From assembly GCA_019239875.1 (NCBI GenBank), contig JAFAZI010000017.1:1-44403 (forward strand): DNA of 44,403 bases, read 5' to 3'. The notes under the pieces are model-generated. The model searched no databases, had not been told where the DNA came from, and worked only from the letters and a program-made list of their open reading frames with translations. Positions 1 through 44,403 of this stretch are shown here, in pieces (positions within the stretch are counted from its first letter, which is position 1; every line of letters begins with the position of its first letter). Both the position numbers and the translations under genes were made by a program. Source of the stretch: Frankiaceae bacterium. GTDB taxonomy: Bacteria > Actinomycetota > Actinomycetes > JAFAQI01.

Positions 1-48
1 AGGAGGAGCACCCCGGCCACAACCTGCTCACCCCGGAAACTCACTTGC

Positions 49-90
49 TGTCCGAATTGAGCGTGGTCAGGGCAACGTGACGTTCGGACA
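49..90. repeat. 8-bp inverted repeat upstream of the first gene
   Basis: TGTCCGAA at 49-56 is perfectly complementary to TTCGGACA at 83-90, with 26 bases between. No T-run follows on either side, so it could be the end of an upstream gene's transcript or an operator for the secreted protein that starts at 175. Nothing else is recognisable in bases 1-174 apart from the ribosome binding site at 166-170. Confidence 0.35.
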
Positions 91-174
91 ACTCGTGTAA
101 CGCGTTTCGGCAGGAATCTGAACCGGCACGTCGAACTCAGCGGACAGGTCCCAGCTCGCCTACCTGGAGGTCCG

Positions 175-1287
175 TTGTCCCCGCGCGTTCGTTTTGCTGC
201 CCTTGCCACTGCCGCAGTCTCCGCAGCCGCGGTGACCTCCATGGCCAGCGCAGGTGGTGCCCTCGCCACCAGCCCGTCCCACGCCAACGCCTATCGAACG
301 GCCGGCGCCAGCATCTTGTGGACGAAGGCCGGCGCACCGGCCGCCGCTCGGGCGGCGACGCCCGGCGCTCCGACGTCTCCCCCCAGCACCAACAGCTCGA
401 ACAATCTGATCTTCCACGGTGGCGTGGTGATGCACCACCCGCGCATTTACACGATCTTCTATGGCAGCGAATGGGGCACGGGGTTCACGGCCGGTCCGAA
501 GCACCTGACCAGCGGGACGATCCGGCACTACGAGAACAGCTTCTTCGCGAACGTCGGCGGCTCTCCGTGGCATGGCGTGCAGACGCAGTTCTGTGACGGC
601 ATCCCCGCCGGCAACGTCAGCTGCCCGACGAACACGCCGAAGGACTACTTCATCAAAAACCAGCGGAACTTGCTCGCCGGCACCTGGGTCGACCCGACGC
701 CGGCCCCCGCCATGATCACCGCGACGGTCGGCCAGGCGGAGAACGGCAGGACCGACCCCATCGCCGCCGAGGCGCTCAAGGCCGCAGACCATTTCAAGGA
801 CCACAGCACTGACGCCCTGTTCATGGTGTTCACGCCGCCTGGTCACCAAGCCGTCGCATATGGCTCGGTCTACTGCGCGTACCACTCCGAGGTGGTCCCG
901 ACCGACGGTGGCCACGGGATCCGCTTCTCCTTCATGCCCTTCACGCCGGAGCAGGGTGCGGGCTGCGGCGGGAACAGCGTGAACGCGAAGGACAACAGCT
1001 TCGGCAACGGCTACCTGGACAGCTACACCTTGGCCGGTGGCCACGAGTTCGAAGAGGCGGTCACGGACCCGGATGGATTCCCGACGCAGGACGGCTGGAA
1101 CGACTACCAGACCTCGGAGAACGGCGACAAGTGCGCCTACTTCCACGCTGCGAACATCACGCTGGCCGGCCACCAGTACGCCGTCCAGCCGATGTGGAGC
1201 AACGAGGCGAACGACGGGGCCGGCGGTTGTGCGATGAAGCGCGGCACCGGAGCGTTCCCAGTCCCCGGCCCGCTTCCAGTCGGCTAG
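175..1287 (+). CDS. secreted protein with HEFEE metalloprotease-like motif (EXORDIUM-like?)
   Basis: A 370-residue exported protein. The N-terminus (about residues 1-32) is an Ala-rich signal peptide. Around residue 290 it has GHEFEEAVTDP, followed by an aromatic stretch and GDKCAY near residue 320. This HExxE...TDP...GDxCA pattern is typical of bacterial secreted proteins related to the plant phosphate-induced/EXORDIUM family, where the His-Glu pair sits in a zincin-like helix. A protease activity is therefore possible but not shown. The start is TTG at 175 with GGAGG at 166-170, only four bases away, so the exact start is slightly uncertain. It stands alone: the next gene is on the other strand beyond a pair of palindromic repeats. 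Confidence 0.8.
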   Translation: MSPRVRFAALATAAVSAAAVTSMASAGGALATSPSHANAYRTAGASILWTKAGAPAAARAATPGAPTSPPSTNSSNNLIFHGGVVMHHPRIYTIFYGSEWGTGFTAGPKHLTSGTIRHYENSFFANVGGSPWHGVQTQFCDGIPAGNVSCPTNTPKDYFIKNQRNLLAGTWVDPTPAPAMITATVGQAENGRTDPIAAEALKAADHFKDHSTDALFMVFTPPGHQAVAYGSVYCAYHSEVVPTDGGHGIRFSFMPFTPEQGAGCGGNSVNAKDNSFGNGYLDSYTLAGGHEFEEAVTDPDGFPTQDGWNDYQTSENGDKCAYFHAANITLAGHQYAVQPMWSNEANDGAGGCAMKRGTGAFPVPGPLPVG

Positions 1288-1294
1288 AACTTGC

Positions 1295-1353
1295 GAGTTG
1301 TCAGGCGCACACGTTGCTATAGCGACGTGAGCGCCTGACACGTCGTCGGGGCG
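1295..1353. repeat. 59-bp palindromic intergenic repeat, copy 1
   Basis: Contains the perfect outer inverted repeat TGTCAGGCGC (1299-1308) / GCGCCTGACA (1331-1340) and an inner one CGTTGC-TATA-GCGACG (1312-1327). The second copy (1409-1467) has the same length and the same flanking words GAGTTGTCAG and GTCGTCGGGGCG. This is the structure of a REP-like mobile palindrome placed between convergent genes; it may also terminate transcription of the upstream gene. Confidence 0.75.
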
Positions 1354-1408
1354 CGCGCAACTCGCGCGGCGCGGCTGCACCTCTCGAGGAAGCTGCCGCG
1401 AGCGATGT

Positions 1409-1467
1409 GAGTTGTCAGCGTGTGGGGTCGCTATGGCGACCGGAGCGCCTGACAAGTCGTCGGGGCG
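1409..1467. repeat. 59-bp palindromic intergenic repeat, copy 2
   Basis: Second member of the pair. Outer repeat TTGTCAG (1412-1418) / CTGACAA, inner perfect repeat GGTCGC-TATG-GCGACC. The arms differ from copy 1 but the palindromes are kept. It ends seven bases before the stop codon of the minus-strand DUF4097 gene, so it probably lies in that transcript's 3' region. Confidence 0.75.
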
Positions 1468-1474
1468 ACCGGGA

Positions 1475-2398
1475 TCAGCCGGGGGTCGAACCCATCACGG
1501 TGACCGCACCGCCGCCAGAGTGCGCGGTGATCGTGCGAGCTGCCTGCTGGTCGACGGTCACGCCGCTGACCGAGACGTGCTTGCGCCCGCTGCCGCTTGT
1601 CGCCGTCACGGCGTACACGCCGCTCGGCACGTCAACCGCCACCGCGCCGCCGCCGGTGGTCGCGACCAAGCGTTGCGGCTTAGCGCGATCGATCACGGTG
1701 ACGGCGCCCCCGCCTGCGTGAGCGTAGATCGACCGAGCCATGAAGTCGTAGATCTGAATGCCCGAGCCGCCGGTCGTGGCGTGGATGTCACCTTGGGCCG
1801 CGCGCGCGATGATGCCGCCGCCCCCGCTGTGGAGAATTTGCTTGCCACGGACGGACCGGGTGACGACTCCCCCGCCACCCGTGCTCGCATCAAGATGCCC
1901 GACGGCGCGGGCGACCTTGACGCGCCCGCCGCCACTACGAAGCTGCTGTGCGGCGTGGATACCGTGGCTCGTGATGCGCCCACCGTCGGTGTGGGCCGTG
2001 ATCGCGGCATCCTCGGGGACCACAAGGGTGAGCCGGTCGGCACAGTTGTTCAGTGCCGATGTGATGTCGACGTTCACGTGACCGAAGGATGCCGGCGCGT
2101 CGCACCTCGAGCGGATGGTCAGTACGCCGTGGCGCACGTTGATGTCGAGCGCCGGCCGATGGTTGTTCCACGACTCGTCGGCGGTGACGGTCGTCACCGT
2201 CCCCGTCGCGATCGTGACCGCACCGGAATCGCTGTCCACCTCGACCGAGCGGATTGTCTTGGTGATCTGCTTGATCACGGTGGCGTGGTGCCGAGTGCTT
2301 GCGTGTGCCCCGCCGACGGGCGCGGCAGCAAGGGCGGTACTGCCGACGATGGCGAGCACGGCATGACGAAGGAATTCCTTAGGGCGCAGTGAGGTCAC
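1475..2398 (-). CDS. secreted DUF4097-family protein
   Basis: About 307 residues, starting at a GTG (2398) so that the protein opens with a Sec signal peptide (hydrophobic LRHAVLAIVGSTALAAA then GGAHA). The mature part consists of short beta-strand repeats in which SGGG, TGGG or SGSG recurs about every 20 residues. This is typical of DUF4097/putative-adhesin proteins predicted to form a right-handed beta-helix. It resembles families often encoded beside PspC-like or anti-sigma proteins, but no such partner is here. The open frame reaches up to 2635, but that extension is basic, lacks a signal peptide and overlaps the divergent promoter region, so I prefer the internal GTG. Function unknown; an envelope role is inferred. 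Confidence 0.8.
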   Translation of the reverse strand: MTSLRPKEFLRHAVLAIVGSTALAAAPVGGAHASTRHHATVIKQITKTIRSVEVDSDSGAVTIATGTVTTVTADESWNNHRPALDINVRHGVLTIRSRCDAPASFGHVNVDITSALNNCADRLTLVVPEDAAITAHTDGGRITSHGIHAAQQLRSGGGRVKVARAVGHLDASTGGGGVVTRSVRGKQILHSGGGGIIARAAQGDIHATTGGSGIQIYDFMARSIYAHAGGGAVTVIDRAKPQRLVATTGGGAVAVDVPSGVYAVTATSGSGRKHVSVSGVTVDQQAARTITAHSGGGAVTVMGSTPG

Positions 2399-2559
2399 TT
2401 CGGTCTCTTCGCGACGAGTGCCTGGTTTCCTTCCGCCGAGGGCCCCGAAACGACCGCTGCGACGAGGCGTCGAAGTTGATAAACTCGTCAAACCTGACCA
2501 AATTACTTGGTAGCGGGCCTTGTCATAGCCATCGAATCCCTGCCGAGAAAGGCGCCGTC
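2399..2559. promoter_or_regulatory. divergent promoter region
   Basis: 161 bases separating the DUF4097 gene (minus) from the membrane-protein operon (plus). The stretch 2475-2510 is clearly AT-richer than its surroundings and contains TTGATA (2476-2481) on the plus strand, a possible -35 box without a convincing -10. The plus-strand gene has GAGAAAGG just upstream of its GTG start. Confidence 0.4.
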
Positions 2560-3585
2560 GTGACTCGTCGAGAACTCGGCGGGCCACCGACATTGGTCGC
2601 ACCGGCACTCGGGGCACTCGACCTGCCGACCGCACCGCCAGTCACCCGCGCGGCCGCCGCCGCCGTCGTACGACCGAAGCTGCCCGCCATTGCGCTGCTC
2701 TGCTTCGGCATCTTGCTTACGGTGGGTCCGATCGTCGGCGGTCTGTTCTCGAAGGTCGCCGCAGGCAAGCAGATGATCGACCAGTTCCAGCCCTACATGA
2801 CCGAGGACACCCTCGCCCGCTATGACCATGACATCGCCATCCTGCGCAACGGGGCCGCGGGCGTCGACACTGTCTACAAAAGGCAGCACCTTGCGCCCGG
2901 CCGGTTCCCCGGACTCGACACCTTCCGTGCGCAGTCCGCTGCCATCGACAACCGCTCCCAGTCGCTGCTCCAGCAGGTCGAGGCAAGCCGCGCCGACTAC
3001 GAGAAGGTCGCCGCGATCGGTGGGTTCGACCGGATCCCCTTCCTGATCGTCATCAGCGGCGCCGTCGCGGTGTACGGCGGTTGCGTGCTTCGCTTCGGCG
3101 CCCGCAGGCGGTCCCGCTCCACGGCGCTTCTGGTGGTCGCCGTCGCAGCGGCCGTCGCGGCGTACCCGTTCATCAGTCACTTCCAGCGGGGCGCGACCGC
3201 GGGCCGACACATGCTCAGCGGCCTGTCCCCGGTGATGACCGCCACGCAGGTCCGGCAGCTGCAGGAGGACTTCATCGTCCTCGTGACGGCTGATGGCGAG
3301 CTTGACACGACGTTCAGAGCGGTCCCCCAAACCGGCTCCGCCGGGCGGCAGATCCACACGTTCGTCCACGAGTGGCCGCCGTTGTCCGCCGACTTCGCGT
3401 CGCTGGTCGGCACGATCAACGACAACCTCGACAACTACCTGGCGCTGCAGGACCTCGACACGCTCACGAACGGAGTCGGAGTCTCCGGCCTCGAATCCTT
3501 CCCCTGGATCCTTGTGGGCATCGGGGCGACGATCGCCACACTGTCACTCGCGGCACTGCCGCGCCGCAGGAAAGAAGACCGATGA
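2560..3585 (+). CDS. four-helix integral membrane protein of an ABC operon
   Basis: 341 residues from GTG 2560 (GAGAAAGG ribosome binding site). After a short cytoplasmic N-terminus there is a membrane helix (LPAIALLCFGILLTVG), a roughly 120-residue loop rich in charged residues, two closely spaced helices in the middle, a second long extracellular-type loop and a final helix followed by the basic tail PRRRKEDR. The two large loops share features: KQMIDQFQPYMT in the first and RHMLSGLSPVMT in the second, each followed by a Tyr/Gln-rich helix. This suggests an internal duplication. It overlaps the lipoprotein gene by ATGA and heads an operon with an ABC exporter. I do not recognise the family; a partner or sensor role for the transporter is inferred. 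Confidence 0.8.
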   Translation: MTRRELGGPPTLVAPALGALDLPTAPPVTRAAAAAVVRPKLPAIALLCFGILLTVGPIVGGLFSKVAAGKQMIDQFQPYMTEDTLARYDHDIAILRNGAAGVDTVYKRQHLAPGRFPGLDTFRAQSAAIDNRSQSLLQQVEASRADYEKVAAIGGFDRIPFLIVISGAVAVYGGCVLRFGARRRSRSTALLVVAVAAAVAAYPFISHFQRGATAGRHMLSGLSPVMTATQVRQLQEDFIVLVTADGELDTTFRAVPQTGSAGRQIHTFVHEWPPLSADFASLVGTINDNLDNYLALQDLDTLTNGVGVSGLESFPWILVGIGATIATLSLAALPRRRKEDR

Positions 3586-4409
3586 TCAGCAGGTTCAACG
3601 CGATGTCCAGAACCGCGGCGGCGGGGCTTGCCATGACAGCCGCGCTCACCCTGGCGGCAGGCTGCGGGGGCTCGTCGTCAAAGGGCACCTCGGCAGCGGG
3701 AAGCGGCAAGCAACTCATTGGCCTGTTCCGGCTGACGCCGGGCGCCGCGCATGGCAAGCAGCTGACCGGGACGTGGTTCCGCATGCTCCAGCCCAAAGGA
3801 GACGTCGCGACCGGTCCGTACATGGTGAATGGCGACTCGCCAGCTGACGGTGGCCGCGCGACGCTGCTCACGCCAGGTACGTCGGGCGGGCTGCGGACCA
3901 ACGCGTACCAGTCCCAGCCGGCACCGGCCTTCGACAGCCGGGGCAACTCGCTGGCGGACTCGATCACGAAGCCGACCAAGTTCTTCGGTGTCCAGTTCAG
4001 CATCTCCACCAACGAGGTCGACCTGCAGACCAAGACGAAGGTCGCGCCCCCGACCGTGGTCGACAACAACGGGAGACTCACCGCGAACCTTGCCTCGTGG
4101 GCGGCATCGTGGAACAAGCAGAACTTCAACCAGGGCGCACCGAAGCCGGTCTCCAGCACCGGTGCCCAGGCACCCGGTCAGCAGGAAGCCACGCGGGTGT
4201 TCGACTGGGTCTCGCACAAGTACCTCAATGGCGCCCCCAAGCCGAGCGTGTCCGGAACCGGAGCAACCGGCACCTACAACGCCTCGACCGGTGCCTTCGT
4301 CCTGCAGTGGACCAGCTTGATCGTCGACGGCCCATTCGCCGGGTTCACCGGGATCTGGCACCTCGAGGGCACGTTCCAGCCAGGTAGCGCAGGCCCCTCG
4401 GGCCAGTGA
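3582..4409 (+). CDS. lipoprotein, paralogue of the secreted protein at 5980-6720
   Basis: 275 residues; ATG 3582 overlaps the previous stop (ATGA). A lipoprotein signal ends in LAAGC with Cys28 as the lipidation site. The mature domain starts with KQLIGLFRLTPG and contains blocks shared with the protein at 5980-6720: FDSRGNSLA / FDNNGNSLA, then KPTKFFGVQFSIST / KPTNFENVKFAVST, then SWNKQNFNQG (residue 176 here), then GPFAGFTGIWHLEGTF / GPFNGFSGLWHLTGTF. The family is not one I can name. Its place between a membrane protein and ABC genes suggests an extracytoplasmic, membrane-anchored partner of the transporter, while the paralogue is released. Confidence 0.85.
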   Translation: MISRFNAMSRTAAAGLAMTAALTLAAGCGGSSSKGTSAAGSGKQLIGLFRLTPGAAHGKQLTGTWFRMLQPKGDVATGPYMVNGDSPADGGRATLLTPGTSGGLRTNAYQSQPAPAFDSRGNSLADSITKPTKFFGVQFSISTNEVDLQTKTKVAPPTVVDNNGRLTANLASWAASWNKQNFNQGAPKPVSSTGAQAPGQQEATRVFDWVSHKYLNGAPKPSVSGTGATGTYNASTGAFVLQWTSLIVDGPFAGFTGIWHLEGTFQPGSAGPSGQ

Positions 4410-4410
4410 C

Positions 4411-5187
4411 ATGCTCCTAGCCCGCCGAGGACGAATGCCCTCGCTGCCGAGCCCGTCGGCTCCAGTGTCCGTGCCGACGCCCGCGGCGATCGAGGTCGCC
4501 GACGCGACGAAGGTCATCGACGGCGTCACCGTTCTCGATCGGGTGTCGTTCACCGCGCGGCCCGGCCGCGTCACGGCGTTCCTCGGGCCGAACGGAGCGG
4601 GCAAGTCCACGACACTGCGGGCGATCCTCGGGATCGACCACCTCACCTCGGGGACGGCCACCATCGGAGGACGACGGTTCCACGAGCACCATCGACCGGC
4701 CGCCGTCATCGGGGCGCTGCTCACTCCCGACGCCATCCATCCGCGCCGGACCGCCCGCGGTCACCTGTCCGTCGTCGCCGCCTCGAACGGACTGCCCCGC
4801 GCGTCGGTCGCGAAGACGATCGAACTGGTGGGGATCACAGAGATCGCGGACCTCGAGGCCGGCCAGATGTCGCTCGGGATGCGGCAGCGGCTCAGCCTTG
4901 CGACCGCGTTGATCGGCGAGCCAGCGGCGGTGATTCTCGACGAGCCGCACAACGGTCTGGACGCTGCCGCAATCCGGTGGCTACGCGTCGTGCTCCGCCA
5001 ACTCGCTGACAGCGGTCGCACCGTGCTGCTGTCGAGTCACCTGATGCCAGAGATCGAGCTGGTGGCGGACGACGTCGTTGTCATCGACCGCGGGTCGATC
5101 CAGGCCGACGCCACCCTTCCCGAGTTCCTCAGCGGCCCTGACGTGTCGCTGGAGGACCGCTACCTCGATCTCGTGGGCGAGGCATGA
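4411..5187 (+). CDS. ABC transporter ATP-binding protein (exporter type)
   Basis: Up to 258 residues. Walker A GPNGAGKST, signature MSLGMRQRL and Walker B AVILDEPHNGLD are all present, with the H-loop in LLSSHLMPE. It belongs to the DrrA/CcmA-like ABC-2 exporter class, which pairs with a small integral membrane protein. ATG 4411 lies one base after the previous stop but lacks a ribosome binding site. ATG 4435, eight codons later and preceded by GAGGA, is an equally likely start. It overlaps the permease gene by ATGA. It should power export of a substrate that the flanking lipoprotein or secreted paralogue handles; the substrate is unknown. Confidence 0.92.
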   Translation: MLLARRGRMPSLPSPSAPVSVPTPAAIEVADATKVIDGVTVLDRVSFTARPGRVTAFLGPNGAGKSTTLRAILGIDHLTSGTATIGGRRFHEHHRPAAVIGALLTPDAIHPRRTARGHLSVVAASNGLPRASVAKTIELVGITEIADLEAGQMSLGMRQRLSLATALIGEPAAVILDEPHNGLDAAAIRWLRVVLRQLADSGRTVLLSSHLMPEIELVADDVVVIDRGSIQADATLPEFLSGPDVSLEDRYLDLVGEA

Positions 5188-5921
5188 GAACTGCGCTGCG
5201 AGGCGAGCTGCTGAAGATCGCCACCGTCCGCGGGCAGTGGATCGGGCTCGCCCTCGCCGCCGTCGCGATGCCAATGACCTCGCTGCTCGTGGCGGCCAGC
5301 GGCGGGCTAAGCCCGGAGGACACCGTGACGAGCGGAGCGGCCACCGGATCCCTGGCCGGCCTGCTCGGCTTCGGCGCGTGGGCCGCGTCGGTCACGGCCG
5401 GTGAGTACAGCCACCAGACGATGGTGGTCAGCCTGTCGACAGTGCCGCGCCGCACGGTGTTCTATGGCGCCAAAGTGATCGCGGCCAGCCTGACCGCGGC
5501 CGCCGCCAGCCTGGCCTCTGCCGTCCTGGCCTTCGCGGTCGTTTACGCCGTAACGCCTCATAGCTCTCACCGGGTCGGCAGCCCGGCGACGCTTCTGAGC
5601 GTTGTCGTGGCAGCCGTCGCCGTCACCGCCATCGGCGTGGCAGCTGGCGTGCTCACCCGGTCTTCAGCTGCCGCCATCACGGCCGTCGTCGTACTGATCC
5701 TGCTCCCCCAGACCGCGGCCGGCCTGCTCGGTGGTCTGCAGCCGTGGGTGGTCGGTGCGAGCCCAGGTCCCGTCATCACGCAGGTTGTCGGTAACTCCCA
5801 GCTGGACGCGGACCAGACCTATCCGCCAGGCACCGCCGCGGCGGTAGCGACATTGCTCGCCGCCGCGGCCGGCATTGCGGTCGTCGGTGGCTGCGCGCTG
5901 GTCCGGCGGGACGGCGGATGA
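5184..5921 (+). CDS. ABC-2 type permease
   Basis: 245 residues, six predicted membrane helices, starting MRTALRGELLKIATVRGQW. This is the usual amphipathic opening of ABC-2 permeases (ExxK...R at the cytoplasmic face). It is translationally coupled to the ATPase (ATGA at 5184-5187) and is its obvious membrane partner. The last residues RRDGG follow the sixth helix. Substrate not predictable from sequence. Confidence 0.88.
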   Translation: MRTALRGELLKIATVRGQWIGLALAAVAMPMTSLLVAASGGLSPEDTVTSGAATGSLAGLLGFGAWAASVTAGEYSHQTMVVSLSTVPRRTVFYGAKVIAASLTAAAASLASAVLAFAVVYAVTPHSSHRVGSPATLLSVVVAAVAVTAIGVAAGVLTRSSAAAITAVVVLILLPQTAAGLLGGLQPWVVGASPGPVITQVVGNSQLDADQTYPPGTAAAVATLLAAAAGIAVVGGCALVRRDGG

Positions 5922-5979
5922 ATCACCGTATACTCTACAATCACGGTTAAGTTTATCTGGATTTTGAAGGGAAGCGGAC
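5922..5979 (+). promoter_or_regulatory. AT-rich leader with candidate -10 and strong RBS
   Basis: A short AT-rich stretch in a GC-rich region. TATACT at 5929-5934 resembles a -10 hexamer, and GAAGGGAAG (5966-5974) is a strong ribosome binding site five bases before ATG 5980. This suggests that the secreted paralogue also has its own promoter besides read-through from the ABC operon. No clear -35 is visible. Confidence 0.4.
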
Positions 5980-6720
5980 ATGCATGTGACCCGGTACCAG
6001 CGGACCGTGGCCATCGGCCTTGGGGCCAGCCTGGCAGGCGGTCTCATCGCGGCGACGGCAGGTACGGCGGCCGGCGCTCCCCGAGCGGCGGTGCGCACCC
6101 CCGCAGCCGCCGCGCCGTCACGTCCCGCAGCTCATCATCACAAGCTGGTCGGTACCTTCACCATCAAGCGCGGTAGGGCGCACGGCAAGAAGGTCTCGGG
6201 CTCGTACTTCCGGATGATCACGCCCGTCGGCTCCTACTTCTCCAACTCGAGCTCACACGCGCGTGGTGGCACGTACACCCTGCTCAAGCCCGGCACGAAC
6301 AAGGGCCTCCGGACTGGTACCTACCAGCCCCAGCCGTCGCGCGCGTTCGACAACAACGGCAACTCGCTGGCTGGCCGCATCATCAAGCCGACCAACTTCG
6401 AGAACGTCAAGTTCGCCGTGTCCACGGCCAAGGTCGACCCACAGACCGGCACCACCGTTCGTGCGCCGCGGATCAAGGTGAGCGGGCACAAGCTGACCGG
6501 CGACGTCCGCGCCTTCGCCGCGTCGTGGAACAAGCAGAACTTCAACCAGGGATCGCCGAAGCCGAACGGCGCCTACTCAGGCCACACGACGAAGCTGCGC
6601 GGCAAGTACCACCGCAAGTCGCACAAGTACTCGCTGACGTGGAGGAGCCAGATCGTCGGCGGACCGTTCAACGGCTTCAGCGGACTCTGGCATCTGACCG
6701 GCACCTTCCACGCCCGCTAG
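5980..6720 (+). CDS. secreted protein, paralogue of the lipoprotein at 3582-4409
   Basis: 246 residues. A classical signal peptide (TVAIGLGASLAGGLIAATAGTAAGAP) replaces the lipobox of its paralogue, so this copy is soluble. It shares with the lipoprotein the blocks HGKKVSGSYFRM, FDNNGNSLA, KPTNF, SWNKQNFNQGSPKP (Ser182) and the closing GLWHLTGTF. The central region is more basic and His-rich near residues 50-60. The pair brackets the ABC exporter, an arrangement suggesting one anchored and one released version of the same binding or structural domain. Family not recognised. Confidence 0.85.
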   Translation: MHVTRYQRTVAIGLGASLAGGLIAATAGTAAGAPRAAVRTPAAAAPSRPAAHHHKLVGTFTIKRGRAHGKKVSGSYFRMITPVGSYFSNSSSHARGGTYTLLKPGTNKGLRTGTYQPQPSRAFDNNGNSLAGRIIKPTNFENVKFAVSTAKVDPQTGTTVRAPRIKVSGHKLTGDVRAFAASWNKQNFNQGSPKPNGAYSGHTTKLRGKYHRKSHKYSLTWRSQIVGGPFNGFSGLWHLTGTFHAR

Positions 6721-6756
6721 TCCAACCTGTGGTGCTCCGGCTCGGGGCGCCGCGGT

Positions 6757-6803
6757 TTTGGTGTCGCGAATCGACCTTCTGGGGGCGAGATCACGACACC
6801 AAA
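6757..6803. terminator. long inverted repeat, likely bidirectional terminator
   Basis: TTTGGTGTCG (6757-6766) pairs perfectly with CGACACCAAA (6794-6803), and further pairs (GA/TC, TCG/CGA) extend the hairpin inwards. It lies between two convergent genes and carries T-rich or A-rich ends on both strands, as expected for a bidirectional intrinsic terminator. Confidence 0.6.
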
Positions 6804-6841
6804 CTCGCATCGCCCGGTGAGGGCGGCGGCGGCGGTGGGTC

Positions 6842-7207
6842 TTACTTCACGCCCAGCAGGTCGATGACGAAGACGAGGGTCTGACCGGACAGGCGGTGTC
6901 CCCCGCCGGCGGGCCCGTACGCCTGCTCCGGCGGGATGGTCAGCTGCCGGCGGCCGCCGACCTTCATGCCGGGGATGCCGTCCTGCCAGCCCTTGATCAG
7001 ACCCTGCAGCGGGAACTCGATCGACTCGCCGCGGTTCCACGAAGCGTCGAACTCCGACCCCGATGCGAACTCGACGCCGACGTAATGGACCTCGACGGTG
7101 TCACCCGGCTTGGCCTCGGGACCGTCACCGGTGACGAGATCTTCGATGACGAGTTCGGTCGGCGCATCGCCGCTGTTGCCGCTGAGCTCCGGCTTGGTGA
7201 GGGACAT
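6842..7207 (-). CDS. FKBP-type peptidyl-prolyl cis-trans isomerase
   Basis: 121 residues, a single FKBP domain without signal peptide, so cytoplasmic. Diagnostic features are the VEVHYVGVEFASGSEFDAS strand-turn, the FPLQGLIKGWQDGIPGMKVGGRR segment with the conserved Ile and Trp of the active-site pocket, IPPEQAYG, and the final VFVIDLLGVK strand. This is the standard length for actinobacterial cytosolic FKBPs, which assist protein folding. ATG 7207 is well placed and the next upstream gene is on the same strand 22 bases away, so the two could be co-transcribed. Confidence 0.95.
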   Translation of the reverse strand: MSLTKPELSGNSGDAPTELVIEDLVTGDGPEAKPGDTVEVHYVGVEFASGSEFDASWNRGESIEFPLQGLIKGWQDGIPGMKVGGRRQLTIPPEQAYGPAGGGHRLSGQTLVFVIDLLGVK

Positions 7208-7229
7208 GACCCCACCCTAGGCGTTCGGA

Positions 7230-9362
7230 TCAGGCTTGCAGCGCCAGCCCGAACGGCAGGACTTCGCTCACGCCCGCAAGACGGAGCTCTCGACCGGTGA
7301 TCGCCATCGTCCAGCCGGTGTCGATCAGGTCGTCGACGAGCAAGACAGGCGAGCCGCCGAGCTGCTGGATCGCGTCGCGCTGCGCCGCGCTGACTCCGAA
7401 CGATCCACGTAGCGCCCGGACGCGTTGCGCGCTGTTGCTCTGCGACCTCGACGCGTCCGGCGGCCGGTAGGACTCCAGTGGTCCGAGATCTGCGAGCCGC
7501 CCGAGCTCGGCGATCCGCGCTGCGAAGGAGCGCACGAGCGTTGGGCGTCGCGCCGACGGCACCGAGACGACAGCTGCCGGTCGTCGCTCCCAGCTCCAGC
7601 TCTTCAGGACCTTGACCGCGGCAGCGACGGTGTCATCGGGCACCGGTACGTCGGATGCGGTCTCGTGCAGCAGCCGACGTAGCGGCAGACCCCAGCCGAT
7701 GTCGCTCAGCCGGGCGATCACGCGACCGGTCCCGACGGTCTCGTCCGGCGCGATCCTGCCGGTCAGCTCGATGCCGAGGCGGGGCAGGCCGGTCGGCCAC
7801 TGCTTTCGCGGTTCGACGACGACACCGGGCTGCACGAGCCGGTCGCGCGACTGGGCGACAGCTGCTTCCGACACGGTCGAGGTCCACTCGTGGCCGGTGC
7901 AGCGGTCGCACCGGCCGCATGGCTGCGCCTGCGGGTCATCGAGCTGGCGGCGGAGGAACTCCATCCGGCACCCGGTCGTCGCGATGTAGTCGCGCATCGC
8001 TTGCTGCTCGGACTCCCGCGCCGCCGCCACCTTGGCGTAGCGCTCCGAGTCATAGGCCCACGGTGCGCCGGTCGCCACCCAGCCACCCGGAGCGCGTCGT
8101 ACCGCGCCCTCGACGTCGAGCACCTTCAACATGGATTCCAGCCGCGACCGGCTGAGGTCCACCATCGTCTCCAGCACCGGCACGCTGAGCGGCTCCGGCG
8201 AGTCTCGCAGCACATCGAGGGCACGGGTGACCACAGACTCCGCCGGGAAGCCCACGGTTGCGAAGTAGTGCCAGATGTCCTCATCCGACGATCCGGGCAG
8301 CAGCAGCACCGCCGCCCGGTCGACGCCTCGTCCCGCACGTCCGACCTGCTGGTAGTACGCCACCGGCGACGACGGCGCACCGAAGTGGATCACGAATCCG
8401 AGGTCCGGCTTGTCGAATCCCATGCCGAGCGCCGAGGTCGCGACCAGCGCTTTCACCCGGTTGTCGATCAGGTCCGACTCGGCTCGGAGGCGATCGGCGG
8501 TCTCGGTCTTTCCCGTGTACGACGCGACGTCGTACCCCGTTGAACGAAGGTGATCGGACACCGCCTCGGCCTGCGCGATCGTCAGCGTGTAGACGATTCC
8601 TGAACCCGGCAGCTTGTCGAGCTGCTCCGCGAGCCACGCCAACCGATACGCATCAGTCGGCAGCTGCACGACGCCGAGGTAGAGACTTTCGCGATCCAGG
8701 CTGCCGCGAAGCACGAGCGGCGGATCGGTGGCGCCGGACACCACGAGCTGGTCGGACACGTCGTCCACCACTCGAGCATTTGCGGTCGCGGTGGTGGCGA
8801 GCACTGGGATGTCGGGCGGCAGGCCAGCCATGAGGCTCTTGAGCCGCCGGTAGTCCGGGCGGAAGTCATGACCCCAGTCAGAGATGCAGTGGGCCTCGTC
8901 AATGACCAGCAGGCCGGTCTCCTTGGCGAGCTGCGGGAGCACCGCGTCCACGAACTTCGGGTTGTTGAGCCGCTCGGGCGAGACCAGCAGCACGTCGATC
9001 TCATCCGCGGCGGTCGCGACCTCGACGTCATGCCACTCCTCAGGATTCGAGGAGTTGATCGTGAAGGCCCGAATGCCGGCGCGGGCGGCCGCATCGATCT
9101 GGTTGCGCATCAGCGCCAGCAGCGGTGAGACGATCACGGTCGGGCCCGCTCCGGCGGCACGAAGCAGTGCCGTCGCGATGAAGTAGACCGCTGACTTGCC
9201 CCACCCGGTTCGTTGCACGACCAATGCCCGGCGATGGCGCACGACCAGCGCCTCGATCGCGACCCATTGATCATCCCGGAGCTGGGCACCCGGCCCGGCA
9301 AGGTCGCGCAGCAGTCGCTCGGCCTCGTCGCGAAGGGTGGGGGTAGTCACGAGTTCGCTCAC
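7230..9362 (-). CDS. RecQ-family DNA helicase with C-terminal phosphoribosyltransferase-like domain
   Basis: 710 residues. Helicase motifs: RTGWGKSAVYF (Walker A, about residue 55), SPLLALMRNQ, DEAHCISDWGHDFRPDYRRL (DEAH box and the RecQ aromatic-rich loop), TTATAN, and QQVGRAGRG (motif VI). A zinc knuckle follows (CRMEF then CGRCDRC). The last roughly 120 residues are not helicase: AAVVSVPSARRP followed by VLLVDDLIDTGWT is the PRPP-binding loop pattern of type I phosphoribosyltransferases. Such a C-terminal extension occurs in some actinobacterial RecQ proteins and its role is unclear. 3'-5' unwinding of DNA in recombination or repair is the expected main activity. Confidence 0.92.
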   Translation of the reverse strand: MSELVTTPTLRDEAERLLRDLAGPGAQLRDDQWVAIEALVVRHRRALVVQRTGWGKSAVYFIATALLRAAGAGPTVIVSPLLALMRNQIDAAARAGIRAFTINSSNPEEWHDVEVATAADEIDVLLVSPERLNNPKFVDAVLPQLAKETGLLVIDEAHCISDWGHDFRPDYRRLKSLMAGLPPDIPVLATTATANARVVDDVSDQLVVSGATDPPLVLRGSLDRESLYLGVVQLPTDAYRLAWLAEQLDKLPGSGIVYTLTIAQAEAVSDHLRSTGYDVASYTGKTETADRLRAESDLIDNRVKALVATSALGMGFDKPDLGFVIHFGAPSSPVAYYQQVGRAGRGVDRAAVLLLPGSSDEDIWHYFATVGFPAESVVTRALDVLRDSPEPLSVPVLETMVDLSRSRLESMLKVLDVEGAVRRAPGGWVATGAPWAYDSERYAKVAAARESEQQAMRDYIATTGCRMEFLRRQLDDPQAQPCGRCDRCTGHEWTSTVSEAAVAQSRDRLVQPGVVVEPRKQWPTGLPRLGIELTGRIAPDETVGTGRVIARLSDIGWGLPLRRLLHETASDVPVPDDTVAAAVKVLKSWSWERRPAAVVSVPSARRPTLVRSFAARIAELGRLADLGPLESYRPPDASRSQSNSAQRVRALRGSFGVSAAQRDAIQQLGGSPVLLVDDLIDTGWTMAITGRELRLAGVSEVLPFGLALQA

Positions 9363-9419
9363 CCTGTCATGACTAGCCGGTACGTCGGACAGAACACCGC
9401 TATCCCCAGCCTGCTCGAG

Positions 9420-9929
9420 CTAGGAGGCGAAGGACTCGATCGGCGGCCGGTCGCCGATGCGGATCGCCGTGAGCAGTGCGGTCGCACACAGCCGGTCCTC
9501 ACGACCGGCATCGACCAGCCGCACCTCGACCACCGCATCCCGCTTGCCAACCCGAAGCGGGGTGCCGACCGCGACCGCCGGACCGATCTTCACCGGGCTG
9601 AGGTAGCAGATCGACAGCGACTGCGTAGCGACGAGGCCGTCGAGGGCGCGCGCCGCCGCCGTAGCACCTGCGTAGTCGAGCAGCGTGGCGACAACGCCGC
9701 CCTCCAACGAGCCTGCGGGCCCCTTGAGGTCCTCGCGCGCCTCGGCGCGCACCGTCACGGACTGGTCGTCGGGGTCTTGGAAGAGATTGACGAAGTTGAG
9801 ACCGATCGTCCTGCCGAACGGCGTCTGCCCAGAGATCAGATGCTCGTCGGCCACGATCGACGACCCTAGGTGACGGCCGGACCCGGTCGGCGACGGGGTG
9901 GTCCGTCCGAGCACCGCCGCTACCCACAA
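9420..9929 (-). CDS. PaaI-family hotdog-fold thioesterase
   Basis: Up to 169 residues. The hotdog core is clear: SLEGGVVATLLDYAGATAAARAL is the PaaI/acyl-CoA thioesterase signature helix, followed by strands SICYLSPVKIG and VEVRLVDAGREDRLCATALLTA. It probably hydrolyses acyl- or aryl-CoA. The longest frame begins at TTG 9929; the internal GTG that gives VADEHLISG is an alternative, so the start is uncertain. It faces away from the SNF2 helicase gene across a 72-base divergent gap. Confidence 0.85.
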   Translation of the reverse strand: MWVAAVLGRTTPSPTGSGRHLGSSIVADEHLISGQTPFGRTIGLNFVNLFQDPDDQSVTVRAEAREDLKGPAGSLEGGVVATLLDYAGATAAARALDGLVATQSLSICYLSPVKIGPAVAVGTPLRVGKRDAVVEVRLVDAGREDRLCATALLTAIRIGDRPPIESFAS

Positions 9930-10001
9930 CCATCAGTCGAGGGCTCAATCATGTCCGAGCCCCGCCATAGGGTGATCTCAACCCGATGGAGGACGCGCTG
10001 A

Positions 10002-13000
10002 ATGGGCCTGAACGCAACCGGCACGCCGCCGCCGTGGTTGTTCGAGCTCACTGACGACGCCCTGCGACACCGGTTCGGCCCCGGGACGTTCGAGCGCGGC
10101 TACGTCTACGCCCGACAGTCCGCGGTCCGATCCGTGCACCTCTCGGGCGCGTCGGGGATCCTGCTCGCCGAGGTCGACGGCAATCGGCCGACGCCGTACC
10201 AGACCCTTGTCCGCGCCACCGACAACGACCCGTCTCGGCTGTTCGGTCGGTGCAGCTGCCCGGTAGCGACCGACTGCAAGCACGTCGTCGCGGTCCTGCT
10301 CGCCTGTCGCGACGGTCTGCCGGATCCGGACGCGGGGCGACGGATCCCAACCGCGAGCACCGCTCCTCAGCCCGCGTGGTCAGACGTGCTGGGCGACCTC
10401 CTGACGCCGGAGGTGCCGGCGCCCCAGAGCGCGTTGGCACTCCAGTTCGAGGTCGTCGAATCGCGGTACGCCGCCTACCCGCGGCTGAGGATCCGCCCGC
10501 TGACCCGCGGCAAGAACGACTGGATCAAGACCGGTGCGTCGTGGGGCGAGCTCGAGCGCCGCTCGTACTACGCCGGCACCACATCGCTCACGCCAGGCCA
10601 ACGGGCGTGGGTCTCTGAGACGCTCGCGATCGCGCGAAGTCGCCTACCCGCCTACACGTCGTACTCGGAACCCGCGATCCACCTCGACGATCTCGGGCCG
10701 GCCGCGTGGCGGGTGCTCGCCAATGCCGTACAGCTGGGCTTCACCCTCCTCGGCACCCGAGGGAGGACCATCGAGCTCAGCTCGAGCCCGGCGCGGCCCG
10801 GGCTCGACATTCGACGGCGCGCCGACGGCGACATCGAGCTGGTCGCCGCACTGCGGGACGCGAACGGCCATCCGTTACCCGCCGACGCGTGGCTGGTCGG
10901 CGACCCCGCGCACGGCGCCGTCATCGAAACGGACACCGGGCTTCGTCTCCTTGCCGTCGAGCCGGTGCTCGACGCCGCGATCCGACGGCTGATCGAGCGG
11001 AGCCCGATCAGCCTGCCCGAGTCGGACCTGCCGCGGTTCCTCTCGGAGTTCTATCCGGCGGCGAGCCGGAAGCTTGTCGTGACGTCGGGCGACGGCAGCG
11101 TCGACCTCCCCGAGATCGAGCCGCCTCGGCTGGCGCTGCGGGTTCGGTTCGAACCCGGCCACCGCGCCGTCATCGAACCGTCCTTCACCTACCGAGTCGG
11201 CGACGAGGTCCGCGAGGTGCCGCCGGACGCCGCACCCGACGCCTCGCGAGACATCGGCGCCGAGCGAGAGCTCCTTGCAGCCGCCGACGTGCTCGATGCT
11301 CTCCCCGGCCTCCGACAGCCAGCGGCACACGGCCCGACCCTCGCTCCGCAGCTCGAGGTCAACGGGCTCGACACCGCCGAGCTCGTCGAAAGCGTGCTGC
11401 CGGCACTCGCTGCGACGGAGACCGTCGACGTGACGGTCGACGGCGACCCGGCGACGTACGGCGAGGCGCCCGAGCCACCGATGATCACTCTGGCGGTTCG
11501 CGACGACAGCGAGCAGACCGACTGGTTCAACCTCGCGGTCGCCGTGTCGGTCGGCGGCGAGGACGTGCCGTTCGCGCCCCTGTTCACGGCGATGTCGTTG
11601 GGCGAGGACCGGCTCCTCCTCGACAGCGGCACCTGGTTCCGGCTGGACCACCCGGAGCTTCAGCGGCTTCGCGAGCTGATCGAAGAAGCGAAGTCGCTCG
11701 AGGACCGGCCGGGCGAAGGGCTGCGGGTCACCGCGCTGCACGCGGGGCTGTGGGACGAGCTGGTGAGCATCGGTGTCGTCACCGAGCAGTCAGAGCGCTG
11801 GTCGCGATCCGCTGGCGCGTTGCTCGCTCTCACCGAGCTGCCAGATCCGACGCCACCAGCCGGTCTGCGGGCCGAGCTGCGCCCGTATCAACGTGAGGGC
11901 TACGGCTGGCTCAGCCTGCTCTGGGATCTGCAGCTCGGTGGCGTGCTCGCCGACGACATGGGACTCGGCAAGACGGTTCAGACCCTCGCCATGGCGATGC
12001 GCGCGGCCGAGAACGGCAGCCTCGGTGGCGAGTCCGGCCCGCTGCTCATCGTGACTCCGACCAGCGTGATGTCGACCTGGGCGAGCCAGGCAGCGGCGTT
12101 CTGCCCCTCGCTCGACGTACGGCTCATCCCCGAGACGGTCCGGCGGAGCGGGCAGCCGATCGCGTCGCTCGCAACCGGCGCGGACATCGTCGTGACGTCG
12201 TTCACCCTGTTCCGGATCGACGAGGAGGCCTATCGATCCGTGCCGTGGTGCGGCCTGGTTCTCGACGAGGCGCAGTTCGTCAAGAACCACCAAGCGAAGA
12301 CCTACCAGTGCGCGCGTCGGCTCCCGGCACCGTTCAAGCTGGCGATCACCGGTACGCCGCTGGAGAACTCGCTGATGGATCTGTGGTCGATGCTGTCGAT
12401 CACCGCGCCAGGCCTGTTCCCGAACCCCAAGACGTTCAACGACTTCTATCGGCGTCCGATCGAGGCGGGCAACGCGCCCGACCGCCTCGACAGCCTTCGT
12501 CGCCGGGTCAGGCCGCTGATGCTGCGCCGTACCAAGGAGCACGTCGCCCAGGACCTGCCACCGAAGACCGAGCAGGTGCTCGACGTCACCCTCAATCCGC
12601 AGCATCGCCGGGTCTACGACATGCACCTCAACCGCGAGCGACAACGCGTCCTGCGGCTGATCGAGGACATGGACCGAAACCGGATCTCGATCTTCAAGTC
12701 GCTGACAACGTTGCGCCAGCTCAGCCTCGACGCGTCGCTCATCGACGTCGAGCACGCCGGCAAGATCCGGTCGAGCAAGATCGACGTGCTGGTCGAACAG
12801 CTCCGTGAGGTCGCCGCCGAAGGGCACCGGGCGCTCGTGTTCAGTCAGTTCACGCGATTCCTGGGCCTCGTCCGGGACCGGCTCACCGACGAGGGCATCG
12901 GCACCTGCTACCTCGACGGGCGCACCCGCGACCGGGCGAGCCGCATCGCGGCGTTCACCGAAGGCACCGACCCGGTGTTCCTGATCAGCCTCAAGGCCGG

Positions 13001-13277
13001 CGGGTTCGGGCTGAACCTGACCGAGGCGGACTACGTCTACGTCCTCGACCCATGGTGGAACCCGGCCGCGGAGGAGCAGGCGATCGACCGCACGCATCGG
13101 ATCGGTCAGACCAAGCCGGTCATGGTCTATCGGCTGGTCGCCACCGACACGATCGAGGAGAAGGTCGTCGCGCTCCAGCAACGCAAGCGCGACCTCTTCG
13201 CGCAGGTCGTTGACGGTGGAGGCGCGGCCAACGCCCCGCTGACCGCCGATGACATCCGCGAGCTCTTCGCCTCGTGA
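10002..13277 (+). CDS. SWIM zinc-finger SNF2-family helicase
   Basis: 1091 residues. An N-terminal SWIM finger (Cys84, Cys86, Cys92, His94 in CSCPVATDCKHV) is followed by a roughly 500-residue region of unknown fold. The SNF2 ATPase follows: LADDMGLGKTVQT near residue 650, DEAQFVKN near 753, GTPLENSLMDLWSM, LRRTKEHVAQDLPPKTE, and in lobe 2 VFSQFTRFL, GGFGLNLTEADYV and DRTHRIGQTKPV. This is the bacterial HepA/RapA-like DEAD/DEAH protein with SWIM finger, a DNA-dependent translocase that remodels protein-DNA complexes. ATG 10002 has GGAGGA at 9988-9993. Length is normal for the family. Confidence 0.95.
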   Translation: MGLNATGTPPPWLFELTDDALRHRFGPGTFERGYVYARQSAVRSVHLSGASGILLAEVDGNRPTPYQTLVRATDNDPSRLFGRCSCPVATDCKHVVAVLLACRDGLPDPDAGRRIPTASTAPQPAWSDVLGDLLTPEVPAPQSALALQFEVVESRYAAYPRLRIRPLTRGKNDWIKTGASWGELERRSYYAGTTSLTPGQRAWVSETLAIARSRLPAYTSYSEPAIHLDDLGPAAWRVLANAVQLGFTLLGTRGRTIELSSSPARPGLDIRRRADGDIELVAALRDANGHPLPADAWLVGDPAHGAVIETDTGLRLLAVEPVLDAAIRRLIERSPISLPESDLPRFLSEFYPAASRKLVVTSGDGSVDLPEIEPPRLALRVRFEPGHRAVIEPSFTYRVGDEVREVPPDAAPDASRDIGAERELLAAADVLDALPGLRQPAAHGPTLAPQLEVNGLDTAELVESVLPALAATETVDVTVDGDPATYGEAPEPPMITLAVRDDSEQTDWFNLAVAVSVGGEDVPFAPLFTAMSLGEDRLLLDSGTWFRLDHPELQRLRELIEEAKSLEDRPGEGLRVTALHAGLWDELVSIGVVTEQSERWSRSAGALLALTELPDPTPPAGLRAELRPYQREGYGWLSLLWDLQLGGVLADDMGLGKTVQTLAMAMRAAENGSLGGESGPLLIVTPTSVMSTWASQAAAFCPSLDVRLIPETVRRSGQPIASLATGADIVVTSFTLFRIDEEAYRSVPWCGLVLDEAQFVKNHQAKTYQCARRLPAPFKLAITGTPLENSLMDLWSMLSITAPGLFPNPKTFNDFYRRPIEAGNAPDRLDSLRRRVRPLMLRRTKEHVAQDLPPKTEQVLDVTLNPQHRRVYDMHLNRERQRVLRLIEDMDRNRISIFKSLTTLRQLSLDASLIDVEHAGKIRSSKIDVLVEQLREVAAEGHRALVFSQFTRFLGLVRDRLTDEGIGTCYLDGRTRDRASRIAAFTEGTDPVFLISLKAGGFGLNLTEADYVYVLDPWWNPAAEEQAIDRTHRIGQTKPVMVYRLVATDTIEEKVVALQQRKRDLFAQVVDGGGAANAPLTADDIRELFAS

Positions 13278-13352
13278 CGGGCGCGGCTGCGACGGGCCGC
13301 GAGCTGTATCCGTCAGGCGGTTGGTACGAGATCCGGCCGTGTCAAGATCCAG

Positions 13353-15335
13353 TCAGTTGGTGACGGTCATGGTGATCTGCGGTGTCACCGCTGCCGGCGG
13401 GACTGAGTTCTCGGCCGAGAGCTTGAAGTGGTAGGTCCCCGTCTGCGTGGGCGTGCCGTAGAGGGACCCGCTGTTCATGCTCACGCCCGGTGGCAACGAC
13501 CCGACGACCAGCCAGGTGATGTTGTAGTTCGGGAAGGCCGTGATCGGGTAGTTGGCGCCGTTCCACGGCTGGTTGACCTGAGCTGTCAGGGACAACGGCG
13601 GATCGACGAACTTCACCGGCGCGCTGACCGTGTACTTGATGGGGCCGCTTCGGGTCGTTCCTCGCTTGTTGGTCGCGCGGATCGTCGCGGTGAAGACGCC
13701 GCCCTCGGTCGGCGTACCGGACAACACCCCTGTCTTCGACAGCGTCACACCCGTCGGTAGGGCGCCGGTCAGGACGGTGTACGTCGGGGTCGGGCGTCCG
13801 CTCGCGACGACCTTGAAAGCGATGGGCGTGCTCGTCGTCGCGGCGCCGCCAGGTGGAAGCGATGTGAACTGGGGCGCAGCGCTCTCGTGAATCTTGAGCA
13901 CGGCGGTGGACGGATTCTGCAACTTGCCGCCCGTGACCTTGGTGAGCTTCACGTGCAGCTTCTTGGTGCCCTTCGTCCCTCTGCCCTTGGTGGGGACGCT
14001 GAAGGACTGGAGCCGCTCCCCCTTGGCGAACGTCAGCTTGCCCTTGGTCTTCTTGTAGTCCCTCGGTTCCTTGGCAGACTTGTCGATGGTCTTGTACTTC
14101 ACCGTCGAGGTCAGGTTGGTGTCGCCAGTGCGAACGACGGTGATCCGCGCCTTGGACCCGGCGATGGCCGAGTACGACGAGGCGTCGAAGCTGATGGTTC
14201 CGGGCCCACCGGCGACCTTGAGATTGACGACCGACACGTTGTCGGAGCGGTCGTTGACCGCGTAGAGGGTGTGAGTGTCCTCGTCGATCGCCACCCCGGT
14301 GGTGGTGTAACCGACCGGGAGCGTCTGCTCGATCTTCAGGGTCTTGTCGTTGATGAAAGTCAGCGTGCCGGGGTCGCCGAGGCCACCCTGTCCGGATGCC
14401 TGGTTCGCCACCACGATGACGTGGTCCGCCGGGTCGGCCGCGATGTCGCTCGGGTCGATGTCTGCGGGAATCGAGGTGACCTTGTTGAGCGTCGATCCGT
14501 CGAGCACGAGGATCTGGCCGTAACGAGCGTCGTCGCCGGTCGCCCCGGCGACCGACCACATCGCGACGAACAGTCGGTTCGTGTCCTCCTGGTAGTACAG
14601 AGCGTCCGGAGCCCCGCCGTACTGCTCGAGACTGATCGTGGCCTTGATGGCCCCACCGGTGCTCAGCACAGAGAGGCGGTCGTCGCCGAAGTCGGAGACG
14701 AAGAGGAGCTTGCGACCCTGGTCGAGAACGATGCCGTTGGGCTGCGAGCCGGTCGGCCCCGGGTTGGTCTCGACGGGGGTGTTGTTGCGCGTCAACGCCA
14801 TCGAGCCTTCTGAGATCTCGCTGAGCTCACCGCTGCCGCGGTCGCCGGCGTAGACCTTCTGGTTCTTGGAGTCGACGGCAAGGTTCACCGGCGACTGGCC
14901 CGACGTGATGTTCTGTCCGTCATAGGTGCTGGCGTACCCGAGGTAGTGGTCGGTCGCGGCGTCCAGCACGCTGACCGAGCTGCCCTGGAAGTTACCGATG
15001 AAGACGCGACCGGTCTTGGGGTCAACGGCCGCGGCCGAGGGGGCGCTGCCAACGTTGGCCAAGGTGTTCTCGACCTTGTAGGTGTCGCCGTCGAGGACGG
15101 TGACGGAGTTGGATCCGTCGTTCGCGACAAAGACCTTGTGGGTGACCGGGTCCACGGCGGCGCCGACGGGATACGACCCGACCGGCACTGTCGTGCTCAC
15201 CACGTACTTCGAGGACGCGCTGACCGCCGGCGAGCGGGGTGGCGACTTGGCGACTGCAGTGTCGACCGACACGCTGACAGACAGTGCGATACCGGCAATG
15301 GCTAGGACGGCGGTTCCCCGGATGCGCTGCATCAT
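13353..15335 (-). CDS. secreted YVTN beta-propeller protein with Calx-beta and Ig-like domains
   Basis: 660 residues with a signal peptide (IRGTAVLAIAGIALSVSVSVDTAVA). Residues about 45-370 are YVTN-type propeller blades: VGSYPVGAAVDPVTHKVFVAN, VGSAPSAAAVDPKTGRVFIGN and PVNLAVDSKNQKVYAGD are successive examples. Next comes a Calx-beta-like domain (VVRTGDTNLTSTVKYKT, then FSVPTKGRGTKGTKKLHV), and finally two putative Ig/cadherin-like modules with the LPTGVTLSKTGVLSGTPTEG motif. Such proteins are cell-surface or extracellular and bind ligands through repeats. ATG 15335 is preceded by GAGGGAG. No operon partner. Confidence 0.88.
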   Translation of the reverse strand: MMQRIRGTAVLAIAGIALSVSVSVDTAVAKSPPRSPAVSASSKYVVSTTVPVGSYPVGAAVDPVTHKVFVANDGSNSVTVLDGDTYKVENTLANVGSAPSAAAVDPKTGRVFIGNFQGSSVSVLDAATDHYLGYASTYDGQNITSGQSPVNLAVDSKNQKVYAGDRGSGELSEISEGSMALTRNNTPVETNPGPTGSQPNGIVLDQGRKLLFVSDFGDDRLSVLSTGGAIKATISLEQYGGAPDALYYQEDTNRLFVAMWSVAGATGDDARYGQILVLDGSTLNKVTSIPADIDPSDIAADPADHVIVVANQASGQGGLGDPGTLTFINDKTLKIEQTLPVGYTTTGVAIDEDTHTLYAVNDRSDNVSVVNLKVAGGPGTISFDASSYSAIAGSKARITVVRTGDTNLTSTVKYKTIDKSAKEPRDYKKTKGKLTFAKGERLQSFSVPTKGRGTKGTKKLHVKLTKVTGGKLQNPSTAVLKIHESAAPQFTSLPPGGAATTSTPIAFKVVASGRPTPTYTVLTGALPTGVTLSKTGVLSGTPTEGGVFTATIRATNKRGTTRSGPIKYTVSAPVKFVDPPLSLTAQVNQPWNGANYPITAFPNYNITWLVVGSLPPGVSMNSGSLYGTPTQTGTYHFKLSAENSVPPAAVTPQITMTVTN

Positions 15336-15513
15336 CTGCTCCCTCGGCGCTGGCTACCGATCCGCCGCCACCCTGCCACCGCACCCTCGCGGCGTCAGCC
15401 GAATCGGTCGTCACGGCCACGCATGGTCAATCCGGGCGGTAGGCACTGGGCACATCCACGGCGCTGGCTGGCCATAACCGCCCACTTGGCCGTGGGCTAC
15501 CGCGGGTCGGTCC

Positions 15514-16743
15514 TCACGCCGGCGCGATGAGGGCGATGGAGAGCTCGGCGATCACGTTCGGATCGTTGAGCGCGTCGCCGTACAGGGTGCGCAGCTGGGT
15601 CATGCGATAGCGAACCGTCTGCGGATGTACGACGAGATCGGCGGCGACGTCGTCACGCCGTCCCTGATGAAGCAACCAGGACCGCAGCGTCTCGGTCAAC
15701 CGGTCGGCGGCGCCTGCGCGGAGGTCCGCGAGCGGGGCGAGCGCCTTCGCGCGCAGGTCGGCGAGTGCGTCGGGATCGGCGGTGCAGACGAGGTCGGCGA
15801 GCGCTGCCTCCGTATCCACGACACCGGCCGCCTCGACGTCGACCAGTGCTTCGACCCGCGTCGCTCGGCGACAGGAAGCCGCAACCTCCAGCCACGGCCG
15901 CTCCGGGCCGACGACGGCACCCAGCCCGTCGAGTTGGCGCAACAGGAACGCCCGCGTCGACGTACCGGCGGACGGAACGAGCAGGACCGACCGGCCCTGG
16001 CGCGGATCGGTCGCCGAGTCGTCGACGACCTCGAGCGTCCGCGGGTCGAGGCCCGGCAGGACCGAACGGACATGGCGCGCGGAGAGGGTGACGGCGACCA
16101 TCGTGTCCGGCGGCTCCCAGTCGGCGCGCTTCGCCGCGGCGACCAAGACCGGCTCCCGCGCGCCGTCGGCAAGCGCCCGGCCCAGCCGCTCCAGGTATCG
16201 CTCGCGAACCCGGCCGCTGGTCGAGACCTGGTCGTTGTGACCCGCGACGCTCGCGGCCGACAGCTCGTCGATGTAGGCGAAGACCAGTTCCGCGAAGCGG
16301 GCGAGCTCGGTGCCAGGGAGGTCGGCCGCCACCGCCGTACGGGACATCTCACGCCACGCCACCTGCGCGCCGATCCGGTACGCCGCGAGGAGCGCATCCA
16401 TCGACCGGCCGGACTGCGCCTCGCCGCGGCCGAGCTCGTAGGCGCCGTCGATCGCCGGCTTCAGCGGAGTGCCGGCTTCCGCACCGCGACCACTGCCCAG
16501 GAGATGGAGGAAGCCGGTGAGCGCGGCGTTCACGGCACCCGCGATCGTCTCGCCCATCGGGCCGGAGAACGCGTCGGCGTAGCTCGGGACGCTGTCGATG
16601 ACCGCGCCGACCACCAATCCGCTGACCTGCGGCAGCTCGCCGCGCAGGGTCTCGATCAGCTGGGCATCGGCGATGACCGGTGCCATGCTGCGGCCAGCAT
16701 CACTCGTGCGGGCGCGGCTCACGGTTTTGTTCGCAACTGACAA
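15514..16743 (-). CDS. PucR/CdaR-type transcriptional regulator
   Basis: Up to 409 residues. The C-terminal 60 residues (RRDDVAADLVVHPQTVRYR, MTQLRTLYGDAL) are the PucR-type helix-turn-helix. The N-terminal half resembles the RsbRD-like sensor domain found in these regulators (LGRGEAQSGRSMDALLAAYRIG). It is divergent from the ferredoxin reductase-desaturase pair across 66 bases containing a perfect palindrome, so it very probably controls that pair. The frame begins at TTG 16743; ATG 16686 is an alternative, as neither has a good ribosome binding site. Confidence 0.88.
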   Translation of the reverse strand: MSVANKTVSRARTSDAGRSMAPVIADAQLIETLRGELPQVSGLVVGAVIDSVPSYADAFSGPMGETIAGAVNAALTGFLHLLGSGRGAEAGTPLKPAIDGAYELGRGEAQSGRSMDALLAAYRIGAQVAWREMSRTAVAADLPGTELARFAELVFAYIDELSAASVAGHNDQVSTSGRVRERYLERLGRALADGAREPVLVAAAKRADWEPPDTMVAVTLSARHVRSVLPGLDPRTLEVVDDSATDPRQGRSVLLVPSAGTSTRAFLLRQLDGLGAVVGPERPWLEVAASCRRATRVEALVDVEAAGVVDTEAALADLVCTADPDALADLRAKALAPLADLRAGAADRLTETLRSWLLHQGRRDDVAADLVVHPQTVRYRMTQLRTLYGDALNDPNVIAELSIALIAPA

Positions 16744-16764
16744 ATCGAGCGTCCGGCTTCACCC

Positions 16765-16778
16765 CTCATGGGCATGAG
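16765..16778. promoter_or_regulatory. palindromic operator candidate
   Basis: CTCATG-GG-CATGAG is a perfect 6+2+6 palindrome located midway between the divergent regulator (start 16743 or 16686) and the reductase gene (start 16810). Its position and symmetry suit a dimeric regulator binding site that could control both directions. Confidence 0.5.
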
Positions 16779-16809
16779 TTTATGCGGTTAGGCCAGCCAT
16801 TCTTGGACT

Positions 16810-17898
16810 ATGAGCGTGATCGAGCAACCCGCGGCGACCCGACACCCGCTCAAGGCGCGCCTGGGACGGCTCGCGGAGCTGGTCGCCACGCCGCTCGTGC
16901 CCAGCGACTTCTCAGACCTGATCGACCCGTTGCGCTCCTCGACCGATCTACGCGGCCGTATCGTCGAGATCCGCTCCGAGACCGCCGACGCCGCGACGAT
17001 CGTGATCAAGCCGGGCCGCGGCTGGCGGGCACACACGCCCGGCCAGTACCTGCGGATCGGCGTCGACATCGACGGCGTCCGCCGCTGGCGCGCCTACTCC
17101 CTCACCTCGCCGCTCGACCGCGCGGACGGGCTGATCACCATCACGGTGAAGGCGATCCCGGACGGACTGGTCAGCAACTTCCTGGTACGACGGGCGCGGC
17201 CCGGTCTGGTGGTCCAGCTCGACCAGCCGACCGGCGACTTCACCCTGCCTGCGACGGCACCGGCCAAGGTGCTGTTCATCACCGGCGGCAGCGGCATCAC
17301 CCCGGTGATGGGGATGCTGCGCAACGCGATCGACTCGCTCGACGACGTCGTGCTGCTGCACTCTGCGCCGACGCCAGACGATGTGATCTTCGACGCGGAG
17401 CTGCGGGAGCTCGCGGCCACCGGCGCGCTGACACTGATCGTCCGCCACACCGACACCGAGGGCATGCTCGAAGCCGCCGACCTCGAGGCGATCGTGCCCG
17501 ACCTCGCCGAGCGAGAGACCTGGGCGTGTGGCCCGGTTGGCATGCTCGACCTGCTCGAGCAGCACTGGGCGATAACGGAGCTCAAGCCGCTTCATACCGA
17601 GCGGTTCCGCCCGGCGCTCGCCGCGATCGGCGAAGGCGGCACCGTGACGTTCGGCACCACCGACCTCACGGTCGACGCTGATGGCGCCACTCCCCTGCTC
17701 GACGTCGGCGAGGACGCCGGCGTCCTGATGCCGTCGGGGTGCCGGATGGGCATCTGCTTCGGCTGTGTCACGCCGCTCGTCGAAGGTTCCGTCCGCGACC
17801 TGCGCACCGGCGAGATCACCTCAGCGGCTGAGGGCGACGGCGTACTGGTGCAGACCTGCATCTCCGCCGCCGCCGGCGCCTGCACGCTCGCCCGATGA
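16810..17898 (+). CDS. ferredoxin reductase with C-terminal 2Fe-2S domain (desaturase partner)
   Basis: 362 residues. FAD domain motif RWRAYSLTS (RxYS type), NAD(P) domain start LFITGGSGITPVMGML, then WACGPVGML. The C-terminus is a plant-type ferredoxin whose ligands are in GCRMGICFGC and, further on, VQTC. This arrangement is like mycobacterial Rv3230c, the electron donor for the DesA3 acyl-CoA desaturase, and the desaturase gene follows 28 bases downstream here. It would pass electrons from NAD(P)H to the di-iron desaturase at the membrane. ATG 16810 has no obvious ribosome binding site. Confidence 0.93.
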   Translation: MSVIEQPAATRHPLKARLGRLAELVATPLVPSDFSDLIDPLRSSTDLRGRIVEIRSETADAATIVIKPGRGWRAHTPGQYLRIGVDIDGVRRWRAYSLTSPLDRADGLITITVKAIPDGLVSNFLVRRARPGLVVQLDQPTGDFTLPATAPAKVLFITGGSGITPVMGMLRNAIDSLDDVVLLHSAPTPDDVIFDAELRELAATGALTLIVRHTDTEGMLEAADLEAIVPDLAERETWACGPVGMLDLLEQHWAITELKPLHTERFRPALAAIGEGGTVTFGTTDLTVDADGATPLLDVGEDAGVLMPSGCRMGICFGCVTPLVEGSVRDLRTGEITSAAEGDGVLVQTCISAAAGACTLAR

Positions 17899-17926
17899 TC
17901 ATCGCACGACTCGACAAGGAGTCCAT

Positions 17927-19084
17927 GTGACCGCGATCCAGCGCAAGGCCGTCGACCCGACCGCGCACCTGTCCGCCGAGGACATCGAGGCGCTCGGCCG
18001 CGAGCTCGACGAGATCCGCGAGTCGGTGATGGCGACGCGCGGCGAGGCCGATGCGGCGTACATCCGGAAGGTCATCGACACGCAGCGCAAGCTCGAGCTC
18101 GCGAGCCGCGCCGTGCTCCTCTTCTCTTTGTTCCCACCGGCGTGGTTCGTCGGGACGGCCGGCCTGTCGATCTCCAAGATCCTCGAGAACATGGAGATCG
18201 GGCACAACGTGATGCACGGTCAGTGGGACTGGATGCGCGACCCGAAGATCCACTCGACGACGTGGGAGTGGGACAACGCGTCGCCGTCGGAGATGTGGAA
18301 GCACTCGCACAACCAGGTGCACCACGCGTACACGAACGTGCTCGGCAAGGACAACGACCTCGGGTACGGCATCATGCGCGTCGACGAGGACCAGAAGTGG
18401 TCGAAGTTCTACCTCGGGCAGCCGCTGTGGAACTTCATCAACGCGTGCCTGTTCGAGTACGGGATCGCGGCGTATGACCTCGAGATCGGCAAGTACCTCA
18501 AGGGGCGCAAGGACAAGGCCGTCTTTCAGGCCGAGGTGAAGCGCGTCCTCGCGAAGATCAAGAAGCAAGCGATGCGCGACTATCTCGTGCATCCGCTGCT
18601 GTCCGGGCCGTCGGCGCTATCGACGCTCGGCGCCAACGCGACCGCGAACCTCGTCCGCAACTGGTGGACGCACTCGGTGATCATGTGCGGGCACTTCCCT
18701 TCGAACATCGAGACGTTCACCCGCGCCTCGACTGTCGGTGAGACCCGCGGCCAGTGGTACCTGCGGCAGATGCTCGGCGCCGGCAACATCAGCGGCAGCA
18801 AGTTCCTGCACCTGATGACCGGCAACCTCTCCTTCCAGATCGAGCACCACCTCTACCCCGACCTGCCAAGCAACCGGTACGCCGAGGTCGCCCCCAAGGT
18901 GCGCGAGGTGTTCGAGAAGTACGGGCTGAACTACGTCACGGGTTCGCTGCCTCGGCAGCTTGGGTCCGCATGGAAGAAGGTCTTCCGCTTAGCGCTGCCC
19001 AATGATCTGAAGGACCTGGCCACAAGGTCGAAGCCGGCGCGGACCCGCCCTGTTGCGACCGACCGCGTTCGAGTCGCCGCTTAA
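17927..19084 (+). CDS. membrane fatty acid desaturase (DesA3-like)
   Basis: 385 residues from GTG 17927, with AAGGAG at 17916-17921. An ATG two bases earlier is immediately followed by a stop, so GTG is the start. The three His boxes of membrane di-iron desaturases are HNVMH, HSHNQVHH and QIEHHLYPDLP. Hydrophobic segments occur early (LLFSLFPPAWFVGTAGLSI) and around the second box. It introduces a double bond into acyl-CoA or acyl lipids using electrons from the preceding reductase. The C-terminal tail is basic. It ends nine bases from the convergent GIY-YIG gene, where GC content drops. Confidence 0.94.
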   Translation: MTAIQRKAVDPTAHLSAEDIEALGRELDEIRESVMATRGEADAAYIRKVIDTQRKLELASRAVLLFSLFPPAWFVGTAGLSISKILENMEIGHNVMHGQWDWMRDPKIHSTTWEWDNASPSEMWKHSHNQVHHAYTNVLGKDNDLGYGIMRVDEDQKWSKFYLGQPLWNFINACLFEYGIAAYDLEIGKYLKGRKDKAVFQAEVKRVLAKIKKQAMRDYLVHPLLSGPSALSTLGANATANLVRNWWTHSVIMCGHFPSNIETFTRASTVGETRGQWYLRQMLGAGNISGSKFLHLMTGNLSFQIEHHLYPDLPSNRYAEVAPKVREVFEKYGLNYVTGSLPRQLGSAWKKVFRLALPNDLKDLATRSKPARTRPVATDRVRVAA

Positions 19085-19093
19085 CGCGGCGGT

Positions 19094-20824
19094 CTACGAA
19101 GACTCGCCCTGGCTGAAGTACGGCTTGAGGTACTCCCGCAGGTGCGGGTCGCACACGTAGACGTAGGTGCCGAGAATGCCCCGCGTCAGCAACACGGCGT
19201 AGATATTGACGATGAACTGCAGTAAATCGTCGTCGCTGTACGTAATGCCTAGTTGCTTGTTGTTCTGCTTGCCCCTGGCGTCGAAGTAGTTCGTTCGATC
19301 GAAGACGATTACTCGACGCTGCGGGTCATAGCGCAGGTCGTTGCCGATGATCACGCCCGCGTAGTTGAGGTCGTACCCCTGGATGGTGTGGATCGATCCA
19401 ACCTCGTTGATCGAAGACGGCGAGTTGACCCAGTCGACCTGCGTCTGGTTCCACTGGAGGCGCAAGCCGTCGAGCTCGATATCGGACGCGGTTCGATCGT
19501 TCTTGCTGCGCCACTCCCAGGCGTAGCCGGCGACCAACCTGGAGAGGCCAACCTCGCTGTTGCGCGCCAAGATCTGGCGCCGCAGTTCGGCCGCGTCACC
19601 AAAGAACCGCAAGTCGTACAGCGGAAATTTGCTCGCCGCGGGCGGCTGGCCGCTAAGCATGCCGCGGATGTAGCCGACGTAGTCCGACCCGGCCGCCACG
19701 CGCATCTGACTCGACAGGCGGTAGCGCCGACTTCCAGCGCTTGCCCTTGCGACGACCTCATTGATTGTCCGACGGCTGAGGTCCGCCGGAATGACACTTT
19801 GAGCCGCATCGAGCAGGAAGATTCGATGGTCGCTTTGCGCACGAATCCAGTCGAGCTGCGTCTTTGACGGGTCGTCAGCGCCGAAGAGCTTCTCGTTGAT
19901 GTCGATGAACTGACGGTTCTGCGGCCCGGAAGGCTGATTCGCACGCTGGTTCAGCCGGTGCATCTCATCAACAATCAAGAGGTCGAATCGCACGTTCGAC
20001 GCGCCGACCTGGAACGGCGTCAACACGGACGTCGCGTCTAGGCCAGGTGTCTTGCGAAACACCTTCTGGATCGATGTACGTAGCGACTGCTGCGGAACGA
20101 CGAGACCCACTCTGAAGTCGCGGAGAAGCTCCGCATAGCCCTCAACGAAGAACTCCGAGAGGAGCGTGTCCGAGTCTGGCTCGATGGTTGGGTCTGCGGC
20201 TTCGATGTCGCTCAGAAGCTTCATCAGGTAGATGCCAACGACCGTCTTGCCAGTACCAGGGTCACCCTGAATGACGATCTCGCTTGTCCGTGCTGCCGCC
20301 AGATCCTCGAACAGCCCATTGAGGATGTTTTCAATTGCGAGCTCCTGATCGGCGGTCAGCGCCTTGAACGGCGAAAGCTTGAACAGGTCGCTGTTCTCGA
20401 TCTCGCGGACCTGCCGAGTGAACATCCCCAGCCGGCGAAGCTCGTCGAAGACCTCGTCAAACGTCCGCTGATACTCAGCGCGTCCGTAGTAGTCCGCGTT
20501 GGTAATGCCCTCATTGCGGTTGAGCACCTGGAACTGGCCATCGCCAGCGAGCAGCCGAATCAAGTAGGACTCGAGATCGAGAGATGCCGACTTGTTGAAC
20601 GTGGCGTCGAGAACCACGCGAACACCCGTGAGGTGCTTCTTCGTCGGTGACTCAAGATGCTGCCGAAGTCGGCCCGCAACGTTGATCGATTCGCCAACAT
20701 AGATCTCGCCGGCGTTCGTCAGGGTGTAGACAACCGGCCAGTTTCCATACCGCGAGTCCAGAGGGAGGCGAGCCTGGACGCTCGCCAGATCGAAGGGGAA
20801 CTCCTCAACCTGGAAGCTGGTCAT
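19094..20824 (-). CDS. GIY-YIG nuclease fused to DUF2075 helicase-like ATPase
   Basis: 576 residues from ATG 20824. Residues 30-105 form a GIY-YIG domain: VVYTL (the GIY strand), IYVGES (the YIG strand), Arg52 and catalytic-type Glu85 in DLESYL. After a linker comes a DUF2075 (Schlafen-group-3-like) P-loop domain with Walker A GDPGTGKT at 187-194, Walker B LLIVDEMHRL (Asp286-Glu287), LLDAAQSV, a QMR motif (SSQMRVAAGSDY) and the terminal IHTIQGYDLNYAGVIIGNDL, LLTRGILGTYVYV. Such proteins are thought to be nucleic-acid-processing enzymes and are common in defence neighbourhoods. It overlaps the MazG-like gene by 20 bases, so the two form an operon. GC content is lower than in flanking genes. 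Confidence 0.88.
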   Translation of the reverse strand: MTSFQVEEFPFDLASVQARLPLDSRYGNWPVVYTLTNAGEIYVGESINVAGRLRQHLESPTKKHLTGVRVVLDATFNKSASLDLESYLIRLLAGDGQFQVLNRNEGITNADYYGRAEYQRTFDEVFDELRRLGMFTRQVREIENSDLFKLSPFKALTADQELAIENILNGLFEDLAAARTSEIVIQGDPGTGKTVVGIYLMKLLSDIEAADPTIEPDSDTLLSEFFVEGYAELLRDFRVGLVVPQQSLRTSIQKVFRKTPGLDATSVLTPFQVGASNVRFDLLIVDEMHRLNQRANQPSGPQNRQFIDINEKLFGADDPSKTQLDWIRAQSDHRIFLLDAAQSVIPADLSRRTINEVVARASAGSRRYRLSSQMRVAAGSDYVGYIRGMLSGQPPAASKFPLYDLRFFGDAAELRRQILARNSEVGLSRLVAGYAWEWRSKNDRTASDIELDGLRLQWNQTQVDWVNSPSSINEVGSIHTIQGYDLNYAGVIIGNDLRYDPQRRVIVFDRTNYFDARGKQNNKQLGITYSDDDLLQFIVNIYAVLLTRGILGTYVYVCDPHLREYLKPYFSQGESS

Positions 20825-21131
20825 ACCGCGAACTCCGCCCCCGCGCCTTCTCGATCGGATACTTCGCTTCGGACACCTCAAGTTTGTCTAAGACAATCTG
20901 ATCGAGATCAAGTCCAAGCTTCGCGCCGAGTAGATAGCAGTAGGTCAGGACGTCGGCCAACTCGCTGGCAACCGCACCGATTGCGGGCTCTGAGTCCCAT
21001 TGAAAGCATTCAAGTAGTTCACCGGCCTCGATTGCGATGCTCTTAGCGAGGTTCTCGGCTAGGTGGAACCGATCCCAGTCCCGCGCATCAACAAAGTTTC
21101 GTATACCTGCGACGACTGAAGCATTGACCAC
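20805..21131 (-). CDS. MazG-like nucleotide pyrophosphohydrolase
   Basis: 108 residues. The MazG/dCTPase-type four-helix core is recognisable: HLAENLAKSIAIEAGELLECFQW followed by ELADVLTYCYLLGAKLGLD, giving the metal-binding ExxxE...ExxD pattern. It would hydrolyse (d)NTPs to monophosphates and pyrophosphate. The C-terminal KYPIEKARGRS is typical of the short RS21-C6-like subgroup. Translation starts at GTG 21131, with no clear ribosome binding site, and the gene runs 20 bases into the GIY-YIG-DUF2075 gene. Co-expression suggests joint action on nucleotides and nucleic acids, possibly limiting phage replication; that is inference. Confidence 0.88.
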   Translation of the reverse strand: MVNASVVAGIRNFVDARDWDRFHLAENLAKSIAIEAGELLECFQWDSEPAIGAVASELADVLTYCYLLGAKLGLDLDQIVLDKLEVSEAKYPIEKARGRSSRYDQLPG

Positions 21132-21294
21132 GCGCTGAACTGTAGTTGGCTGGTCGGTCTCAACAATGAGCGAGCCGAGCCCTCACCGTCGGAATACATC
21201 CCGAGATCGTTCGCGTGCTGCCATAAGCACACGGCGCCACCGCTCGATCTAGCAAACGCTCGAAGTCGATCTTGGATCGTGGAAAGGTCGAATC
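21132..21294. promoter_or_regulatory. divergent promoter region of the lower-GC module
   Basis: 163 bases between the MazG-like gene (minus) and the large ATPase gene (plus). GGAAAGG at 21281-21287 is the ribosome binding site of the plus-strand GTG. No confident -35/-10 pair or operator is visible. A shared divergent promoter would allow co-regulation of the three genes. Confidence 0.35.
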
Positions 21295-23703
21295 GTGACC
21301 AACGAGGCAGACGTCTTCTTTGCGTATCCGGGTTCGCCGGCGCTTCTGGCCGAGACACTTCGCAGCGCGGCCAAGAAGATCGCTGAGCGTAGCGGCGTGC
21401 AATGCGCTACGTGGGAATCGCTCAAGGTCGATGGGCGGGTGATGATCAACGAAATTCTGACGACCATCGACCAGGCCAAGGTGGTTATGGCCGACGTCGG
21501 GGCACTCAATCCGAACGTCCTGTTCGAGGTTGGCTACGCGATGTCGTCTGAGAAGCAACTAATGCTGCTTCTCGATGAGTCAGACACGGCTGCGCATCGA
21601 CGCTGGCAGGAACTCGGTGTCCTCGTGGGAATCGGATACACAGGCTACGGCGGCAGCAGCGAGCATCTGTCCACCAGATTCGCCGAGCTCCGGCCGGACC
21701 AGCGTTCGGACCGGCTTTGGGAGGACCTGTTGTTCGCGGGAAACGTGAGGCCCCGCGAGCCTCGAACGATCTTCTACATGCCAGTGGGCACCCGAGGCGA
21801 CGCAGGCAAGAGCCTCGACCGAACGTTGATGGCTCGACGAAATCTTTCGGTTAACACGGCCGACGAAGATGTGCAGGGCCTCGCTCCCCTCGCGTGGTAC
21901 GTCACGCAGTTGTATGCATCCAGTGCGGCGTTGGTCCACCTGCGCGCGCCAAGCCGACAGCGCGCCCAGGTCCACAACGCACGCGCAAGTCTGTTTGCTG
22001 GCATGGCGATGGGGCTCGGCTTGCCAACTCTTCTTGTCGCCGAAGAGGGCTTTGAGCCGCCGCTCGACTACCGGGACCTGTTGTACGTGTACCCAACGGC
22101 AAAGCAACTCGCGGAGCACGCAACCAAGTGGCTCGATGAACTCCCAGCACTGACTGGGACGCGTGCGCTAGGCCGTAAGAAGCTAACGGCAGAACTGCCA
22201 CGCTTCGGCGAGTACGTGGCCGAGAACGAGCAGGATGAATTGGCAGATTACTTCGTCGAGACAGGGCAGTACGAGGCGGTTCTAACAAGCACCTCATCCG
22301 TCTTTGTGGGCCGCAAAGGGACCGGAAAGACCGCCAACATGCTCACTGCCGCGGAAACACTCGCGGTGGACAAGCGCAACCTGGTCACCGTCATCAAGCC
22401 GTCGGGGTACGAGCTGGAGAGTCTCGTGGCGGTTCTGACGCATCTGCCCAAACGCGAAGTTGCTGACTACCTGCTCGACGGCCTGTGGCGTTACATGCTG
22501 CTGACAGAGATCGCTGGTTCTGCGATTCGCGAAGCCGAAGGGAGGCCGGCCGGCATCGCTTCAGGCAGCGAGATGGATCAGCTTCGCGTTCATATGGATA
22601 CCCTCGCGAGCGGTGCTGAGATCAACTTCGCGGTGCGGCTCGAGCGCCTCACTGATGATCTCCTTGCCGGTCTCGCCGATCTACCTGATGGCGTTGAGGA
22701 TGCCCAAGCGTGGCTAACCGAACGTCTGCATGAGAGCGCGATGGCGGAGCTTCGATCCGTGATGGGTCGTGCACTGCGCGACCGCCAACGGGTCGCAATT
22801 CTGATCGACAATTTGGATAAAGCATGGGAGAGGGCAGCAGATCGAGAACTTCAATCACGAATGATCCTCGGCCTCCTATCCGCGGTCGGCCGTGTCGAGA
22901 AGGACTTCCGACGGGAGGATGCCTGGCGCGTCAGAGTTAACGTCACGCTCGCGGTGTTTCTTCGAGCGGACATCTTCGACGTCGTGCGTCAGCACGCGCG
23001 AGAACCAGACAAGATCACGACCCTCGAAGTGCACTGGGACGACGAGCATCTTCTCGCCCGACTCATCGAGGACAGATACACCGCGCATCGTGGCGAGGAC
23101 GCGCGGCCGGAAGACCTTTGGACTGAGTTTTTTAGCCCCACGGTTCGTGGTTTGCCGGCTCGCGACTATCTGCTGTGGCGATCGCTTCCGAGGCCACGCG
23201 ACCTCGTTTACCTCTGCAACGCTTGTGTATTGACAGCCACCAACCACCGGCACAGTCGAATCGAAGAAGACGATGTCCTCCTGGCCGAAAGCGACTACTC
23301 TCGCTTCGCGCTTGACGCGCTCCGCGTTGAGGGCTCGCCTTCGGAAGATCTCGACGACGTCCTCCTCGAATTCGCCGGCGCTGATGCCATTGCGCCGCTG
23401 TCGGAAGTCTTCGCGATCCTGGAGCAAGGCGTATCTGGCATGACCGCAGAGGAAGCATTCAGCAGGCTCCTACGTGCGAACTTCATCGGCATCGAGATAG
23501 GCGACACGATCTTCGGCTACCCCGTAACGGAGCAGGAGGAAAAGAAGGCACGAGTTCTGTCGAACCGCCTCGGAGGAAGGCTCAGCCGCGAGGCACGCGT
23601 CATCGTCCATCCGGCATTTCGTCCGTACCTTGAGATTGAGGACTCCGACCTCGTCGCTCCGCCGAAGACGATCGACCTAAACGCACTCGACGCCCCGCAC
23701 TGA
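21295..23703 (+). CDS. P-loop ATPase with tandem TIR/NDT-like N-terminal domains
   Basis: 802 residues from GTG 21295 (GGAAAGG, seven bases away). Residues 1-120 look like a TIR-like or nucleoside-deoxyribosyltransferase-like Rossmann domain: VFFAYPGSP, then DQAKVVMADVGALNPNVLFE with VGYAM, in which Glu78 occupies the usual catalytic position. Residues 155-285 look like a second, diverged copy (TIFYMPVG, then LYASSAALVHLR, then AGMAMGLGLPTLLVAEEG). From residue 330 comes a STAND/Sll1717-like ATPase: Walker A GRKGTGKT (339-346), a Walker-B-like VAILIDNLDKAWE, and a helical C-terminal half. Such architectures sense infection and act on NAD or nucleotides. GC content and codon use match the adjacent GIY-YIG/MazG pair, not the flanking genes. 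Domain assignment of the first 285 residues is inference from motifs. Confidence 0.8.
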   Translation: MTNEADVFFAYPGSPALLAETLRSAAKKIAERSGVQCATWESLKVDGRVMINEILTTIDQAKVVMADVGALNPNVLFEVGYAMSSEKQLMLLLDESDTAAHRRWQELGVLVGIGYTGYGGSSEHLSTRFAELRPDQRSDRLWEDLLFAGNVRPREPRTIFYMPVGTRGDAGKSLDRTLMARRNLSVNTADEDVQGLAPLAWYVTQLYASSAALVHLRAPSRQRAQVHNARASLFAGMAMGLGLPTLLVAEEGFEPPLDYRDLLYVYPTAKQLAEHATKWLDELPALTGTRALGRKKLTAELPRFGEYVAENEQDELADYFVETGQYEAVLTSTSSVFVGRKGTGKTANMLTAAETLAVDKRNLVTVIKPSGYELESLVAVLTHLPKREVADYLLDGLWRYMLLTEIAGSAIREAEGRPAGIASGSEMDQLRVHMDTLASGAEINFAVRLERLTDDLLAGLADLPDGVEDAQAWLTERLHESAMAELRSVMGRALRDRQRVAILIDNLDKAWERAADRELQSRMILGLLSAVGRVEKDFRREDAWRVRVNVTLAVFLRADIFDVVRQHAREPDKITTLEVHWDDEHLLARLIEDRYTAHRGEDARPEDLWTEFFSPTVRGLPARDYLLWRSLPRPRDLVYLCNACVLTATNHRHSRIEEDDVLLAESDYSRFALDALRVEGSPSEDLDDVLLEFAGADAIAPLSEVFAILEQGVSGMTAEEAFSRLLRANFIGIEIGDTIFGYPVTEQEEKKARVLSNRLGGRLSREARVIVHPAFRPYLEIEDSDLVAPPKTIDLNALDAPH

Positions 23704-23735
23704 CCACTGAGCGCCAAGCCGACTGCCAGGTAAGC

Positions 23736-23781
23736 CTGACTGGTGTTGGTCACCACTTTGTGAGCAACCAACACCAGTCAG
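23736..23781. terminator. 15-bp perfect inverted repeat, bidirectional terminator
   Basis: CTGACTGGTGTTGGT (23736-23750) pairs perfectly with its complement at 23767-23781, with a 16-base loop that can add CAC/GTG. It lies between the convergent ATPase and Ro60 genes; the stop codon of the Ro60 gene (23778-23780) is inside the right arm. It marks the junction between the lower-GC module and the Ro60/tRNA unit. Confidence 0.7.
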
Positions 23782-25409
23782 AACGGCCAGCCGGCCGTTG
23801 TATGGGCCTCCAGCAGGTTCAGCATTGTGAACGTGGCGTCGTTCAGTCCGCCGAACTCGTGCCGGTTGTTACGCCCGGCGTTGACCACCGTCGTGCGGTA
23901 GCCGCCGAGGTTGAACCCATACACCGGCACGTTCGCCGGCAGCTGGTCCGTCGCGACCCGGTCCCGGTACGTCCACGACATTCGCACGCCACCGAACGAC
24001 GCGAACCCCGTGTCCGTGAACGTCTGCATGTCCGAGACGATCACGACCCGGTCGTGACGCCGGTACGTCGCACTGACCGCCTCCGCGATCCGCGTCCCGT
24101 GCCCGACCTCACCCACGCGCCGCGTGAACCGGTCGACCTCGGCCAGCACCGACCCACCCGGACGCACCGGGTGACGGAACTGCCCGTCGGCGAAGCCGTG
24201 CAGGTCGACCGCGTTGCCGCGCATGGCCATCACGACCCCGAACACTGCCGCCGCCTTCACCGGCGTCATCGTCGAGCGAGCCGAGAACGCCTGCTGCGAC
24301 ATCGACGCCGACGTGTCGACCAGCACCAGCGTCCGGCCAGCGAACGCGGGAACCCGAGCCGTTGCCGCCTCGAGCGCCTGCTCCAGCGCCCACGCCCACC
24401 GGAGCGACGGCGCCGCGTCGTATGCCGAGACGAACCGGTACGGGAACTGCCGCGACCGCGCGACCTCGTCGGGGTCGGCGAGCTTGGCCGCGACCGCCGA
24501 GGCGACCGCGTCCGACACGCCTGCCTCGTCGAAGTTGCGGAGGTTACGCAGCAGCGCCATGTATCCCATCGACGGGACCACGGCCTCCCACGCCGCGGCG
24601 TCCATCGGGCCATCCAGCCACCCGGCCAACGCCTCCCACGTCATCCCCGCCTGCGTGAGCAGCGCAGCGACCGTCGCGTCCCGCGCGGCGAGCTGCACGA
24701 AGCCCTCCCGGTCCGCGACCGGCATCGCCTCCAGCGCCCGACGGCGCGTGAGCACCGACAGCGACTCCGGCACGGCGAGGTCGGCGCGGTCGTGCCGCCG
24801 GTCCAGCAGGTACCGGAACAGCGCCGACTGCGCGTCATCGCGTGGCCGGGCGTGCGTCAGCTCGAGCACGTCGGCCATCCGCCATGCCCGCGAGAGCCCG
24901 TCGTACTTCAGCGCCGCCCGCTCCGTGTAGAGGCGGGCAGCCGCGTCCGCGACGCCACGCTTCACCGGCTGCGGCAGAGCGCGACCGTATGCCGACGTCC
25001 AGTACGCCAGGACCTCGGCCGGCTCGTCGGCACGCAGCAGCGCCGAGTCCACGACCCGGCGACCGAACGCTCCGCCGGCCCGCACGTACTCGACCGCGGC
25101 CACGACCGATGCCGACCGCATGTTCGCCGTCCCGCGCAGCCACGGCACGAAGCGCGCGACCCAGTCCGGGTCCGTCTTCGTCACCGCGTGCACGAGCTCC
25201 ATGAAGCGCTGGTCACGCTTCGCCGCCGACTCGTAGAACGTGTCCTCCCCCGCCATGTTGACCACGGCCAGGAGAAACAGCTCCGACTTCGCGTCGTGCG
25301 CGTATGCCGGCCCGCCCTCGTGCGTGAGGGCACGCCGTACTGCCCGGACCGGCGACGTCAGCGTCGCGCCCGGTCCGGCAGCCTTCGCCTTGTGATCGAA
25401 CTTCGTCAT
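23778..25409 (-). CDS. rsr: Ro60/TROVE-domain RNA-binding protein
   Basis: 543 residues, close to vertebrate Ro60 in length. The N-terminal two thirds are helical HEAT-like repeats of the TROVE ring (HAVTKTDPDWVARFVPWLRG, NMRSASVVAAVEYV, AALKYDGLSRAWRMADVLELTH, ALEAMPVADREGFV, WEALAGWLDG). The C-terminal third is a von Willebrand A domain with a complete-looking MIDAS: DTSASMS starting at residue 365 and VIVSDMQTF. Ro60 proteins bind Y RNAs and ends of misfolded RNAs and, in bacteria, work with PNPase in RNA degradation. ATG 25409 has GAGGAGGG upstream. A candidate Y RNA lies 52 bases upstream on the same strand, and a tRNA array precedes it. Confidence 0.95.
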   Translation of the reverse strand: MTKFDHKAKAAGPGATLTSPVRAVRRALTHEGGPAYAHDAKSELFLLAVVNMAGEDTFYESAAKRDQRFMELVHAVTKTDPDWVARFVPWLRGTANMRSASVVAAVEYVRAGGAFGRRVVDSALLRADEPAEVLAYWTSAYGRALPQPVKRGVADAAARLYTERAALKYDGLSRAWRMADVLELTHARPRDDAQSALFRYLLDRRHDRADLAVPESLSVLTRRRALEAMPVADREGFVQLAARDATVAALLTQAGMTWEALAGWLDGPMDAAAWEAVVPSMGYMALLRNLRNFDEAGVSDAVASAVAAKLADPDEVARSRQFPYRFVSAYDAAPSLRWAWALEQALEAATARVPAFAGRTLVLVDTSASMSQQAFSARSTMTPVKAAAVFGVVMAMRGNAVDLHGFADGQFRHPVRPGGSVLAEVDRFTRRVGEVGHGTRIAEAVSATYRRHDRVVIVSDMQTFTDTGFASFGGVRMSWTYRDRVATDQLPANVPVYGFNLGGYRTTVVNAGRNNRHEFGGLNDATFTMLNLLEAHTTAGWPF

Positions 25410-25460
25410 GTCAGTGCCCTCCTCTCGGGCGTTGTTGTGGTGGTTGTCGAACAGATGGGG

Positions 25461-25568
25461 TGCGGCCCCGCCGAGGACCCAGCGGCGCGGGGTAGGGATT
25501 TGAACCCTCCACCCGAAGGTGCCTTACGCCAGAGAAGTAACCCGAGCCTTCGCATCGGCGGGGCCGCA
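25461..25568 (-). ncRNA. yrlA: candidate Y RNA (YrlA-like) with tRNA-like module
   Basis: Hand-folded on the minus strand. The ends pair in a perfect 14-bp stem (25568-25555 with 25474-25461). Inside is a cloverleaf-like module. Its acceptor-like stem (25548-25541 with 25484-25491) has 7 pairs and one U-C mismatch. Three arms follow: a UUAC/GUAA hairpin (25540-25524), CACC-UUCG-GGUG (25521-25510), and a T-arm with AGGG-UUCAAAU-CCCU (25508-25494). A terminal Ro-binding stem enclosing a tRNA-like module is the hallmark of bacterial Y RNAs, which are usually encoded beside the Ro60 gene as here. It was recognised by structure and position, not by a profile search. Confidence 0.8.
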
Positions 25569-29945: not shown

Positions 29946-31067
29946 ATGGGGGAGGCGACGCGGCTGCGCACCGACATCGTCTTCGCGGCCACCCTCACCG
30001 CGGTCGGGCAGTGGGAGTTCTGGTTTGGCCATGAGCTGACCGACTCGGCGACGGCCGCGAAGAGAGCTGCAGCGGCGGTCTGCGTCGCGGCGGCGACTGC
30101 TGCAGTCTCCAGACGCCGTCAGTACCCGGTGCAGTGCACACTGCTCGCTGCCGCCGCACTTGTTCTCGCCAGCGGGGTCATGGCGGTCGACCTCGTCAGT
30201 GTCCTCGTGGCCCAGCTCGTCTTGACGTATTCCGCCGCCGTCTACGCGCCCACTCGGATCGCCACGATCGCCCTCGTTGCAACCGCGGCCAGTGATCTTC
30301 CTCCGGCCTCCGACGGCGCTGACGTCGCCTTCTCCAGCGCTCTGGTCCTCGGCGCCTTCGCGGCCGGACTCGTCGTACGACGGCAGCGAACCCTGGCACT
30401 TGAGCTCGCTGCGGCCAACACCCTTCTCGTCGAAGAACGTGAGCTGTCGAGTCGGCTCGCAGCGGATGCTGAACGCGGGCGGATCTCGCGCGACCTCCAC
30501 GACGTCGTCGCGCACTCCCTCGGCAGCATCGTGGTGCAGGCTGAGCTTGCTCAGGACACCCTCGACCGCGACCCATTGACGAGCCGCACGGCAATAGCTG
30601 CCATCGCCCAGACCGCACGGGACTCGCTCACCGACGTGCGACGCATCCTCGGTGCGATGCGCATCGCGTCCGAACCCACTCCGACCCTCGTCGAGCTCCC
30701 GCAGCTTGTCGAGTCATACCGCGCCGCTGGACTCAAGGTGGACTGCACGGTGCACGGCGTTGACGCCCAACTACCGAAACAGGTGACCTGCACCGCCTAC
30801 CTCGTAGCGCGGGAAGCCCTCACAAATGTGTTGCGCCATGCTGACGGGGCTGCGGCGAAGGTGGACGTCGACATCATCGACGACCACCTTCAGCTGCTCG
30901 TCAGCGATGCAGGTCCTGGCCGAGATGCTTACTCGATGTCCAGCGGCCACGGATTGGTGGGGATCCGAGAACGAGTTGCGCTGGCCGGGGGGACGAGCGA
31001 CATCGGCAATGCCGACGGCGGTGGGTTTCGCGTGCTGGTGACCTTGCCGTTGCAGAGCGGCGTTTGA
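29946..31067 (+). CDS. sensor histidine kinase (NarX/DesK type)
   Basis: 373 residues from ATG 29946. The N-terminal half has five or six membrane helices with no large extracellular domain. After a coiled linker comes the HisKA_3 box RISRDLHDVVAHSLGSIV with the phosphorylatable His, then DSLTDVRRILGAMR, the N-box YLVAREALTNVLRHA, and the G-box GHGLVGIRERVALAGG. This is the typical actinobacterial kinase of NarL-type two-component systems. The gene overlaps the response regulator gene by one base. The start is chosen because the protein begins just before the first helix; no strong ribosome binding site is visible. Confidence 0.9.
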   Translation: MGEATRLRTDIVFAATLTAVGQWEFWFGHELTDSATAAKRAAAAVCVAAATAAVSRRRQYPVQCTLLAAAALVLASGVMAVDLVSVLVAQLVLTYSAAVYAPTRIATIALVATAASDLPPASDGADVAFSSALVLGAFAAGLVVRRQRTLALELAAANTLLVEERELSSRLAADAERGRISRDLHDVVAHSLGSIVVQAELAQDTLDRDPLTSRTAIAAIAQTARDSLTDVRRILGAMRIASEPTPTLVELPQLVESYRAAGLKVDCTVHGVDAQLPKQVTCTAYLVAREALTNVLRHADGAAAKVDVDIIDDHLQLLVSDAGPGRDAYSMSSGHGLVGIRERVALAGGTSDIGNADGGGFRVLVTLPLQSGV

Positions 31068-31738
31068 TGGCGATCCGGGTCCTCGTGGTCGATGACCAGC
31101 AACTCATCCGCGCTGGCTTCGCGGCAATTCTGGACGCCCGGGAAGACATCACCGTCATCGGGGAGGCGGCCAACGGACTTGAAGCGATAGACCTCGCGCG
31201 CAGGCATTCACCGGATGTCGTTCTGATGGATCTACGGATGCCGGAGATGGACGGCATCAGTGCGACACGAGAGATTGTGAGGCTCGAAACCGCGCCACGG
31301 GTTCTGGTGCTGACGACATACGACAGCGATGACGACGTATACGCCGCGCTGCGGGCCGGCGCGGTCGGATATCTGTTGAAGGACGTCGACCGGCAGACCT
31401 TGCTCGACGCCGTGCGGGCGACCGCGCGGGGCGACCATCCCCTCGCTACCTCGGTCGCCCGGCGCCTGATCGAGCACGTGCTGGCCCGTCCGGCGCCGGG
31501 CCCGCTCCGCACCCTGGCTGCACTGTCACCGCGCGAGACAGAGATCCTCCGGCTGATCGCTGCCGGGTTGACCAACGCCGAGATCGCGCAGCGCCTCGTG
31601 GTCAGCGAGACGACGGTGAAGTCACACGTCGGCAGCATCTTCACCAAGCTCGACCTGCGCAACCGTGTGCAAGCTGTCGTTCTCGCGTACGAAACCGGCC
31701 TCGTGCAGCCAGGAGGCGCTCAGGTCCAGCCGGAGTAG
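31067..31738 (+). CDS. NarL/LuxR-type response regulator
   Basis: 223 residues from ATG 31067 (TGATG overlap with the kinase stop). The receiver domain has the acidic pocket VVDDQQL, phosphoacceptor Asp in VVLMDLRMPEMDG, Thr in LVLTTYD and Lys in LLKDV. The C-terminal LuxR helix-turn-helix reads LSPRETEILRLIAAGLTNAEIAQRLVVSETTVKSHV. It forms a complete pair with the kinase. Its last 19 bases overlap the 3' end of the convergent Rieske gene, so the two transcripts are complementary at their ends. Confidence 0.95.
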   Translation: MAIRVLVVDDQQLIRAGFAAILDAREDITVIGEAANGLEAIDLARRHSPDVVLMDLRMPEMDGISATREIVRLETAPRVLVLTTYDSDDDVYAALRAGAVGYLLKDVDRQTLLDAVRATARGDHPLATSVARRLIEHVLARPAPGPLRTLAALSPRETEILRLIAAGLTNAEIAQRLVVSETTVKSHVGSIFTKLDLRNRVQAVVLAYETGLVQPGGAQVQPE

Positions 31739-32670
31739 AACTGGCGGAACCAGCGGCGGTACTCCGCGACTGGGCCGTCAGCTTGCGTGAGAATCGGCTT
31801 CTCGCGATAGATCTTGTTCTCCCAGATCGCGATGTCCTGGGCGAACTGCAGATTCGTGGTCTTCGCATTCAGCTCAGAGATCGACGCGGTCACGACCTCG
31901 TCGTCGAGCGCCCGCATCGAGAAGCAGATCGTGATGTCGGTGAACTCGTCGTCGACCGGTGTCTGGGTGATGTAGGTCAGCATGTCGAGCTCGCCGTCCT
32001 TCACCTCGACCGCGACGATGCCCGGGCCGCATGTCGTCGTCCGCGTCTTGACCTCGACACCACCCTCGACGACAGCCGTGACCTTGACGTGCTGGTCGAC
32101 GACCATCGAATGATCCTCGAAGCGGACGTCGAACCGGTCGACATCCGGCTCCACCATGTCGTGCACGACCACGAAGTGCGCGCGGTCGATGATGTTCTCG
32201 GTCAGCTCCTGCACATGCACCCTGACCCGATAGGTGTCGACTCGCCACGGCGTCCAACTCTCACCGTCGGTCCGGTACGGCGTGACGTCGTACCGCGGTC
32301 CGAGCCCGCCGGCGTGATGCCAGACGAAGACGCGACCGTTGGCCTCGCAGACGTCCCACGCGCGCGTGCCCACCTTGGGCGGTCGGGCGACCTTCGGGAC
32401 CTCCGCGACTGACCCATCTCCGGCCAGTCGCCAGCCGTGGAACGGGCAGGTCAATCCGTCGCCGCACACAGTTCCGCCGACCCCGAGATGGGCGCCGAGA
32501 TGCGGGCAGTAGGCGTCGAACACCCGCGCGACGCCACTGTCGTCGCGAAACAGCACGAGCTCGGTGTCGAGGAGATGAACCGGCATCACCTGGCGGACCG
32601 CAACGTCGTCGGAGCCCGCGACGCCGAACCAGCCGTCCGGGACCGCGGGGAACGGATAGCGACCGGCCAT
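31720..32670 (-). CDS. Rieske non-heme iron oxygenase (KshA-like)
   Basis: 316 residues. The Rieske cluster ligands are in YCPHLGAHLG and CPFHGW (C-x-H ... C-x-x-H, about residues 54-78). The catalytic domain has NIIDRAHFVVVH, which supplies the bridging Asp and the two iron His ligands. Size and pattern resemble the oxygenase component of 3-ketosteroid 9-alpha-hydroxylase and related actinobacterial Rieske enzymes. It needs a reductase partner, which is not adjacent. Divergent from the DapB-like reductase gene, 67 bases away, suggesting a shared catabolic theme. Substrate not determinable. Confidence 0.9.
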   Translation of the reverse strand: MAGRYPFPAVPDGWFGVAGSDDVAVRQVMPVHLLDTELVLFRDDSGVARVFDAYCPHLGAHLGVGGTVCGDGLTCPFHGWRLAGDGSVAEVPKVARPPKVGTRAWDVCEANGRVFVWHHAGGLGPRYDVTPYRTDGESWTPWRVDTYRVRVHVQELTENIIDRAHFVVVHDMVEPDVDRFDVRFEDHSMVVDQHVKVTAVVEGGVEVKTRTTTCGPGIVAVEVKDGELDMLTYITQTPVDDEFTDITICFSMRALDDEVVTASISELNAKTTNLQFAQDIAIWENKIYREKPILTQADGPVAEYRRWFRQFYSGWT

Positions 32671-32737
32671 TCACCCACCTCTATTCGCGTCCCATTCAAG
32701 TAGGTTCAGACCGCGACGTCGAGGGTGGGAGCGCGCG

Positions 32738-33817
32738 ATGGCCAAGGCACCGATCCGGCTGTTCCAAGTGGCGACCGGCAACGTCGGCACCGAGATGATC
32801 CGCCGGGTGCAACGGCATCCCGACCTCGAGCTGGTCGGGCTGCACTGCTACTCGCCCGACAAGATCGGGCGGGACGCGGGCGAGATCGTCGGCATCGACC
32901 CGATCGGCGTGACGGCCACCGGAACTGTCGACGAGATCATCGCTGCTCGCCCGGACTGCGTCACCTTCCACGGCGTCTTTCCCGACGTCGACCTCTACGT
33001 CCGGGTGCTCGAGGCGGGGATCAACGTGGTGACCACCGCGGACTGGGTGACCGGCCACCACCGCGATCGCAACCATCGGTCCGAGTCCGGGACGACGGAG
33101 TCCGAGATCCTGGCGGGCGCGTGCGCGCGGGGCGGATCGACCTTCTACGGCACCGGGATGAACCCTGGACTCGCACAGCTCCTCACGATCATCCACACGT
33201 GCGACGTCGCCGACATCCAGCGCGTCGTGTGCACCGAGTCGGTCGATGTCTCCTGCCACCACTCGGTCGACACCTGGCAGAACGTCGGGTTCGGCTGGCC
33301 GGTCGACCATCCCGAGGTGCCGCTTAAGCTGGAGATCGGAACGCGCGTCTTCGAAGACGGTGTCCGGATGATCGCCGACTGCCTCGACATCGAGCTCGAC
33401 GAGGTGGTCTTCGAGGCCACACTCGGTGCGTGCACCAAGGATGTAGACCTCGGCTGGTACCAGCTCCCGGCCGGGTCACTCGGCGGCTGCCTGCTGAAGT
33501 ACGTCGGAAAGGCGGCCGGCGTCCCGAAGGTCGAGATGCATCTCGAGTGGCAGATGACGCCGTACACCGACCAGCACTGGGACATTCAGGCTTGCTACAT
33601 CACCCAGATCGACGCGGATCCCTGCATCTACAGCAAGCACATGATCTTCCCGAAGCCAGGCACCGACTTCTCCGACCCGGCTGCCTTCGCGTCGGTCGGC
33701 ATGACGGTGACCGGCATGCCGGCGTTGAACGCGATCCGTTCAGTGGTCGACGCCGCTCCCGGCATCGTGACGAGCGCCGACCTTCCGCTGCGCGCCTTCG
33801 CCGGCCGGTTCGCGTGA
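32738..33817 (+). CDS. DapB-like NAD(P)-dependent reductase
   Basis: 359 residues. The N-terminus RLFQVATGNVGTEMIRRVQR is a Rossmann fold with GNVG in place of the classic GxGxxG. FHGVFPDVDLYVRVLEAGIN and VVTTADWV match the family annotated as dihydrodipicolinate reductase-like or amine-dehydrogenase-like in mycobacteria and relatives. It is longer than true DapB (about 250), with an unrelated C-terminal half rich in aromatic residues, so lysine biosynthesis is unlikely. These proteins are often found near Rieske or P450 genes of steroid or lipid catabolism, consistent with the divergent neighbour. ATG 32738 has a GGGTGGGAG sequence upstream. Confidence 0.85.
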   Translation: MAKAPIRLFQVATGNVGTEMIRRVQRHPDLELVGLHCYSPDKIGRDAGEIVGIDPIGVTATGTVDEIIAARPDCVTFHGVFPDVDLYVRVLEAGINVVTTADWVTGHHRDRNHRSESGTTESEILAGACARGGSTFYGTGMNPGLAQLLTIIHTCDVADIQRVVCTESVDVSCHHSVDTWQNVGFGWPVDHPEVPLKLEIGTRVFEDGVRMIADCLDIELDEVVFEATLGACTKDVDLGWYQLPAGSLGGCLLKYVGKAAGVPKVEMHLEWQMTPYTDQHWDIQACYITQIDADPCIYSKHMIFPKPGTDFSDPAAFASVGMTVTGMPALNAIRSVVDAAPGIVTSADLPLRAFAGRFA

Positions 33818-33844
33818 GTGAGCCGAACCGGCATGCCTTGCGTG

Positions 33845-33894
33845 AACCTGTGCAGGGTTGGTGACACCCCGGTGTCGCTGGGCCTTCACAGGTC
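33845..33894. other. structured spacer RNA element, copy B
   Basis: Equivalent of 26579-26628. ACCTGTG (33846-33852) pairs with CACAGGT (33887-33893). Compared with copy A, one C-G pair has become T-A by a double change, the internal mismatch has changed from A-G to C-T, and the apical stem has C-G replaced by T-G. All of these keep the fold. Confidence 0.65.
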
Positions 33895-33966
33895 GTCGGT
33901 TGAGCACCTCCGGCAGGAGTCGGACCTGCGTCCCCGCCGTCGTAGACCGGGGCTGCATCCGCTGAC
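33895..33966 (-). pseudogene. decayed tRNA-Arg(ACG) copy
   Basis: The 3' acceptor strand CGGAGGT, the T-stem and the anticodon loop CTACGA are still recognisable next to the hairpin copy. The T-loop has TCCGACT instead of TTCGACT, the anticodon stem is damaged, and the 5' acceptor strand is replaced by unrelated sequence. It is not expected to fold as a tRNA. Confidence 0.8.
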
Positions 33967-34057
33967 GACGCCGTCCCGTCGACAGAGGAAATCGCCTCCC
34001 GGCGTCGAAGCCCACTTCGCCTGGTGGCTGTCATCAGGCAGACGGATCGGGGCAGGG

Positions 34058-35149
34058 TTGCCGAACAGGACCTCGCGGGCGGCCATCGCCGCTGCAGCGG
34101 TTGGCCTCATCGTGCCTGTCGCCCCGCATGCGTGGGCGGCCGGCACCAGCGTCGCCCTGACCAGGAGCGCATGGTTCTCGACCAGCATCAGCGACCAGGC
34201 GGGGGCGCCCCCAGGCACCCTGCCGGTCGAGTTGCCGGACTCAACCGGCGTCCCGAAGGGTGACGACGTCGTCGCGTTCACCGAGGATCAGTCTGGCAAC
34301 TCGAGCAAGGAGACGCTGCTCTTCTTCACGTTGCCGAAAGCGACCGCATCGAGCACCATCACCGAGTTCACCGTGACGGCCACACTCGACCCCGCCCCGA
34401 CGGCCCCGCAGGCAGCGGCGGCCAAGGCGCCGGTGATGGCCTGCCTGCCGACCCGCGACTGGCCGGCCGGTGAGGCGCAGGACTCGTCCCAGCAACCCAC
34501 GGTCGACTGCAGCAGCGGCGTCGGCGGCGTGTGGCACGGGTCAACGGTGAGCTTCGCCATCCCCAAGCTCGCGCAGAGCTGGGTGGATGACGCCAATCTC
34601 GGTGTCGCCCTCGTCAACGACCCGAAGAACAAGACGCTGCCGTTCCAAGCGGTGTTCAAGGGCGGCAAGGCGATCCACGCCACGCTGGCGTTCCAGGCTT
34701 CCCCGTCGAAGCCGTCACACCCGTCGCATCACCACACCACGCCCCCGCAGTCCGGCAGCCACCATCAGGCCAACGGCGGAGGCGGAGGTGGCGGCGGTTC
34801 GGGCGGTGGAGGCTCGTTCAGCGCGCCGACGCCCACAGTCAATCTGCCGAGTGGCGGCGCCACAACGGTCAACACGAGCCCCGAGAGCAAGTCGCCGGTC
34901 GTCGCCGCCTCGGGCAGCGCGGCGCAGCCCCGAAACGCTGCGCTCGGCGGCACCGGCAAGGCTTCGACACTGCCATCCGCCGGATTCTGGACGGTGGCGG
35001 CTGCACTACTCATCCTCCTCGTCGGCGCCGGCGCCGCGCTCAGCCCGCGCAACGCCGTGGCGCCCACACGTGCCTCCCGCAGTCGACTCGACCGCCTGCT
35101 TCGTGACCCGGAACGACTCGCCAGCCTCACAGCTCGGAGCCAGCCATGA
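34058..35149 (+). CDS. secreted DNRLRE-like protein with C-terminal membrane anchor
   Basis: About 363 residues from TTG 34058 (GGCAGGG upstream). The frame stays open to 33818, but that part lies over the decayed tRNA copy. Signal peptide: RAAIAAAAVGLIVPVAPHAWA. The extracellular domain has SKETLLFFTLPKA, ITEFTVTATLD and VSFAIPKLAQSWVDDANLGV, a pattern like DNRLRE/TGF-beta-propeptide-like surface domains. A His/Pro/Ser- and Gly-rich linker follows (about 25 residues of mostly Gly and Ser), then a C-terminal helix WTVAAALLILLVGAGAAL and a basic tail. The stop overlaps the start of the ABC binding-protein gene (ATGA), so it belongs to the transporter operon. Role unknown. Confidence 0.75.
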   Translation: MPNRTSRAAIAAAAVGLIVPVAPHAWAAGTSVALTRSAWFSTSISDQAGAPPGTLPVELPDSTGVPKGDDVVAFTEDQSGNSSKETLLFFTLPKATASSTITEFTVTATLDPAPTAPQAAAAKAPVMACLPTRDWPAGEAQDSSQQPTVDCSSGVGGVWHGSTVSFAIPKLAQSWVDDANLGVALVNDPKNKTLPFQAVFKGGKAIHATLAFQASPSKPSHPSHHHTTPPQSGSHHQANGGGGGGGGSGGGGSFSAPTPTVNLPSGGATTVNTSPESKSPVVAASGSAAQPRNAALGGTGKASTLPSAGFWTVAAALLILLVGAGAALSPRNAVAPTRASRSRLDRLLRDPERLASLTARSQP

Positions 35150-36723
35150 TGCGTCGCTCATCCACCCGACTGCTCGGCGCCGCGATCGCCGTGTCGAGCC
35201 TGACGGCAGCCTGCGGCCTGTCGTCGAACGCGGTCCAGGATCTTCGCACCAGCAGCGGTAGCGCGGGCCTTGCCGGCGGCACCGGCCAGACCGGAACCGG
35301 AGGCGTGGGCGGGACCGGAGGTGGCGGCCTCGGCACCGGCGGCGTGGGCGGGACCGGAGCCGGCGGCACCGGCGGCGGCACCTCCGGGGTCGGTGGCACC
35401 GGCGGAGTTGGTGGCGTCGGCGGCACGGGCGGGGCCGGAGGTTCCGGCGGCGGCGGATCGGGCGGCGGCGGTGGCGGTGGTCACGGTGGCGGGGGTGGCG
35501 GTGGCACGCAGTCGCCGAGTGGCCGCTGCGGCGTACCAACCGGCGGTGACTCGACGGGCGTCACCGCCTCGACGATCAACCTCGGGCTACACGCACCTCT
35601 GACCGGAACGGGTACGCCGTTCCCCAACACATCGTTCAAAGCCGGTGCCAACACATTCTGGCAGCAAGCGGGACACACCGTCTGCGGCCGCAAGGTGAGC
35701 GTCGAGTTCCAGGACGACACCTACACCCCTTCCGGCGCACGAACCGTGTGCAGCGCGATGGCGAAGCGCGACTTCTTCGTCATCGGTGGTGGTGGGACCG
35801 ACCAGATCCAGGCCTGCGCGACCGAACCCACGATCCAACGACTCGGCGTCCCCTACCTGTCCGCCGGGGTGACCGACAACGGCCTCACCAACCTGTCGAA
35901 CTACTTCGCCGTCTCCCTCAGCTATCAGCAGCAGGGCTCCCTCGTGCTCCGCAATGCAGCCAACCAGCACTTCTCGAACCCGTCGCCATCGCGCGTCGCC
36001 TCCGACAACATCAAGGGCAAGAACGCCTCGTGGGCGATCGTGACCGGCGGCAGTCCGAACTTCGAGGGTGCCAGGCGCGGCATCGAGGCCGCCCTGAACA
36101 AGGCGCACATCCCGTACAAGAGCTACCCGGTGAACCAGAACGGCAACTACCAGGCAGCCGCCACGCAATTCGGCAGCCAGCTAGCGCTGCAGGGGTTCAA
36201 GACGATCTTCGTCGATGCCGCACCTGGCTACTTCGTCTTCATGACGGGCGGCTACTACAGCGCCTCGACCGGGAACAATGCCAACTGGGTTGGGCCCGGC
36301 GTCACCTACACCGAGGTGACCGTGGCGCAGCTGATCTGCGACGGCACGAAGAGTGCGATCAACGGTCACGCCTGGTTCCTCGCGCCGGCGCCTGGCATCG
36401 ACCGGGCCACCGCGGACTTCAAGAAGGCCTACAACGGCAAGTACGACGACATCGAGTGGGGGCTCTGGGGGCTGTCGAACTCGCTGTTCGCACTGCTGAA
36501 GAACGCGAGCAACAACCTCACCAGGCAGAACTTCATCGCGGCGACGACTCATGCGACCGTGCCAGGATCGGTCTATGCGCCGCTCGACTTCGCGCACCAC
36601 GGCGGACACTTCGGTGGCACCGGGGCATGGGTCCAGCGGGTGAACTGCCGCGGGACGGAGCCCAATCAGAACCAGGCGGGCCAGTGGGACACCGTCGGCT
36701 CGACCTACCTGCGGCTCTACTGA
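35146..36723 (+). CDS. branched-chain-amino-acid-type ABC substrate-binding lipoprotein
   Basis: 525 residues. Lipobox LTAAC with Cys23. Between the anchor and the binding domain lies a roughly 85-residue linker made almost only of Gly with Thr, Val, Ala and Ser (about residues 40-125), which is unusual. The type I periplasmic-binding domain starts near residue 135: INLGLHAPLTGTGTPFPNTS, then GRKVSVEFQDDTYTPSGA, FFVIGGGGTDQIQACA and WAIVTGGSPNFEGARRGIEA. This is a LivK/UrtA-like fold for amino acids, amides or related small molecules. It is the first transport gene of a complete importer operon. Substrate unknown. Confidence 0.9.
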   Translation: MMRRSSTRLLGAAIAVSSLTAACGLSSNAVQDLRTSSGSAGLAGGTGQTGTGGVGGTGGGGLGTGGVGGTGAGGTGGGTSGVGGTGGVGGVGGTGGAGGSGGGGSGGGGGGGHGGGGGGGTQSPSGRCGVPTGGDSTGVTASTINLGLHAPLTGTGTPFPNTSFKAGANTFWQQAGHTVCGRKVSVEFQDDTYTPSGARTVCSAMAKRDFFVIGGGGTDQIQACATEPTIQRLGVPYLSAGVTDNGLTNLSNYFAVSLSYQQQGSLVLRNAANQHFSNPSPSRVASDNIKGKNASWAIVTGGSPNFEGARRGIEAALNKAHIPYKSYPVNQNGNYQAAATQFGSQLALQGFKTIFVDAAPGYFVFMTGGYYSASTGNNANWVGPGVTYTEVTVAQLICDGTKSAINGHAWFLAPAPGIDRATADFKKAYNGKYDDIEWGLWGLSNSLFALLKNASNNLTRQNFIAATTHATVPGSVYAPLDFAHHGGHFGGTGAWVQRVNCRGTEPNQNQAGQWDTVGSTYLRLY

Positions 36724-36736
36724 TCCGGACGCGTCC

Positions 36737-37693
36737 TTGACCACTCTCGCCACGCCGTTCTCGGCGCAGGTCAACCTCATCCAGCCGATCATCGACGGGC
36801 TTGCTCACGGCGCCGCCTACGGTTTGCTCGGACTCGGCCTCGTCCTGATCTACAAGAGCAACCGGATCTTCAACTTCGCGCAAGGCGAGTTCGCCGGCGT
36901 CGGCGCGCTCATGACCTACATGATCTACACGGGCTACTCGTTCCTGCCGAAGCTGCCGTTCGGTCTCGCTGCCGTGGCGGGGTTGCTGGCGGGCATCCTC
37001 ACCGCACTCGCCACCGAGCGAGCCGTGATCCGGCCGCTGTTCCATCGGCCCCGCGTGGTGCTCGTCGTGGGAACCGTCGGAGTGACGCTGTTGCTCATCG
37101 GCGTGGAGGGGCTGGTCTTCCCGCGAGGTGGAGCACTGCCCACGGTCGATGCGGTGGTCGGCCTCGACACGCCGTACCTCACGAAGATCGACGGCGTCCC
37201 ATTGCTCTACCAGAACCTGCTCACGCTGGCGGTGCTGGCGATCCTCGCGGTCGGCGCCTTCCTGTTCTTCCGTCACACCAACACCGGTACGGCGATTCTC
37301 GCGGTCAGCCAGGACAGCACCGCCGCCCGAGTCGTGGGCATCTCGATCGAGCGAATCTCGATGATCACCTGGGGCATCGCAGGCTTGCTCGGCGGCATCG
37401 CCGGAATCATCCTTGCGGTGCCACCGGCCGGCACGGTCCTCCCCGGGGCCTTCACCGGCACAATCCTCACGGTGGCGTTCTCCGCCGCAGTGCTCGGCGG
37501 CATGACCAGCCTCCCCGGCGCTTTCGCGGGCGGGCTGCTCATGGGCCTGATCGAGGCGTTCGCGAACGCCGACTACTCGTTCATCCCCGGCTTGTCGAGC
37601 CTGCCGTCAGCGCAGTCGGAGGTCGCGGTCGCCGTCGTACTCCTGCTGGTCCTGCTGGCTCGGCCACAGGGCCTGCTGGGACGCGAGGTCTGA
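36737..37693 (+). CDS. ABC transporter permease (LivH-type)
   Basis: 318 residues from TTG 36737. Begins with IIDGLAHGAAYGLLGLGLVLIY followed by FNFAQGEFAGVGALMTYMIY, the conserved FNFAxGE motif of LivH permeases. About eight membrane helices, and the coupling-helix region TARVVGIS-like AARVVGISIERI. It pairs with the LivM-type protein encoded next. The gene lies 13 bases after the binding protein. No strong ribosome binding site is visible. Confidence 0.92.
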   Translation: MTTLATPFSAQVNLIQPIIDGLAHGAAYGLLGLGLVLIYKSNRIFNFAQGEFAGVGALMTYMIYTGYSFLPKLPFGLAAVAGLLAGILTALATERAVIRPLFHRPRVVLVVGTVGVTLLLIGVEGLVFPRGGALPTVDAVVGLDTPYLTKIDGVPLLYQNLLTLAVLAILAVGAFLFFRHTNTGTAILAVSQDSTAARVVGISIERISMITWGIAGLLGGIAGIILAVPPAGTVLPGAFTGTILTVAFSAAVLGGMTSLPGAFAGGLLMGLIEAFANADYSFIPGLSSLPSAQSEVAVAVVLLLVLLARPQGLLGREV

Positions 37694-37694
37694 C

Positions 37695-38768
37695 GTGGTG
37701 ATCGAACGCGCGGGTCGAGGTATCGCGCTGCTGCCGGTCCTCGCCGTCGTCTTCCTGCTCCCGGCGCGCTCGGACACGTTCGGTCACTTCGGGGCGTACG
37801 GCGCGATCTTCGCGATGGTCGGCCTGTCGATGAACGTGCTCGTCGGCTACACCGGGCAGATCTCACTGGGCCAACAGGCGTTCGTCGGTCTCGGCGCCCT
37901 CACGGCGGCCAACGTCATCGACACCGGGACGGTCGCGGCCGAACCGTTCACGTTCGCGCTCGGCATCCTCGCCGGCGTCGGCGTCGCAGCCGGGGCGGCT
38001 CTCGTCCTCGGCGCGATCGCACTGCGCATCCAGGGCCTCTACCTGGCGCTCGTCACGCTGGTCTTCGGCGGTGTCACCGCGGACGCCGTCTTCACCATCC
38101 CGCGGCTGAACGGCCAGGAGGCAGGCGTCTCCGCGATCCGACCCGACGCCCTGGCCGGGGAGTACGCCTTCTACCTGTTCGCGCTCGCGATGGTCGCCCT
38201 CTGTCTTTACGTCGACATCCAGGTGCGTCGCAGCAAGATCGGCCGCGGTCTCGTGGCCCTTCGGGAAAACGAGCTCGCGGCGCAGGCGTTCGGTGTGAAC
38301 GTCACCGGCTACAAACTCATCGGATTCGTGATCTCGGGGGCGATGGCCGGCCTGGCCGGGAGCGTCTTCGCGTTCTGGACCCAGGAGTTCTCCGACAAGG
38401 ACTTCACGAGCGGGGCGGGGTTCAGCCTCGCCTTGACGTTCGTCGTGATGGTGGTCGTCGGCGGGCTCGGCAACCGGACCGGCGTGGTGATCGCGGCGGT
38501 GTTCTTCGCATTGATCAGCCCGTCGAGCCCGATGCTCGGCTGGCTGTCGAACAAGACGCACTGGGGCAGCTTCTACTTCGACCACAAGTTCTACATCTCC
38601 AACACCATCGGCGCCGCCCTGTTGCTCCAGACCATCGTGATGAATCCCGGCGGTCTCGGTCAGGTCGTCGCGCCGATCACCCGCTGGTTCGCGGGTGAGC
38701 CCTTCTCGTTCCACGGCGACGCGGACACTTCGACCACGGGGGCGCAGGTGGCCGATGTCCGAGCTTGA
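37695..38768 (+). CDS. ABC transporter permease (LivM-type)
   Basis: 357 residues from GTG 37695, one base after the preceding stop region. Contains GYTGQISLGQQAFVGLGA and LRIQGLYLALVTL, the LivM signatures, and the cytoplasmic coupling segment GLVALRENELAAQAFGVNV. Eight to ten helices. The C-terminus extends beyond the last helix with a polar tail and overlaps the ATPase gene by 14 bases, which is translational coupling. Confidence 0.93.
   Translation: MVIERAGRGIALLPVLAVVFLLPARSDTFGHFGAYGAIFAMVGLSMNVLVGYTGQISLGQQAFVGLGALTAANVIDTGTVAAEPFTFALGILAGVGVAAGAALVLGAIALRIQGLYLALVTLVFGGVTADAVFTIPRLNGQEAGVSAIRPDALAGEYAFYLFALAMVALCLYVDIQVRRSKIGRGLVALRENELAAQAFGVNVTGYKLIGFVISGAMAGLAGSVFAFWTQEFSDKDFTSGAGFSLALTFVVMVVVGGLGNRTGVVIAAVFFALISPSSPMLGWLSNKTHWGSFYFDHKFYISNTIGAALLLQTIVMNPGGLGQVVAPITRWFAGEPFSFHGDADTSTTGAQVADVRA

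Positions 38769-44403: not shown

What the first reader, a model, noticed from the sequence alone, without database searches (positions are those of the whole stretch)
19094..23703. Lower-GC block: GIY-YIG-DUF2075, MazG-like enzyme and TIR/NDT-like ATPase
The three genes have visibly lower GC content and different codon choice than the desaturase and Ro60 genes on either side. The nuclease-ATPase and the pyrophosphohydrolase overlap by 20 bases; the large ATPase is divergent from a 163-base intergenic region. Components that cut nucleic acid, lower nucleotide pools and possibly consume NAD or nucleosides are typical of anti-phage modules. I know of no named system with this exact set.
Basis: partly seen in the sequence, partly recalled or inferred. 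Interest (0 to 1): 0.75.

Follow-up and report, generated by a model that had tools for sequence, protein, structure and literature searches.

The report
Two adjacent putative anti-phage gene modules
A foreign-looking, low-GC patch in an actinobacterial chromosome holds two separate probable anti-virus modules side by side: a very often re-used partnership of a DNA-cutting helicase with a nucleotide-destroying enzyme, and an unrelated single protein built like an immune receptor (TIR domains on an ATPase).

Summary
The block is real: three intact genes, GC 0.55-0.61 against 0.65-0.72 in flanking genes, absent from close relatives. It is not one three-gene system. (1) The MazG-like gene and the GIY-YIG/SLFN-g3 (DUF2075) helicase form a genuine, translationally coupled pair (14- or 20-nt overlap in 7 of 7 close homologues). 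Across two bacterial classes the pairing recurs: MazG lies next to 20 of 24 full-length GIY-YIG helicases and 6 of 6 PD-(D/E)XK-like versions in the second class; conversely 27 of 30 such MazG genes there lie within 1.5 kb of an SLFN-g3 helicase. Order and strand vary and the N-terminal nuclease is swapped, so the link has been kept through rearrangement. The MazG is closest to dCTP pyrophosphatase. Three distant copies sit beside SauUSI-like modification-dependent restriction enzymes. PADLOC and the literature library gave no named system. (2) The 802-residue protein is a separate single-gene module: an active-looking TIR domain (invariant Glu78), a second TIR-like domain lacking that Glu, and an ORC/Cdc6-STAND ATPase (Sll1717 family); none of 18 relatives has the pair nearby. 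Most likely a two-system defence island. Mechanism is inferred; no activity was shown.

The parts
19094..20824 (-). GIY-YIG nuclease domain (residues ~30-110 from the ATG) fused to an SF1-type SLFN-g3 (DUF2075) helicase; 576 aa from the conserved ATG at 20824 (ORF is open to a TTG at 20881)
   Evidence: Pfam PF01541 1.6e-5, PF09848 1.8e-64; GIY-YIG residues Y33, Y42, G44, R52, H56, E85 and helicase motifs G187-T194, D286-E287, Q342, R375, Q482-G483, R548 invariant in 10 homologues; start from alignment
20805..21131 (-). MazG-like all-alpha dNTP pyrophosphohydrolase, 108 aa, closest in PDB to dCTP pyrophosphatase 1 (RS21-C6); stop overlaps the helicase start by 20 nt
   Evidence: PF12643 1.7e-18; ExxE...ExxD (E35, E38, E57, D60) invariant in 15 homologues; PDB profile hit 3.7e-34
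21132..21294 (.). 163-bp divergent intergenic region
   Evidence: ORF coordinates; no sigma-70-like match found
21295..21705 (+). TIR-like domain 1 of the 802-aa protein (residues 1-137), with the NxNVxxExG motif and invariant Glu78
   Evidence: model pLDDT 87.6; VIA Z 11.4 to TIR-STING, 10.5 to AbTir, 9.7 to SARM1, 10.1 to DNPH1; E78 in 12 of 12
21763..22149 (+). TIR/NDT-like domain 2 (residues 157-285), predicted inactive: hydrophobic residue (F234) at the position corresponding by motif to Glu78
   Evidence: VIA Z 10.8 to DNPH1, 10.4 to RPS4/RRS1 TIR; column 234 is F/V/M/L/I in 12 of 12
22204..23631 (+). Sll1717-family ORC/Cdc6-STAND-type P-loop ATPase (residues 304-779)
   Evidence: NF047389 283 bits, cut-off 75; VIA Z 13.2 TnsC, 12.3 Cdc6, 12.0 NRC4 resistosome; Walker A GxxGxGK and DNLDKAW invariant
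21295..23703 (+). whole 802-aa gene: TIR + TIR-like (inactive) + Sll1717 ATPase, a separate single-gene module
23736..23781 (.). 15-bp-stem inverted repeat between the convergent 802-aa and Ro60 genes, probable bidirectional terminator and right edge of the block
   Evidence: RNA fold z -6.2; sequence

Best explanation
A small accessory (horizontally acquired) defence island made of two independent modules. Module A (19094-21131, minus strand) is a coupled pair: an N-terminal GIY-YIG nuclease on an SLFN-g3 SF1 helicase, and a MazG/DCTPP1-type pyrophosphohydrolase. Proposed action: the helicase loads on invading or abnormal DNA (replicating, modified or damaged), the nuclease cuts it, and MazG hydrolyses dCTP or C5-modified dCTP so that the invader cannot rebuild, or so that modified cytosine does not enter host DNA and trigger self-cutting. 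Module B (21295-23703, plus strand) is a one-gene STAND-type sensor: the ORC/Cdc6-like ATPase senses an invader and oligomerises, bringing its first TIR domain (Glu78) into an active NAD(P)- or nucleotide-cleaving state while the second TIR-like domain acts as scaffold; infected cells stop growing or die. Shown by computation: domains, intact motifs, pairing, independence of A and B, foreign composition. Inferred: defence role, sensing, substrates, killing.
For: Pair: 7 of 7 close homologues overlap by 14 or 20 nt. MazG is next to the helicase in 19 of 23 genomes of a second class, including 6 of 6 with a PD-(D/E)XK-like N-terminus. Reverse test: 27 of 30 MazG loci have an SLFN-g3 helicase within 1.5 kb; genome co-occurrence Fisher p = 1.7e-14. 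The window's own 4.1-Mb genome has one above-cut-off copy of each and they are adjacent. Catalytic residues invariant. Restriction-type neighbours: SauUSI-like PLD-DEAD-DUF3427 enzyme beside three distant pairs (L046, L053, L087), a methyltransferase and a restriction-enzyme-like gene beside L054. Module B: fold and motifs; low GC in nearly every host (0.52-0.62 against flanks 0.64-0.75); restriction-type genes among neighbours. TIR-Orc/CDC6 fusions already proposed as immune (PMC10853773). Patchy occurrence.
Against: No phage-challenge or biochemical data exist for either module. MazG/DCTPP1 enzymes are usually house-cleaning, so module A could be a repair/sanitation pair. The pair lies outside recognisable defence islands in several genomes. 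TIR substrate cannot be told from NDT/DNPH1-type nucleotide cleavage by fold alone (Z values tie). Four of 24 full-length helicases and the Paenibacillus plasmid copy lack an adjacent MazG. The two modules could cooperate in this one strain even though they are unlinked elsewhere.
Confidence: 0.62

Rival explanations
1. Module A is a DNA-repair and nucleotide-sanitation pair, not defence: MazG removes damaged or methylated dCTP and the nuclease-helicase processes DNA into which such bases were built.
For: MazG is closest to dCTP pyrophosphatase 1, which hydrolyses dCTP and 5-modified dCTP (PMC7162842). A second nucleotide-cleaning NUDIX enzyme sits beside the pair in the L. plantarum plasmid.
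Against: Patchy, low-GC and mobile distribution: no match in family relatives; full-length homologues in 7 of 296 class genomes including the window's own, plus G089. Swapping of two unrelated nucleases, and restriction enzymes as neighbours, fit restriction better than housekeeping. The NUDIX enzyme itself matches a PADLOC candidate defence family (PDC-S07).
Confidence: 0.22
2. The three genes form one three-component anti-phage system.
For: They are adjacent, share low GC, and the ATPase is divergent from the pair's operon.
Against: 0 of 18 relatives of the 802-aa gene have the pair nearby; no actinobacterial pair locus examined has a full relative of the 802-aa gene. The pair is complete in many genomes without it.
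Confidence: 0.06
3. The 802-aa protein works as a nucleoside or nucleotide N-glycosidase (DNPH1/NDT-like) that destroys the nucleotide pool rather than NAD.
For: Weak sequence match is to DNPH1 and NDT (E 0.0012; PF05014 E 0.011); the second domain's best fold match is DNPH1, Z 10.8, and domain 1 scores 10.1 with DNPH1.
Against: Domain 1's best matches are TIR domains including NADases (TIR-STING 11.4, AbTir 10.5, SARM1 9.7); PADLOC's TIR effector model is matched at 4e-6; the STAND-like body resembles the TIR-NLR RPP1. The Z values are tied, so this is open.
Confidence: 0.25
4. The block is a decaying chance juxtaposition of transferred genes with no selected function here.
For: Neither module is fixed in relatives.
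Against: All three frames are open and every catalytic motif is intact.
Confidence: 0.1

Closest known systems
SauUSI-like type IV restriction enzymes (PLD-DEAD helicase-DUF3427; PADLOC mREase_IV)
   Same: Nuclease fused to an NTP-driven helicase; found directly beside the MazG-helicase pair in three distant loci
   Different: SF2 helicase and PLD nuclease; the pair here has a GIY-YIG nuclease, an SF1 SLFN-g3 helicase and a MazG partner; no homology between the helicases was tested
Schlafen group 3 helicase domain (PF09848, formerly DUF2075)
   Same: Helicase domain full length, 1.8e-64
   Different: No Schlafen RNase core found; GIY-YIG nuclease instead, so not a Schlafen RNase
dCTP pyrophosphatase 1 / RS21-C6 (MazG-like superfamily)
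   Same: Best PDB relative, 3.7e-34, catalytic acidic residues kept
   Different: Bacterial, 108 aa, near-obligately linked to a helicase-nuclease gene
MazG-containing candidate of DefensePredictor (PMC13092281, Fig. 6F)
   Same: MazG was predicted as a defence domain but not validated
   Different: The partner genes of that candidate could not be read, so identity is unknown
TIR-Orc/CDC6 fusions noted by PMC10853773 and the Sll1717 P-loop ATPase family (NF047389)
   Same: TIR plus Orc/CDC6-type ATPase; NF047389 match 283 bits against a cut-off of 75
   Different: Here two tandem TIR-superfamily domains, the second without catalytic Glu; a one-gene locus without HerA or REase partners
DS-41 anti-phage protein (NF053860)
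   Same: Local match over the start of the ATPase, 46.7 bits
   Different: Far below the family cut-off of 370 bits; not a member
Swarozyc (DUF4062 TIR-like NADase; PMC13174449)
   Same: Divergent TIR/NDT-like domain with conserved catalytic Glu beside regulatory modules
   Different: Different TIR family and a different, STAND-type ATPase

Membership tests
GIY-YIG nuclease | GIY...YIG tyrosines, catalytic Arg and Glu | tested here: met
   Y33, Y42-x-G44, R52, H56, E85 invariant in 10 homologues; PF01541 above cut-off
SLFN-g3 helicase (PF09848) | score above gathering cut-off and intact P-loop, Walker B and arginine motifs | tested here: met
   218.7 bits, cut-off 24; motifs invariant
Schlafen RNase | N-terminal Schlafen core RNase domain | tested here: not met
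   N-terminus is GIY-YIG; no Schlafen core match in Pfam
MazG-like/DCTPP1 pyrophosphohydrolase | ExxE...ExxD metal-binding motif | tested here: met
   E35, E38, E57, D60 invariant in 15 sequences
MazG-like/DCTPP1 pyrophosphohydrolase | dCTP / 5-modified dCTP preference | not testable with these tools
   only homology to DCTPP1
Sll1717 P-loop ATPase (NF047389) | score above curated cut-off over the full model | tested here: met
   283.1 bits, cut-off 75, model 1-454
TIR NADase | TIR fold | tested here: met
   domain 1 Z 11.4 over 128 residues to TIR-STING, 10.5 to AbTir; pLDDT 87.6
TIR NADase | catalytic glutamate | tested here: met
   E78 in 12 of 12 (domain 1); position 234 of domain 2 hydrophobic in 12 of 12
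TIR NADase | NAD cleavage | not testable with these tools
   no assay; DNPH1-type activity not excluded
STAND/NLR-type receptor | ORC/Cdc6-STAND ATPase fold | tested here: met
   Z 12.3 Cdc6, 12.0 NRC4, 11.4 RPP1; whole-model pLDDT 81.7, pTM 0.60
STAND/NLR-type receptor | ligand-induced oligomerisation | not testable with these tools
   none
DS-41 | NF053860 cut-off 370 bits | tested here: not met
   46.7 bits
Any named PADLOC system | strong model match for each component | tested here: not met
   best matches are weak and partial: PDC-S14 6e-7, PDC-S41 2e-6, AbiO 5e-6, TIR effector 4e-6; MazG none

The most novel reading that the evidence does not exclude
An undescribed, widespread class of two-gene defence systems in which a MazG/dCTP-pyrophosphatase-type enzyme is the constant partner of an SLFN-g3 helicase that carries exchangeable nuclease domains (GIY-YIG or PD-(D/E)XK), coupling destruction of invading DNA to control of the (modified) dCTP pool.
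Probability: 0.45. Interest if true: 0.78.

Novelty: new variant of a known kind. Interest (0 to 1): 0.55.

Why it matters
MazG-type enzymes have been predicted but not validated as defence components (PMC13092281). A near-obligate, nuclease-swapping partnership with one helicase family gives a concrete, small, testable system linking DNA restriction with nucleotide-pool control, and the association statistics make it worth cloning. The second module is a compact TIR-STAND protein whose built-in second TIR-like domain, lacking the catalytic Glu, offers a simple model for scaffolding in NLR-like receptors.

Tried and rejected
Three-gene system: rejected by neighbourhood tests. TTG start at 20881 for the helicase: rejected in favour of the ATG at 20824 (alignment). 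Prophage or phage origin: no phage relative of the 802-aa gene; the one good phage-collection hit for the helicase (MT836409.1) is an unverified faecal contig that carries bacterial-looking genes; viral contigs gave three helicase relatives at 25-36% and one full relative of the 802-aa gene. Integration using the 147-bp repeat 26553/33819: it is a diverged, degenerate tRNA-Arg copy lying outside the block, and the gene at 33818 has no Pfam match. Exact right boundary of the insertion: not resolvable, because Ro60 is absent from all relatives. Literature searches for DUF2075 with MazG, Sll1717, and Schlafen with GIY-YIG returned no paper; a later looser search gave nothing describing the pair. 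VIA lists do not exclude other folds.
Full report
Observation. The three ORFs are at the stated places and open. Their GC is 0.597, 0.554 and 0.607 against 0.65-0.72 for the 21 other window genes measured. Codon usage is clearly atypical for MazG and the 802-aa gene, and within the range of the other genes for the helicase, whose GC3 is 0.79. The helicase start is best placed at the ATG at 20824, conserved in homologues, which gives the 20-nt overlap with MazG. On the left, the PucR-ferredoxin reductase-desaturase operon is syntenic in two genomes of the same family, homology ends at 19005, and high-GC unrelated sequence follows there. On the right, a 15-bp-stem hairpin (23736-23781, z -6.2) separates the block from Ro60.

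Module A: domains. The 576-aa protein has an intact GIY-YIG domain and a complete SLFN-g3 helicase domain; the 108-aa partner is a MazG-like enzyme whose nearest solved relatives are dCTP pyrophosphatases. The residues expected to be catalytic are invariant in all aligned homologues.

Module A: the pairing is real. In the window's class, all six close homologues (49-62% identity) have MazG immediately upstream with a 14- or 20-nt overlap (the starts of L016 and L021 were re-read from the alignment, because the scripted coordinates for these two rows were wrong). A more distant full-length homologue (G089) has MazG divergent upstream. In a second class of the same phylum, 19 of 23 genomes with the helicase have MazG within 1.5 kb: 13 of 17 GIY-YIG forms and 6 of 6 forms with another N-terminus. 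In these the MazG is upstream, downstream or convergent, so the association survives or re-forms after rearrangement. The alternative N-terminus shows RIDF...ELKQW-type motifs of a PD-(D/E)XK nuclease, with only weak NERD/SfsA matches, so the fold is inferred from motifs. In the opposite direction, of 30 fetched MazG loci in that class 27 have an SLFN-g3 helicase within 1.5 kb, and presence per genome is strongly correlated (Fisher p 1.7e-14; related genomes are not independent, so this p-value is optimistic). The window's own genome has one above-cut-off SLFN-g3 helicase and one MazG-like gene of this family, and they are neighbours. Control loci fetched for other genes (802-aa relatives, desaturase, Ro60) show no MazG.

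Module A: context. Beside the pair are a PLD-DEAD-DUF3427 enzyme (PADLOC mREase_IV, full-length matches) in the L. plantarum plasmid (L046, also with a NUDIX enzyme matching PADLOC PDC-S07), in actinobacterial L053 and in faecal contig L087, and a cytosine methyltransferase plus a restriction-enzyme-like gene in L054. SauUSI, the named enzyme with this PLD-helicase-DUF3427 layout, cuts DNA with modified cytosine (own knowledge), and DCTPP1 hydrolyses dCTP and C5-modified dCTP (PMC7162842). This suggests, but does not show, that module A deals with modified-cytosine DNA or the dCTP pool.

Module B. The 802-aa protein belongs to the Sll1717 P-loop ATPase family. AlphaFold2 models (whole: pLDDT 81.7, pTM 0.60; residues 1-288: 87.6, 0.89) show two tandem TIR/NDT-superfamily domains and an ORC/Cdc6-STAND ATPase. 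Domain 1 matches TIR-STING (Z 11.4, 3.1 A over 128), AbTir (10.5) and SARM1 (9.7), and also DNPH1 (10.1); domain 2 matches DNPH1 (10.8) and the RPS4/RRS1 TIR (10.4). The Glu of NxNVxxExG is invariant in domain 1, and the position that corresponds by motif in domain 2 is always hydrophobic. The ATPase part matches TnsC, Cdc6/ORC, NRC4 and RPP1. These Z values overlap with common AAA+ folds and do not prove function. TIR-Orc/CDC6 fusions have been noted before as probable immune proteins (PMC10853773). The gene occurs in 6 of 393 genomes of the class including the window's own, is of lower GC than its flanks in nearly every host examined, has restriction-type genes among its neighbours in some loci, and is found on plasmids.

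Independence. 0 of 18 distinct loci of module B (excluding a repeat fetch of the Blastococcus locus) carry MazG or the SLFN-g3 helicase in the stretches held, up to about 10 kb per side. No actinobacterial pair locus examined over about 19 kb carries a full-length relative of the 802-aa gene. The three-gene system is therefore rejected; a two-module island is the best reading.

Known versus new. PADLOC gives only weak partial matches for all three proteins. The literature library returned no paper joining DUF2075 with MazG, or Schlafen with GIY-YIG, helicase and phage, and a looser search found nothing describing the pair. DefensePredictor predicts MazG as an unvalidated defence domain, but the partner genes are in a figure that could not be read, so priority is uncertain. 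The library lacks most subscription papers and most preprints, including the 2025 preprint on bacterial Schlafens cited in PMC12839542, which might cover related helicases.

What is shown and what is inferred. Shown: gene structure, composition, motifs, recurrence of the pair, separateness of the two modules, predicted folds. Inferred: anti-phage role, DNA cutting, dCTP or modified-dCTP hydrolysis, NAD or nucleotide cleavage, sensing and oligomerisation.

Noticed in passing
window 27310-27415 (-): A full-length but below-cut-off match to YrlA (Y RNA-like, 38.7 bits, gathering 69, E 2e-5) lies in a gap of the 16-tRNA array, close to a Ro60/TROVE gene (23778-25409): a candidate Y RNA for this Ro60.
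   Followed up: partly
window 23778-25409 (-): The Ro60 gene is absent from all 20 other genomes searched, 11 of them of the same family, although its GC is normal (0.716).
   Followed up: partly
window 26553-26699 and 33819-33965: 147-bp direct repeat (84%) covering most of tRNA-Arg(acg); the second copy is degenerate and forms the start of the ORF 33818-35149.
   Followed up: partly
L047 5989-8382 and 8773-12411: In a Rhodococcus plasmid the TIR-ATPase relative is split into two ORFs and is followed by a DUF4062 gene, the domain of the Swarozyc NADase.
   Followed up: no
L087 (MT836409.1) 3459-8713: An unverified 'Bacteriophage sp.' faecal contig carries the MazG-helicase pair at about 60% identity with a SauUSI-like enzyme next to it; its other long ORF looks bacterial, so the label may be wrong.
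   Followed up: partly
L108 8001-10337: A viral-collection contig (IMG/VR, 50.7 kb) encodes a full-length 34%-identical relative of the TIR-ATPase.
   Followed up: no
window 28164-29282 (+): Guanylate-cyclase domain fused to a STAND-type ATPase, beside the tRNA array.
   Followed up: no
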